Origin: Taxawa tesnikishii (nom. ined.)
Lineage: Eukaryota; Ascomycota; Dothideomycetes; Dothideales
Assembly (NCBI GenBank): GCA_030247885.1
Contig: JAPDRO010000010.1
Span: 496,001 to 560,000, forward strand
Direction of reading: 5' to 3'
DNA: 64,000 bases
Under the pieces are notes generated by a model. It was not told the DNA's origin, searched no databases, and saw only the letters and a program-made list of their open reading frames with translations. The number at the start of each line of letters is the position of its first letter. Position 1 is the first letter of the stretch. A program made the translations under genes and the position numbers. Positions 1 to 64,000 of this stretch are shown piece by piece.

Positions 1-2
1 CC

Positions 3-647
3 ATAGATGCAGGGCAGGCGACAGAGTCGATTAACTCGATCGAGAAGGCGGATATCACATATTGGCGAGCTAAAAGGGGCACCGCAAGGAGGAAACTGGA
101 AAAGCACAGTATCCTGCTGAAGTGGATTGGAGAGCAAATCCCGATCATCGCTTCGGGACACCAATCCCCGGGTCGAGGACCAGAAGCTCCTGCCCGCGAT
201 GACGATGCGGAAGGCAAAGCAGATCTGCGGAATCGTCCCGGTATACCTGAACCGATAACACCTGTTAGCCCCTACTCAAATCCCGCACAAACTCTAGGAA
301 AGAGGAAACGATCGGTAGGAGATCCGCCGCCGTCCTCAGCAAACCCGTCAAAGGTTCAGAAGTCTTGTACGACAACAAATGTGGGCGAAAGTAAAGAGCG
401 TGGCATTATTGCAGATGTCCTCACACAATCTACGACACCTGCCAAGGAACACGATGAATGCTCCGCGACAACATCCGAGCGGCAAGGCGGTTGTGTTCGC
501 TTGAGAAGAAGTCGGAGGTTAGCGCAGCTCAAGAGAGAAGCTCAATCCTCGGAGTCAACACCAACAGCTCTTCCATTCGTTCGGCCGCCAAGGGTACAGA
601 AAGTCTCGATAAGGAAAAGGCGTCTCTGCAAAGTAGCTACCAGGTAG
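3..647 (+). CDS. Partial hypothetical protein, open at left edge
   Basis: One reading frame is open from the left edge of the window to a stop at 645-647. The 5' end is missing. The N-terminal part is charged and probably helical (TYWRAKRGTARRKLEKH, then LLKWIGEQIP). It is followed by a Pro/Ser-rich stretch with basic patches (GKRKRS, RLRRSRRLAQLKRE) that look like nuclear localisation signals. A CAG/GTAGGC at about 642 could be a donor site, so the frame may continue in a further exon. I do not recognise the family. A nuclear protein is an inference from the basic patches only. Confidence 0.35.
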   Translation: MDAGQATESINSIEKADITYWRAKRGTARRKLEKHSILLKWIGEQIPIIASGHQSPGRGPEAPARDDDAEGKADLRNRPGIPEPITPVSPYSNPAQTLGKRKRSVGDPPPSSANPSKVQKSCTTTNVGESKERGIIADVLTQSTTPAKEHDECSATTSERQGGCVRLRRSRRLAQLKREAQSSESTPTALPFVRPPRVQKVSIRKRRLCKVATR

Positions 648-1692
648 GCTGGCTTTCTTAGTACCGTCAAGCCTATAGCCTACAGTCGTGCAGCACGTTA
701 CTCCACACCTGAGAGCGAGGAGCGCGTGCAATCAACTTAATCACTCTCCAGAACGAGCCGGGAAACCCGTTCAAGTAACACTAGCTTGCGGAGAAACGGA
801 CAGATCAGGGAAGGATGCAGGGCGTGTTGTGTATAACGCCAGGTGCCACTACCGTGAGAGCTTCGATGTCTGACGCGAAGATCTCCTTGTGCAGTTTTCT
901 GTTTATTGCTGGCGGTATGCAGCTACCTAGCGTTACGGGCGCCGGAGTTCAGTGCGTTGGCATAAGGGATACCCAAATTGTTTGTGACGTGTTTGTGGGG
1001 CTAAGGTTGATCTCAAGTGCTGTTGTAGCCGTATATGATATATGTTCATCCCACTGTGCTTATCATGTGAGCGGAGACTACAAAAAGGCCGTCCCGCCCA
1101 CTTGCCATGTTGCTGCCTGGCATATGCTTTAGCGTCGAGCTCAGCAGCAATTCATTCATGTCGTCACTCAATGGTCTTTTCTTGGAGCCATGCAGTGACG
1201 GTAGGTGCGAAGGATCGTTCGATGGTACAGAGGCGCTCCATTACCGATACCTTGTACACATCGCATATCCTTCCCCGGTGCAACGCAGCGACTATAGTGA
1301 GAGTGACAGTCCCAACGTTAGAGCTACACCGTAACTATGTCAATTATCAGCGTTGTTGATCGTCGCAAACCTCCTGATATGAAGCTCTCGTCCAAGCTTT
1401 TGCATTCTTCCTCAAGCGGCCAACTCCCGGCGAGTAGGAGGGTGCCACCTACCATCAGTGCCCTCTTGTGTCACGAAGCTCCCCTGGGCGCGTCTTCGTT
1501 GGCTATGACGCGCCGACACGCGGGTAGGGCGTCGCAGCCAGCTGGATCATGGGCCGTGCATGCCTCTCACATGTTCCCGCCTAGGCTATGGCGCGCTATT
1601 CCGCGCCTTTCCCCGCCAGACAATCCTCCCAGCCGCACAAGAGCATCGCATAGACACACAGCACTATTTGTACCCGCTTCCTTCGCATCGCC
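648..1692. other. Intergenic; no supported gene
   Basis: Short overlapping ORFs of about 60-230 codons occur in several frames, but none has recognisable motifs or convincing splice sites. The last 200 bases should hold the promoter of the gene starting at 1693. I see no TE terminal repeats here. Confidence 0.4.
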
Positions 1693-3527
1693 ATGGCTCA
1701 GCGTCGGTCAGAGTTCGAGTCTGCGAAGAACGGCTCTGGAAAAGGGTCAAACATCAGCAGAGCCGGACGGGAACCTTCATTGCCGAAAGACCAAGGTAGG
1801 TCGGTCACTCACACATCAACGTGAGCTTGCTCTGACTGGCATCGTGAAGGTAGGGCGCGGAGAAGGAACCAAGATCAGTCAATGCGAGGACCTTTGCGTC
1901 GGAGTACACGTCTGCGCAGGACAGAAGACCATCATCGGCAAAGCGCAGTCGAGGTCAGTAGGATGGAACCACGACCCCATTTCTCCCTTCGACGGCCACG
2001 GTTTCTTTAGTAGACACGTCGTTAAAATCCGGCTATACTAGGGCGCTGACCCAGCTCGACCGCCTACAGGAACCGTCTCCTCTTCCTCAAGCGCGGATTA
2101 GGAAACGAAAGAGAACACCGGAGGCTGAAGATCTGCCTGCACAACTAATAGCCGTGTCCCGCCTAAAGCGACGGCGAACGTATCCTTCACACGCTGCTGT
2201 CGAGACCGCGTCTGGTGAAAAACAGTCAAGAGGTGCGAGCGGAGGGAAGGTGAACCCGATCGACTACTGGAGAAGAGAAGGGAAGTGGCCCAAGGAGTAC
2301 TTCGAAAGGCAGAGCGAGATGAGCCATCTGCTTGCGAAGAAGAAATCGTCGTCCTCTCTCAGGCGCAAACAGTCGGAAGCTGGCTCAATCGCATCTAGCG
2401 GCACCACTCCCAGCGATCAGCAGCCGAGGGAGGTCAAAAGTGCTCCTTACAAAGACCAACGTTGCGAGACTCTTCTGGAGACCAAGAGCAGTTTTATGGG
2501 CAAACATGAAGCGGGTATTGGGGATGTGAGCAAGAGCTTTTGCCGAAGGCTGTTGGACACGGAGCAGACCTTGCCTGACAACTCCTTGTTTCGCGATGAT
2601 CTATTCGACAAAGCTTGTCAAAATCTTCAGAACAAGAACGAGGCGAAGATCGTACAAGACATCAGTCGGTTGGTCGTGCCGTCTGCCGAGCACTTGGCCC
2701 TCTTTGGAGCTGGGGATCTGGACATTCTGGTCGAGAGTGTCAATGAGGGATGGAACAACTCTATACCTCTGATCAAGACTCGCCCCCAGCCTGATTACTC
2801 AGTAGGGTTCCGACGATCTTCATTCACGAACGAACAGCTCCGGAAGCTTCAACCTTTTGTGGGCGAGCTGACGGACACATCTTACTTCATGGCTACATAC
2901 TACATGTACTTCCCGTTCCTGACCTCCGAGGTCAAGTGTGGAGCCGCCGCGCTAGATGTGGCGGACCGGCAGAACGCTCACAGCATGACTCTTGCCGTAA
3001 GAGGTATTGTTGAGCTTTTCAGGCTAGCCAAGCGCGAGAAAGAAGTCGACCGAGAAATACTTGCATTCTCGATCTCGCACGACCACAGCACAGTGAGGAT
3101 CTACGGCCACTACCCCGTAATTGAGGGAAAGAGCACCGCTTTCTACCGGCACCCTGTTCGCAAGTTCGACTTCACGGAGCAAGATGGAAGAGAGAAGTGG
3201 ACGGCGTACAAGTTTACGAAGAACGTCTACGACGTCTGGATGTCAGCACACTTTGCTAGGATATGTTCGGTCATCGACAATTTGCCTTCGGGCATTGCCT
3301 TTGAAGTCTCAGAACAATCCGGCTTGCGCTTTTCGGAGGCGACCGGACTTTCGCAGGGAGTGGAAGGTCTCTTCACTGAACCATCAATTGTTGATACAGG
3401 GTTCCACAGAACAGAAGACAGCGGGCATGGCAGCGTTGCTGATCCACAGGATGCCACGCCAAACACATCGCTCTCCCCGGAACTGGACGCGGCACGTCCA
3501 AGGGGTCAAAGGAAAGACGAACTGTGA
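1693..3527 (+). CDS. DUF7924-like protein with PD-(D/E)xK nuclease-like signature, three exons
   Basis: My model is exons 1693-1795, 1879-1953 and 2011-3527, giving 564 aa. Both introns (83 and 57 bp) have GT..AG ends (GTAGGT/TCAG, GTCAGT/TTTAG), and the frame is continuous across both. The start ATG sits in a good context (GCCATGGC). The N-terminal ~110 residues are basic and low-complexity (KRSR, RKRKRTPE, SRLKRRRTYP), probably nuclear. The phrase DYWRREGKWPKEYFE leads into the conserved domain. That domain has PDYSVGF (Asp near residue 321) and FLTSEVKCGAAALD (Glu ~366, Lys ~368), followed by DRQNAHSMTLAVRGIVELF. The D...ExK spacing fits the PD-(D/E)xK nuclease fold. I recall this as a large fungus-specific family (DUF7924) of unknown function. 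The family is fairly sure; nuclease activity is an inference. The ORF looks intact. Confidence 0.8.
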
Positions 3528-4391
3528 CATAGTAACGTAGGAAGACAAAGCGAGGCACACACGTCACTTTGTTGGACAAATGAGCTGACAGTCGGAGTCA
3601 TCTGATCGAACTGCTCCACATGGCCATTTTTGTAAGACCTTGTCACATCTGTAAAACGACAACTGGCGGGAAGGAGAAGACACTAAGTACCCCTGGACTT
3701 CTGCATTTAGCTACATGTGCCTGCAACAAGTTACTGCCCCCCAGTGAGTTCGTTCGCGTAGACACTCCTTTATCCTGTCCTTTACAGAGGAAGAAGAGGA
3801 AGGGGTCCGATCCCTGGTTGATCCACAAATTCCCGCGTCAACCCCTCTCCATGGCTATGAAGCGCTGCCGCTTGTTACTTGTCCAGATCCGGCCGAACAC
3901 TTCCTGCGTGCGACTAATCGTGTCGCCCCGTGAGATAGCCCACTTTTGAATCCATAGCGGATGACTCACCACAGCGAAGCCATTCACTCCGAGGATGAAG
4001 CTACTACGTTGCAGACTAGAAGAAGTGAAGCGTCGCACACAACAGATATAGCCTGGATTGAATCTCACATGTTAGACAGGCAAGTATCATGGAACTGAGG
4101 CTTTCAATAGCGCCTCAACAAAGTCGATCGGGAGCTGGGCATTGAATGGGGGAAGCTATTGTTCTACGGCCGATAACGTCTTGTGAGAGGCTGCGGAGCT
4201 GCGCATGTAAGTATCAGATCAAGGTCTTGCTTCCTGTGACTTGGGCAAGCAACTACTTACTCGTTGTGTAGAGTCGATACAGCCGTCAGGCACAGTCACG
4301 GGCATTGACTGAAGGCCAAAACTAGCGTCTACAAGATTCTATCACATACTATCACTTCTATCGACTTTCATTCACTCGATCAAGCACCGCG
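3528..4391. other. Intergenic; no supported gene
   Basis: It holds the 3' flank of the DUF7924-like gene and the promoter side of the zinc-ribbon gene. A 109-codon ORF at 3620 has no recognisable motif and is matched by an antisense ORF, so I do not call it. Confidence 0.4.
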
Positions 4392-4754
4392 ATGGCCGTC
4401 ATCAATGATTCTCCGGTGTGCCCCCTCTGTGGAGGCGAGCCCAACTACTTCATTACTCGAAGGTCCAACCGCAACGGAAACGCCAAACGCCCTTACTACA
4501 AATGCGTACCATGCAACAAGTTCATCACTTTTGACGATGACAGAGGTATCGGAGCCAGTAATCTTCTTTGCGGCTGTGGATGTTCGCCGCGCATGCAGGT
4601 TGCTGGGAAGCTTGCCACGACTGCTCGGGGTCTTCACTACGTTTGCGTCAGCGGAAGATGCGACTTCTTCGAGAGGGCAAGGAGCCCCACTGGAAAGCAG
4701 TACAAGCTGGATGATGAATTGGTAGAGATGTCCTCTCACCTTGGGTTCATCTGA
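4392..4754 (+). CDS. Small GRF-type zinc-ribbon protein
   Basis: This intronless ORF of 120 aa begins with MAVINDSPVCPLCGG. It shows two zinc-ribbon-like halves. The first is PVCPLCGGEP (residues ~9-18), a conserved SNRNGNAKRPYYKC and then CNKF. The second is LLCGCGCSPRMQV, then GLHYVCVSGRCDFFE. The RNGNxxRPYYKC signature is that of GRF-type zinc fingers, known from topoisomerase III and APE2-like proteins to bind single-stranded nucleic acid. In fungi such domains also occur alone in short proteins like this one. Binding of nucleic acid is inferred from the family. The start is the first ATG after a pyrimidine-rich leader, and the length and Cys spacing suggest it is complete. Confidence 0.7.
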   Translation: MAVINDSPVCPLCGGEPNYFITRRSNRNGNAKRPYYKCVPCNKFITFDDDRGIGASNLLCGCGCSPRMQVAGKLATTARGLHYVCVSGRCDFFERARSPTGKQYKLDDELVEMSSHLGFI

Positions 4755-5059
4755 GGGACAAGGACCCGGCGGAGGACGAGTTTTGACGATGGATAGTCCT
4801 CAGCAATGAGATATCTGCTTCTGTGGGGAGATTGGGCAAGCCATTCGGCAAGCATTTTCGCGTGCTACTACTTCTGGGGGTGTTCTTCTGGAAGCTAATT
4901 TGCTATTCTCGCAAGCTCTCGGACTCTTCCAGCTCTCATCCATGTCGAAGATGATTACCATGGGTGTTGTATACGAACCCTGCATTCAACGCCACTCGCT
5001 TTCCTCACTTTCGAGCCCCCGAAGATCGGCAGGATTCTATCGCCCTTGCAATTGCTTTT

Positions 5060-5250
5060 GCATTGTAGTACGCTCGACATGCGTTGTCTCCGCAAAGCGA
5101 ATTAGTTATATGTTCCGTATACGGCTTCACCGGAGAAGCAAGACCTGGAACAGCCGTGAATACCGTTCCAAGCATTGCTTTTGCCTCGTGTAGTTCAGTG
5201 CCGTCTGAAGGGGAACTATTTAGTAGCTCAAGGTCCAGGTCAGGCAATTT
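5060..5250 (-). pseudogene. Fot1-like transposase C-terminal scrap
   Basis: On the minus strand the translation LDLELLNSSPSDGTELHEA followed by LASPVKPYTEHIT matches the C-terminal linker of the Fot1-like elements found elsewhere here (DLDLSLLDSSPPDGTELREA ... SPVKRYTERMT). Only about 60 codons can be aligned. No terminal repeats or target-site duplication are visible, so this is an old truncated copy. Flanks 4755-5059 and 5251-5970 hold no gene I can support. Confidence 0.7.
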
Positions 5251-5970
5251 CACTGAATACTTCTGGCTGAATATTCAGTCATTGCGGTCTCTGGATGATG
5301 GTTATGCAAAAGAGCAACTGTCCGAATCTGAATATCTCCCTCAGACAAGTGCACCAGCATGTTTTGAGTGGAGTGCGCCCACGGCAGTTGCGAGAGACAC
5401 GTGAATGACATTCAACATGAGCCATTTGAGAGAAAGTAGAAACTGTAGTGAAGGAGCGTCGCATCAGATGGGCCGATAAACTAGAGGTTACGACCGTGCT
5501 TATGGCGTGCTCAGGACCCCTACGCAGTATTACGAAGAAAAGACTACTATGGATACAGTCCTCACGATGCAGCTACGGCGATGATACGCCGTAGCCCAAG
5601 TAAACACACAGTCCTACGAGGAGTGCACAGATGTGTTCCTTAGTTACCTTCGAATCTACGTCTTAACGGAAAAACACAAAAGTCAACTTTTTCGGTGTAT
5701 CGCTTTGCATAAGCTCCAGCGCAACTCCGCGTACTCCCTTCTGTTCAGTAGAGCGTGTCACCGAAGCCGAAGAGGTTTCTCGGTATATGTACCATTATAC
5801 CGCGAAACCAGAGTACACGAAGGATAAATCAGGGGAGCTTATAGTTCACTTCATTGCTTGCAGTATTGAAAATCGCGCATCACTTATTCGGCCTGCTCTC
5901 ACTTATCTCGACTCACAGTTGATAGCTTTGACAGTCCTGGCTACGTTTTCTCGAAGCTGTCATTATCTTT

Positions 5971-7118
5971 CTAGATGTAGTGTGTAACCACAGCCCCATC
6001 CACAAATATTCTTTGGACCGACTCTTGCAACAATGTCCCTATGAGTGCCTCATTTTCCTGGTCTTCCCTCTGCATCCTGGTAACGAGTTCTCTATCCTTT
6101 TTGTCCAGTTCTTCCCTTTGCTGTTGAGTCTCCTGTAGCCCAGTTGCAAGCTTGTCTTTCAGGACACTCTTGTTGAGCTCCATAGCTTCGACTTTACTAC
6201 TGAGTTCATAGTGGAGTTCTTCTAGTTTTGCTGCTCGGTGAGAGTCTTTCAAGGCCTCTGCCAATCTCACAGATGATTGTACTAACCGTCCAATTCCCGG
6301 AGCGGTAGTTCGAAGTCGATGGACCGCGACATGTCTCAACGTGTTAGTTGGAAGGAGGACTTGGTCGAAGGAGGTGTTTTTCAATGACAAAGCGTAGTCT
6401 GGAATGACACCAGAGCACTTGGCCAGGATTCGTGTCCACTCAGTCAATTCCACTGCTTCTGCACAATCCCACTGGTTTTTGCAGATTATGGAAGGTAGCC
6501 ACTTCTGGGCAAAGCCGAAGCAGCATTCTTCACGCACGTGCTGGGCAGTCGTGAGGACGAGATGCTGGACTCTGAAGGGAAAGTAGGAGGGATACAAAGA
6601 CGGGATCTCGTCGCTTGTACTTCCGAGCAATCTTGGAGTACCTGAAGCTGATCAGAGGCATACGTAGTCGTGTGTCAGGAATGTCTGTGATTACCAGCAT
6701 CAGCTTGCACAATATCATCCGACGCCTCGATTCTAGGCTGAATGGCATCCTCATCGCCCGTTCCGTTGCCTTTTTCTTTTAAACTCTGCATTTCTTCTAG
6801 AGCTTCCGCTTCAGAGAGCGCTGCCTCGGTCTCTGACTTGCATCGCTGGACATCGCGAACTAGGGATGTTTGAAATAATTCTGGGAACTGTCCTTTTGCT
6901 TGTAACTCGGATTCGAATATCCGACGCCCCAGGAGATCCCTGAGAATATCGACTATCTTGTCAATGCCAAGGTCTTTGATTAACGATCTGAAAGACGATT
7001 CATGTGAGATGACGATGTCGAGAATCTTTTTATGTTTCCGTATGTGCGCATTGTTCCCTGCAAACACCCCTCTGTATGCCAAGAACACTCGCCGTTTCTC
7101 CGCTGGGGTGTAAGTCAT
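5971..7118 (-). CDS. Fungal coiled-coil protein of unknown function, two exons
   Basis: My model is exon 1 at 7118-6695 and exon 2 at 6641-5971 (minus strand), joined over a 53-bp intron (donor GTAATC, acceptor CTTCAG), giving 364 aa. Exon 1 begins MTYTPAEKRRVFLAYRGVF and ends in an acidic stretch. Exon 2 carries the conserved block PSYFPFRVQHLVLTTAQHV, then EECCFGFAQKWLP and WDCAEAVELTEW. The C-terminal ~90 residues (LEELHYELSSKVEAMELNK, then QQQREELDKKDRELV) are a strong heptad-type coiled coil. I recognise it as a common filamentous-ascomycete family, sometimes mislabelled in databases as a cytochrome c1 protein. No heme-binding CxxCH is visible, so that label should not be trusted. Function unknown. 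Confidence 0.7.
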
Positions 7119-7387
7119 AGTAACTCTGACAAATTTTCACAGTTTCGCCCCTAGGGAACGGTCATCCACAAACGCAAAGATATGATCACTAGAACCTAGC
7201 TTACCGACGCTACGCAAAAGCGTATAGACAAAGAATCTTGTCGATAGAATGATACACCTGATGCGGAGATGCCTGGCACCGATGCCTCTTCTGCTGAGGT
7301 TTGATATTTTGTAGAAAAGAGATGGACAAAAGAGTCAAAGTACGTGCTCCCAAGAGGTACACCTGTCAAACATCTTATACCCTGCCA

Positions 7388-7558
7388 TAACGTAGTTGCC
7401 GGGGTAGTTGATCAGCCTGGGTAGTTGATCAGTAGCCTTGATTAGGTTTAGTTTATCCTTAAACGAGCTAGCCAATAAGCTCTATCACGCTTGAAACTGC
7501 CTATAACGGTTAACTGATCAACTACCCAGGCTGATCAACTACCCCGGCAACTACGTTA
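7388..7558. mobile_element. MITE, about 170 bp, TA-flanked
   Basis: It begins TAACGTAGTTGCCGGGG and ends with the inverse CCCCGGCAACTACGTTA, giving terminal inverted repeats of about 45 bp and no coding capacity. Each end holds two tandem copies of GGGTAGTTGATCAG. The interior (TAGCCTTGATTAGG ... AATAAGC) resembles that of the MITEs at 24365 and 27944, so all three are one family. TA at each end is the presumed target duplication. It directly abuts element A, whose left TA is 7559-7560. Confidence 0.85.
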
Positions 7559-9709
7559 TACCGTGTCCGTGCACTCAATGCGCGCATTCAGTCAATGCGC
7601 GCGAATCACCAAAACAATCACTACGGAAAATGAAGCCACAGAGCCACACACAATAGCTATTATTGTAAGATCATTTGGTGGAGTACTCTACAGGCCTATG
7701 CGACAAACTTGTACTATCTATATTTGCGCGGAAGCTTGATGTTGCGGCCGCGTGTGGATCTTTAGGCGGAGGAGACGGGGAGCGCTCGGCGGCAGAAGCA
7801 CCACCTACATCACCTACAGCACCACGTTTCTGCTTCTTTCTTGGTGCTGCTTTCTGTGAGGCCTTGCGCTTACTACTTGAGGCTTGTTTTGTAGCTTTTT
7901 GAGCGTCGCGAGCTTGCTTTTGACGCTCTCTCTCTGCCTTGCGTTTGGCGACTTCCTTGGCCTTCACAGCAGCCTGCCGGTCATGCTCTTCCTTCTCCTT
8001 CTTCCGCTTCTCACGCTTTTCCTTAGCAAGCTTGTCATTGTATAGCTTAGTAGCCTTAGCTAACTCCTTCATGTTAGCCTTCTTTTTCTCTTCAGCTTCT
8101 CGCTCTTCCCTTGCAAGCCTCATGCGCACCTTGGCTTCTCGAAACGATCGAGGAGTCCACATCATGGAAGGACCCCAGTACTCATAGTGTTGCAACAAAG
8201 CCAGAGACTTGCCCTGCTTCTCTCGCTGCTTCTTGACAGTGAGAGCGTCAAGGAGACCCTCGTTTTCAGCCCTCAGAAGGCTGTTTTGTGTAGCCATGTG
8301 GTGGATCGATTGCCGAACAATAGATGCGTCCTTCTCCGAGGCGCCAGCCATCGCTCGTTTGGCCACAGTGTCCAGTTTAATCCAGGTATCTCCGCCATAC
8401 ACAGGAGCTTCAGATGAGGCATCACTGGCCGTGTCGGAGTCCTCGTCATGGAAACGGTGCAGTATAACATTAGGGTTGAAGGGGTGTACGCCTGTCGATT
8501 TGAAGGAGCTGAAAATGTTCTTCGCGGTGAAGCTGGCCACCCAGGCGTCCCAGAACAGTGAGAAGAAGTCAGCTTTAGTCACAGGCACTAGGCCTTGATG
8601 CTTGTGAAGGCGTGTTGCCAGCTTCTTTGAGTATGCTGTGCTGAGAGGCTTGAACATCACCACATCAAGCGGCTGCAGCGTGTGGGTGCTGTGAGGCGGA
8701 TAGACACTTAACAGTATCTTATGCCCGTGACAATACTCCAGAAACTCTTCTGTTAGATGACTCCCATGGCCATCTACGAGCAACAGGCGATACTTTCTCC
8801 GAGCTTTGGCTGTTGTGAAGCGCTCAAACACCTGCTGAAGCCAGGCAAGACTAAGCCCATCGTTCGACCAGCCAATCGTTCGACCAGCCACTGCCAGATA
8901 CCCCGAAGAAGGCCATGTGTTCTCCCACCTTCACATCTTCCACCCAGGCGTCTTGTATGTTCTTGGAGTCAGCCGCATATATGAGAGCTGGCGGCAACGC
9001 TGTACCGTCAGCGCATATGCACGCCAATAGGCTTATCCATTCACGATTGCCGTCCTGCAGCATCTGCTTGAACTGCTTCTTCTTGAACAGCTGCTTGCTG
9101 AAGATCCTCTTCTGTCTGCCAACAGCTCCAATCATGAAGCCTTTCTCGTCCATATTGTACGTATGCTCAGGCTCCACTTCGTAGAAGTCAATTTTGCTGC
9201 CGAGCTGTTCAAAGTACACCTTGTACTTGTCACCAGAATCAGCAGCGTGGCGTTGTCGATCCATTGAAGTGCTCCATTGGGATGTAAGCTCATCGGTGTG
9301 TCGGTGGAGGAAGCGAGTAACCCAGCTCTCAGAGACCGGGTGTCCAGCGATATTAGACGCGTAATTCTGCACCATCTCTCTTGTAGGAGGTAGCTTACGC
9401 TCAGTTAGCTCCTCCATATACTTCACAAGCTCTGCCTCCTGTCCTGGTTGAAGATTGCGACGTGCTAAACCTGCCTCCGCACGCGACCCGCTGACACCTC
9501 GGTGCTTGCGCGACAACGTTGAGCGATCAACACTATGCTTTTTAGCTATTTCAGCGTAGCAGAATTCTTCGCTAGAGTCAAGAGCATCTAGCTCTGCAAG
9601 GGCTTCTTCTATAGTCATCGTGGCGTTGAGTTGTGGGGGTGCGAAGTTGGGACGAAATCGCGATCGCGTGCATTGACTGACGGCGTGCATTGAGTGCACG
9701 GACACGGTA
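7559..9709 (-). mobile_element. Fot1/pogo-type transposon A
   Basis: It lies between TA dinucleotides at 7559-7560 and 9708-9709. The left end reads CCGTGTCCGTGCACTCAATG and the right end is its inverse. Within each end the motif TCAATGCGCGC (or a near copy) occurs twice in tandem. The transposase is on the minus strand. Elements G and M have nearly the same ends, so A, G and M form one subfamily. Confidence 0.9.
7671..9618 (-). pseudogene. Transposase of element A (single frameshift)
   Basis: The protein runs from ATG at 9618 (MTIEEALAELDALDSSEEF). It has an N-terminal helix-turn-helix (CYAEIAKKHSVDRSTLSRKH), a CENP-B-like second DNA-binding part (SESWVTRFLHRHTDEL), and a DDE_1 catalytic core with NMDEKGF, LLLVDGHGSH and LQPLDVVMF. 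A long Lys/Glu-rich coiled coil (KEKREKRKKEKEEHDRQ) follows. All three catalytic Asp codons are present. A 16-bp tandem duplication near 8870-8890 (atcgttcgaccagcca twice) shifts the frame between the first and second Asp, so this copy cannot make a full protein. Element G carries the undisturbed sequence at this point. Confidence 0.9.
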
Positions 9710-9821
9710 CCCCGCGGTTCATGTTACTTTTGCAATTCAAATGCCGGCATTGCCAACGCGAACACACAAGGACAAGCCTCACACATCCGAGCAATCGGGT
9801 TGTCGCGACAGCGACGAGCTT

Positions 9822-10819
9822 TCAGGCTCTGACCTTGAAAAACTTACTTAGCTCCTTGTCCATAACTCCCAAGAACTCTGTGTGCTCTGTTGACCAATCA
9901 TATTGCGTGCTGCTTGTCGATCGTGGTAACGCTTCTTCGAAGCAAGGACCTTGCATTACGCCGGCACCGTCGTAGGGTAGAGGCACGTCGTATACTGCAG
10001 ATTGGGTGTAGCTGTTGTACGCGCCACTGCACATGCCTAACAGCGGCGTTGCAGGTTGCGGTAGAAGAGGATCTTTGAGGTAAGATCCGCGGTCGTTCCA
10101 TAAGAAGTTCATGCAGTCATCTTCGGCAGTCGCGGGCGCATGAATCGTGTACAACGATGATGGGCTTTCGGACTGCACTCTGGGAGATGGCGGCATGGCA
10201 CTCTGCGTGCGTAGTATGCGTGAAGCATCGTAGCATACAGTGTTGTCACGTAAGGGCAGTGGTGCTTGTGGAAGCTCAGCTATGCCATGGATGGTTGACC
10301 GTCGTGGACCTGGACTGGGAGGGTGCTCGCTAATCATGCATGGAGCGGCTTCTGGAAGAAGACCCTCTTGAAGTTTCTGAGAACCCTCTTCGAAAGGTTC
10401 GGCCTCACCGCTGCCTTCGGGCTCGATTTCCAGAAGATCGAGTCTGGCAAGGATATCATGAGTGAAGGGGCGACCATCAGTCTCAGGCAACGCAGCACCG
10501 GGCCAGAGGTTTGCCTTGAGCAATCTGCTGTATGTTCCTTGCAGGCCAGCAACGAGTTGCTTTTGTTGTCGCTCGAGCACCTCTGCATATCTGAGAACCT
10601 CAGCTGCTGCATACAAGGTTTCCGGCACGGTGGACATACCCTTTTGGATGAACTCTATCGCGTGATGATCTCCTTTCGCCAAACATACAGACGACGTTGC
10701 CCGCTTTACACCTCCAGCAAGGTTGTTTGCCATCGCACTTCGACTTCTTCATACGGCATCGATCGCACGCTTTGCAGACTCTCTTCCTGTTACCGTCATT
10801 CGGGTTCGGGAGATTGCAT
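9822..10819 (-). pseudogene. Zn(II)2Cys6 transcription factor with disrupted start
   Basis: Minus-strand exons are about 10819-10640 and 10590-9822, with a 49-bp intron (GTATGT..TCAG). The first exon encodes KRVCKACDRCRMKKSKC, then CWRC and NVVCMFGERRS: a Zn2Cys6 cluster with spacing C-x2-C-x6-C-x5-C-x2-C-x6-C. The splice joins HPKG to YAEVLERQQKQLVAGLQ, a conserved linker in one fungal Zn2Cys6 family. The rest is Pro/Ser-rich, ending FLGVMDKELSKFFKVRA. There is no in-frame ATG upstream of the zinc cluster before a stop. The natural start ATG at 10819 (MQSPEPE) is one base out of frame with NDGNRKRV. Either one base has been gained or lost, or an unseen upstream exon supplies the start. Sequence-specific DNA binding in the nucleus is inferred from the family. 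Confidence 0.75.
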
Positions 10820-11743
10820 CACGTTGTGCGGACATCGTGGTGTGGGTTCTCAAAGACGCAGTGTAATTGCAGCAACGGTAGTTATGTGGGAGGTAGTGAG
10901 GAGGTAGTGAGGAGGTAGATAGGAAGTGAACGGTGGGAGGAGCCGTCGATGAGCAGAGGTAACTCATCGCCGTACGCTGCAAGAAGAACATGATATAAGG
11001 CTGCACATAGGCGCAGAAATCGACTGATTGACATCGTAGGGCCCCGCAATCGTAGGAAGACTCAACAGATATGACATCACAGAGGAGAGCACTAGGCATG
11101 CAACATTCACATGGATGCAGGCCGCCACCTTGGGCAACCATTGCAGCGGTGATAAGAGTTGGAGAAATCCCCGAATGTTTGTGAGTATGCTTGTGCCTGA
11201 TCCCAGACATCATATACGTACCGTACCAGTCACTTCCACATGATCTGGCCGGAGCCTGTCCGAATTCTGTTGTCAAGCTTGAGGAATACATCGGGAAGAC
11301 TTCGATACTTGTTGAAGCTTGTTAAGTGGCGATACACACGAAAATGTGCTATCGTCCGATCTGAAGCACCAACTGACGCGAAGCCTTCATCGTGCCTCGG
11401 TAAGCTGCTCAGCCTGACGTGTTCGACAAGGAATGGTTCTGCAAAGAAGAAGGGACGAACAGCTGAAGCCCCGTACCTACTGCAACGCTAGCCAGGAGGG
11501 ACAATGGGCTTCCTGTAACTGACACAATACTACGGTCATAGTTTGTAGCCTGCATGCCGCTCCGGAAGGGTCAGGGTAAACGAAATCTACTCAATCCAAC
11601 TTGGTCAATCAACCAATCAACTGACCACGTCCGGAGCAGAGGCGGACCTTGCGCAGCGGCTCAGGGAGGCAACCGATTGGGACAGGTCAGCGAGCACTCG
11701 CCGTTGTGAGGCCACAGTTGTGCTGCCTCGTTCTGGCCAGGAG
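10820..11743. other. Intergenic; no supported gene
   Basis: Promoter side of the Zn2Cys6 gene and left flank of element C. Several short ORFs lack any recognisable motif. I see no repeats except the terminal repeat that starts at 11744. Confidence 0.35.
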
Positions 11744-13595
11744 TAACGTAAACCGTGGGGTAGTGGGACACGCGGGGTAGTGGGACACCGAATCCTACCT
11801 TTCTTACCTTTACACATTAATATAACTCAACATGAATACTTCCACACCTCAAAAGCAGGTTTATTCTGAAGCTGATGTCCAGGACGCCCTCTTAGCCCTC
11901 AAAAACCGTGAACATACGTCGGTCCGGAAGGCTGCGCTTGCATTTCACGTTCCGAAGTCAACTCTAAGCAACCGTATGGCTGGACGAAGATCGCGCGCTA
12001 TAGCGCATGAAACAGAGCAGATCCTCTCAAATGCGGAAGAGAAGACGTTAGTCCGATGGATTACACGTCTTACGCGTACCGGATTCCCTGCTTCGCCTGC
12101 GTTAGTGCTGCAAATGGCTGAGGAAATCCGACGCGGACGCGTGCAGCTATCAAAGACTCCACCACCATCTCCTCGACCGATTGGCGAGAAGTGGCTTGAC
12201 CGCTTCAAGACTCGCCATCCCGAGATCACAGGCATCTGGACTCGTCAGATCGAGAGTGCGCGCTTCAACGCGACAAGTCATGAGAGTGTAAAGAGGTGGT
12301 TTGACGCGGTGACGGAGCTGTTTGTGGAACACAACTATCCTCCGGAGCGCGTATACAACATGGACGAGTCTGGCTTCGCGGTCGGAGCAAGTCAGTCGTC
12401 AAGAGCTCTGGTCAACATACGCGAGGCATCTAGCTGGAAGCAGATCGGAAGCCGAGGGGAGTGGATAACAGCGATCGAGTGTGTGAGCGCTGCCGGGGCT
12501 GCTGTGCCTCCCTTGATCATCTTCAAGGCAAAACACACCAACACCGCGTGGGTACCCGCACACACGCCTCCGAACTGGAGGTTCTCGAGTAGCAGCAGCG
12601 GCTGGACGTCTGATAGTCACGGTTTGCAGTGGCTAACTACGGTTTTTGAGCCTTTGACGCGGCCTGACGACCCTACAGAACGGCGACTACTGATCATGGA
12701 CGGCCATAGAAGCCACATAACTGCGAAAGTGATCGCTTTCTGCATGGAGAATGCAATCGACTTGCTCATCCTGCCGCCTCATTGCTCGCATATACTCCAG
12801 CCGCTTGATGTTGGCGTGTTTGCGGCGCTAAAGCGCGCGCTAGCTTCGGAGACTGACGCCGTTTTGCGACTCGATTCAGGCCGTATATCTCGCGTGGAAT
12901 GGACGGAGATGTATATCCGCGCAAGGGATAGGGCGCTTACTGCACACAACATCCTCGGCGGATGGAGAGGCGCCGGCCTTCAGCCTCTAAGCCCCATAAC
13001 GGTGCTTGACAAGCTGCCTACAGCGTCGACTACGGCGGATATACAACCCCATACACCTCCGCAACAACCCGATCTAGATCTTTCGCTACTTGACAGTTCT
13101 CCTCCAGATGGCACCGAACTACGCGAAGCAAACGTAGCTCTAAACTTAGCAATCCAAGCTGCGCAGGACCTGTCTTCCCCGGTGAGGCGCTATACGGGAC
13201 GGATGACTCGCGCTTTTGAGTCGACGCATAGCGAGCTTGTTACTTTGCGCAAGCAGGTAGAAGAACAGGAGAAACTTCTGAATACTCGAAAGACTCGGAA
13301 AAAGGGTAAGCGAGTCGCGTTAAAGGGAAGGTTCGTGTTTAGTACGGAAGAAGTGCTCGAGATAGCGAAGGCAGCGGAAGCGGAGTCATCTACTAAAAAC
13401 CGCGCGGACGGCCACGCAAGCGTCCAATCGAGGAAACACTCGAGAAGGATAGAGAAGAAGAGCCAGAGGATCCATCTAGCGACTCAGATTCCGACTGTAT
13501 TGTTGTTGCGGTGCGCAAATAGCAGTAGAATCCACGAAGTTCACATCAAAGTGTCCCACTACCCCGCCTGTCCCACTACCCCACGGTTTACGTTA
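11744..13595 (+). mobile_element. Fot1-type transposon C
   Basis: It is flanked by TA at 11744-11745 and 13594-13595. Ends read ACGTAAACCGTGGGG and its inverse. Each end holds two tandem copies of GGGGTAGTGGGACA spaced about 17 nt apart. One transposase ORF fills the interior on the plus strand. The right TA is also the left TA of element D, so the two elements abut with no spare base. Confidence 0.92.
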
Positions 13596-13601
13596 ACGTA
13601 A
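11832..13601 (+). CDS. Transposase of element C, C-terminus out of frame
   Basis: A single ORF of 589 codons starts MNTSTPQKQVYSEADVQDAL. Residues ~13-60 form a helix-turn-helix (VRKAALAFHVPKSTLSNRM), followed by a CENP-B-like second domain (EEKTLVRWITRLTRTGFPAS, WLDRFKTRHPEI). The DDE_1 core has NMDESGFAVG, LLIMDGHRSHI and LQPLDVGVF with 35 residues between the last two Asp, the DD35D arrangement of Fot1. From the AT-hook position on, the reading frame is displaced. Zero frame reads KNRADGHAS and runs through the right terminal repeat to a stop inside element D. The -1 frame instead gives KPRGRPRKRPIEE and a tail ending SDSDSDCIVVAVRK, stop at 13520-13522, as in the other subfamily members. 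The catalytic part looks functional. Confidence 0.88.
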   Translation: MNTSTPQKQVYSEADVQDALLALKNREHTSVRKAALAFHVPKSTLSNRMAGRRSRAIAHETEQILSNAEEKTLVRWITRLTRTGFPASPALVLQMAEEIRRGRVQLSKTPPPSPRPIGEKWLDRFKTRHPEITGIWTRQIESARFNATSHESVKRWFDAVTELFVEHNYPPERVYNMDESGFAVGASQSSRALVNIREASSWKQIGSRGEWITAIECVSAAGAAVPPLIIFKAKHTNTAWVPAHTPPNWRFSSSSSGWTSDSHGLQWLTTVFEPLTRPDDPTERRLLIMDGHRSHITAKVIAFCMENAIDLLILPPHCSHILQPLDVGVFAALKRALASETDAVLRLDSGRISRVEWTEMYIRARDRALTAHNILGGWRGAGLQPLSPITVLDKLPTASTTADIQPHTPPQQPDLDLSLLDSSPPDGTELREANVALNLAIQAAQDLSSPVRRYTGRMTRAFESTHSELVTLRKQVEEQEKLLNTRKTRKKGKRVALKGRFVFSTEEVLEIAKAAEAESSTKNRADGHASVQSRKHSRRIEKKSQRIHLATQIPTVLLLRCANSSRIHEVHIKVSHYPACPTTPRFTLT

Positions 13602-15453
13602 ACCGCGGGGTAATGCACCAGACGGGGTAGTGCACCACCGAAACGTGACCTTCTTACCTTCTAATCTTACTGCTACAAGCAATGCACACTTTTACGCCTA
13701 ACAAACCGTCCTGTACTGAGGCTGATATCCAAAACGCTATCTCTGCCTTGATCAAAAAGGAATTCACGAAGATACGAGCCGCTGCCCGCGCGTTTAGTGT
13801 GCCTTACCATACTCTACGTAATCGCATGGCTGGCCAAACTTCACGCGCTGTCGCGCGTGAATCGCAACAAATCCTTTCGAACGCGGAAGAGAAGACCTTA
13901 GTCCGATGGATTACACGTCTTACATGCATCGGCTTTCCTGCTTCGCCTGCGTTGGTCGTCTAAATGGCCGAGGAAATCCGACGCGGACGCGTGCAGCTGT
14001 CGAAGACTTCGCGACCTTCTCCTCGACCAATTGGCGAGAAGTGGCTCGACCGCTTCAAGACTCGCCATCCTGGGATCTTAGTCATCTGGACTCGTCAGAT
14101 CGAGAGCGCGCGCTTCTATGGGACAAGTCACGAGGCCGTAAAGAGGTGGTTTGACGCGGTGACGGAGCTTTTTGTGGACCACAGCTATCCTCCGGAGCGC
14201 GTGTACAACATGGACGAGTCTGGCTTTGCTGTCGGAGCGAGTCAAACGTCAAGAGCATTGGTCAACATACGCGAGGCATCGAGTTGGAAGCAGATTGGTA
14301 GCCGGCAAGAGTGGATAACGGCAGTCGAGTGCGTAAGCGCTGCCGGGGCTGCCGTGCCTCCCTTGATTATATTCATGGCCAAACATACCAACACCGCTTG
14401 GGTACCTGCACATACACCACGGGACTGAAGGTTCTCGAGTAGCAGCAGCGCTGGATGTCTGACAGTCACGGTTTCCAGTGGCTGACCACGGTTTTTGACC
14501 CATTGACGCGGCCTGACGATCCTACAGCGCGGCGACCACTGATCATGGACGGTCATAGCAGCCACATAACCGCGAACGTAACCGCTTTCTGTATGCAGAA
14601 CGCGATCGACTTACTCATCCTGCCGCCTCATTGTTCGCATATACTCCAGCCGCTCGATGTAGGGGTGTTTGCACCGCTGAAGCGTGCGCTGGCTTCGGAG
14701 ACCGACGCGGCTTTACGAGTCGGCTCTAGCCGTATGTCGCGCGTAGAGTGGACGGAGATGTACATACGCGCGAGGGCTAAGGCTATTACTACGAGGAATA
14801 TCCTAAGCGGGTGGAGAGCTACTGGTCTAGCGGCGCTAAGCCCTATAACGGTGCTTCACAAGCTGTCTGCGGGATCGACTGCAGCGGATCTGCAACCTTA
14901 TACACCTCCACAACAACCTGATCTGGATCTCTCGCTACTAGACAGCTCTCCTCCAGATGGCACCGAACTACGCGAAGCGAACGCAGCGCTCAACTCAGCG
15001 ATCAAAGCTGCGCAGGACTTGCCTTCTCCGGTAAAGCGGTATACGGAGCGGATGAGTCGCTTTGCTGAAACAACGCATAGCGAGAACGTCACCTTACGGA
15101 AGCAACTGAAAGAGCAGTAGGAGCTTCTCAACACACGAAAGGCTCGAAAGAAGGGAAAGCGAGTCGCGTTAAAGGGAAGGTTCGTGTTTAGTACGGAAGA
15201 AGTGCTCGAGATAGCGAAGGCAGCGGAAGCGGAGTCATCTACTAAAAACCGCGTGGACGACCACGCAAGCGTGCAATTGAGGAAGTGCTTGAGGATGAGG
15301 AGGATGAGAAAGATGAAGTGCCTGAAAATATATGCAGCGACTCAGATTCTGACTGTATCGTTGTCGCAGTTCGTAGATAGTAGTTAAATCTAAGAAGCGC
15401 GCGTTTCGGTGGTGCACTACCCCGTCTGGTGCATTACCCCGCGGTTTACGTTA
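13594..15453 (+). mobile_element. Fot1-type transposon D (decayed)
   Basis: It is flanked by TA at 13594-13595 (shared with C) and 15452-15453. Ends read ACGTAAACCGCGGGG. The tandem motif in each end is GGGGTARTGCACCA, so D is a different terminal-repeat type from C although the transposases are close relatives. Downstream (15454-15600) is an AT-rich stretch. Confidence 0.9.
13682..15380 (+). pseudogene. Transposase of element D, several breaks
   Basis: Starts MHTFTPNKPSCTEADIQNAI and aligns throughout with the transposases of C, E and J. Breaks seen: CAA to TAA at 13961-13963, TGG to TGA near 14426, a one-base deletion near 14450, CAG to TAG at 15118-15120, and the same -1 displacement before the AT-hook as in C. 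The three Asp motifs (NMDESGFAVG, LIMDGHSSHI, LQPLDVGVF) are still readable. Two of the three nonsense changes fit CpA-to-TpA. After the displacement the -1 frame stays open to SDSDSDCIVVAVRR at about 15380. Confidence 0.88.
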
Positions 15454-15924
15454 TAGTAGTATAATCTATATAATGAAATAGTAACTTCGTAGGGCTTATA
15501 TACGAGGACTCGATATTAAGGAAGGTATTCTAAGACGTCTATCTTTAGACTACTATTCTTTTACTAAATACTAATCTAATAGTGCAACATAACGGGGACC
15601 CGCTAACGCGTAGAGCTCGCGTGGACGAGCACCGTCTACCGCGTATGTTGGTGAAGGACGGACGATATAGGAAAGCTCGGCCCGAGCCGCCCCGTCGCAT
15701 ACTATACGCTAATTAGCTCTTCAAAGGAATCGAGTCGATGCGTCTGAGCATAGGTGTGCAGGATACGTTCTCGCAAAGCAACGTAGTCGGAGAGTAGCGG
15801 ACCAGATCATAACAATGATTATTCGACACTCCTGTACGCGACCATCAGTGTGATCGAGAGTACAGTATCGGCAAGTCCAGGATATCGGTTGTCTCTTTGC
15901 TCCCGTAAGGGCTGCATACCAAAG
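15454..15924. other. AT-rich stretch, no gene
   Basis: Positions 15454-15590 are strongly AT-rich (runs such as tataatctatataatgaaat) compared with neighbouring DNA. This resembles the AT-rich stretches beside elements E and F. It may be RIP-altered repeat DNA too decayed to name. The rest is the 3' flank of the minus-strand Zn2Cys6 gene. Confidence 0.5.
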
Positions 15925-18272
15925 TCAAGAGATGACGAGCCGCGTAGTAGAATATGGAATTGCCATGTGGTATACTAAGCAAGTATTCAGAGGTCTGAAG
16001 GGGTGGGATTGAGCAGGAAGTTCCGACCGTTCTAGTGCTGCGTGTCCCGTCCGGATCCCCTCCACACGAGCGGCGTAGAGTACGTTGCTGTACACTTTTA
16101 GGGCTCTATAGAACCTCCAAGAAATTGGATCCAGCTCAGAATAATGTAAGAGCACCTCGAGGCAGTTGCCCACTCCGTGTAGGTTTTCGCTCCAGTCAGA
16201 TTCTGGAAGCCCATGGAGCAATTTCTGAAACGAATCGAACAGCAGGATAGTACAGGACCTGTAGGCTTTGAACCTAGTGGAACCGAACGTCAGCATTTGA
16301 GAAAGGAGCGGCAGACAAAGAACCTACATGCACACCCAACAGCGCCCGTTATCACCAAACTCAGAGCACAGTAAGTATGTCATACGGGCTGCCTGTTGCG
16401 CCGCAATGACACCTTCCCCGATCCATTCGCGCATTTGTGGGAGCGAAGCAGTCAAGCCTGTGTCCAACTCTTCCGGTTCCAAAAGACATTGCGAGAGCAG
16501 ACGCCGATAGAAGGTCATGACGGCATTCAGATGAAGAAGATGCACGTAGTATGTTTGCCTCCTGTGTTGTGGATTGGACTGTGTTGTAACAAGGCGAGTC
16601 AAGGTTAGCAGCTCAGGCAGCGACTCATACCACTCTTGGAGGCCCTGCCTGAACCTTCTAATTGAGTCGACTGATGAAGGCTCATAGGCGATATCATGAA
16701 GGAAAGCCGCTTTCATTTTAATGACCTTCATAATCTCAACCTCAACTGAGCCTTCAGGATCGAGGTCAATTCCGCTTTCCATATCTTCGATTGAGAAATG
16801 CTTGAAACGATGTCAGCCTGTGTCACTAGAACAATCAATGCTTGACACTTAAGCATACGTCAAACCCTTCTGACAAGTTTCTCCACCTTGAAGCATAACC
16901 TAGCGTGGGTTCCATCCATCTATTATAGTTGCATAAGCGCCGACTATCAAATGCAGTTTTGTATGAACTCACCCATTGCAGAACAGCAGCGTCCTCCAGG
17001 CCTTCTTTGCATCCGCCCACTCCGCACGATCGAACCCTCGAGGGTCATTGCTATGTAGTCCCAGGCTGTTAGCTAAGCGCACGCCGGATTCTACGACGGT
17101 TAGCATACAAGCGTTCAACAGGCAGATAAGAAGCCACGCAGAATTCTGATGATAGCTAGGATGCGAAAAGTGAGCGCACCAACATGCGCCGAAGCCACTG
17201 CCGTGTCTTTGTTGATGTTGTACAGCGCTAACAATGTGTGGACTTTCATTGCCCGAAGCGGAGCTGCATTAATGCAACTATTCAGCGTGGACTTTGCGAT
17301 GGTGTAGATTTGGATCTCCAACTCCGGCGGCATGTGCTCTCGGACATACTGCGAGCCTATAGTAGCCAAACTGCAGATCTCGCACACGAAAGCGCTAGTC
17401 AAATCTTTGGCAGGGGTATGAGTGATTAGTGCCAACGCTTTGCCCACTTGCTCCCGCGTGTAGCTATAGAACAGCGGCCCGACCGACTGAAGGAAGGCTG
17501 TGATCGCATTATGCAGAATAGGTACTCGCGAGCTAATGTAGTCAATAACGGCCGGTAGATTGATTTGTTCCAGAGAATCTGCTGGCATGTCTAACGCAGC
17601 GAGCGACGCATCATGCTGCTCAGACTCGGACATGGTTTTCCCGTATTGACTGCTTGTATCCTGGGAGAACGAACGTGGATCTCTGTAGTTAGAGTTCGCA
17701 GCGGTAAAAGTGGCTTGCGATGGTAGGAGAACACTTTTGAGTGGCGCCAGAGTGCTTGGAGAAACTTCTGCGGTGGACGTCTGCGTTTCTGTAACAGGCC
17801 CTCCATCATCGATGAGTGCTGATATCGATGAAGCTGATAAGTCTGCGCTTGACCTTATCTGATGAAAGACATCAAGTGCTTCCTTCTCTGGCAGAGTCTG
17901 CAGCATCCCCAACAGCCGTTGGAGGTCATGGAACACTCTTTGCAATGCCTCGTATCTCTGCCTCATCGCCGTTAATGGGTAAGCATCGGGAGCCGCAACA
18001 TATTCACACTCCGTATGTTTCCCGGCGCATCTTGAACAAATCGGTCTTTGCCCATCGCACTGGTAATCAAGGTCATTAGCTATGCGGAGCCACAAGTACG
18101 ACATAACAGCGAGGACAAAACTCAGATTCAGATGGAGTAGTTAGATTACCTTCATTTTCGCCTTGCGGCACTCATTGCATGCCACAATCACTTGCTGTCG
18201 CTTGGCCCTAGCTTGTGCGGGAGTAGAGGCCGGTGTCGCCGAAGTAGGCGAGATACGATCGGAAGCACTCAT
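15925..18272 (-). CDS. Zn(II)2Cys6 transcription factor with fungal-specific TF domain, six exons
   Basis: Minus-strand exons: 18272-18150, 18059-17180, 17090-16973, 16919-16859, 16800-16328 and 16273-15925. Five introns of 53-90 bp all have GT..AG ends, and the phases add up to 667 aa with no break. The N-terminus MSASDRISPTSATPASTPA leads into ACNECRKAKMKC and CDGQRPICSRC..HTEC, a Zn2Cys6 cluster (C32, C35, C42, C49, C52, C59) interrupted by intron 1 at the classic position. A Ser/Thr-rich linker follows, then the helical fungal-specific TF (middle homology) domain, including GVRLANSLGLHSNDPRGF and RAEWADAKKAWRTLLFCN. The family binds CGG-type sites as dimers and often controls metabolic genes; no target is evident here. 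Looks intact. Confidence 0.85.
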
Positions 18273-18692
18273 CGCGTATTGCGCAACTCGCTAGGTGAAC
18301 AGGGATGATGGGAAGACGGTTTTATGATGCTTCAAGACGTGAAGGCTCCGACTTGAAGCCGAGTAGAGAGAAGGGTTTTGTAGGAAGGGTGCAGTGCTGA
18401 TGAGCAGGTCCCAAGGGTAAAAGGATCTGCGTAAGAGCGTCATCGGAGCGCGGCGCGATGGCCGTCTCCCCTGCTCGCAAAGGTTTCGAGGGCACGCTTC
18501 CCTCGTACCGAGTTAGCTCCGGGAAGCCCGTCTTCCACGCTACGGCGAAACGACGTCTCTTAGGCCGGGTTATTTCCGTGTCCGTCAAGCCCCGACATGT
18601 TCAGCGGTGTCCTGTCAGTCAATCTCAGTCCCGAGGCAAAAATTGTTGCAAAATCCAGCCGAGATTCGCCACTGCTTCGTGTTCCCTACGCA
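18273..18692. other. Intergenic, promoter side of the Zn2Cys6 gene
   Basis: An 88-codon antisense ORF is present but has no recognisable motif. I see no terminal repeats or other structure. Confidence 0.35.
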
Positions 18693-18920
18693 CTAGCCGG
18701 ACGAAGAGCGCACAATCTTGTCACTTAAACCGGCAGCCTTTCTATCCCTCCTCGTGCCATGCGTCTTCGAAAACGGTCTGTGTGTATGTTGTATGTCCAT
18801 CTCCTCCTCTTCAACAGCGGCCGTCACGATATTGTTGTCGTTTTGGACGTTAAAGTCATCCAGTTGTTGCCTCTTCTTCGATGGGGACGGTGTCCTTGCA
18901 CTTCTTCGTAGCATAGCCAT
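18693..18920 (-). CDS. Short basic/acidic ORF, RRSARTPSPSKKR motif
   Basis: A 75-codon ORF begins MAMLRRSARTPSPSKKRQQ and continues with an acidic patch (AAVEEEEMD). The phrase RRSARTPSxSKKxxxLD recurs in the ORF at 63412-63876, so the two share a module. Such basic N-terminal regions are typical of fungal DUF7924 or PD-(D/E)xK-like proteins, and this could be a fragment of one. No downstream domain is visible. It may be only a scrap. Confidence 0.3.
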   Translation of the reverse strand: MAMLRRSARTPSPSKKRQQLDDFNVQNDNNIVTAAVEEEEMDIQHTHRPFSKTHGTRRDRKAAGLSDKIVRSSSG

Positions 18921-19284
18921 GTTTGGATGGATAGGCGCTTAGGGTTGCCCTAAGCAAACCCGCCGACGGTTATGGGCTGGGATTGGCATGTTGTGTTCAA
19001 ATCTAGAGAGCTCGCCCAAGTCTGGCACCATCACGAAGATTGGGCATGCCTTTGAACAACACGCAACGACATGCTTCCTCGATGTGACGCCGAAAGTCTG
19101 CAACTTGCGCAATGTAGCAGAGGAAAACAGTACTATTGACTACTCTCTATCTGCCATTGCTTCGAAGGTCGTAGTCGTGTTATGGGATCTAGGACGGGAT
19201 GACTTAACCCCGGACTAGAAGAAAACTTTTCCGCCGTCTCTTCCCGTTTCCCGTTTCCCGTTTCCTGGCTGAATCACATTGCTA
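18921..19284. repeat. Unclassified repeat segment, related to 62.4 kb
   Basis: Positions about 19170-19260 (gtgttatgggatctaggac, then a run of TTTCCCG repeats) align with about 62415-62500 (gtgtcacgagacccgggac ... cccatttccc). The match is imperfect but continues over about 85 bases. No coding frame or terminal repeat is visible. It lies directly upstream of the 750-bp repeat at 19285. Confidence 0.4.
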
Positions 19285-20040
19285 CTCGCGCCGGACGAAG
19301 AGCGCGCACCTTCTCGCAGTGTCCGCTGTGAGTAGCTACTTGCAGCGAAACCAGGATGCGCTCAGGAACGGTAATAAGTTGGCACAAGCGCGCAAGGAAG
19401 CCATGAGGACAGCCCATAACGACTAGAGAACGGCACAAGTGGACAACGGCTTCGAGAACCGAGATACGCCCTCAGCTTCCAGACTAAGACAAGCTCAAGA
19501 CAACCTCTCCGACTACTTCCATATGGACGCCTATAGTGTTATGGCCACACCAGGTCTGTGCAACAGGAATACTCGGATATCTTGATAACAACAGACGCGA
19601 TCGGACAACGCAATCAGACAACACCAACTTGACCACGCAGCTCGGTCACGATAGCGGATAGCCGCAAAACCTCCTTCCTCCCTTCCGACTCGCATACAGC
19701 GACATCTCGCCTTTGACAGCATTCGCCCTCTTCCCGACTGTTCCGCGAGCGGTACGCCGATGTCTAAGAATACCTCCGCCTACAAAGCGCTACATGGAAG
19801 GGACAAGAGCTGGAATGCGGGCGCGTAGACCAGGGCTGTTAGACGTGGGAAGCTTGTACTAACCCTCCTTTTCCTTTGTTATGGCTTGGCCTATATGCTA
19901 TGCTGTACACTCGCTCGTTTGGCATCCTGGCTGTTTGTGGCTTCATGGGTATGCGGTTCATGTGATTGATTCGACAATTGGAATGCGGTTAGTAATAGCT
20001 CTTGCTCTCTTTAGGGTCCATAGCTTCAAGAATCAACCAA
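19285..20040 (+). repeat. Unclassified dispersed repeat, copy 1
   Basis: About 750 bases align in the same orientation with 57000-57755. Shared blocks include GCCGGACGAAGAGCGC, ACGGCTTCGAGA, AACAGACGCGAT, AACTTGACCACGCAGCT, CACCTTTGACAGCA or its close variant, TTGTTATGGCT and CTGACTGTTTGTGGCTT or its close variant. Small indels and many substitutions separate the two, so the pair is old. There is no conserved ORF, and neither terminal repeats nor target duplications are visible. Class unknown. Confidence 0.6.
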
Positions 20041-20509
20041 CCAATCCAGCTAATCGCATGAAAACTTCCTTTCGCAGCCCATTAACGTTTGCTCGAGTCA
20101 AGGACGTCTAGCACGCTAACACCCTGTTGATTTCTACCAATCATCGAGACGAGGGTCCAGCCATCGTATGCGAAAAGCCCTGTTCACGTGCTTTATCGGA
20201 CGCAAAGCTCCATTAACTGTTATCTACACTTTCCAACTTGCCCGCCGTTGTATTAGAAGAGAAGCGGCACATTATTCGAGAGCACTAGTAAAGAATGCCA
20301 TAGTTTGAACGGATGCTCGGACCAAGTCAAGGTAACGACTACCGATACACCCTCGGATCAGTGATTCAGTAATAACTTAGTTCGACATGTGCAAGGAAGA
20401 GATGTCGCTAATGATCGAGATGCTAAAGCGATTTGACTGTCACAGATGTGGTCGTGGTTTCCTGCCGTTTTACTTTTCTTCCCTTTTTCCTCGTTATAAG
20501 GTTTATTTG
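20041..20509. other. Intergenic, left flank of element E
   Basis: No ORF with recognisable motifs and no repeats seen before the terminal repeat of element E. Confidence 0.35.
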
Positions 20510-22360
20510 TAACGTAAACCGCGGGGAAGCCGACCAGGTGGGGAAGCCGACCACCCAAACGCGACCCTTTCATCTTCAAATGTTCCTATCATCAACTATG
20601 AGCGCTTCTATACCTAGTAAGCCGGCTTATTCTGAAGCTGATGTCCAGGACGCTATCGCTGCTCTTAAAGAAAAGAAATACACCTCGATTCGACAGGCAG
20701 CCGGCGCATCTAAGATCCCTTACAACACTCTACGCGATCGAATAGCAGGACATAGATCACGCGCTACAGCGCATGAAACAGAGCAGATCCTCTCAAACGC
20801 GGAAGAGAAGACATTAGTACGATGGATTACACGTCTTACACGTACTAGATTCCCCGCTTCACCCGCGTTAGTCGTGCAAATGGCCGAAGAAGTCCGACGC
20901 GAACGCGTGCAGCTATCGAAGACTTCACGATCATCCCCTCGACCGATTGGCGAGAAGTGGCTCGACCGCTTCAAGACTCGTCATCCTGAGATCTCAGGCA
21001 TCTGGACTCGTCAGATCGAGAGCGCGCGCTTCAATGCGACAAGCTATGACGCCGTAAAGAGGTAGTTTGACGCGGTAACGGAGCTTTTATAGAACATAAC
21101 TACCCTCCGGAGCGCGTCTACAACATGGACGAGTCTGGCTTTGCTGTCGGAGCGAGTCAAACGTCAAGAGCATTGGTCAACATACGCGAGGCATCTAGCT
21201 GGAAGGTAGTTGCAGGCCGTCAGGAGTGGATAACGGCGATCGAGTGTGTGAGCGCTGCCGGAGAAGCTGTGCCGCCCTTGATCATCTTCAAGGCCAAACA
21301 TACTAATACAGCATGGGTACCTGCACACACGCCTCCGGACTGGAGGTTCTCGACTAGCAGCAGCGGCTGGACGTCCGATAGTCACGGTTTGCAGTGGCTG
21401 ACTACGGTTTTCGAGCCCTTGACGCGGCCTAACGACCCTACGACACGAAGAATGCTAATTATGGACGGCCATAGCAGCCATATGACAGCGAAAGTGATAG
21501 CCTTCTGCATGGAGAATGCAATCGACTTGCTCATCCTGCCGCCTCACTGTTCGCACATACTCCAGCCGCTCGATGTTGGGGTGTTTGCACCGCTAAAGCG
21601 CGCGCTAGCTTCGGAGACCGATGCCGCTTTACGAGTCGACTCTGGCCGCATATCGCGCGTAGAGTGGACGGAGATGTACATCCGCGCAAGGGCCAGAGCC
21701 CTTACTACTCGCAACATCATCGGTGGATGGCGCGGTGCAGGCCTTGTGCCGCTAAGCCCTATAACGGTGCTCGACAAGCTGCCTACGAAGCCGACCACGG
21801 CGGACTCACAACCTCACACACCTCCACAACAAGCCGATCTGGACCTTTCGCTACTACATAGCTCTCCTCCGGATGGTACCGAACTTCGTGAAGCAAATGT
21901 AGCACTTAACTCGGCAATCCAGGCTGCACAAGATCTTCCTTCTCCGGTCAAGCGCTATACAGAACGGATGACTCGCGCTTTTAAAGTGACGCATAGCGAG
22001 AATGTAACTTTACGGAAGCAGGTCAAAGAGCAGCAGGAGCTTCTTAATTCCCGAAAGTCTAGGAAGAAGGGCAAGCGAGTCGCATTGAAAGGGAAGTTCG
22101 TGTTTAGTACGCAAGAAGTGCTCGAAATAGCAAGGGAAGCGGAAGCGGACATAGCGAAGAAAAAGCCGCGCGGGCGGCCGCGCAAGCGTCCAATCGAAGA
22201 GGTAGTCGAGGAGGAGCAAGACGAAATGTCTGAAAACATGTATAGCGACTCGGATTCGGACTGTATCCTTGTTGCGACACGTAGATAGTAATTGACGCGG
22301 AAGAGGTAGCAGTTTGGTGGTCGGCTTCCCCACCTGGTCGGCTTCCCGCGGTTTACGTTA
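20510..22360 (+). mobile_element. Fot1-type transposon E
   Basis: It is flanked by TA at 20510-20511 and 22359-22360. Ends read ACGTAAACCGCGGGGAAG and inverse. Each end has two tandem copies of GGGGAAGCCGACC. The right end lacks one of the four Cs present in the left end. From 21749 onward this element is part of the left arm of a large palindrome and is repeated, inverted, as the left part of element J. Confidence 0.92.
20598..22288 (+). pseudogene. Transposase of element E, broken in the middle
   Basis: Starts MSASIPSKPAYSEADVQDAI. The N-terminal DNA-binding half is intact up to a TAG at 21063-21065, where relatives have TGG. A small deletion follows immediately near 21090. The frame resumes before NMDESGFAVG and stays open to the end, with LIMDGHSSHM, LQPLDVGVF, an AT-hook KKPRGRPRKRP in frame, and a tail SDSDSDCILVATRR. 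The TGG-to-TAG change is CpA-to-TpA on the other strand, which fits RIP. Confidence 0.88.
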
Positions 22361-22387
22361 AATAAGTTTATTAAGTATAAAAGTACT

Positions 22388-24237
22388 TAACGTAGTTCAC
22401 CACCGAGCGGCCAACCACCACCGAGTGGCCCGCCTCACCAACCTTTGCCTATTACATGTCTATTGCCTACAATGCCACCACCACGTAACGCGCAGAAGAC
22501 CTACAACGAAGGCACACTGTCCCTTGCTATCCAGGCTACCCAAGCCAAGACACCAGATACTACGAGACACGCAAGCAGAGCGTTTGACGTCCCCGAACGA
22601 CGCTAAGACGACGACGCGACGGAACCCTCTCACGACGCGATACTCAGCCCAACTGCAGGAACCTTAGTAGCCTAGAAGAGGACGCAGTTGTGCGACGCAT
22701 ACTTGAGCTAGATGCGCGAGGGATAGGCGCTACAAGGACTATGGTCGGAGAAATGGCCAATGATCTACGCGCCGCGCGTGGAAAGGGCCCGTTGGCAAGA
22801 ACTGGGTAGACAGGTTCAAGACGCGTATCGACGATATCAAGCTTCGACGCAGCCGTCCATACGATCGTCAGCGAGCCTTGAACGAAGATGCACGCGTTAT
22901 AGCGCCCTGGTTCAAGCTTGTAGAGGACACAAAGGCGAAGTACGGCATCCTGGATGAAGACACACACAACTTTGATGAGACAGGCTTCATGATGGGCGTG
23001 ATAAACGCTCATATGGTCTTCACAGGCACTGAGAAGCGGAACAATCCAAAGAAGATACAGCCGGGCAACCGGGAGTGGGTTACAATCATCCAGGGCATCT
23101 GCGCTAGTGGGTGGGCTATCCCACCCTTTATCATCTTCGGCGGCAAGGTCCTCATATCAAGCTGGTACCCAGGCCTGCCTCGTGATTGGGTTATCGAGAC
23201 TAGCCCTAACGGCTGGACGTCAAATGAGCTTGCTATCAGGTGGTTAAAGCACTTTGACGCGCATACAAAGGGGCGTACTATAGGAATGTATCGTCTACTG
23301 ATTGTGGACGGCCATGAGAGCCACAATAGTCACAGTTTCCACAAGTACTGTGAGGAACAGAAGATTGTTGTTCTCTGCATGCCTCCACACTCATCGCACC
23401 TGTTGCAGCCGCTTGACGTGGGCTGTTTTGCCCCCTGAAGCGGGCGTACTACACGGAGATTGACAGCTGGTCACGGTACTCAGTCACGCAAGTCAAGAAA
23501 GAGAGCTTCTTGCCAGCCTTTCATATCGCTTTCGACAAGGCAATCACAAAGGAGAATATCCAGGCAAGCTTCAGAGGCGCTGGGTTGGTCCCCCACGACC
23601 CAGAGCGAGTGCTATCGAAGCTTGATGTGGTGCTTCGCACGCCAACACCTCCACCGGTAGAGGCCACCCTATGGGAATCCAAAACACCAGGCAACCTGCA
23701 GGAGATAGAGGCCCAATCAACACTAGTCCGCGAGCGCATACAACAGCACAGAGAATCGCCTGTTTCACCTCTTCTGCAGGCTGTCAATTCGCTTGCCAAA
23801 GGCATAGCTATCATAGGTCATAATTCAGTGTTGCAGACCAGGGAAATCGCAGGTCTTCGCAAGGCAATAGAGGCAGCAACAGAGCAGCGCAAACGCAAGA
23901 GGAAGTATGTTCGCACAGAGGAGAGCCTTGCAGTAGGCGACGTATTGGATCTGATTGCTGAGAAGGAGGGTGGTGGTGAGGAGGCAGCTGAACAGCCTGC
24001 AAAGAGGGCGCGCGCGCAGAGGCACTGCGGGCGTTGCGGCAAGACTGGCCACAACAAGCGCACCTGCACTGCAGAAATAGTAGATCCAGGCGATAGCGAC
24101 GCTTCTGAATAGTACTGTAGTGCCTGGCAGATTGCAGCAGAGTGTAGTGGTGCGGAGGTAATAGACATGTAATAGACGCAACTTTAGTGGGGTGGGCCAC
24201 TCGGTGGTGGTTGGCCGCTCGGTGGTGAACTACGTTA
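22388..24237 (+). mobile_element. Pogo-like transposon F, left copy
   Basis: It is flanked by TA at 22388-22389 and 24236-24237. Ends start ACGTAGTTCACCACC and contain two tandem copies of CACCACCGAGYGGCC. This motif is unlike that of the GGGGWAG subfamilies, but the paired layout is the same. It lies wholly inside the left palindrome arm; an inverted twin occupies 28241-30090. Confidence 0.92.
22472..24112 (+). pseudogene. Transposase of F with C-terminal CCHC zinc knuckle
   Basis: Starts MPPPRNAQKTYNEGTLSLAI. The N-terminal helix-turn-helix region is damaged: a stop follows VPERR, and sequence is apparently missing before LEEDAVVRRILELDARGIG. The core then reads HNFDETGFMMG, LLIVDGHESHN and LQPLDVGCF, so all three catalytic Asp are present. 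A one-base deletion after CFAP (near 23435) shifts the frame before RAYYTEIDSWSRYSVTQ. The C-terminus has a basic region and a CCHC knuckle (CGRCGKTGHNKRTC), a feature seen in some fungal pogo-like transposases. Both palindrome arms carry the same defects, so these arose before the duplication or were spread by conversion. Confidence 0.88.
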
Positions 24238-24364
24238 CTTACTTTATTATATCTTAATATAAAACTTACTTCTTTATTATAAGACAGTAGGCCTTAAAGA
24301 ACTACTTAAGACGTAGAAGAACTATAAAAAGAAGAGTAAGCTCCTAAGTCTTTAATATTATAAG
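24238..24364. other. AT-rich spacer between F and MITE
   Basis: About 125 bases of strongly AT-rich DNA (tattatatcttaatataaaac). The same sequence is present inverted at 28114-28240. It looks like RIP-altered repeat DNA. Confidence 0.5.
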
Positions 24365-24534
24365 TAACGTAAACTGCGGGGAAGTTGGTCAGGCGGGGTA
24401 GTTAGTTAGTAGCCTTAACAGGGCTTAGTTCAGGCTCAAATGGCTAGCAAATAAGCCTTATTGCGCTTAGAACTGCGTAGATCAGTTAACTGACCAACTT
24501 CCCAGCCTGACCAACTTCCCCGCGGTTTACGTTA
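24365..24534. mobile_element. MITE, left-arm copy
   Basis: Ends read ACGTAAACTGCGGGG and inverse ACGTAAACCGCGGGG, with TA on both sides. The tandem motif is GGGGAAGTTGGTCAG with a weaker second copy. The interior (TAGCCTTAACAGGGC ... AATAAGCC) matches the MITE at 7388, but the terminal motif differs. No coding capacity. A truncated terminal repeat (TAACGTAAACCGCG) follows at 24538-24551. Confidence 0.85.
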
Positions 24535-24551
24535 CGTTAACGTAAACCGCG

Positions 24552-25312
24552 TAAACATCTCGACTCGAGATTTCTGTCTTCTAAGAGTAGTGTATGGACT
24601 GGAGTACTTAGCAAACGGCATAGGTGCACCCAGCACCGCAGATGGCGGCAGACATCAGAACCTCTGGTTGGTTACCGATAGCCAGAAGGCACTCCGGCGC
24701 ATAGGGACATCGCAGGCGAAAGGATCAGGTCAGTACCTGTTCAAACGGGCGCGTGAACTTATCAGCAGAATCGAGTGGAAGGATGCGACGGGCAACCTTG
24801 TATGGGTGCCATCTCATAGCGGAGTCGCCGGTAACGAGGCAGCGCACCGAGCAGCTCAAGAGATGACTGAGTCAGGGCTGCGGCCGACGCTACAGCAGCA
24901 CAAGAGACGTCGCCTCAAAACAAGTGTAGAGATCATACTGAGGCGGAGGCTGCAGCAGGAGAGAGCCGATGCGTCGTCAAGAGTAGGACCGTGGGTGGAG
25001 TAGCAAGCAAGACTGGCGGACCGGGAAACCGGCAGATGGGCCAAAGGAACGGTGGAAGCCGGATGTCAAGGCGGTGCGGGCGGTAGTGCAGTTCCTCAAG
25101 CAGACCGCCCGGTTATCCGGCCGCGAGCTTCGTGAAGGGGTTACGCAAGGAACCCCAATCGACTATTGAGTGGTGATGGGCTGAGAAGTGAGACAAGGCA
25201 GCAGAGGGTGAACGTAGAGATAACGATAGGAGGGCTCTTAAGTCTCTACAGAAGACTTCGTAGCCTGAGTAGACTAATCCAATCCAATCCAATCCAATCC
25301 AATCCAATCCAT
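24552..25312 (+). mobile_element. 5'-truncated Tad1-like LINE with RNase H and AATCC tail
   Basis: A plus-strand frame encodes an RNase H domain: LWLVTDSQKALRRIG (the TDS motif) and LVWVPSHSGVAGNEAAHRA. The last catalytic position, usually Asp in EAADRAA, is His here. RNase H after reverse transcriptase is typical of fungal Tad1/I-clade LINEs. Only the 3' end is present. The frame runs into a 3' tail of seven AATCC units (25276-25310), the kind of short tandem tail such LINEs leave. The 5' end abuts a truncated Fot1-type terminal repeat. Repeated inverted at 27166-27926. Confidence 0.75.
25276..25310. repeat. (AATCC)7 tandem repeat
   Basis: Seven perfect pentanucleotide units at the 3' end of the LINE fragment, just before element I. 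An inverted copy lies at 27168-27202. Confidence 0.95.
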
Positions 25313-25313
25313 A

Positions 25314-27164
25314 TAACGTAGTCCGCGGGGATGTGGGTCACGCGGGGTAGTGGGTCAACGAATCTCTACCCTTTCAACTCCATTAATTATCTGCGCATTG
25401 CAACCATAATACAATCAGAATCAGAGTCGCTGGGTAGGTTCTCAAATAGCTCGTCTTCCTCCTCCTCAGTTATTTCTTTCGCCTTGCACTTACGTGGCCG
25501 TCCACGAGTCTTTTCTTTGCTGTCTCCGCTTCTGCTACCTTCGCTATCTCGAGTACTTCTTGCGTACTAAACACGAACTTCCCTTTCAATGCAACTCGCT
25601 TGCCCTTTGTTCGGGCCTTTCGAGTATTGAGAAGCCTCTCCTGTTCTTCTACCTGCTTGCGTAAAGTGATAAGCTCGCTGTGCGTCGATTCAAAAGCGCG
25701 AGTCATACGCTCCGTATACCGCTTCGCCGGAGATGGAACGTCCTGGATAGCCTTTATCGTGGAATTGAGTAGCGCGTTTGCTTCACGTAGTTCAGTGCCG
25801 TCTGGCGGTGAGCTACAGAGTAGCGACAGGTCTAGATCGAGTTGCTGGGGTGGTGTATGCGGTGGTGAAGCGGCTGGAGTCGTCCTAGAAGGCAGCTTTT
25901 CAAGCACGGATATAGGGCTTAGCGGTACTAAACCAGTACCGCGCCACCCAGCGAGAATGTTGCGAGTAGTAAGCGCCCTATCCCTTGCGCGGATGCACAT
26001 CTTAGTCCATTCTACGCGCGATATGCGACCAGAATCGACACGCAAAGTAGCATTAGTCTCCGAGGCTAGCGTACGCTTTAGCGGCGCAAAGACGCTAACA
26101 TCAAGCGGTTGAAGGATATGCGAACAATAAGGTAGTAGTATCATTAAGTCAATTGCATTCTGCATATAGAACGCAATTACCTTGCCAGTAATATGGCTGC
26201 TGTGGCCGTCCATGATCAGTAGTCTCCGAGTTGTAGGGTCCTCCGGCCGTGTCAAAGGCTCGAACACGGTAGTCAGCCACTCGTAACCGTGGCTATCGGA
26301 CGTCCAGCCGCTATTGCTAGTTGAGAACCTCCAGTCCTTGGGTGTTTGGGCAGGTATCCACGCAGTGTTGGTGTGTTTCGCCTTGTAGATCAACAAGGGT
26401 GGAACAGCCAGGCCGGCAGCGCTTACGCACTCGATTGCAGTTATCCATTCTTGCCTGCTAATGATCTGCTTCCAACTACTGTCCTCACGTATGTTGACCA
26501 ATGCTCTTGATGACTGACTCGCTCCGACTGCGAAGCCGGACTCGTCCATGTTGTAAACGTGCTCCGGCGCATATTGGTTCTGTATCCACATCTCCGTCAC
26601 CGCGTCAAACCACTTCTTTGCGTTCTCGTAGCTCGTCGCTCTGAACCGTGCGCTATCAATCTGACGCGTCCAGATGCCTGCGATCTCAGGATGACGAGCC
26701 TTGAAGCGATCGAGCCAATGCTCGCCAATTGGTCGAAGAGTTAGGGCGGAAGCCTTGGAAAGCTGGACGCGTCCGCGTCGTATCTCCTCAGCCATTTGTA
26801 TGGCCAACGCAGGCGAAGCGGGGAATCCGGTACGCGTAAGACGTGTAATCCATCGTACTAACGTCTTTTCTTCCGGTATAGAAAGGAGCTGCTCATCTTG
26901 GTGCGCTATAGCGCGTGAAGTTCGTCCAGACATGCGATGCTGTAGCGTTGTGTTCGGGACCTTGAATGCGAGGGCAGCCTTACGAACTGATGGGTATTCG
27001 TTGTTATCACAGCAGAGATCACCTTCTGGACGTCCTCTTCCGTATAAGCCTGTTTACTAGGTATAGAAGTACTCATGGTGGTTGGTAGTAACGGTAGAAG
27101 ATTGGAGGTTCGCGTTGTAGTGACCCACTACCCCGCGTGACCCACATCCCCGCGGACTACGTTA
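25314..27164 (-). mobile_element. Fot1-type transposon I, spacer of the palindrome
   Basis: It is flanked by TA at 25314-25315 and 27163-27164. Ends read ACGTAGTCCGCGGGG, with tandem motif GGGGWWGTGGGTCA. The outermost 44 bases of each end are exact inverses and coincide with the inner edges of the palindrome arms. The palindrome therefore has its axis inside this element. Confidence 0.92.
25387..27076 (-). pseudogene. Transposase of element I, two frameshifts
   Basis: Starts at 27076 with MSTSIPSKQAYTEEDVQ. One base is missing near 27005 compared with element J, so the N-terminal ~25 codons are out of frame with the remainder. From MSGRTSRAI on, the frame is open through NMDESGFAVG, LLIMDGHSSHI and LQPLDVSVF. 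PPHC has become LPYC just before the last motif. At the AT-hook the frame is again displaced by -1: zero frame reads KKRLVDGHVSARRKK and stops at 25470, while the -1 frame gives TRGRPRKCKAKE and a tail SDSDSDCIMVAMRR ending near 25387. Confidence 0.88.
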
Positions 27165-27165
27165 T

Positions 27166-27926
27166 ATGGATTGGATTGGATTGGATTGGATTGGATTGGA
27201 TTAGTCTACTCAGGCTACGAAGTCTTCTGTAGAGACTTAAGAGCCCTCCTATCGTTATCTCTACGTTCACCCTCTGCTGCCTTGTCTCACTTCTCAGCCC
27301 ATCACCACTCAATAGTCGATTGGGGTTCCTTGCGTAACCCCTTCACGAAGCTCGCGGCCGGATAACCGGGCGGTCTGCTTGAGGAACTGCACTACCGCCC
27401 GCACCGCCTTGACATCCGGCTTCCACCGTTCCTTTGGCCCATCTGCCGGTTTCCCGGTCCGCCAGTCTTGCTTGCTACTCCACCCACGGTCCTACTCTTG
27501 ACGACGCATCGGCTCTCTCCTGCTGCAGCCTCCGCCTCAGTATGATCTCTACACTTGTTTTGAGGCGACGTCTCTTGTGCTGCTGTAGCGTCGGCCGCAG
27601 CCCTGACTCAGTCATCTCTTGAGCTGCTCGGTGCGCTGCCTCGTTACCGGCGACTCCGCTATGAGATGGCACCCATACAAGGTTGCCCGTCGCATCCTTC
27701 CACTCGATTCTGCTGATAAGTTCACGCGCCCGTTTGAACAGGTACTGACCTGATCCTTTCGCCTGCGATGTCCCTATGCGCCGGAGTGCCTTCTGGCTAT
27801 CGGTAACCAACCAGAGGTTCTGATGTCTGCCGCCATCTGCGGTGCTGGGTGCACCTATGCCGTTTGCTAAGTACTCCAGTCCATACACTACTCTTAGAAG
27901 ACAGAAATCTCGAGTCGAGATGTTTA
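27166..27926 (-). mobile_element. Tad1-like LINE fragment, right-arm copy
   Basis: Inverted twin of 24552-25312, including the RNase H motifs and the seven-unit tail at 27168-27202. The encoded residues are the same as in the left arm. Confidence 0.75.
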
Positions 27927-27943
27927 CGCGGTTTACGTTAACG

Positions 27944-28113
27944 TAACGTAAACCGCGGGGAAGTTGGTCAGGCTGGGAAGTTGGTCAGTTAACTGATCTA
28001 CGCAGTTCTAAGCGCAATAAGGCTTATTTGCTAGCCATTTGAGCCTGAACTAAGCCCTGTTAAGGCTACTAACTAACTACCCCGCCTGACCAACTTCCCC
28101 GCAGTTTACGTTA
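27944..28113. mobile_element. MITE, right-arm copy
   Basis: Inverted twin of the MITE at 24365-24534, with the same terminal repeats and interior. Confidence 0.85.
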
Positions 28114-28240
28114 CTTATAATATTAAAGACTTAGGAGCTTACTCTTCTTTTTATAGTTCTTCTACGTCTTAAGTAGTTCTTTAAGGCCTACTGTCTTATA
28201 ATAAAGAAGTAAGTTTTATATTAAGATATAATAAAGTAAG

Positions 28241-30090
28241 TAACGTAGTTCACCACCGAGCGGCCAACCACCACCGAGTGGCCCACCCCACTAAAGTTGC
28301 GTCTATTACATGTCTATTACCTCCGCACCACTACACTCTGCTGCAATCTGCCAGGCACTACAGTACTATTCAGAAGCGTCGCTATCGCCTGGATCTACTA
28401 TTTCTGCAGTGCAGGTGCGCTTGTTGTGGCCAGTCTTGCCGCAACGCCCGCAGTGCCTCTGCGCGCGCGCCCTCTTTGCAGGCTGTTCAGCTGCCTCCTC
28501 ACCACCACCCTCCTTCTCAGCAATCAGATCCAATACGTCGCCTACTGCAAGGCTCTCCTCTGTGCGAACATACTTCCTCTTGCGTTTGCGCTGCTCTGTT
28601 GCTGCCTCTATTGCCTTGCGAAGACCTGCGATTTCCCTGGTCTGCAACACTGAATTATGACCTATGATAGCTATGCCTTTGGCAAGCGAATTGACAGCCT
28701 GCAGAAGAGGTGAAACAGGCGATTCTCTGTGCTGTTGTATGCGCTCGCGGACTAGTGTTGATTGGGCCTCTATCTCCTGCAGGTTGCCTGGTGTTTTGGA
28801 TTCCCATAGGGTGGCCTCTACCGGTGGAGGTGTTGGCGTGCGAAGCACCACATCAAGCTTCGATAGCACTCGCTCTGGGTCGTGGGGGACCAACCCAGCG
28901 CCTCTGAAGCTTGCCTGGATATTCTCCTTTGTGATTGCCTTGTCGAAAGCGATATGAAAGGCTGGCAAGAAGCTCTCTTTCTTGACTTGCGTGACTGAGT
29001 ACCGTGACCAGCTGTCAATCTCCGTGTAGTACGCCCGCTTCAGGGGGCAAAACAGCCCACGTCAAGCGGCTGCAACAGGTGCGATGAGTGTGGAGGCATG
29101 CAGAGAACAACAATCTTCTGTTCCTCACAGTACTTGTGGAAACTGTGACTATTGTGGCTCTCATGGCCGTCCACAATCAGTAGACGATACATTCCTATAG
29201 TACGCCCCTTTGTATGCGCGTCAAAGTGCTTTAACCACCTGATAGCAAGCTCATTTGACGTCCAGCCGTTAGGGCTAGTCTCGATAACCCAATCACGAGG
29301 CAGGCCTGGGTACCAGCTTGATATGAGGACCTTGCCGCCGAAGATGATAAAGGGTGGGATAGCCCACCCACTAGCGCAGATGCCCTGGATGATTGTAACC
29401 CACTCCCGGTTGCCCGGCTGTATCTTCTTTGGATTGTTCCGCTTCTCAGTGCCTGTGAAGACCATATGAGCGTTTATCACGCCCATCATGAAGCCTGTCT
29501 CATCAAAGTTGTGTGTGTCTTCATCCAGGATGCCGTACTTCGCCTTTGTGTCCTCTACAAGCTTGAACCAGGGCGCTATAACGCGTGCATCTTCGTTCAA
29601 GGCTCGCTGACGATCGTATGGACGGCTGCGTCGAAGCTTGATATCGTCGATACGCGTCTTGAACCTGTCTACCCAGTTCTTGCCAACGGGCCCTTTCCAC
29701 GCGCGGCGCGTAGATCATTGGCCATTTCTCCGACCATAGTCCTTGTAGCGCCTATCCCTCGCGCATCTAGCTCAAGTATGCGTCGCACAACTGCGTCCTC
29801 TTCTAGGCTACTAAGGTTCCTGCAGTTGGGCTGAGTATCGCGTCGTGAGAGGGTTCCGTCGCGTCGTCGTCTTAGCGTCGTTCGGGGACGTCAAACGCTC
29901 TGCTTGCGTGTCTCGTAGTATCTGGTGTCTTGGCTTGGGTAGCCTGGATAGCAAGGGACAGTGTGCCTTCGTTGTAGGTCTTCTGCGCGTTACGTGGTGG
30001 TGGCATTGTAGGCAATAGACATGTAATAGGCAAAGGTTGGTGAGGCGGGCCACTCGGTGGTGGTTGGCCGCTCGGTGGTGAACTACGTTA
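28241..30090 (-). mobile_element. Pogo-like transposon F, right copy
   Basis: Inverted twin of 22388-24237 with identical terminal repeats and TA flanks. Confidence 0.92.
28366..30006 (-). pseudogene. Transposase of F, right-arm copy
   Basis: Same sequence and same defects as 22472-24112: damaged helix-turn-helix region, deletion after CFAP, intact Asp motifs and CCHC knuckle. Identity of the defects shows the two copies are products of one duplication or are kept alike by gene conversion. Confidence 0.88.
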
Positions 30091-30117
30091 AGTACTTTTA
30101 TACTTAATAAACTTATT

Positions 30118-31970
30118 TAACGTAAACCGCGGGGAAGCCGACCAGGTGGGGAAGCCGACCACCAAACTGCTACCTCTTCCGCGTCAATTACTATCTACGT
30201 GTCGCAACAAGGATACAGTCCGAATCCGAGTCGCTATACATGTTTTCAGACATTTCGTCTTGCTCCTCCTCGACTACCTCTTCGATTGGACGCTTGCGCG
30301 GCCGCCCGCGCGGCTTTTTCTTCGCTATGTCCGCTTCCGCTTCCCTTGCTATTTCGAGCACTTCTTGCGTACTAAACACGAACTTCCCTTTCAATGCGAC
30401 TCGCTTGCCCTTCTTCCTAGACTTTCGGGAATTAAGAAGCTCCTGCTGCTCTTTGACCTGCTTCCGTAAAGTTACATTCTCGCTATGCGTCACTTTAAAA
30501 GCGCGAGTCATCCGTTCTGTATAGCGCTTGACCGGAGAAGGAAGATCTTGTGCAGCCTGGATTGCCGAGTTAAGTGCTACATTTGCTTCACGAAGTTCGG
30601 TACCATCCGGAGGAGAGCTATGTAGTAGCGAAAGGTCCAGATCGGCTTGTTGTGGAGGTGTGTGAGGTTGTGAGTCCGCCGTGGTCGGCTTCGTAGGCAG
30701 CTTGTCGAGCACCGTTATAGGGCTTAGCGGTACTAAACCAGCACCGCGCCATCCAGCGAGGATGTTGCGAGTAGTAAGCGCCCTATCCCTCGCGCGGATA
30801 TACATCTCAGTCCATTCTACGCGCGATATGCGGCCAGAATCGACTCGCAAAGCGGCGTCGGTCTCCGAAGCTAGCGTGCGCTTAAGCGGCGCAAACACGC
30901 CAACGTCAAGCGGTTGAAGGATATGCGAACAATGAGGTGGTAGGATCATCAAGTCAATCTCATTCTGCATACAGAAGGCAATTACCTTGCCAGTAATATG
31001 GCTGCTGTGGCCGTCCATGATCAGTAATCTCCGAGTTGTGGGGTCCTCCGGCCGTGTCAAAGGCTCGAACACGGTAGTCAGCCACTCGTAACCGTGGCTA
31101 TCGGACGTCCAGCCGCTGTTACTAGTCGAGAACCTCCAGTTTGGAGGCGTATGTGCAGGTATCCATGTAGTATTCGTGTGTTTCGCCTTGTAGATCAACA
31201 AGGGTGGAACGGCCAGGCCGGCAGCGCTTACGCACTCGATTGCAGTTATCCATTCTTGCCTGCTAATGATCTGCTTCCAACTACTGTCCTCACGTATGTT
31301 GACCAATGCTCTTGATGACTGACTCGCTCCGACTGCGAAGCCGGACTCGTCCATGTTGTAAACGTGCTCCGGCGCATATTGGTTCTGTATCCACATCTCC
31401 GTTACCGCGTCAAACCACTTCTTTGCGTTCTCGTAGCTCGTCGCTCTGAACCGTGCGCTATCAATCTGACGCGTCCAGATGCCTGCGATCTCAGGATGAC
31501 GAGCCTTGAAGCGATCGAGCCAATGCTCGCCAACTGGTCGAAGAGTTAGGGCGGAAGCCTTGGAAAGCTGGACGCGTCCGCGTCGTATCTCCTCAGCCAT
31601 TTGTAGAGCCAACGCAGGCGAAGCGGGGAATCCGGTACGCGTAAGACGTGTAATCCATCGTACTAACGTCTTTTCTTCCGGTATAGAAAGGAGCTGCTCA
31701 TCTTGGTGCGCTATAGCGCGTGAAGTTCGTCCAGACATGCGATGCTGTAGCGTTGTGTTCGGGACCTTGAATGCGAGGGCAGCCTTACGAACTGATGGGT
31801 ATTCGTTGTTTTTAACAGCAGAAATGGCCTTCTGGATATCCTCTTCCGTATAAGCCTGTTTACTAGGTATAGAAGTACTCATGGTAGTTGGTAGTAACGG
31901 TAGAAGATTGGAGGTTCGCGTTGTAGTGACCCACTACCCCGCGTGACCCACATCCCCGCGGACTACGTTA
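30118..31970 (-). mobile_element. Chimeric Fot1-type transposon J (E-type left end, I-type right end)
   Basis: The left end (TA 30118-30119, then ACGTAAACCGCGGGGAAG) is the E type with GGGGAAGCCGACC motifs. The right end (inverse of ACGTAGTCCGCGGGG, TA 31969-31970) is the I type with GGGTCA-bearing motifs. The switch lies at about 30730 inside the transposase gene, exactly at the outer edge of the right palindrome arm. The terminal repeats pair only over their outer portion. Confidence 0.92.
30191..31882 (-). CDS. Intact chimeric Fot1-type transposase (563 aa)
   Basis: One uninterrupted ORF starts MSTSIPSKQAYTEEDIQKAI. It contains the helix-turn-helix (VRKAALAFKVPNTTLQHRM), the second DNA-binding part (WLDRFKARHPEIAGIW), the DD35D core (NMDESGFAVG, LLIMDGHSSHI, LQPLDVGVF), an in-frame AT-hook (KKPRGRPRKRP) and an acidic tail SDSDSDCILVATRR. 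The first ~385 residues follow element I (a few per cent different). The remainder is identical to element E. The join is seamless. The DNA-binding half is therefore I-like, while one end of its own element is E-like. Whether it can mobilise itself or only relatives cannot be told from sequence. Confidence 0.9.
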   Translation of the reverse strand: MSTSIPSKQAYTEEDIQKAISAVKNNEYPSVRKAALAFKVPNTTLQHRMSGRTSRAIAHQDEQLLSIPEEKTLVRWITRLTRTGFPASPALALQMAEEIRRGRVQLSKASALTLRPVGEHWLDRFKARHPEIAGIWTRQIDSARFRATSYENAKKWFDAVTEMWIQNQYAPEHVYNMDESGFAVGASQSSRALVNIREDSSWKQIISRQEWITAIECVSAAGLAVPPLLIYKAKHTNTTWIPAHTPPNWRFSTSNSGWTSDSHGYEWLTTVFEPLTRPEDPTTRRLLIMDGHSSHITGKVIAFCMQNEIDLMILPPHCSHILQPLDVGVFAPLKRTLASETDAALRVDSGRISRVEWTEMYIRARDRALTTRNILAGWRGAGLVPLSPITVLDKLPTKPTTADSQPHTPPQQADLDLSLLHSSPPDGTELREANVALNSAIQAAQDLPSPVKRYTERMTRAFKVTHSENVTLRKQVKEQQELLNSRKSRKKGKRVALKGKFVFSTQEVLEIAREAEADIAKKKPRGRPRKRPIEEVVEEEQDEMSENMYSDSDSDCILVATRR

Positions 31971-32152
31971 TCCTAGAAGTTGCTGTAGAAGAATAACACA
32001 TAACTTAACTGCATCGTATCTTGACTGTAGCATTTAACCCAAACTGAAAGAAACTCCTTCGATTCTTCAAAGTAAGACCGTCGACTGATAAAGAGACAAC
32101 ATAGTCGGGATTGCAACCTCAAAGGCCGTGCAAGCCAGGCCACCGACCATCA

Positions 32153-33633
32153 CTACTCTTGAGCCCAAGGCGCGAAAGCAGGCGCGCTGGTTCCATCGCA
32201 AGAATACTGAACAACGAACGGTGAGTTCTGGGTGTTGGAGTCCAGGATGACAGTGCCATCTGGCGCTGTGACAGAGAGCGAGAAAATAACGGGACCACCT
32301 TGCTGTCCGAACACGATGCGGAACGGCATGTACTGGCCTTGGACAAGGGCAATGGTGGCGCTGGCGGTGTTCCCGGGATAACTGCAGCAGACGGCGGTAG
32401 CGTCAGCATTGTCGCGCGTATAGCCTTTGTAAGCATTTTGGCCGAGGTAGAGGAAGACGATATCGTCGGCGTTGGAGGTTGTGAACGTATATGTACCGGT
32501 AACTTGTGCGAAAATCTGCAATAGACGCGTTAGCGAAAAGTCGTTCATTCTGTTTCTGATCTCAATGAGGGCAATGCCTACATAGCCGCGATGGTTGAGC
32601 ACGAAGTAGCTTGCTGGGTAGTCTTGGGCGCTTCCGTAGATAGGGACATATGAGCCGGCGGGCTCGCTGATGCCACCGACTTCGGTTGTAGTACTGTCGT
32701 AATCCGGCGTCACCTGCCAGTAGTACTCTGGTTCCATGTCGGCGATGTTGTCGCCCCATGGCTCGTTCCCGTAGTACGCAAACTGGATGCCTTGGTTGCC
32801 GCAAATCGACGGAGTAGGGCAAGAGATAACGGTTGAGCTGGGCAAAAGTCAGCATGTCTGCATTCTTGTCCCGTCACTGATCTTGACTACTCACGTCGAG
32901 GTTGTTGGGATTGTGGTGGTACCAGTAGTAGTGACCGTCGCAGCGACCTGTTAGAGACATGTGAGAAACGGCTGCTACAGGAGGTGGAGAAGAACTCACA
33001 CCAGAGTAGGTGGTCACAGTGGGGATTGCTGTGGTGCTGACATAAACGGTAGATGTCGGAGTTGGAATGCTCAAGCAGCCGCAAGCGGTAGAAATTGCAC
33101 CGCAAGCGATGTTGTGGAGTACGCCAGGGCATCCAGGGCAATTGGTAGATATACTGACTGACGCAGGGACGGCAGTTGAAGGACTCGAGCTGATGCTTGT
33201 AATGGTGCTCTTTGTGGACGCCTTCGCGCTATTGACCGGGTTCCTTGCAAAGATGTCGCGTTTGGCAGCGCTGGGAATGCACGTGGTGATGGTGGTGGAT
33301 CTGGAATCCTCAGCGTGTTATCAGACCAGGCTTTTCCCCTTATCACTCACGAGCTAGACCAAACAGTGACCGGTGTTTCTGCCGCTATATAGACCGTGGT
33401 AGTGATGGTAGGAAGAGTCGTAGTTACTGGCGAGGTGAAGGCGACAGTCTTGGTGGCAGTAGCGGTTTTGATACCGAGGAAGCTGGAACAGAAAGGGAAG
33501 CGGATGGGTAGGCATGAAGAATTGCAACAACGAAGTCCACAGCTGGACACACGTTGACTGTGCGTTCGTCCAATGGAATCGCCGAAACGAGAGAAGAGGC
33601 CAAGAGGCCCAATAGAGCGATGGAACGAGGCAT
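32153..33633 (-). pseudogene. Secreted GLEYA-domain adhesin-like protein, five exons, one frameshift
   Basis: Minus-strand exons: 33633-33351, 33300-33000, 32947-32895, 32837-32582 and 32515-32153, with GT..AG introns of 47-66 bp. The N-terminus MPRSIALLGLLASSLVSAIP is a signal peptide. A Ser/Thr-rich stalk with a Kex2-like KR site and Cys pairs (TNCPGCPG, TACGCLSIPTPTS) follows. The C-terminal ~200 residues form a GLEYA/PA14-type domain: GIQFAYYGN, YFVLNHRGY, GTYTFTTSNADDIVFLYLG and FVVQYSCDGT, as in fungal lectin-like cell-wall adhesins. In exon 1 one base is missing near 33490: YPSAS must shift frame to continue PFCSSFLGIKTATATKT, the reading supported by the paralogue at 37461. This may be a recent pseudogene or a sequence error. 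Confidence 0.75.
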
Positions 33634-34784
33634 TGGAGAATTAAGGATGGAACTATGATCCTGAGGAATAGTTTGGTTGCTGAGGTGATGAATCTGATAC
33701 CAATGCTGCCGGCAAGAGGAGTCTTTAGCATCTTTATGTCTTGACAATGCTGTAATCTCAGTTTAGGGGTCTCGTACACGCCGAATGCTTGACCGTTATT
33801 GAGAGTCGCTTGGCATCAAGCTAGGTGTTGCGACAACGGGTCGTAGTGTAGTTTTGTGGGGTTGATGCACGAACAGCGTGGAGGTAAAGGGTTGGCCCGA
33901 CAACAACAGAGCGTTGAGCTTTTGTGACTAGCTGACTGATCATCTGTACCTCCTTGAAGGTACTGCGGTCTTTACAATACCTGCGGCGAGGCTGATTCAA
34001 CAAGCCGTTGATCGTGTTAACGTCGGAGAGTCCTGCGATAGGAAAGATATCGACTTTCTTTAGGCAAAGCTGGAGCACCCTGTAGAGATCGGGAGCGGGG
34101 GAGGGCGGCATCCGGGGGCATCGCGCTAGGAGGACGTGGGATGGTCGAACACAGCTTCCGAAGGCATCATCGGGGCATGCATCTGTAGACATTGTCAGGG
34201 AAGAGAGGGTAAGGAGTTACGCAACTGTGGAAGAAGCACTAAGGGCGGCTGTCGTAGCAAAGCCGCGTAGTTGACCTGGGAGGGCCGGACATGGCCGTAT
34301 GGGAACGCTAAGATGCGCTCGGACTTTGTGTGCATACTTTTCAGCTCGAAACTAATGACACGAAGTGGATGTCAGATGCCACGAGCGTTGCATGTAGTTT
34401 CGCAATACTCTATAGGCGGAAACGTCCCCGCCTGAAAGGACGTTAACACAGCCATATGCGTGCGCAAGGGCCGAGAGGCAGTAGATAGCTCAATCAATCA
34501 ACCAACAAGTCACGGTTGGTTCCACTACATATACGGTCACCATTGAGCACTCAGCTCAACAGGAGGGCTTATATTAGGGAGGAGTAAGTAAAGAGTATTA
34601 TCCATTTAGATCGTTAAAATAAAAGCGTTTTGCGAATACAGATCGTATCTTCGCGTTTTTCGGGGATAGCGGATTGCGCCAACTTGGAGATGCAGGGGGC
34701 AGGGGGATTAGCGTGGGTCCTGGCACCCTAGTTGCGGGTACGTGAGGCTCACTCTAGTCTCTAGCTGATTCTATGCAGGTACGA
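33634..34784. other. Intergenic between adhesin gene and element M
   Basis: It contains the promoter side of the minus-strand adhesin gene. A 123-codon minus-strand ORF at 33821-34192 (MSTDACPDDAFGSCV...) has no recognisable domain and could be a short hypothetical gene or chance. Nothing else supported. Confidence 0.3.
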
Positions 34785-36895
34785 TACCGTGTCCGTGCAC
34801 TCAATGCGCGCGTTCACTCAACGCGCGCCCCACCACCTTAGTACTTGCACAAACATGAGGCTGTAGAGCCACCCACAACAACTATTATCATTAGACTTTG
34901 TCGTGGAGTAGTCATTAGATCTACACAAACAATTTGTGCTATCTATATTTACTTGGAAGCTTGATGTTGCGGCCGCGTGATGTGGTGACGGATGGGGGCT
35001 TGGGGAGCCTTAGCGGCTTCAACACCACCTACAGCATCACCAGCACGTTTTTGACGCTTGCGCTTCTGTATAGGTGCTTGTGAAGCTTTACGCTTACCCT
35101 TTTGGGGCAATTGTACAGCTTTGGCGGCGTCGCGAGCCTCCTTTTGCCGAGCGCGTTTAGCTGCTTTCTCGACCTTCTCCTTCCTCTTAACCTCTGCCGC
35201 CTCTGCCCTTGCTATACGCTTCTCCTGAGCTATTCTCTCATTGTACAGTTTTGCAGCCTTTCTGAGCTTAGCTGCTTCAGCTTTTTGAAGTTGTAGCTCT
35301 TTCTTCTCACGCTCATTAACTGTCCGGCGAACACGTGCCTCCCTAACCTTCCCTGGTGACCAGAAAACAGGGCCACTGAGGTACTCCTTGCGTTTTTGAA
35401 GATCAAGAGGCTTACCACGCTTTGAGCGCTTCTTCTTGTGAAGGAGAGCCTCTTGAAGCCCCTGATTCTCATGCGCAAGAAGGTCAACTCGCGCTGAAAG
35501 AGCGTGGATTGCTTCATTAAGCCTCCGTACATCCTTTTTGTTTTGATCTCTAACGTTCTCCTGGAGAAGCTGCCTCATTTTCCTCCAATCAGAGGCGCTT
35601 AGTATTGAGGTTGAACTCTCTCTTGACTCTTGCTGATCTGGGTTGGTGTTGCTAAACCTTTTGAGTATAGGAGAGGGATCAGGGGCCATATACCAGCGGC
35701 TCTGAAGGAGCCGAGTATTGTTGTTCCCTTGAACGAGTACTGCCAGGCCTTCCAGAATAGGGGAAAAAGTCTCCTTTCTTGATTGGAGACAGCCCCTTGC
35801 TTCTCTCAAGGAAAGCTGTGAGCTCGTTGGAGTAGGCCTGTGAGAGAGGCTTGAACAAGCATACATCAAGTGGCTGCAACGTGTGCGTTGAATGGGGAGG
35901 AAAGATGGCCAGGAGTATCTTGTGTTGATCACAACACTCAATAAAATCTGGAGTAACGTGGGATCCATGGCCGTCAAGTATCAGTAACCGGTAAGAGCGC
36001 CGCGCTTTGGTCTTGGTGAAGCGATCAAACACCTGTTCAAGCCAGCTGAGGCCAAGATCGTTGTTTGTCCAGCCTGTTAGTGATGAGCTGACAAATACCG
36101 AGTGTTCCCCTGGCTCAATTTCCTCCACCCAGCTTGACTGAATATCATTGCTAGTTGACGAAAATATGAGGCTTGGCGGTAGTGCTGATCCATCGGCGCA
36201 GACGCACGCCAGGAGGGTAATCCATTCACGTGAGCCATCTTGCATAGCTGCTCTAACCTGCCTCTTCACCCACATCTGTCTGCTGAACACCCGTTTTGAG
36301 CGGCTAGTGACACCAATCAAGAAGCCCTTCTCATCCATATTGTATGTATGCCGAGGCTCAACATTGTATTGAGCTATTTTGGAGTGTAAGAGCTTAAAAT
36401 ACAGGTTGTATTTGGCCCCTGAGTCAGCTTGATGACGATTGCGATCCATACCGGTCGTCCACTTGGAGATGAGTTGGTCGGTGTTGCGGTTCAAGAAGCG
36501 GGTAACCCAGCTCTCTGAGACAGGCTTCTTAGCCACCTTTGACGCGTACTTCTGGATAAGAGACCTTCCAGGAGGTAGACCTTGCTTTGTGAGCTCACCA
36601 ATGTGTCGTACAAGCTCTCTCTTGTTGTGGGTTGAGTTTTCGACGATTGGATGACTCGGCTGCGCGGGACTGTGAAACAGCTTGGTGCCTCCGCGTCAAA
36701 GTTGAGCGCACAACACCATGATTTTTAGCTATTGTTGTGTAGCAGAGTCTTTCTCCAGGCTTCAAAGCATCTATCTCAGCAAGCGCATCGTCAATTGGAG
36801 GCATGGGCGTGGTGTCGTGTAGTAACGAAGTTTGACGCGTGATGGGTTACCCCGCGCGTTGAGTGAACGCGCGCATTGAGTGCACGGACACGGTA
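34785..36895 (-). mobile_element. Fot1/pogo-type transposon M
   Basis: It is flanked by TA at 34785-34786 and 36894-36895. Ends read CCGTGTCCGTGCACTCAATG as in A and G, with a second tandem motif ACTCAACGCGCGC. Transposase on the minus strand. Confidence 0.9.
34949..36804 (-). pseudogene. Transposase of element M, at least two frameshifts
   Basis: Starts at 36804 (MPPIDDALAEIDALKPGERL) with helix-turn-helix YTTIAKNHGVVRSTLTRRH. A one-base shift after NPQQER (near 36610) leads out of frame. The relatives' continuation is found in the next frame and runs to SESWVTRFLNRNTDQL. The core keeps NMDEKGFLIG, LLILDGHGSHV and LQPLDVCLF. After KKGDFF (near 35765) a second shift occurs. The C-terminal Lys/Glu-rich coiled coil (KKDVRRLNEAIHALSARVD...) is open to 34949. 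It is more diverged from A and G than those are from each other, so it is an older copy of the subfamily. Confidence 0.85.
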
Positions 36896-37460
36896 ATGAT
36901 CGACCGACCACGCGGCTGACGCGGGTCGGCCCTCTTCTGAGGAACTGTCGATCAGGCGGAAAGTACACAATTCGCCTGCGAGTCAAGTGCAAATTTCAGC
37001 ACCCCTACGACATCAGCCAGCCTCGGGTGACTTGCAATGAGTCACGCATCCCCTACGATGCGACCAGAAGAGATACTTGTAATGACTGACAATGGGCAAT
37101 TGGACCGATGGTGGATACTTGCAGCAGAAAATTAACCGCAAAGGCTTTGGCCAGAACCAGGCCGTCGGTATCAGCATGTTCTTTCCCAATCTCACATGCA
37201 ATTGAGGAGCCTGTATGAAGCCCACTAGGTCTTTAATACAGCCACAAGACTCGTAGCAGCAACGTCTTCCAGCTTCCAGCCGGCTCAACATGGTGCCCCT
37301 CCTCCTTTATCGATTGTTATCGGTCGCTCAGCTGAAGCCATGAAGCCTCTGCAAGGGCGTCTCGGGTCCAGACCAGGTGAAGGCGCATATATAAGATCTG
37401 TCAGTATGTTTCCATCAGGAAGGTCCAGCACTCATCCCCAAACTCACTCATTCCTTTAAC
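36896..37460. promoter_or_regulatory. Upstream region of adhesin-like gene with TATA box
   Basis: A TATATAAG-type box lies at about 37388, some 70 bases before the ATG at 37461, followed by a pyrimidine-rich leader with CACTCATCCCC. No gene is seen in the rest of the stretch. Confidence 0.55.
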
Positions 37461-39089
37461 ATGACCCGTTCATTGGTTCTCTTCAGCTCTGCATGGGCCG
37501 CTGCAATGGCGTCGCCTGTTCTCCTTCAACCTCGACCTGTTTTTACAGGAAGTTGCGCGCCTATAGCAGCAATCGTTGGAGGCCTCGATTTGTACCCCGG
37601 GGCGAGCTCGTTCTGTTCTACTTGGCTGCACATCTTGACTCAATCGACAACAACCACCATCACCTCTACTGCTCCGACCACGGTCACGGCGACAGTCACA
37701 ACTGGCACGAATGTAGTGACGGCTAATGCAGTGACTGTGACGGACCCAACATCTACGATCACTACAGATCCAAGCATTGTATCTATCACCACCGACACGG
37801 TCACTATTCAGTTGGATACGTCCACAGTCACTGCCGATACTAGCACCGTGTCGGTCACCAGCACCGTGACCACGACTGTGTGTGCCTCAAACACTGCTGA
37901 TGCAAGAAAGCGAAATGCCGCTCCAGCAGACAAGAAGGCCTCGACAAAGAACAGCTCCACTTCGACTCCCAAGAAAACCTCCCCAACAGTCAGCTTGAAG
38001 GCGTCTTACAGCGGTCCTTCGATTACTAAGTGTCCCGTTCCAAGTACTACCTCGAAGGCTACCTCAACCACGACAACTGCCGTCGAATCAACTACGACAA
38101 CCGGTAAGGGACCCACATACACCCTTACCATTATCTCGCCGCTGGTCGCACTCGGTAACGCCAAGGTATCGACTGCCTGCAGCTGCTTGAACATCCGGAC
38201 GCCGACTGTCACAAACAACATTCAGACAACAGTCACAAGCACAACAACCCAGACCGTCAACGTCGCTGACTCTGTGACCATCACACCGACTTCCACCTCC
38301 ACTCCCTTGACGACATTCACTCCAACCACGACCACCACCGTGACACCAACGACGACTGTCGCTCCTCTGGCCACCACTACACCTGTCACCACCACAACCG
38401 TCGTCAGCACAACCACCGTCACCGTCGGCGCTGTGACTGGAACCCCGAGCGTAGTCCTGCCTAGCCCAACACCCATCACCGGGGTTGATGCAAACGGTCT
38501 AGCGACTGCCAGCCTTGACGATCTGCCAACCTACTCAGTCACGCTACCGTTCGCTCTGCAACTATACGGCGTCAGCAGCAACGTCGTCCAAGTCTCCGTC
38601 AACGGCTGGATCTCGCTCACCACCGACGTCAGCGCTAGTTACGTACCATCCCAGCTCCCCGTCTCAATCACCAGCGGCGCCGGCGGTCTTCCGGACACCT
38701 GCTTCCTGCCCTACTGGAACGACCTCTTCATCTACGCCGGCACCCCACAAGGTCTCTACTACCAAGTCGACGGCGAAGCGCCAAACCGCAAAGTCTCGTT
38801 CGAGTGGTACACGGACTTATACGGCAACCCGGGTCACTATAACCATTTCCTCGCCACGTATCAAGAAGCAATCCCCAACTCGATTGTGTACAACTACATC
38901 CAGGTCGATAACGCTTTGCCGTCGTCATCGCAACGATATCAGACTGTAGGTGCGCAGAGCCGTACTGGTGGAGGGTTTGCGCAGTACTCACTGAACAACA
39001 ACCCGGTGATCACCCCTGGTTTGGAAATCACGCTTGATCCGGCGACGAACACGTTTGTTCAGACCAACACTGTTTCTTGCCCAGCATAG
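37461..39089 (+). CDS. Secreted Thr-rich adhesin-like protein (542 aa)
   Basis: Single-exon ORF. The N-terminus MTRSLVLFSSAWAAAMASP is a signal peptide. A short cassette (CAPIAAIVGGLDLYPGASS, then FCSTWL) precedes long Thr/Ser/Val-rich stretches likely to be O-glycosylated. A basic DARKRN site may be cut by a Kex2-type protease. A second cassette (ACSCLNIRTPTVTNN) is followed by more Thr-rich stalk. The last ~180 residues form a globular domain: VSVNGWISL, FLPYWNDLFIYAG, VSFEWYTDLYGNPGHYNHF, YNYIQVDN and SRTGGGFAQYS. I recognise this as a repeated fungal cell-surface domain but cannot name it. There is no GPI signal at the C-terminus. It is a paralogue of the adhesin at 32153-33633 through the N-terminal cassettes, with a different C-terminal domain. 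Confidence 0.8.
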   Translation: MTRSLVLFSSAWAAAMASPVLLQPRPVFTGSCAPIAAIVGGLDLYPGASSFCSTWLHILTQSTTTTITSTAPTTVTATVTTGTNVVTANAVTVTDPTSTITTDPSIVSITTDTVTIQLDTSTVTADTSTVSVTSTVTTTVCASNTADARKRNAAPADKKASTKNSSTSTPKKTSPTVSLKASYSGPSITKCPVPSTTSKATSTTTTAVESTTTTGKGPTYTLTIISPLVALGNAKVSTACSCLNIRTPTVTNNIQTTVTSTTTQTVNVADSVTITPTSTSTPLTTFTPTTTTTVTPTTTVAPLATTTPVTTTTVVSTTTVTVGAVTGTPSVVLPSPTPITGVDANGLATASLDDLPTYSVTLPFALQLYGVSSNVVQVSVNGWISLTTDVSASYVPSQLPVSITSGAGGLPDTCFLPYWNDLFIYAGTPQGLYYQVDGEAPNRKVSFEWYTDLYGNPGHYNHFLATYQEAIPNSIVYNYIQVDNALPSSSQRYQTVGAQSRTGGGFAQYSLNNNPVITPGLEITLDPATNTFVQTNTVSCPA

Positions 39090-39427
39090 GGCTCGTTGTA
39101 CTGGCTACTAGCAGCATACTAATTCATAGATACCACATTCAATCGGTTGGTCAATTACACTGTTCACACAGGGCAACGAAACTAGTCTAGATTGGTTCTC
39201 TTTCCTCTCGTTGCGAACTCCTGTCTGTGAGAGTGTAATGTCTTTCCATTTATAGACTCAGTTCTGCTGACCTCTAGCGCTATGCAGGTCTTTACCGGGC
39301 AGTGTGACGATTATAGCCTCGTACACTGTGGTAAAGAGATAAATGAGTATGGGGTGGTTGTTACGAACCCCAGAAAGCTAGAAGGGATGTATTCTCGTGT
39401 TTAGAAGTTGTGAGGCCTCTGGGGTTA
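39090..39427. other. Intergenic, 3' flank of adhesin gene
   Basis: No ORF or repeat that I can support. Confidence 0.35.
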
Positions 39428-41562
39428 TACCGTGTCCGTGCACTCAATGCACGCCGTCAGTCAATGCACGCGCATTACCAAAACAGGCTACGTAAAACTG
39501 AGGCTATAGAGCCACACACAATAGCTACTGTCATAGGATAACTTTGTGGAGCACTCTATAGACTTATAGAACTAACTTTCTCACCAATACTTTCTTGGCC
39601 GAAGGATTTTGCGGCCGTGAGTGTTGGTTTGATGTGGAGGTCTTGGCGTACGCGCAATGCACGAGGCACCACCCACATCATCGCTAGCACTACGTTTCTG
39701 CTTCTTCTTTGGTGCCGCGCTCTGTGAAGCCTTGCGCTTGCCTGTAGACGGCTTTTGTATAGCTTTTCGAGAGTCACGAGCTTGCCTTTGACGCTCTCTC
39801 TCTGCCCTACGTTCGGCAACTTCCTTGGCCTTCTTAGCCTTCAGCCGTTCGCGCTCTACCTTCTCCCTCGCACGCGGATCACACTTCTCCTGCGCAACCT
39901 TCTTGTTGTATAGCTTATTAGCCTTAGCAAGCTCCTTCATATTAGCCTTTTCCTTCTCGTCTGCCTCTCTCTCCTCTCTTGCAAGCTTCATGCGGGTCTT
40001 GGCTTCTCTGAATGACCGAGGAGTCCACATCATCGAAGGTCCCCAGTACTCATAGTGTTGCAGCAGGTCTAGAGACTTGCCCTTTGTCTCTCTCCGTTTC
40101 TTGACGGTGAGAGCGTCAAGCAGACCTTCATTCTCGCTCTGCAGAAGGGTGTTCTGTATAGCCATGTGGTGGACCGATTGCCGAACGATAGATGCGTCCT
40201 TCTCCGAGGCACCACTCAACGCACGTTTCATGACTGTACTTAGTTTCTGCCATGCCTCGCCGCCGTATGTAGGAGCTTCCTCTGAAGCGTTGCTGGAGGT
40301 GTCTGAGTCGTCGTTGGTGAAACGATCGAGTATAACGTCGGGGTTGAAGGGGTGTACACCTGTTGCCTTGAACGAGCTGAAGATGTTCTTCACAGTAAAG
40401 CTGCTTGCCCAAGCATCCCAGAACAGGCCAAAGAAGTCAGCTTTAGTCACAGGCACTAGGCCTTGATGCTTGTGAAGGCGTGTTGCCAGCTTCCTTGAGT
40501 ATGCTGTACTGAGAGGCTTGAACATCACCACATCAAGCGGCTGCAGCGTGTGCGTGCTGTGAGGTGGATAGATACCTAACAGTATCTTATGCCTGTGACA
40601 ATACTCCAGAAACTCTTCTGTTAGATGACTCCCATGGCCACCTACGAGCAACAGGCGATACTTTCTCCGAGCTTTGGCTGTTGTGAAGCGCTCAAACACC
40701 TGCTGAAGCCAGGCAAGACTAAGCCCATCGTTCGACCAGCCACTGCCAGATACCCCGAAGAAGGCCATGTGTTCTCCCACCTTCACATCTTCCACCCAGG
40801 CGTCTTGTATGTTCTTGGAGTCAGCCGCATATATGAGAGCTGGCGGCAACGCTGTACCGTCAGCGCATATGCACGCCAACAGGCTTATCCATTCACGATT
40901 GCCGTCCTGCAGCATCTGCTTGAACTGCTTCTTCTTGAACAGCTGCTTGCTGAAGATCCTCTTCTGTCTGCCAACAGCTCCAATCATGAAGCCTTTCTCG
41001 TCCATATTGTACGTATGCTCAGGCTCCACTTCGTAGAAGTCGATTTTGCTGCCGAGCTGTTCAAAGTACACCTTGTACTTATCACCAGAATCAGCAGCGT
41101 GGCGTTGTCGATCCATTGAAGTGCTCCATTGGGATGTAAGCTCATCTTGGTGTCGGTGGAGGAAGCGAGTAACCCAGCTCTCAGAGACCGGGTGTCCAGC
41201 GATATTAGACGCGTAATTCTGCACCATCTCTCTTGTAGGAGGTAGCTTACGCTCAGTTAGCTCCTCCATATACTTCACAAGCTCTGCCTCCTGTCCTGGT
41301 TGAAGATTGCGACGTGCTAAACCTGCCTCCGCACGCGACCCGCTAACACCTCGGTGCTTGCGCGACAACGTTGAGCGATCTACACTATGCTTTTTGGCTA
41401 TTTCAGCGTAGCAGAATTCTTCGCTAGAGTCAAGAGCATCTAGCTCTGCAAGCGCTTCTTCCATATCGGTCATCTTGTTGTGCTGAGTTGGGATGAAAAT
41501 GGGTGTTTAAACGCGTCTCGGCGCATTGACTGAATGCGCGCATTGAGTGCACGGACACGGTA
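39428..41562 (-). mobile_element. Fot1/pogo-type transposon G
   Basis: It is flanked by TA at 39428-39429 and 41561-41562. Ends start CCGTGTCCGTGCACTCAATG and contain paired TCAATGCRCGC motifs. The sequence is nearly identical to element A over most of the transposase. Its right TA is also the left TA of element H. Confidence 0.92.
39581..41473 (-). CDS. Full-length transposase of G lacking the second catalytic Asp
   Basis: An uninterrupted ORF of 630 codons starts MTDMEEALAELDALDSSEEF. Helix-turn-helix CYAEIAKKHSVDRSTLSRKH, CENP-B-like SESWVTRFLHRHQDEL, then NMDEKGFMIG (first Asp) and LQPLDVVMF (third Asp). The second motif reads LLLVGGHGSH where element A and every other copy here have LLxxDGHxSH. 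This is a GAT-to-GGT change near 40640. The loss of this Asp should abolish strand cleavage although the protein is otherwise complete. A long charged coiled coil and a basic C-terminus (KRKASQSAAPKKKQKR) follow. It could still bind ends and act as a dominant inhibitor; that is inference. Confidence 0.88.
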   Translation of the reverse strand: MTDMEEALAELDALDSSEEFCYAEIAKKHSVDRSTLSRKHRGVSGSRAEAGLARRNLQPGQEAELVKYMEELTERKLPPTREMVQNYASNIAGHPVSESWVTRFLHRHQDELTSQWSTSMDRQRHAADSGDKYKVYFEQLGSKIDFYEVEPEHTYNMDEKGFMIGAVGRQKRIFSKQLFKKKQFKQMLQDGNREWISLLACICADGTALPPALIYAADSKNIQDAWVEDVKVGEHMAFFGVSGSGWSNDGLSLAWLQQVFERFTTAKARRKYRLLLVGGHGSHLTEEFLEYCHRHKILLGIYPPHSTHTLQPLDVVMFKPLSTAYSRKLATRLHKHQGLVPVTKADFFGLFWDAWASSFTVKNIFSSFKATGVHPFNPDVILDRFTNDDSDTSSNASEEAPTYGGEAWQKLSTVMKRALSGASEKDASIVRQSVHHMAIQNTLLQSENEGLLDALTVKKRRETKGKSLDLLQHYEYWGPSMMWTPRSFREAKTRMKLAREEREADEKEKANMKELAKANKLYNKKVAQEKCDPRAREKVERERLKAKKAKEVAERRAERERQRQARDSRKAIQKPSTGKRKASQSAAPKKKQKRSASDDVGGASCIARTPRPPHQTNTHGRKILRPRKYW

Positions 41563-43920
41563 ACGTGATTCCCCACTTGATGACCGATCCCACATGATGA
41601 CCGATTTTGCGCATTACCAACAACCAACTTTTTCCTACTCCACAATGGACCACAACACTCGTATAGCTTGCGCAATAGAGGATTTAGAGTCGCAAGAGCG
41701 TATAAACTATGCCGTGACTGCGCGAAAGTGGAACATCGACCGTAGAACACTAGCAAAGCGCTACAAAGGCGAAACAGGCACAGTCCAAGAAGCCATCTCT
41801 TACACGCGCCGGAAGCTCACAGATGCGCAAGAAGAGGTGCTTGTTGCGCATCTGAATAGACTTACGGATCGTGGCCTTCCACCGACACCGCAGATGCTTA
41901 AGAATATTGCCGAACAGATTGCAAAGACTAAGCTTGGAAAGAACTGGGTCACTCGCTTCTACCAGCGTCACCGCGATCGCCTCACTAGCATCTACCTACG
42001 AACAATTGATCACAAGCGCAAGGTTGCAGATAACTCGCACTACTTCCAAGAGTTCTTTGACCTAGTCAGTTTTCTCCCACCTGCGTTGTAGTAGCGTGCA
42101 GCCTGCTTCTAGTATGCGCGTCTAACGCTCTTAACCTAGCTTCACAAAAAGATGGAGCAGTACGACGTCACGCCGTCAAACACGTACAACTTCGACGAGA
42201 AAGGCTTCTTGATAGGCCTCTCTAGGTCTACGAGAAGAATCGTCTCACGCGAAGCAATAGAAAGTGGGCGCTTGCTCGGTGCAAGTCAGGATGGCAGCCG
42301 GGACTTCATCACGCTTATTGCTTCCATCTGCGCCGATGGAACGCACCTTCCACCTGCACTTATCTACCAAAGCGAGTCGGGAGACTTGCAAGACTCTTGG
42401 TTAGAGGATTTTGACGGCGAAAAACAGTCGGCATACTTCGCTAGCTCGGAGAAGGGGTGGAGTAATGAGGTTTTGGGGTTGCAGTGGCTGGAGCACGTGT
42501 TTGACCACAACACACGGCGAAAAGCAGCAAGAGATCAACGCCTGCTTATCCTAGACGGCCACAATAGCCATGTAAACCTTGGTTTTGTTGACTACGCCGA
42601 TTGCAACCGGATTCTACTCGCCGTTCTCCCTCCACACTCGACCCATAGCCTGCAACCTCTCGATATCGGCCTGTTTTCGCCTCTTTCGACCTACTACTCG
42701 CAAGAAGTCAACGAGTTTCTAAGCAATGGCGGAGGTCTCACTCATGTTACAAAGCGGCAGTTCTGGACATTCTTCCACGAGGCGTGGAAGCGCGCATTTA
42801 CGGAGAAGAACGTCAAAAGCGCATGGGAAGCGGCTGGGATTCACCCGTTCAACCCCGAGCGTGTGATAGCCACAATCACACGGAAGAGCACCACGCCTGA
42901 GCCGCAGCAAGTTCGAACACCTACTTCAGCACGCTCTCTACGCCGTGTGTTCAACCGATTACAAAAGGAAGGCCATGTTGACGTAGAAGCGCGTACTTTC
43001 CTTCGCGCTAGCGAAAAGCTAGCTACTAAGCTAGAGATCTCACAGCATGAGGTTCAAGGCTTGAAGAGGGCGCTGGTACAAGAGAAGAAGAAGCGGAAAC
43101 GCGGAAAGCGGCTGAACCTGTACGAAGAAGGCGAGAGTGCAGGTCAAGCGCGGTTTTTCAGTCCCTCTCGGGTTGAGCGAGCTCGGCAGCAAGCAGCTAA
43201 CGAAGCGGAGGTGGAGCGCCAACGCAAGCAAGCTATACAAGATCGGAGGGTTGAAGCAGCTAGAGCACGAGCAGACAAAGCGCGTGAGAGGGAGGAAAGA
43301 AAGGCCGCGCGTGCTGCGGCGCGGGAGGCAGCCAAAGTAGAGCGTGAACGTGAAAAGGCCGAACGAGCGGCAAAGAAAGCAGCGCAACAAGCGAGTAAGC
43401 TTGCGCAAACTACTAAGCAGCCTCGGGCTGCTACCATAGAAGAAGGAGAAGTGATAGTAGTAAGGGCAGCGAAAGTAGACGCTGCTAAGCCTAGGAAGAG
43501 GGGTCTCGAAGAGGAAGGGGTAGGGGTGCCCCAGAAGAGGCTTCACGCGCAGCCTTCCACACATCGCACTCAGCAAGATAAAAGCGATTCGGATGCCATT
43601 ATAGGTTCTACGGAGTCTAAGCTTCAGCGTGCTGTTACTTCCAGAGGGAGGGTCTCTAGTCCTACTTTGCGCCAGCGAAAGGCAAGTTGGGTACCAGTTT
43701 CGCAAAGGTTACGCTCCGGGCGTAGCACACAGCCGCCCTTACGATATTTCCAAGTTAGTTAGTAGGCAGAATAGCTCTGTTACTAGTCTTCTTAAAGTAT
43801 ATAGAACATCAGGTTAATGCATCTAGTGGTTCAATTGTTAGAGCTGTGCTTTCATGTTTAGCTAAGATGTGCAAAATCGGTCATCATGTGGGATCGGTCA
43901 TCAAGTGGGGAATCACGTTA
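41561..43920 (+). mobile_element. Fot1/pogo-type transposon H, apparently intact
   Basis: It is flanked by TA at 41561-41562 (shared with G) and 43919-43920. The left end reads ACGTGATTCCCCACTTGATG and the right end is its inverse. Each end has two tandem copies of TGATGACCGAT. Terminal repeats match over about 48 bases with no mismatch that I can see. One transposase gene with one intron fills the interior. Confidence 0.92.
41645..43762 (+). CDS. Intact transposase of H with a 75-bp intron (680 aa)
   Basis: Exons 41645-42064 and 42140-43762; intron 42065-42139 with donor GTCAGT, a likely branch site CTTAAC and acceptor CTAG. The join gives FFDL-LHKKMEQYDVTPSNTY in frame. I chose the ATG at 41645 because an earlier one lies inside the terminal repeat. 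Helix-turn-helix YAVTARKWNIDRRTLAKRY, second DNA-binding part GKNWVTRFYQRHRDRL, core NFDEKGFLIG, LLILDGHNSHV and LQPLDIGLF. The C-terminal third is a Lys/Arg/Glu/Ala coiled coil (KAREREERKAARAAAREAA), and the tail is basic. No stop, frameshift or missing catalytic residue is visible. It is the best candidate in the window for an autonomous element. Confidence 0.9.
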
Positions 43921-44786
43921 GTGCATCCTGTTGTTCAAGAACTAGCGGCTTGCCACTGTTCGTCTGCAAAGTTGCCGCCGGCCATCTATTCGGTAGCAGA
44001 AACACCCCCGGCGATAAGGTGCTCCAACGATGATGTTCCTGCAGTGCCGCTGCACGATGTGCAATAACGTGCGAGGCAGCGAGAATCTGCAAGCCTTCGC
44101 GCTGTGCCGTGCCTTTCCACCAATCACTATCGCAGATCGCCCACACGTTTCATGAGACCTCAGCTTGTCGACGGCCGGAACAACTCTGCATCTCTGCGGT
44201 GACGACGCTTCAAGACAGCGATGCACGACAGCGTGAACTGTGTCAAACTGATAATGGCCTGGGTGGAGACGGGACCGGCGTCGCAATCTGACTTTCGGCT
44301 CGCAACCTAGACCCCAGGACGTTTTCTAGCACCGCTATCGTTCCTATCAAAGGGCAGACGACGTTGGCTCCCTATGGGAATCAGATTGAACGGAGCGAAC
44401 TCTATATGAAACGTGGAGAGTGCAGCGGTTCGTATTTGCCGACTGAGCCGTACGCGACCACACCAAAGGCAAGCCACCTTCTGCACTGCACTTCGGCAAG
44501 ACGAACGACCACTAAGCACTCTCTGCGGCGCAAGTGGAATGAGGGACCCGCGAACGGGCGATAAATGCTTGCTTTCAGCCACCTAAGGGGCACATGCTCT
44601 GATCGCCATACACATTCACCACGATGTACCGTCTCTCTGGTTTACAGCTCCCTCGTAGTTGGTATCGCGCTGCCTGCATGCCTTGCTACCTAGGACGCTT
44701 CTGTGTCAGTCTCCTCTGCCGATCCCTTGACCCTCAAGCACTGCGACTCAGGCTGAGACACTTTTACAGTCCTGTCTTGTGTCGCA
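43921..44786. other. Intergenic; no supported gene
   Basis: Short ORFs in several frames have no motifs. It includes the promoter side of the SAT4-type gene at 44787. Confidence 0.35.
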
Positions 44787-46181
44787 ATGGGATCCTTTCG
44801 CGTTGAAACATGGACATTGTATTCTGTCGGGGTATTGTTCGTATCATGCAGACTGTAAGTATCACCGTCTGCTGTAGCGAGTCACATATAGGTTAACAGT
44901 ACAACGCAGTCTCGTGCGAACCCGGAAGCTGGGTGGTTCTCAGAGATGGCAGTTCGAAGATTGGATGGCGGTTCACACCATCTTCTGGTTTACCCTCCTC
45001 ATACTGGCGCTCAATAAGATCGTCTACGGCGGTGGCTCGAACTTCATGACATCTGAGGAGCAGGCTGTCCTAACACCAAAGACGAAAGCGGAGAGGGCAT
45101 GCACCTCAAAACCTAGGCGTACCATGGCAGACCTTGCTAACGCCCGTCCAGATAGCAGGGAGCAGATGGGTGCTGGTCTCCGAGCAGGCCATGATCCTAA
45201 CCGTATGGTCTTGCAAAGTTATCATGATCATCATATACCGGCGGTTGACGTGCGTCAAACCCCCATCCCCTACGTTCTTACCATGACTGGTTCAACAAGC
45301 CATACAGAGAAGGGCTCAAGCAAGCCAGACTGATCAACGCCGTTGCCATTTGAGTCTTCCTTGGCTTCGTCGCCACCGAGATTGCTCTGTTCACCGCATG
45401 CCGTCCCTTTTGGGGTTACTGGAGCGTCCCTGCCCTATCAACACAATGCTGGTCTTACTGGAACTTTGAGTATGTGGAGGGCGTGTTCAACATCACGGCT
45501 GATGTTGCTATGCTTCTGGTTGCCATTCCAATTGTGGCAAAGGTCCGCCTGCCTCTAGCGCAAAAGGCGCCAATTCTTGGGATCTTCGGGATGGGTGTGT
45601 TTGTCGTTACCGCCGCTGTTCTCACCAAGGTGTATTGCTTCGTTCCTAGCCTCTTGAGCTACGAGTATGCCCCACTCTATTCTCCTCGACTTACGGCATC
45701 GCTAACCCATTCGACCAGATACCTCAACTGGTATGCTCGCGAAGCATCTATTGGCGTCATCGTCACCAACCTCCCGGCGGTCTGGTCCTTCCTGCGCGAC
45801 GTGTTTCCCGAGCTGAAACGCCGGGGTTACCGTACGGCTTCGGACTCACGCAGCAACACACAGGGCTGGGGAACGTCGGGCGGAACGCGCAGCAACACAC
45901 GTACCGCCGACTACGACATGCAGCGCATGGGCATTGCGGACCTGGTCAAGCGCAGCACAAGCGAAGAACGTATCATCACGCCGTCGAGCGGCGGGTTCGG
46001 CGGGTTCGGCGGGTTCAGTGGGCTCAAAATCGAGAAGCATACCACGTTCAATGTGGAGGAAGACACGCGGAGCGATCTTGAGCTTGGACTGGGCCTGGAG
46101 CATCCACTACCGGCGAGGATTTTGGTGCATGAGATCTCGGACGTGCATGGTGGCAGGAGCAGGACGTTCGTTTCAGCCTGA
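44787..46181 (+). pseudogene. SAT4/rhodopsin-domain membrane protein with one in-frame stop, five exons
   Basis: Exons 44787-44854, 44910-45096, 45152-45249, 45308-45631 and 45719-46181 give 379 codons plus stop in a continuous frame. The start is MGSFRVETWTLYSVGVLFV. Characteristic phrases are WQFEDWMAVHTIFWFTLLIL, ALNKIVYGGGSN, ERIAGSRWVLVSEQAMIL, ACRPFWGYWSVP, VFNITADVAMLLVAIPI and NWYAREASIGVIVTNLP. This is the seven-helix fungal SAT4-type integral membrane family, whose functions are mostly unknown. Two oddities: a TGA at 45351-45353 where the frame otherwise reads AVAI-stop-VFLGFVATE (relatives have Trp, so TGG to TGA), and a GC donor (GCATGC) at intron 2. The cytoplasmic tail has GGFGGFGGF repeats. 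Otherwise well preserved, so inactivation is recent, or the stop is an error or polymorphism. Confidence 0.8.
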
Positions 46182-46194
46182 CCCGGCGCCAGCC

Positions 46195-47484
46195 ATGATT
46201 TGGAAGGGTTACTTCTCCCTTTCATTGACCATACCGCCACTCGATCCTCTGCTTTGGTGGCGCGTTGGGCGGGGCAAAAACTGGAGTACGCACGCAACAG
46301 GACAAGTCGATCTTCTCCTCACGCGAGAGGCTAAAGATGGCGTCCATGGGAGTCATGCTTACTTCACGTCCAATCGGTCACCTGGAATGCTTGTAGTCGA
46401 AGCACGCCACGCTAGGGACGGCGTGGTGATGGGTTCTACCGCGTTTACAAGTAAAGATTCCCCTCAAGCCTTGAATAGGCCACTTACTATCACCCAACTT
46501 GGGCAACTTCAATATCTCTTCGAACACACTGTCCCTAGCCATTTAGAGGACGAACTCCGAGCAGCAAAGGCAGACTACTTCGAGACTGAGTTGCGCGGCG
46601 CCCCGTCTCCTCATCCACTAACTTCCGCTACCCCTAGTGTGTCCGATATCCGTGTAGGCGACTGGACTTACACGGTATATCCTGGATTGGTGGTACTTCC
46701 GTTGTACATGCTGCGTCGCATTGTAGCGGGTCAATGGCAGCATTCAAGATTTTGACACGAGGACATCGTAGAAGTACAAAAGTCGCCGAAAGGGAGATCC
46801 AAGTTTACGAGGATATTGCACGGGCTTTAAAGCGACACAGCAACCGGGAGTACGTCATGCGACTCAAAGACGTCTTCTACGAACGAGAACGTGGTCGAAA
46901 TTACATTTATGGGACTATGGATCAAGTCTATCTCTTGTACATACCCCTCGCTCAGGGTACCTTAGACGAACTTGTACTCAACAAAGGACTCCGGACCCCT
47001 TCCCGAGAAACGAAATTGATCTTTCTTTACCAGCTCTTACAAGGGCTCGACGCCTTCCATTCCGCTTGCTGGCTCGACCGGGATCTCAAGCCCCAGAACA
47101 TTGGCATCGTCAGCATCGACCCGCCGAAAGCTGTTATCATTGACCTTGGTCAAGCCTGCTTCCTGGGTTCTCGACCGGGTTTCCCACCAGCCCAGGTACA
47201 TGTGGAACGATTGGATATCTCGCACCAGAGCTCGAGAACACTGACTACAGTGAGGATAAGTTGTACGGGAAACCCATTGATGTATGGGCGCTTGGCTGCG
47301 TTGCATATCAGATGTTCCTTGGTCCGCATCCCTGGAGGGAGAAGAAGAATCAACGGAGGGAACCGGTGAACTAGGAGGGTATTGCCATTTACGAGCGTGC
47401 TTACCACAGTCTGGAGACTTCGGTAGCTGGAAGTATCGAGTCCCTTCTTGCGGGTATGTTGACGGAAGCTCCGTGCTTTCGTAG
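46195..47484 (+). pseudogene. Protein kinase-like pseudogene with FHA-like N-terminus
   Basis: It begins only 13 bases after the previous stop. The first frame (from MIWKGYFSLSL) has WWRVGRGKNWSTHATGQVDL and GSHAYFTSNRSPGMLVVEA, like the FHA-type N-terminal part of a fungal kinase family. At the glycine loop the frame shifts (PGF to GGTSVVHAASHCSGS, near 46690). The second frame gives AAFKILTR, then WLDRDLKPQNIGI (catalytic loop, normally HRDLKPxN) and VIIDLGQAC (DLG in place of DFG). A second shift near 47196 precedes CGTIGYLAPELE and IDVWALGCVAYQMFLG, and a TAG near 47370 precedes the last helices. At least two frameshifts and one stop make this a pseudogene. The DLG motif and the Leu in the HRD position were unusual even before decay. 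Confidence 0.75.
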
Positions 47485-48184
47485 TACAGGTGGGATGTGT
47501 TTATCCCACCCACTTTTCTCGGCGATAAGGGCTATGGCACAGACAAACGAAATTGCTACAGGCAGGAAACGGGACAAAGAGCAGTACGCTCAACAGTCAG
47601 TGGACCCAACTAGCTGACAGCGATTATAGCGATTATAGAGCAGCGGTCTTACCGTGCAGGCATGGAGAAGGCTCCGGGACCAGAACGCATCATCTCTGTA
47701 GCTGCGGCTAAACGTGAGGGTCAAGCATATACTGCCTACGCCTGATGAGTTGTACATATGTAAACCACGTGATGTTCTTTCCGCCTCATAAAGGATGAAA
47801 GTCAGCGGGTCGTATCAACATAAACCGCGAGGAAGTTAGCCACGCAGTGAAGCTCTTGTGGAAGGAGCACTGCATACATCACCACCTTCCCCGGCTCAAT
47901 CTCTTGCGGTCAAATCAAGCAGCGTGGCGTCGTTTATCGAGGCGGCAAATCGCCCCTTCCGTTTAAGAGACAAGCGGCTGTCCGTCCAATGACGTTTCGA
48001 ACAAAATCCGGATCATATACTTTCTACACACACACGATAGAGCACATAGAGAACGTGCGGTTATGGCTAAATTCACAGATCCTGAATTGCAACTACTGTA
48101 CCTCGGCAGAAGTCTCGGAAGTTCTCCGCGTAGATCGTTGCAACGCGTCAACTAGAATAGCACTCTATCAATTCAACCACCACT
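47485..48184. other. Decayed sequence with a terminal-repeat scrap
   Basis: Positions about 47821-47852 (taaaccgcgaggaagttagc) resemble the end of a Fot1-type terminal repeat, but no partner end is clear. A short open stretch at 47635-47745 (RSYRAGMEKAPGPERI) may be the tail of the kinase pseudogene. Nothing else supported. Confidence 0.4.
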
Positions 48185-49279
48185 ATGGCGCCACAGACTC
48201 GTGCTCTTGCTGCAATATCGCGTAATAGACGTCGCCGTGCTGAGCTCTCTCCAGCTACGAGGAATCAGATCATAGGAGCTGCTGCTGCTGGAATGCGACA
48301 GTATCAAATACGCGACCTATTCAACGTGACGGCTCCTACCATCAACAGAACCATCAACCAAGCCTCTGAGCAACCACACGGTGTCTCCAAGCCTCGCTCA
48401 GGCCGTCCACAGTCTTGTATAGAGCGTACAAAGCGTGCAATTCTTCGTTATGCACGTAAGAATCCATTTTACACCTACAATTAGCTTCTAAAGGACCTCC
48501 AGCTAGATTGCAGCCATGCTACCATCTACCGGATTCTAAAGGACCAGGGGATCAAAGATTGGGTTGCCAAGAGACGTCCTTTGTTATCAGAGGCCTTAGC
48601 TAGAAAGAGAAGAAACTAGTGCGAGTTACATAAGCATTGGAGTGTTGAAGACTGGCTGAAAGTCATCTTTTCAGATGAGTGCTCTATAGAGCGTGGATCT
48701 GGCAAACCAGTCGCCTTTGTATGGCGTGCTGCTGGCCAGGCATGGCAGAGAGATAAGGTACAACCACATAACAAGAGCAAGGACATACGTGTTATGGTAT
48801 GGGGTGGTATATACAGCAGCCAGAAGACTGAGTTGATTGTTATGCGTAGGGATATGGAGTCAAAGAGGCAAGGTTACTTAGCAAACTCATACATTGATGC
48901 TCTTACTATGGGCCTCCTTCCTATGTACCAGAAAGAGCTGCTATTTCAACAAGATAACGCCAAAGTTCATACAGCTAAAAAGTCAGCAGCTTTTCTCAAA
49001 GATCAAGGCATCAAACTGCTGGAAGACTGGCCTCCATACTCACCAGATCTGAACCCTATTGAGCATGTGTAGGCTATGCTGAAGAAGGAGGGTTTTCACC
49101 GCTATCCTGGTATAGATCTATGGAGTGGTAGTGATGAGGTTCTTCATGAAAGGATAGAAGATGCTCTTGTTCATACATGGGATCATATCAGCAGCAACAT
49201 AGTGTATAATTGTGTTGTAAGCATGGTAGATAGGATCCAGGCTTGCCTTCAGAATGATGGCTGGTACACCAAATACTGA
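48185..49279 (+). pseudogene. Tc1-like transposon (DDE_3 transposase), three stops
   Basis: One frame aligns end to end. MAPQTRALAAISRNRRRRAE, helix-turn-helix YQIRDLFNVTAPTINRTI, a GRPQ link, then the catalytic core: VIFSDECSIERGSG, MVWGGIYS, LLFQQDNAKVHTA and DWPPYSPDLNPIEHV. The Asp-Glu spacing is about 34-35, typical of Tc1. Length (~365 codons) is normal for the family. TAG stops interrupt at 48482-48484, near 48619 and at 49070-49072; relatives would have Gln, Trp and Trp. All three changes are CpA-to-TpA on one strand or the other, as RIP produces. The sequence after the ORF (GAAGAAAATCACTG) looks like a Tc1-type end, but I could not find its partner on the left. Confidence 0.85.
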
Positions 49280-49814
49280 AGAAAATCACTGTTCCTGGAT
49301 AACCATGCAAATCTCCAATTTTTGAACTATTCCATACTCAATTTGCTAGTGAATTGCTAGTGTTGCTAGTACAAAACATGGGGTGGTGCATCAGAGGGTG
49401 GGATTCAGATTCGGAGAATTCCGAGACTTTTGACGATGTACAGTAGTCAAGAACTGAGTGCTATGATTCGTCTTGTGGGAAATACAGTGCTTCGATGCAC
49501 CTCTTCCCCGCCGTCAAATTGCCTCTCAATCGCGCGGAAGCTCTTTCGATCCCCTCGCCTCAACGATACTCACCCCAGTCAGTGTAGGTAGAGACCCAAG
49601 TGCCTGGGAGCGTGGATTGCTAAGTTTGCGGAGTGCAGCCCTCAGATCTCGAACGCTACGGACGTGCTCGACAGATAGAACATGATGAATCTCATGAAGG
49701 GGAGCATACGCGATGCTTCCGTACATTCCAACACTGCGAATCATCTTAGTCCGGTTGTATGAGTAAGAGGCATTGACCGCCTGGAGAACCTGCACGTTCC
49801 TTGCAAAGACTGCG
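49280..49814. other. No supported gene
   Basis: A flank between the Tc1-like and Fot1-like relics. Short ORFs only. Confidence 0.35.
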
Positions 49815-50190
49815 GGCTGTACACGCGCTCTGGAGGGCGGTGGTGTTGCACGAACAGCTCCGTCACCGCGTCACACCATCTTGTTACGGCCTCGTGACTT
49901 GTCGCATCAAAACGCGCGCTGTCAGTCTGACGAGTCCACATGCGTGGGATCTCAAGATGGCGAGTCTTGAAGCAGTCGAGCCACCTCTCGCCAACTGGTC
50001 GTGGAGATGGTGGTGGTTTCTTCGACAGCTGCACGCGTCCGCGTCGGACTTCCTCGGTCATTTGCACGACTAAGGCAGGCGGAGCAGGAAGGCCGGTACG
50101 CGTAAGACGTGCAATCCATCGGACTAGCGTCTTCTCTTCCGCGTTCGAAAGGATCTGCTCTATTTCGTGCGCGGTTGCGCGTGGTTATAC
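49815..50190 (-). pseudogene. Fot1-type transposase fragment (N-terminal half)
   Basis: Minus-strand translation in one frame covers EEKTLVRWIARLTRTGLP, VQLSKKPPPSPRPVGERWLD, RMWTRQTDSARFDATSHEAV and HHRPPERVYS. This matches residues ~60-170 of the transposases of C, E and J. It stops just before the first catalytic motif, and no terminal repeats are visible. A truncated relic. Positions 50191-50584 to its right hold no gene that I can support. Confidence 0.8.
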
Positions 50191-50584
50191 ATCGTCGTAC
50201 GTTTACACTGTGCGAAGACGTGACCATTGCGACAATGCAAATGGTTGAGCAACAAAAGTTATGGCCAACCGTTTTTCCAAGTATCAGGACAGATTGAACG
50301 TGATTATCTGTTAGAAGAGCCCACCTTCCATCTGGACGGATCTGTGCTTCGAACGAAGAGATGGCAACGCTTTCTCAACGTTATTATGATCTCGACTTCC
50401 GAATGCAGCTTCAACCTTCTGCCGTTCGATGATCTTATCAAGGGACTGAGGAAGCCCACTAATCGATCGAGGCTCAGAAGTGAAAACCCTCAACGTAGAT
50501 CCAACGATGTCTGGGGATGTTGAGTACCGAGAAGCGCGTTCGTCTTTCCAAGAACAAAACTTCGCGGAACAAAATCAACGCAGA

Positions 50585-53393
50585 TTACCGGGTGGCCAAG
50601 TACGATGAAGTTAGCTTTCGAGGCAGTAAGTTGGTGGCAAAGTGCCTTCCCACCACGAGCCTGTCAGGCCCTTGGAGCTGTCGGTTCGATGGCAACGCGG
50701 CAAGCTTGTCGTTGCTCGGAGTCGGTCTACAAGCAGTCGATCCCACGTTGGAATGCTTACTCGTGATACCAGAAGGCTTGGATATGAGCGCGGAGCGCGC
50801 CTTGGCCATCTCGTACAGCAGGTCGACGAACGACTTGTCTTCCTGGTTGTCGTTGCCTCTGGTGGCCGTGGCAGTAACTTCGGGCACCATGTTCTTCATC
50901 TCGATTGTACCGCTCATCTTGGATGTCTCCACTATGACAGTATCGGTGGTGGCCAAAATGCCGCCCCAAAGCTGCTTGGTGCCAGCAGCTGGCGTGAAGC
51001 TGGGCTCGAATGGATTCTCCTCTTCACCGACAAGGCCACGCTCGGACGAGCTGTCGCACTCATGAATGCTATCCTCGCGCGATCCATGCAGAGGGTGCTT
51101 GCGAGCCATGAAGCCCCGATCCTCCATCGCCTTTGCAACGCGGCCTTTACGTCCCTCTTCCATCTTCGGCTCGTACCGCTTCGTCAGGACGGCGCCGAAC
51201 TCAGCGTGCATGGCCTGACGGAGCTTGCCTTGGTCAGAACAGCCAGGATAGTACTGTTGGCGAATTCTGAAGAAGTTCAGAGGAACGAACGTGAGGCGGT
51301 CGGGTTGCTGAAGGGCGGCGCGGTGAATGTCCAGCAGTCGTGTGAAGGCGAAAACCTGGGTATCAGCGTGCTGTGGGGTTGCACCGTAGCGGGCAATGAT
51401 AGGCCTGGTGTTAAAGACAAGTTCCACGAACCAGTCTTCTTTCACGGTCTCTGCAAGTCGCTTGAGTGCTCCATACATCATCTCCACAAAGAGCTTCTCA
51501 CCCTCTGGTAGATGGGGCAACAAGGCGTGTTTCTGACTGACGGTACGCATGATGTTCTCTGCGCTCCAACCTTCGTAGTGGGACAGGTAGGCCAACTGCG
51601 TAAGATCGAGTGGTTTGATGGAGAGCTGGACGTCAGGAACTTGGTCGCGGCGCTCCTGCTGGACGAGCACCTCGAAATGACGGCCAATCTTGGCAAGCAT
51701 GGCGAAACAGACCAGGTATGCTCCCTCTTTAGCAGGCTGTAGTTTGCTGACCTGGATGGCGTGTTGGCGAATGCGGTTGACGCGCGACTCGAACTCTACC
51801 TCTGGAATCTGCATCGTTGTTGCGATGTTCTGACCGACACGGTTGAGTGGTGCAAATCTGTAGCCTCGCGCAGAAAAGAACTCAACGTCCTCTTCCCCCA
51901 ACTGACGGGCGAACACCAGTTGTTGACCCTTCTCGAATGTCTGCATACCCGCACTCTGTGATCTGGGGTTCTTGGGGAGAGTACCTGTACCAATCACATC
52001 GTCAAAGAGAGCTCCGAGGTCGTTCAGGGTGATGTGAAGACGTTCAGCCAGTTCAAAGGCTGCCCCGCAGAAACCTTCACGGAAGAGCAGAGAGTCGTCG
52101 CTGAGGCTTTCGTCATCGTAGACGCTGCTGCTCTTGCTAGCGGTGCCGCTATTGCTACCGTGATTGTAGAGTTGGTTGACTCGCTTCAAGTGACTTCTCA
52201 TCTCGCCAATGAGATCCGTGACGCTTTCCCAGTTGTGCGCGACTTTCCAGATCCAGAGGAACGTGGGGTGAGCAGTGTTGAACTCCTCGGTGAAAGACTG
52301 TTCGAGAGTGTCAGCGTGGCCTTCCACAGCTTTGGGCAGATCACTCTCACCCTGTATGCGAAGCGCTGAGTGACCTTGTGCGACGGCCAGAGCCCTGAGT
52401 TGCTAACCATGATATCGCCCTGCTGGTCGAAGAATGCGCAAGCGAGTATAACTTCCTGGGCCCCACTGGTGAGAGCCTTCGTGCGATGATTGTCATAGTA
52501 GAGCATCCCAAGGCAGAAAACAGCAGCAAGGCAACACTGCAGACCGTCAGCATCCACGCAGAGCAAAGAGTGAGGCGTCTGCGTACCAAAAGTCCGGCGA
52601 CAATGACTGAGACATCTCTCTGGCCGGCGGTAGTGCGGCTTATCGTCTTGAGCTGGTACGTGCATCCCACAGAGGCGGTAAAGTGCATACCGCAGACAGC
52701 GATAGCGAGAATGCTGGCAATGACCATACGCTTCCAAAAAGCACTGATCCACTTTTCCTTGCAGTAGAAGAACAGCGCCATGGCGATGGCACAAGCGCAA
52801 ATCGCGATGATACATGCTGCAACGATGTAATGCGCCGGATAGGTGAGCTTGTAGTTGGTAGCGCCGAGGTTGCCTACATAGTGCATGCCCACGATAGAGA
52901 GACCAGCAAACACTCCGGAAACGACGTCCAAAAACCTGCGAGCAATGGCCGACTTGAGCCGAAGTTCTGCAACGTAGAAGGCAAAACTAAGTCCGATCAC
53001 AGGCAGAAAGCAAGAAAGAGCTGTGTAACCGGGGCTGTAGGCCATCTGGAGGTCGTCCTGGCCTTCTGCGAGCACGATGGAGCGATTGCCGATGAAATGC
53101 ATACACCAGATGCCAACGAGACCCATGGACAAAGCACAGCTCAACAACTGCATGCTACAGATCTGTCAGGGGACTACATCGCATACATGATGTCACCTGA
53201 CCACTCACCGACTCGCCCACGTCTTGCCGGTACGCTTGCGGTGGAGTAGCTCGACAGTGAGCAGAGTGCCGGCCAAACTGGCGAAGAAAGATGCGACAAT
53301 GGTGCCAGTGGTAAAGTGCCAAGGGACGACGGATCCGGGGTAGTAGATAAGATCGTTACCCTCGTTAGGGACGCGCTTGAGGAGACTGTCCAT
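50585..53393 (-). CDS. MHYT-domain signalling protein, four exons (883 aa)
   Basis: Minus-strand exons 53393-53209, 53154-52587, 52536-52351 and 52297-50585; introns of 50-54 bp with GT..AG ends. The frame is continuous for 883 aa. The N-terminus MDSLLKRVPNEGNDLIYYPG is extracellular. Several membrane helices carry the repeated MHYT-type motifs: WCMHFIGN, GMHYVGN and GMHFTASVG. The MHYT domain is a seven-helix sensor first described in bacteria and proposed to bind a metal ion. In fungi it is joined to a long cytoplasmic region. Here that region (SHKVTQRFAYRSFTEEFNTA, HPTFLWIWKVAHNW, DDVIGTGTLPKNPRSQSAG) resembles the family's regulatory part, with a C-terminal Ser-rich tail. A sensory role at the membrane is inferred from the family. 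Looks intact. Confidence 0.85.
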
Positions 53394-56392
53394 GATTGAC
53401 GGCTTCGTACAAGGTGGAACGAGTCGGAGCTTAGTCCACTGTGATGCAGGTTAGCATACAGTCCTTTGAGGCGACTGGCGTTGCAGAAGCTATGCTCTAC
53501 AAGAAGGAAGAATTCCTTCGCAGGTGCAGTGGCTAGCAGCTCGCAGCTCGCAGTTCTCGAATTACTGATAGGGTGAAGGTTGGTGAGCGAAGGTACAGTT
53601 GGCGGCAAGTGGGAAGATTGTGTGCTTAGGGGATCGTAGACGGCAGCGGGAGATGACTAATAGATTTGATGACCTTTAATATCGTGACCAGAATGGATTG
53701 CCAAGTGAAGCGAGGGTAAATGAAAATGCTGGTCCCGAATCCGATTGTCCCTCTGTAAGCCAGCGCCTGACAGTGCTTGCGTTGACGGAAGAACCAAGCT
53801 TCAACACGGTTCGGTACTCGTTCTCTTTTCGATCTTCGGCTTTGCTTCTGTCCAGGGCTCGACAAACATCCAAAAAGAGGCCAGAGGGAGAACCCAACAG
53901 ACGCGGTCGCGTGATGCGTGTGGGACGTTTGAAGCCAGTTCCGAGATGGGGGCACAGAGCAAGTGCTTGGAGAAAACGGTATTTACTGCAGCCCGGCAAC
54001 CGGAACAAAAAGCGTTACCAAAAGAAGGCTGTTGACCGTCGCGTCAAGACTATATGTCAGGTAACAGGAAGCGACCAGAGAATGAGCGTTGTCGCGAACG
54101 TATCGAGTGCCGTAGGAGGTTGCAGTTCCACAGACTGCAGAACCTAAGACCAAGGATTCAGGCGGGCGTATATTAGGATATCCCTTGATTCGTCCCTTGC
54201 ACAGCGTCTGACTGAGTCACAGCAGTTACTTGATGGAGTATTGGTTGTCTGTTGTCGCGAACCCTCCAGAACCAGAACCACACGGCGTTTCCGGACGCGG
54301 TCAGGATAAAGTGCAGTTGTATGCGTATGCAATGCGACTAGGAACATAGGACGATATGGTGATGGAGGAAGAAAAAGGCTACCCAATGATTGGCGATGCA
54401 TCTTCAAGCTAAGGCGATCGATAGTGCAAAGAGACGATCATCGTCGGATTAAACCGCTGCGCAAGCCTGAGCATAGTCTCGACGCGGTGGAGCCGCGCGT
54501 GTGAGAGTGGCGGCGTTTGCTGCATGCGAAAAGGCACGGTCGAGCAAAACTTAAAAAGCAATTAACCATCATAATTCTTGGCGCAGGCCATGATTCTTGG
54601 CACAAGCACGTAAATCTCCTCCAATACAGCGATTCAATGGCTGAAGCCCCACCTCACATATTCGGCCGGGGCAGTTCTTAGCGGAGAAACGTTGCACCCA
54701 ACGGGGCAAGGGCGCATCGCTGCCAAACAAGCCTGCAGCAAGTTGGGCAAGCAGCACAGGCTGAGCAGCACAGGCAGAGCCGAACAACAACGCAAGGGAG
54801 GCTCAGTGGCTGCATGCAGGCAACGACGCTGTCCTCAGCGAACTCCACCCTGTGTCGGAACACAGCAGGTCTTGTTAACCGTCTGCTACCGAACGTACCC
54901 GCTGAAAGACAACACTCGTGCGACGATAGACGGTCAGCTGAAACCGGTGCGTTGTTGCTTGTTTGTTGTTGCCCTTCACTCTGTTCTCCTCCCATTGCCC
55001 CTATCGGCAGAAGCGGCGTGGTCGAAGCACTGTTCCGATGGCAAGTCATACTTCAACAACGGCCTGAAGTCCATTTGACGGTACCCTGTAGCACATCCTT
55101 TAGGTAACACACTGTCCGTGGTCTGTGCTCTGGGTTCGGGCGTGATCCGAGACCGCTACCGCAAGTCATCACAGGGTGATTGATGGAGCCGTTGTTCCTG
55201 CTGGGCGGGGAATAGGATCGTGGCTTTCCTAGCCAATCGCATTTCCTCATGCTAGGGAAATTGGCATAACGCCGTATAACTACACGGGCCGCGAACAGTG
55301 TTTTTGTGGCTCAAACGATAAACAGCACGGCAAGTTGACCTGAGTGCTAGAATAGGCACAGAGAAACTGCTGAGGAGGGCCGTGTATGCTACGGAACCAA
55401 CTGGTGAGTTCAATGATCAAGATGTCTACCACGGCAGCTGGGAGATAAAGGAGATCCCCGCTTAATTGGCGGGTCACATGACTGTATGGAAAGACCGAAA
55501 GGCTGCCATCTTGTAATACGGCACATGCTTTAGTTGTTAGCACAGGGGACTGAGAACTGTCTCGCCCGCATGTTGAGAACTTGCTTGACCCTTGAGAATG
55601 GCTTCGGCACCTTGGGTTGCTCTGCCAGGCTGCACATGCATTGTTCATCACCATTTGGCCGCTGCATGACTACCTTTGACTGCCCGCCGTCCTTACAACA
55701 ATCTGAACATTCTCATCCTGGTTGTGCCGGATCTAACAGAAAGACCGCGCATACACGGAGGGGACTCAGCTCGTCGACGGCCTCCAAAATGGCGATTGAA
55801 GCCTGGGCTTGCGCCAGCTCTGAGATCGCGGAGAAGGCAGCGAGGGCATAGGGAAGCTTCTTTTATGAGAAGTTGTTGAGGCTGACGCGCTGTAGATCCT
55901 CTACACGGAACTTGTTGGAGCCCTACGTAATGAACTTGCTAAGGCCACTTGGAAAGGGCCTACTCGATTCGCAAGACGGGGACTCAGTCGAGGGTCTTAG
56001 AACGCGTGGAGCGCGCAATCTCTTGCGTCTGAGCGGCTTGAAGAGTTGGAAACATAGGTCAGCTACGTGCAGCGGAAACATATGCCAGCTTAGGATAAGA
56101 GGGTACAAAAGCCTATTGGTAGGAGGGATTGGAGCAGGTTGCCCGGCTCCAAGGACGTCACCCCTTCACTGGGCACTGACTCCTGGTGTACCAGGATGGT
56201 AGGCAGGATCACTTCCTGGCCAGGGAGTTTGCTAAGTGGCTCTATGGGGCGGATGCGCATGTCGGTATGCATAGAGACGGAACTATTCACCTTACAGGAC
56301 AGTACGCCGGTGATGCATGGTGAAGGAGCAAACAGGGAACCACTCAGGTGGCCTACCGCGGCAGCGACTTGAGTCAGAGTCTTTAGGACAAT
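53394..56392. other. Three-kilobase stretch with no supported gene
   Basis: I checked all frames for domain-like phrases and found none. ORFs are under 150 codons, overlap on both strands and lack splice support. No terminal repeats, LINE motifs or tandem repeats were seen. It may hold promoters of the MHYT gene (right of 53393), unannotated RNA, or old repeats beyond recognition. Confidence 0.35.
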
Positions 56393-56735
56393 GTAAACCG
56401 TGGGGAAGACGACCGTCAACCACCACCTCTCGAGCTTTAATCGCTATCAAAGTGTCGCAAGAACGATGCAATCAGAACTTGAGTTGCTACGTATGTTTGC
56501 AAGTACTTCTTCCTCCTCGAACTCGACTACCTTTTGGACTGCACGCTTGCGCGGCCGCCCGCGCGGCTTTCTGTTCGCTACATCCGCTTGCGCTTCCCTT
56601 GCTATCTCGAGCACTTCTTGCGTGCTAAACACGAACCTCCCCTTCAGTGCGACTCGCTTACCTTTGTTCCGAGTCTTTCGCATATTGAGAAGCTCTTGCT
56701 GCTTCTTGACCTGCTTTCGTAAAGTGACCTTCTCA
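56393..56735 (-). mobile_element. Fot1-type transposon fragment K (3' end)
   Basis: The left end reads TGTAAACCGTGGGGAAG, a variant of the E-type terminal repeat. The minus strand then encodes the C-terminus of the transposase: VTLRKQVKKQQELLN, KGKRVALKGRFVFSTQEVLE, an in-frame AT-hook RKPRGRPRKRA and a tail SNSSSDCIVLATL. Upstream of VTLRKQ homology ends abruptly, so everything 5' is deleted. This fragment is useful as an outgroup showing the AT-hook in the zero frame. Confidence 0.85.
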
Positions 56736-56999
56736 AAGCCCGGAATACTGCTTTCTGTCCATCGGTTGTGGCGTTTGAGGCGAGACATACTAAAGACAAG
56801 GTTTCTTACGAAAAACGTCCGCGTTCTTGGCCTGGAGCACCGACAACGGTCGGAGAACTTGTACCGAGGCTCGGTTCAACCTAACGAACTAACGATTGGG
56901 GTGTCTTCGCCAATCATCTACTTCTACGTTCACGCGGTCACACAATTGACTGGAGATATGGTCCAATGTATGCAACACTCATTGCAATGTCACCACTTA

Positions 57000-57755
57000 C
57001 GCTGTGCCGGACGAAGAACGCGTACCTCTTCGTGATGTCAGGATTGAGTGTATGCTCTCGACGGAAACCGAGTTGCGCTTGGGAGCGACGAAGAGACGGT
57101 ATGAGTGCACAAGGAAGTTACCAGGCAAGCCCAGAACAACTCGAGAACGGCATAAGTGTACAACGGCTTCGAGAAACAAGACGGATTCTCGGCTTCTAGA
57201 CCAAGACAAGTCTACAACAATCTCACCGTTTATATTGATTGGAGCGCCTACGGTAACATGTCTATACCGGGTCTGTGCAATAGGACTCGTCGGACGTTCC
57301 AATAATAACAGACGCGATGGGACCACGCAACCAGACGACGCCAACTTGACCACGCAGCTATCGGGCAACCGCATAGCCTCGTTCCTCCTCTTCGATCCCC
57401 CTATAACAATATCTCACCTTTGACAGCACTCGCCCTCCTCCCAGTTTGCCTCGCAAGCCGTACGACGACTTTTGAGAACGCCTCCGGCTGCAAAACGCTG
57501 CAAGGAAGGGATAAGAGCCGGAATGCGAGCACGTAGCCACGATCTGTTGGATGTGGGAACCTTCTACTAACGATCGTTTTTCCTTGTTATGGCTCAGCCA
57601 AAATGCTGCGCGCTTGCTCCGTCGGCATTCTGACTGTTTGTGGCTTATCAATACACCCTATCATGTTGTTGTTCCGGCAATTTGAAGGGCGGTTGGTAAC
57701 AGCTCAGGCTCCCTTCGGGTCAAACAGCTCAACAACTGAATCACTCAAACAATCA
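57000..57755 (+). repeat. Unclassified dispersed repeat, copy 2
   Basis: Aligns with 19285-20040 over about 750 bases in the same orientation (see that entry). No shared ORF, terminal repeats or target duplication seen. Confidence 0.6.
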
Positions 57756-58580
57756 TGTTTCCGCCCATCATAAGAACTAGGAAGTAAGACGTACCCAGTT
57801 GCCAAAAGAGTGTTCAAAGGTGTATAAGTAGATCCACTAGCCCGCGGATTACGTTACACATTACAACCATCGTTCGATTGAGGGACGAGAGGCACTCTAG
57901 CTTCTGTAGTGAATGTGGTATCGTTGCGGTACAGAGGCACGGTCGGCATGGTACGCCACATCCCAGCAGATGGATGCGGCCAACACCGTTGCAGTTGAAG
58001 ACCAGTAGAGACCAGATTTCAGGGATCGTCTGAGAGATGGCAGGCAATAGCTTTTGGCGAGGCATCCGAGCAATCAATGCGATCGCAAGACCCGCGACCG
58101 CATGGCAGCCTCGTCTGCCCCGTACGCGGACCTCTCGCGCAGCTCGGCCTTGCACGTCCCTTATGCCCGTCATTCTCATACCCTAATCTGTCTTGTGCTA
58201 GAAATGCGAACGGGAAACGCTGCATTGATATAGTACTGCGGGGTGACAGTTTGACAGCAGAACAACTCAGACACTAACACCGACGTTGACGATCGACTTA
58301 GCGTTGCTAGTCGAAAAACGAGAGAACGAGCTATTCTCGGTCCGTGTTCGGATACGGATCCCGGCGAGATCCCCCACATCGCCCCCTCTTCCTGCAGGTA
58401 AGCTTTAAAACGAACCAGGCTGCATCCACTTCCCGCTTAACGTACTTCTTTGGACTCTTTCGCTCTTCTTGGCGGGTCCGTATTACTATACTATCGCCAA
58501 CTGGATCAACCGGAGCTGATGGTTCTCCGTGACTGGATCAGTGACACCTTGCATCTCCGCAACCGGATCAATTGTTCCTA
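57756..58580. other. Intergenic, upstream of SAT4-type gene
   Basis: The stretch 58500-58580 has short direct repeats of ACTGGATCA or CCGGATCA (four near copies) just before the start codon at 58581. No gene seen. Confidence 0.4.
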
Positions 58581-59894
58581 ATGGACAGGCCACATGATCT
58601 CTCTGGTGTTCAGGCCTCAAGAGGCGCCGAAGCGCTTGTGATTTCCTGCACCTTCACGGCTATCGCGTTCACATTTCTTTCACTACGAGTAATCACTCGG
58701 ATAGCAATTCTCAAGACTTTCGGTTTTGAGGATTACATGATCGTACTAGCGTTCGTGAGTGCAGCTTGCATTGACGCTCCGTGGTTGCCTCACTAAGGTG
58801 CGCAGACATCTTCTCTCGCTCTCACGGTTACGATCTGTATCGGTAAGTGGCTCGGTCTCGTTTGTGAGCAGCTGTTAACTGATGTTGCAGAAGTCACATA
58901 CGGTTTGGGGAAGCACATGGCCACTCTTGCAGCAGATCAGAAGATGCTGCTGCTGAAGGTCAGTCCGGTTACACGTGGTTTTCTACGTCTTGCGCTCATG
59001 ACTGGACAGGCCTTCTACGCAAGCGTTCCCCTATACCAGTGCTCGTTGGTTTTGACCAAGATCTCTATCCTTCTCCAGTATCATCGGCTGTTTGTAGGAT
59101 TACCAGTCTGCCGGGTTATCTATGCGGTTGGCGCTGTTTGTATCACTTACGGTGCACAACAACCCTCCTTGGTCGCCGTGGCTTACAGCTGACGAGATTC
59201 AACAGCTTTGTGGTCCATCCTGAGCAACATCTGCATCTGTACTCCTGTGGCATACTTCTGGGACCAGAGCATTCCTAAGGGTCGCTGCCTCAACAAGAAG
59301 GCCGTATGGTTTACCAATGCCTCGCTCAACATCCTTACGGACATCGCCATCTTGATCCTCCCGTTGCCGTCTTTGCAACGCCTGCGGCTGCCCAGGAGGC
59401 AGAAGATTGGCCTGATGGGCGTGTTTGCTTTGGGCGGGTTGTAAGTCTTCCCCTCAGCTTCCAGCACTGCTTCGACCCCATACGACGAACGGGTTTGCAA
59501 GGATATCCGGCTAATCTTGAAGTCCCCTAGCGTCTGCCTTGTGTCTATCCTTCGATTGAAGTACCTGCACCAGATCTCGATCAGCAAAGATGCCTCTTGG
59601 GACAATGTCGCTGCAGCATACTGGTCTTCAATCGAGGCCAACGTGGCAATCGTCACCGCTTCGTTGCCGACTCTCAAAGCGCTCATCTCAAGGCATTTCC
59701 CGTACCTGCTTGGTAGCAGCACCGGTGCCCCGAGCTCTCTACAGGGCCCTCTCCCAGCTCATCTTGGCGTTTCCACTAACGCTCTTCATCACGTTGACGA
59801 TCCTTGTTCTTCCAGATACCCTACAGCGGTGGAGCTGCGTGTCACTACAATAGCACACAGGAGGATAAGCATGTCGGAAGTCCATAAAGCCTAA
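58581..59894 (+). CDS. SAT4/rhodopsin-domain integral membrane protein, six exons (339 aa)
   Basis: Exons 58581-58754, 58806-58842, 58891-58958, 59010-59151, 59206-59440 and 59531-59894; all five introns (48-90 bp) are GT..AG, and phases add to 339 aa. The start MDRPHDLSGVQASRGAEALV leads to helix 1. Conserved phrases: FTFLSLRVITRI, FGFEDYMIVLAF, TVTICIEVTYGLGKHMATL, ASVPLYQCSLVLTKISILLQ, RCLNKKAVWFTNASLNILTD, ILPLPSL, LMGVFALGGF and VAAAYWSSIEANVAIVTASL. This order of seven helices is that of the fungal SAT4 (rhodopsin-domain) family. It is more typical of the family and better preserved than the copy at 44787, and the two are distant paralogues. Function unknown; plasma membrane location is assumed. 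Confidence 0.85.
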
Positions 59895-60710
59895 CGCGCG
59901 AGCGCTTGAGCGATGGCAAAGCCTTAGATTGTGTTGCATGCTAAACCCTCGGTGATGAGGTCGGGGCGCGTATCTGTAACTTGTATCGTACAAGTTGTGT
60001 ACCTCATAGACGTCCTTGTTATGAACATCAGGTGATGAGATCAAGTCAAGATTCAGAAAGGTTCCCCGAGCAAAGCATCGTAGCGTAGACAGCCAGCCCT
60101 GGTACATCGCGTCCGACTAACTGTTTGCAGTGCATACGCTAGGGCTACAGTTCCCCAGACTTCTCCGCATCTTTCGCTATGGCGTAGCCGGAACCCCTGG
60201 ACCGGTCCAGGCAAGCACACCAGAAGCCATGGCAAAGGTCGAGGTAGTTACCGAACTTCCTGGCAGAAAGATGACTAGCTCAATCAAGGCATCATACTGC
60301 TAGCGTGGCGCGGGTAAAGAGACTTTGATAGTGTGATGTTCAGAAAAGGTAAACTAAGGGCTTACAGCCGGAAGACAGAACTCAGCACTTCTTCAAAAAC
60401 CAAGGGTGTGACGATCGCAGAAGATGCTCGGGACACACGGTAGAGGGTTTCTGGCTCGCCTTGTCAAGCCTAGACACCACATTGACAACCAACCCCAAAA
60501 GGAGGCCAAGGAAGGAAGTCACGGTCGGGTCTGTACCGATGAACCGCAGGCAGATCGCTCCCTTGTCTCATATGCCCTGCTTGGCTTCAAGCACTCATTT
60601 TTCCGGTGTCGCGGTCACGGCGATGTGGTAACACATGATCATCCTGCGCTGCAGAACACCTTGGTCTGAACATAGCTACCACGCATCCTCTCAGTCTGAT
60701 CTTGCACATA
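59895..60710. other. Intergenic; no supported gene
   Basis: Short ORFs without motifs; no repeats seen. Confidence 0.35.
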
Positions 60711-61500
60711 ATGGAGAAAGAGAAGGAAGAACAAAAGCGGGAGAGGGAGGAGCATAAAGCGGAAAGGAAAGAATACAAGAAATAGATAGGCAACCTAGAG
60801 AACATGATCAAAACCCTTACCCTAGACGTGAAGAACCTGCAACAGGGTAGCCCCAACTGGGGCATGTCCTCTGAGTTTGGGAACCAGTCGTCCTGTCTGC
60901 AAACTAGTCAATAGTCACATGCGGCGGTAGCTGCGGCGGGAGTGCCTCTCCAACATTCGCGGACAAACTCCAAGGGGTCCAGAGTCTCCTTTGATCTTGC
61001 GTCTTCTCAACCGGGCTCGCCAAAGCAAGTATCTCTGAAAACGTCTCCTCCCATGAGTATGAACCCCTCATTAAGGAGTGTTGTGAAGTCAGTGACGAGT
61101 GAGCGGGGAGCGCAGGGGTGCAGCGCCTGTCCTTGATGTGAAGAATCTAGATGGTGAGATCGCGGAGCAGGACAACGACGCCAGAAACATGAAAGCCCGA
61201 CTGGTAAGGGTCTTGAACACTATTCAGGACCTGGAAAGCCAGAGGTACAGGACTTCAGGCTCTGGCACACGAACAACGAAGTCCGGGTGATCCGCTTTCG
61301 AGTCTCTAAGGAGAGTGAAGGTCCTGTCCGCCAGAACGCCGCGCAGTGGATCCACACCCACTTCAGAGGAGGAAGCTTGATGGACCAAAGTGGTATGCTG
61401 TCAAGGTGGACTGGATCGACAAGCAGTCTGCGAGTGACTCGACTACAGGCAGGATTACAGGGAAGGCTCGCATCTCAAGTAACCAACGGTTGATCTGTAA
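60711..61500 (+). pseudogene. Tad1-like LINE ORF1 relic
   Basis: A plus-strand coiled-coil start (MEKEKEEQKREREEHKAERK) has an early stop. It is followed by a Ser/Pro-rich part and then a stretch matching the ORF1 protein of fungal Tad1-type LINEs: VLDVKNLDGEIAEQDNDARN, the VRQNAAQWIHTHFRGGS block and DGPKWYAVKVDWIDKQS. Several stops and frame changes separate these pieces. No zinc-knuckle region or ORF2 follows, so it is a truncated, decayed insertion. Confidence 0.6.
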
Positions 61501-62780
61501 GCGGAATAGCAAGTCAGACAGATCGTATGACCTCGCATACAAGCAACGTTGCACATCGCATGCGTGCTTGGATACTGCTTTCCCTGCCATCCGTTGCGAC
61601 ACTCTTAACAATGCTACATGTCACAGGGGTAGGTGCCGATGCTCTAGATCGCGTCGGTTTTGACGTTCCCTAGGTTGCAACTCGGTTTTGAGATAGTGAG
61701 ATCTCACTTTAGTAGCTGCGCTGCATCCTTTGCAGAGTGTGCAAGTTGGGCGGCATCTGTTTATGCCGCTGCACATTTAAGCGTCAATACGATAGGGTGC
61801 GATGCGAAGCGCTGTGACTTGCGCGCATGTCGTAGGGCTCGCAACAGGTAGACACTCAGGTCTGGGCGGATACCTTGCGCAAGCCTTGAAGAGAGTTGTT
61901 AACGCCTAGTCCAGTCTCCGACTGTCCAACAGGCGGCGTTCACAGATGAAGCTTTAGATATCTGATCACAAAGTTGATTTCTACGGCGGAACACATAGTA
62001 TGGTCGTTCAGGAAATGGCAGTAAGCGTAAGACATAAGTAGCTTGACGACAGTACGCTACGGTGTCGTGGACGAGAAACCGGATGCGTAGTTACGGTGGC
62101 CAAACATCGAGATCCGGGAATCCGGGTTCCATCGTTACTTACAGCTTCGTGCGGGGTGCAAGCCCAAGGCAGCAAGACTTTCGCGGAGCATGCAGCAGCT
62201 GTGGCGGCGTCGTGGGCTATTTTGGGCCGGCGCTTGGGGGATGACACACGGGAAACCGAAGATCAGATCTCGTCTTTCACGCTGTTACAATACACTCGTT
62301 TGAGGCGGTTAAGACCGTCAAAAGGCGGGTTTCAGGAAATGGTCCGCATGCGGAGGCAGATGGGTGGGGAGATTGTACTACTACCGTCCATCTGTCATCG
62401 CTCTAAAGGCCGTGGTTGTGTCACGAGACCCGGGACGAGACGATTCAACGTCGGACCGGGGAGAAAGCTTTGTCCGACCTCCCTCCCATTTCCCTTTTCC
62501 AGTATGCCTGTATCTGCACACCCATATTCCGAGTCCTCGGTAGCGAGACGCTAGCGTTCCTCTTGATGTAGTCTCTCGAACCACCGTTTGCGGCGCGGAC
62601 TACTCCGCGATTTCGAAGACGCTTTCCAAAAGACCGTCCATTGGCAAGATTTCCCTCTCGGATAGCGCTCGGTCATTGTAACGCGAAAGTCAGGGACAAT
62701 AGAGTTCTAGCAAGGTATCACAGATTTATAGTAGGACAAGTGTGAGAAAATAGGAAAGGGTTGGGCTTGGTGAGGCATTG
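61501..62780. other. Intergenic; repeat scrap at 62415-62500
   Basis: A 152-codon ORF at 62096-62554 (KTFAEHAAAVAASWAILGRR) has no domain that I recognise. The segment 62415-62500 resembles 19170-19260. No confident gene. Confidence 0.35.
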
Positions 62781-62786
62781 GAAGCG

Positions 62787-62947
62787 CGACGCGTTCCATA
62801 AAGGCGGACTGGAACGTGTTCCAAACGCGACGCGTTCCAATTATATATGCACCCGATTAGCAGGCGGGATATTGTAGGAAGTTCGACGCGTTCCAAACAT
62901 GCAACTTAGCGTTGGCCGGTAGATTCTTGTGGAACGCGTCGCGTTCC
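62787..62947. promoter_or_regulatory. Cluster of GACGCGTTCC-type palindromic motifs
   Basis: ACGCGT occurs at 62789-62794, 62830-62835, 62886-62891 and 62934-62939, each time next to TTCC or GGAA (GCGACGCGTTCC, TCGACGCGTTCC, GGAACGCGTCGCGTTCC). A related GGAACGTGTTCC lies at 62811. ACGCGT is the core of the MCB site bound by MBF-type APSES factors. Four cores in 160 bases is far above chance. The nearest ORF to the right starts at 63412 (+). Role as a regulatory cluster is inferred. Confidence 0.55.
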
Positions 62948-63411
62948 AGAGAAGAATACGACAGTAAACAATGTCGCGAAACGAGCTGATCGCAAAAACC
63001 ACAAATGTTCCAACGGCGAATACACACATATGCGTGCGTCTGTCCTCCGCAGCTCTCACATATGTCGTTCTCGCGTGCCTGATTCGCCCGCGTTCGACTC
63101 GCTCGCGGAAGCGGAGCCGAAAGTGGGGCCAAAAGTGACTCGAACCCTGAAGGGATGAGTGCAATCTTGCGGAGGGCGTATTTCCTCCAGGGGCGGGAGG
63201 GAGCGAACCAATGGAAGCTCGAGGGAAACGAATGGACGTCAACTTGCAAAAGGCACAGTTAGCAGGGAATGTAGGTTACGGGCTGCGGGAGGGTCTTTGG
63301 CCATGTGCGTTTTGTTTACCATCGTCCATATCCTCTGGTCATCATGATCAACCCTTTCCATCGCGCCAACTGTCCGTCTAACACAGCCCGATATTGACGC
63401 AGCAGCCATCA
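62948..63411. other. Intergenic between motif cluster and right-edge ORF
   Basis: Antisense ORFs of about 130 codons without motifs. Probably the promoter and leader of the ORF at 63412. Confidence 0.35.
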
Positions 63412-64000
63412 ATGATATCTAGCAGCAGCATCGAAGCGTGGCTGAGTGATATCGCAGCAGCCAACATCACCTCCACCGTCATCACCTCAGATACCAACGC
63501 CACCTTCGCCGCACACGATTGCCAATTCGTTATCGGGCGTGCGCTTAACAAGAAGCGTGCACGTACGCACGACCAAATCACACCTGTAAAGCAGGTCAGG
63601 CGCACGTCTCTGAATGACGAGCAGGTCCTCTCTACGAAGCCACAAGAACGCCTGCACGTACCGCTTGCGTTCATGGATCCAAATGAGCGCACGGTGCGCA
63701 GAAGTGCAAGAACACCTTCAACGTCGAAGAAGAAAAAGCAAGGACTGGATGCTATACTTCAAGAGCAGGACCAACAGGAGGTACAGGACACTCAACGGCC
63801 GACGCGACAGAGGGGAAGTAGGAACGCACCAAGCATAGGCAGTCCACAAAGAACAAGACAACCAGCGGCTACCTAGAGCCCACATCCGATCCGAGAAGTA
63901 CAACGTGCGTCGCGATATGCAGCGCAACTGAGGGAACGGACTGTCCCTATGTCGCGGCCCCTCTTGATAGAGCTTCGGACGGCATGTCAGGACTCGGCCC
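63412..64000 (+). CDS. Basic N-terminal region of a probable PD-(D/E)xK-like or DUF7924-like protein, partial
   Basis: ATG at 63412 begins MISSSSIEAWLSDIAAANIT. The pattern of a short amphipathic IxxWLxxI start followed by basic, low-complexity sequence (NKKRARTHDQI, VRRSARTPSTSKKKK) is what I recall from fungal PD-(D/E)xK-like proteins. A TAG at 63874-63876 ends the first ORF of 154 codons. The same frame is then open to the window edge (SPHPIREVQRASRYAAQLRE), so the stop may be a nonsense change (CAG to TAG) or lie in an intron. It shares RRSARTPSxSKK with the ORF at 18693. The catalytic domain, if any, is outside the window. Confidence 0.45.

Follow-up and report, generated by a model that had tools for sequence, protein, structure and literature searches.

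The analysed window, a stretch of 64 kb with 52% GC, contains a near-perfect palindrome at 21749-30730, the spacer of which is the interior of a pogo/Fot-type DNA transposon and the right arm of which ends inside a second, chimeric transposon of the same family. The palindrome is real and well delimited. With modest confidence we favour an origin by inverted duplication, which would have been primed at the identical 45-base terminal inverted repeats (TIRs) of the central transposon and followed by a homologous exchange between a copied transposon and a further family member. The features on which the argument depends are the following.

20510-22360, forward strand: element E, a complete pogo/Fot-type transposon with matching TIRs and a reading frame broken by stops; DDE_1 domain in 21125-22285
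21749-25357, forward strand: left arm, 3609 bases, probably the source copy, a polarity deduced from the TIR and hybrid analysis
22388-24237, forward strand: element K, a pogo-type transposon of 1850 bases, mirrored in the right arm
24365-24534, no strand given: MITE-like element of 170 bases whose TIRs are of the E/I type, with a mirror copy in the right arm
25276-25310, forward strand: (AATCC)7 tract beside element I, mirrored as (GGATT)7 at 27168-27202
25314-27164, reverse strand: element I, a pogo/Fot-type transposon with perfect 45-base TIRs and a frameshifted transposase
27121-30730, reverse strand: right arm, 3610 bases, probably the copy, on the same TIR and hybrid analysis
30118-31970, reverse strand: element J, a hybrid transposon with an open transposase frame of 563 aa
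30716-30730, reverse strand: junction 2, a block of 15 bases common to E, I and J and the mirror of 21749-21763, at which J switches from I-like to E sequence

The surroundings are rich in DNA transposons with DDE_1 transposases. Neither tRNA genes nor tandem TTAGGG of two or more units, as a sign of a telomere position, were found in the 64-kb window. Just to the right of the palindrome and among transposons lies an ORF with a GLEYA domain (32153-32845, Pfam), and farther right, again among transposons, a threonine-rich ORF of 542 aa (37461-39089) that has no Pfam match. Judged by what is generally known of the GLEYA domain and of this type of transposon, the host may be a filamentous fungus. 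A second pogo-type element occupies 39424-41562 and has relatives at 7555-9709 (86%) and 34784-36895 (about 66%). It is directly abutted by a third element of pogo type with 54-base TIRs (41561-43920). The protein P0003 (39581-41473), an open transposase of 630 aa, deviates at the second catalytic position, with VGGH in place of the DGH of the others, and may thus be inactive although its frame is open.

In a BLAST self-comparison of the window the inverted pair 20510-25357 / 31970-27121 matches at 94.5% over 4855 columns (E = 0.0), which is far beyond chance. The inner part of this match is the palindrome proper. An exact comparison of the two arms, one read as reverse complement, gave no substitution and one indel of a single base, in agreement with the preliminary description of near-perfect inverted copies. 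For these 3609 columns free of substitutions, arm divergence has a 95% upper bound of 0.083%. The indel (22348/30131) is a CCC versus CCCC difference inside the 3' TIR of E and J, and the 3010 bases after it are identical. Read in TIR orientation, the 5' TIR of E and the 3' TIR of J have four Gs and the 3' TIR of E has three, which points to the loss of a base on the E side or to a sequencing error. In line with one such indel, the coordinates of paired positions add up to 52478 at the inner edge and to 52479 at the outer edge. Each arm contains the final 612 or 613 bases of E-type sequence (in the left arm 21749-22360, the end of E), element K, the MITE-like element, further unassigned sequence, the AATCC tract, which counts seven units on either side, and a single TIR of I. 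Element K has TIRs that are alike over about the first 80 bases, and its transposase is split into two ORF pieces, of which only the first has a DDE_1 domain. An ORF at 24494-25000 had been taken by eye for RNase H-like, an assignment that was dropped since there is no Pfam match at 0.001.

Both edges of the palindrome coincide with transposon homology. The inner edges, 25357 and 27121, mark where the identity of I's two TIRs ends; these agree at 45/45 positions and lie about 1.76 kb apart (junction 1). The spacer is the interior of I, in keeping with what had been proposed. The outer edge, 21748/30731, adjoins the 15-base block that an alignment shows to be common to E, I and J. Since E and J are members of one transposon family, the inverted homology continues beyond 21749/30730 at about 78%, with 271 differing columns out of 1240, and reaches as far as their outer ends. 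Outside the two transposons it stops: a comparison of the 3.5-kb flanks 17001-20509 and 31972-35500 gave no match with an E-value better than 1.5.

The layout of these edges bears on the question whether the palindrome might be an assembly fold-back. The near identity of the arms would suit such an artefact, as would the position of their sole difference in a homopolymer, a usual place of read errors. However, a simple fold-back would mirror the left flank, and the right flank is unrelated to it. The second change of sequence moreover lies inside a 15-base common block, with about 22% difference upstream of it, and an open reading frame runs across this change in J. An artefact is therefore unlikely.

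The centre of the palindrome allows a different order of events, in which the palindrome came first and I inserted later into the TA at its centre, perhaps drawn to the tip of a cruciform. Perfect TIRs of I would be in accordance with that, and so would its flanks, which are symmetrical right up to the TA sites, as expected for an insertion at the centre of a palindrome. On the other hand, an exact hit of the centre would be required, the arms would have been joined with almost no spacer before I arrived, and junction 1 would be left unexplained, while the hybrid J is unaffected either way. We regard this order as rather unlikely.

The family to which the central transposon belongs is represented in the window by five full-length copies, C, D, E, I and J, and by two fragments (49818-50183 and 56400-56734). 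C and D (11744-15453) stand head to tail with one TA in common, C ending at 13595 and D starting at 13594, which places the insertion of one at the extreme end of its neighbour. In three segments the pairwise identities of the five copies are 71-87%, apart from two exceptions: I and J are 98% identical in the 5' segment and 90% in the middle segment, and E and J are 98% identical in the 3' segment, end columns counted. The two TIRs of one copy agree at 44/45 positions in C, 45/45 in D, 45/45 in I and 43/47 in E, where the chosen ends are offset by two bases and 47 columns are therefore counted. In J they agree at only 30/45. At D, I and J the target site is TA rather than TAA, and at E it is ambiguous. 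In the J transposase 35 residues separate the second and the third D (DD35D). A search for relatives of this transposase in viral contigs yielded 20 stretches that matched the pattern, 0/20 of which could be confirmed. The features given for Fot elements in PMC7386202 include DD35D and TIRs of 40-60 bases, with TAA as the commonest target site and TA in some clades. The family described here resembles Fot and J shares the DD35D spacing, whereas the target site is TA, as in some Fot clades, instead of the TAA of most Fot elements, and J alone has two different TIRs.

Element J is a chimera with mismatched ends, which the preliminary description had not presented as a hybrid. Its 3' end with TIR (30118-30730) is of E type and its 5' end with TIR (30731-31970) is I-like; the 5' TIR matches that of I at 45/45 positions and the 3' TIR matches that of E at 44/45. 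The hybrid test was based on 447 ungapped informative sites, positions that distinguish E from I and at which J agrees with one or the other. Upstream of the breakpoint J equals I at 247 sites and E at 35, downstream it equals E at 164 sites and I at 1. The maximum chi-square is 319, compared with 21 as the largest value in 5000 permutations, and the breakpoint falls between the informative columns 1255 and 1271, inside the 15-base block of E, I and J that adjoins 21749/30730. Many of the 35 upstream sites with the E state are places where I alone departs from the other copies, so they need not be E sequence. Since one transposon here bears two kinds of TIR, an exchange in place, after insertion, is the best explanation. 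The hybrid with its mismatched TIRs also hints at the polarity. Of E and J only E is complete, which marks the left arm as the probable source and the right one as the probable copy. The unrelated flanks outside E and J indicate in addition that the exchange within J brought a different flank with it.

According to the preliminary description two template switches would have formed the palindrome, one at the TIRs of I and one at homology between E and I. Part of this model is retained, as one junction is at the TIRs of I and the other inside E-type transposase sequence, and the mismatched TIRs of J (30/45) point to an exchange in place. A second switch to I itself is not supported. It should have left the 5' part of J no further from I than one arm is from the other, and this part differs from I in 59 of 1240 columns compared with 0/3609 in the arms (Fisher p 4e-36). 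Even in the closest stretch of that part 17 of 804 columns differ (p 2e-13 against 0/3609), and without its densest bin 7 of 720 (p 3e-6); all of these p values are a guide only, as columns are not independent. The second partner was thus probably not I but a relative of it, here called J*, unless the event is old and the arms were kept alike by conversion. Among the copies in the window the BLAST self-comparison found no near-identical full-length match to the 5' part of J that could represent J*.

The differences between I and J are patchy, with 0 to 17 per 80-column bin upstream of the breakpoint. Dense clusters occur in the bins starting at alignment columns 96 and 816, between near-identical stretches. 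This patchwork suggests repeated conversion among the copies; other exchanges have then occurred and the history may be more complex than a single event. The same data give some weight to an old inverted duplication whose arms were kept identical by arm-to-arm gene conversion. I itself may then have been the second partner, the 5' part of J and I having diverged since, and conversion between the arms would stop where E and J become too different. Such a history accounts for 0 substitutions in the arms beside 59/1240 differences between I and J, the patchy differences suggest that conversion among copies does happen here, and template switching that homogenises the arms of inverted repeats is described in PMC8604942, there for short repeats. 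It has difficulties with the apparently mixed age of the I/J differences, of which 17 fall in the 804 columns of the closest stretch and 30 in the 360 columns 896-1255, so that extra overwriting would still be needed. We consider an old event with conversion to be possible, yet clearly the less probable reading. The exchange with J* is preferred to it because the I/J differences seem to have arisen at more than one time and because the changed flank calls for an exchange that swaps flanks. The single haplotype is compatible with a recent origin as well as with ongoing conversion between the arms.

Repeat-induced point mutation (RIP) was considered as the source of divergence between the copies and rejected: the RIP indices of C, D, E, I and J are near 1 (product 0.99-1.12, substrate 0.93-0.99) and the arms carry no substitution. 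The middle segment has 42 columns with a difference between I and J, 22 of which are C to T or G to A in the direction from J to I and 10 the reverse; this excess may reflect decay of I. As the arms are free of substitutions, this linked, near-identical duplication bears no trace of RIP, which has a bearing either on the age of the duplication or on the presence of this defence in the host.

For the favoured origin, an inverted duplication followed by exchange with J*, the following course is proposed. The ancestral order would have been left flank, E (forward), a block S holding K, the MITE-like element and the AATCC tract, I (reverse), perhaps some further DNA, J* (reverse) and right flank. 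The TIRs of I would thus have been present before the event. A DNA end or a fork within I would fold back, or switch template, by means of the identical TIRs of I, whereupon S and then the 3' part of E would be copied in reverse. The copied E would now have the same orientation as J*, and a switch of synthesis or a recombination at the conserved transposase block would restore the right flank and leave the hybrid J. Any DNA between I and J* would be lost. This course takes the left arm as the source and all changes as a single episode; a two-step path, with an inversion between E and J* followed by recombination of the TIRs, would lead to the same product. Both junction positions, the hybrid J with its mismatched TIRs and the unrelated outer flanks are seen directly. 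Each of the two steps occurs in published models: PMC4689423 treats ODIRA and a fold-back model of tandem inverted duplication, and PMC10766186 outlines how an inverted duplication turns opposite repeats direct, after which these recombine and the intervening segment is lost. Junction 1 at transposon ends would also fit alternative transposition, in which a transposase joins ends that belong to separate copies or to sister chromatids, as reported for maize Ac/Ds in PMC3744419 and PMC8225341. Junction 2, however, lies inside the transposase and not at a transposon end, so a homologous exchange would be needed anyway, and we deem this route very unlikely.

A parallel also exists among silencing loci. 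Mu killer of maize, as characterised in PMC3440606, likewise carries transposase and TIR sequence of a DNA transposon as an inverted duplication. A silencing locus of the Mu killer type would be marked by a hairpin transcript and by small RNAs that act against the family. By analogy, the palindrome could be imagined as a natural hairpin-RNA locus, a fungal counterpart of Mu killer that silences its transposons in trans and is kept for that effect. Read-through transcription would then produce a double-stranded stem of 3.6 kb with K, the MITE-like element and the E-type transposase tail. We mention this idea as a most improbable one.

Closer parallels are found among the rearrangements themselves. 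Among the titles and abstract openings listed in a literature search none described such a structure in a Fot element, which is not a claim that no account is in print. In the fold-back tandem inverted duplications and the ODIRA products of yeast presented in PMC4689423 the inverted copy adjoins its source, as the self-comparison and the exact arm comparison show for the window, the junction is at pre-existing inverted repeats and a second junction returns to the original sequence. The junctions of those systems are at short, closely spaced repeats, in contrast to the 45-base TIR pair about 1.76 kb apart and the transposase homology block observed here. ODIRA as presented there results in an inverted triplication, whereas the window contains only two copies of S, the block between E and I; a third could have been lost later. 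The trimmed inverted duplications of PMC10766186 share with the course proposed here a recombination of repeats made direct that leaves one hybrid repeat. They are human copy-number variants, while here the repeats are fungal-type DNA transposons of one family, the scale is kilobases and the palindromic arms are intact. With an adjacent inverted copy, a first junction at an inverted repeat and a second, homology-based junction to other sequence, the palindrome belongs to the template-switch/fold-back class and is a new example of this known class rather than a novel kind of rearrangement. As a product of inverted duplication it is unusually easy to read, as both junctions lie in identifiable transposon homology, and it illustrates how neighbouring insertions from one transposon family can give rise to inverted duplications and hybrid transposases.
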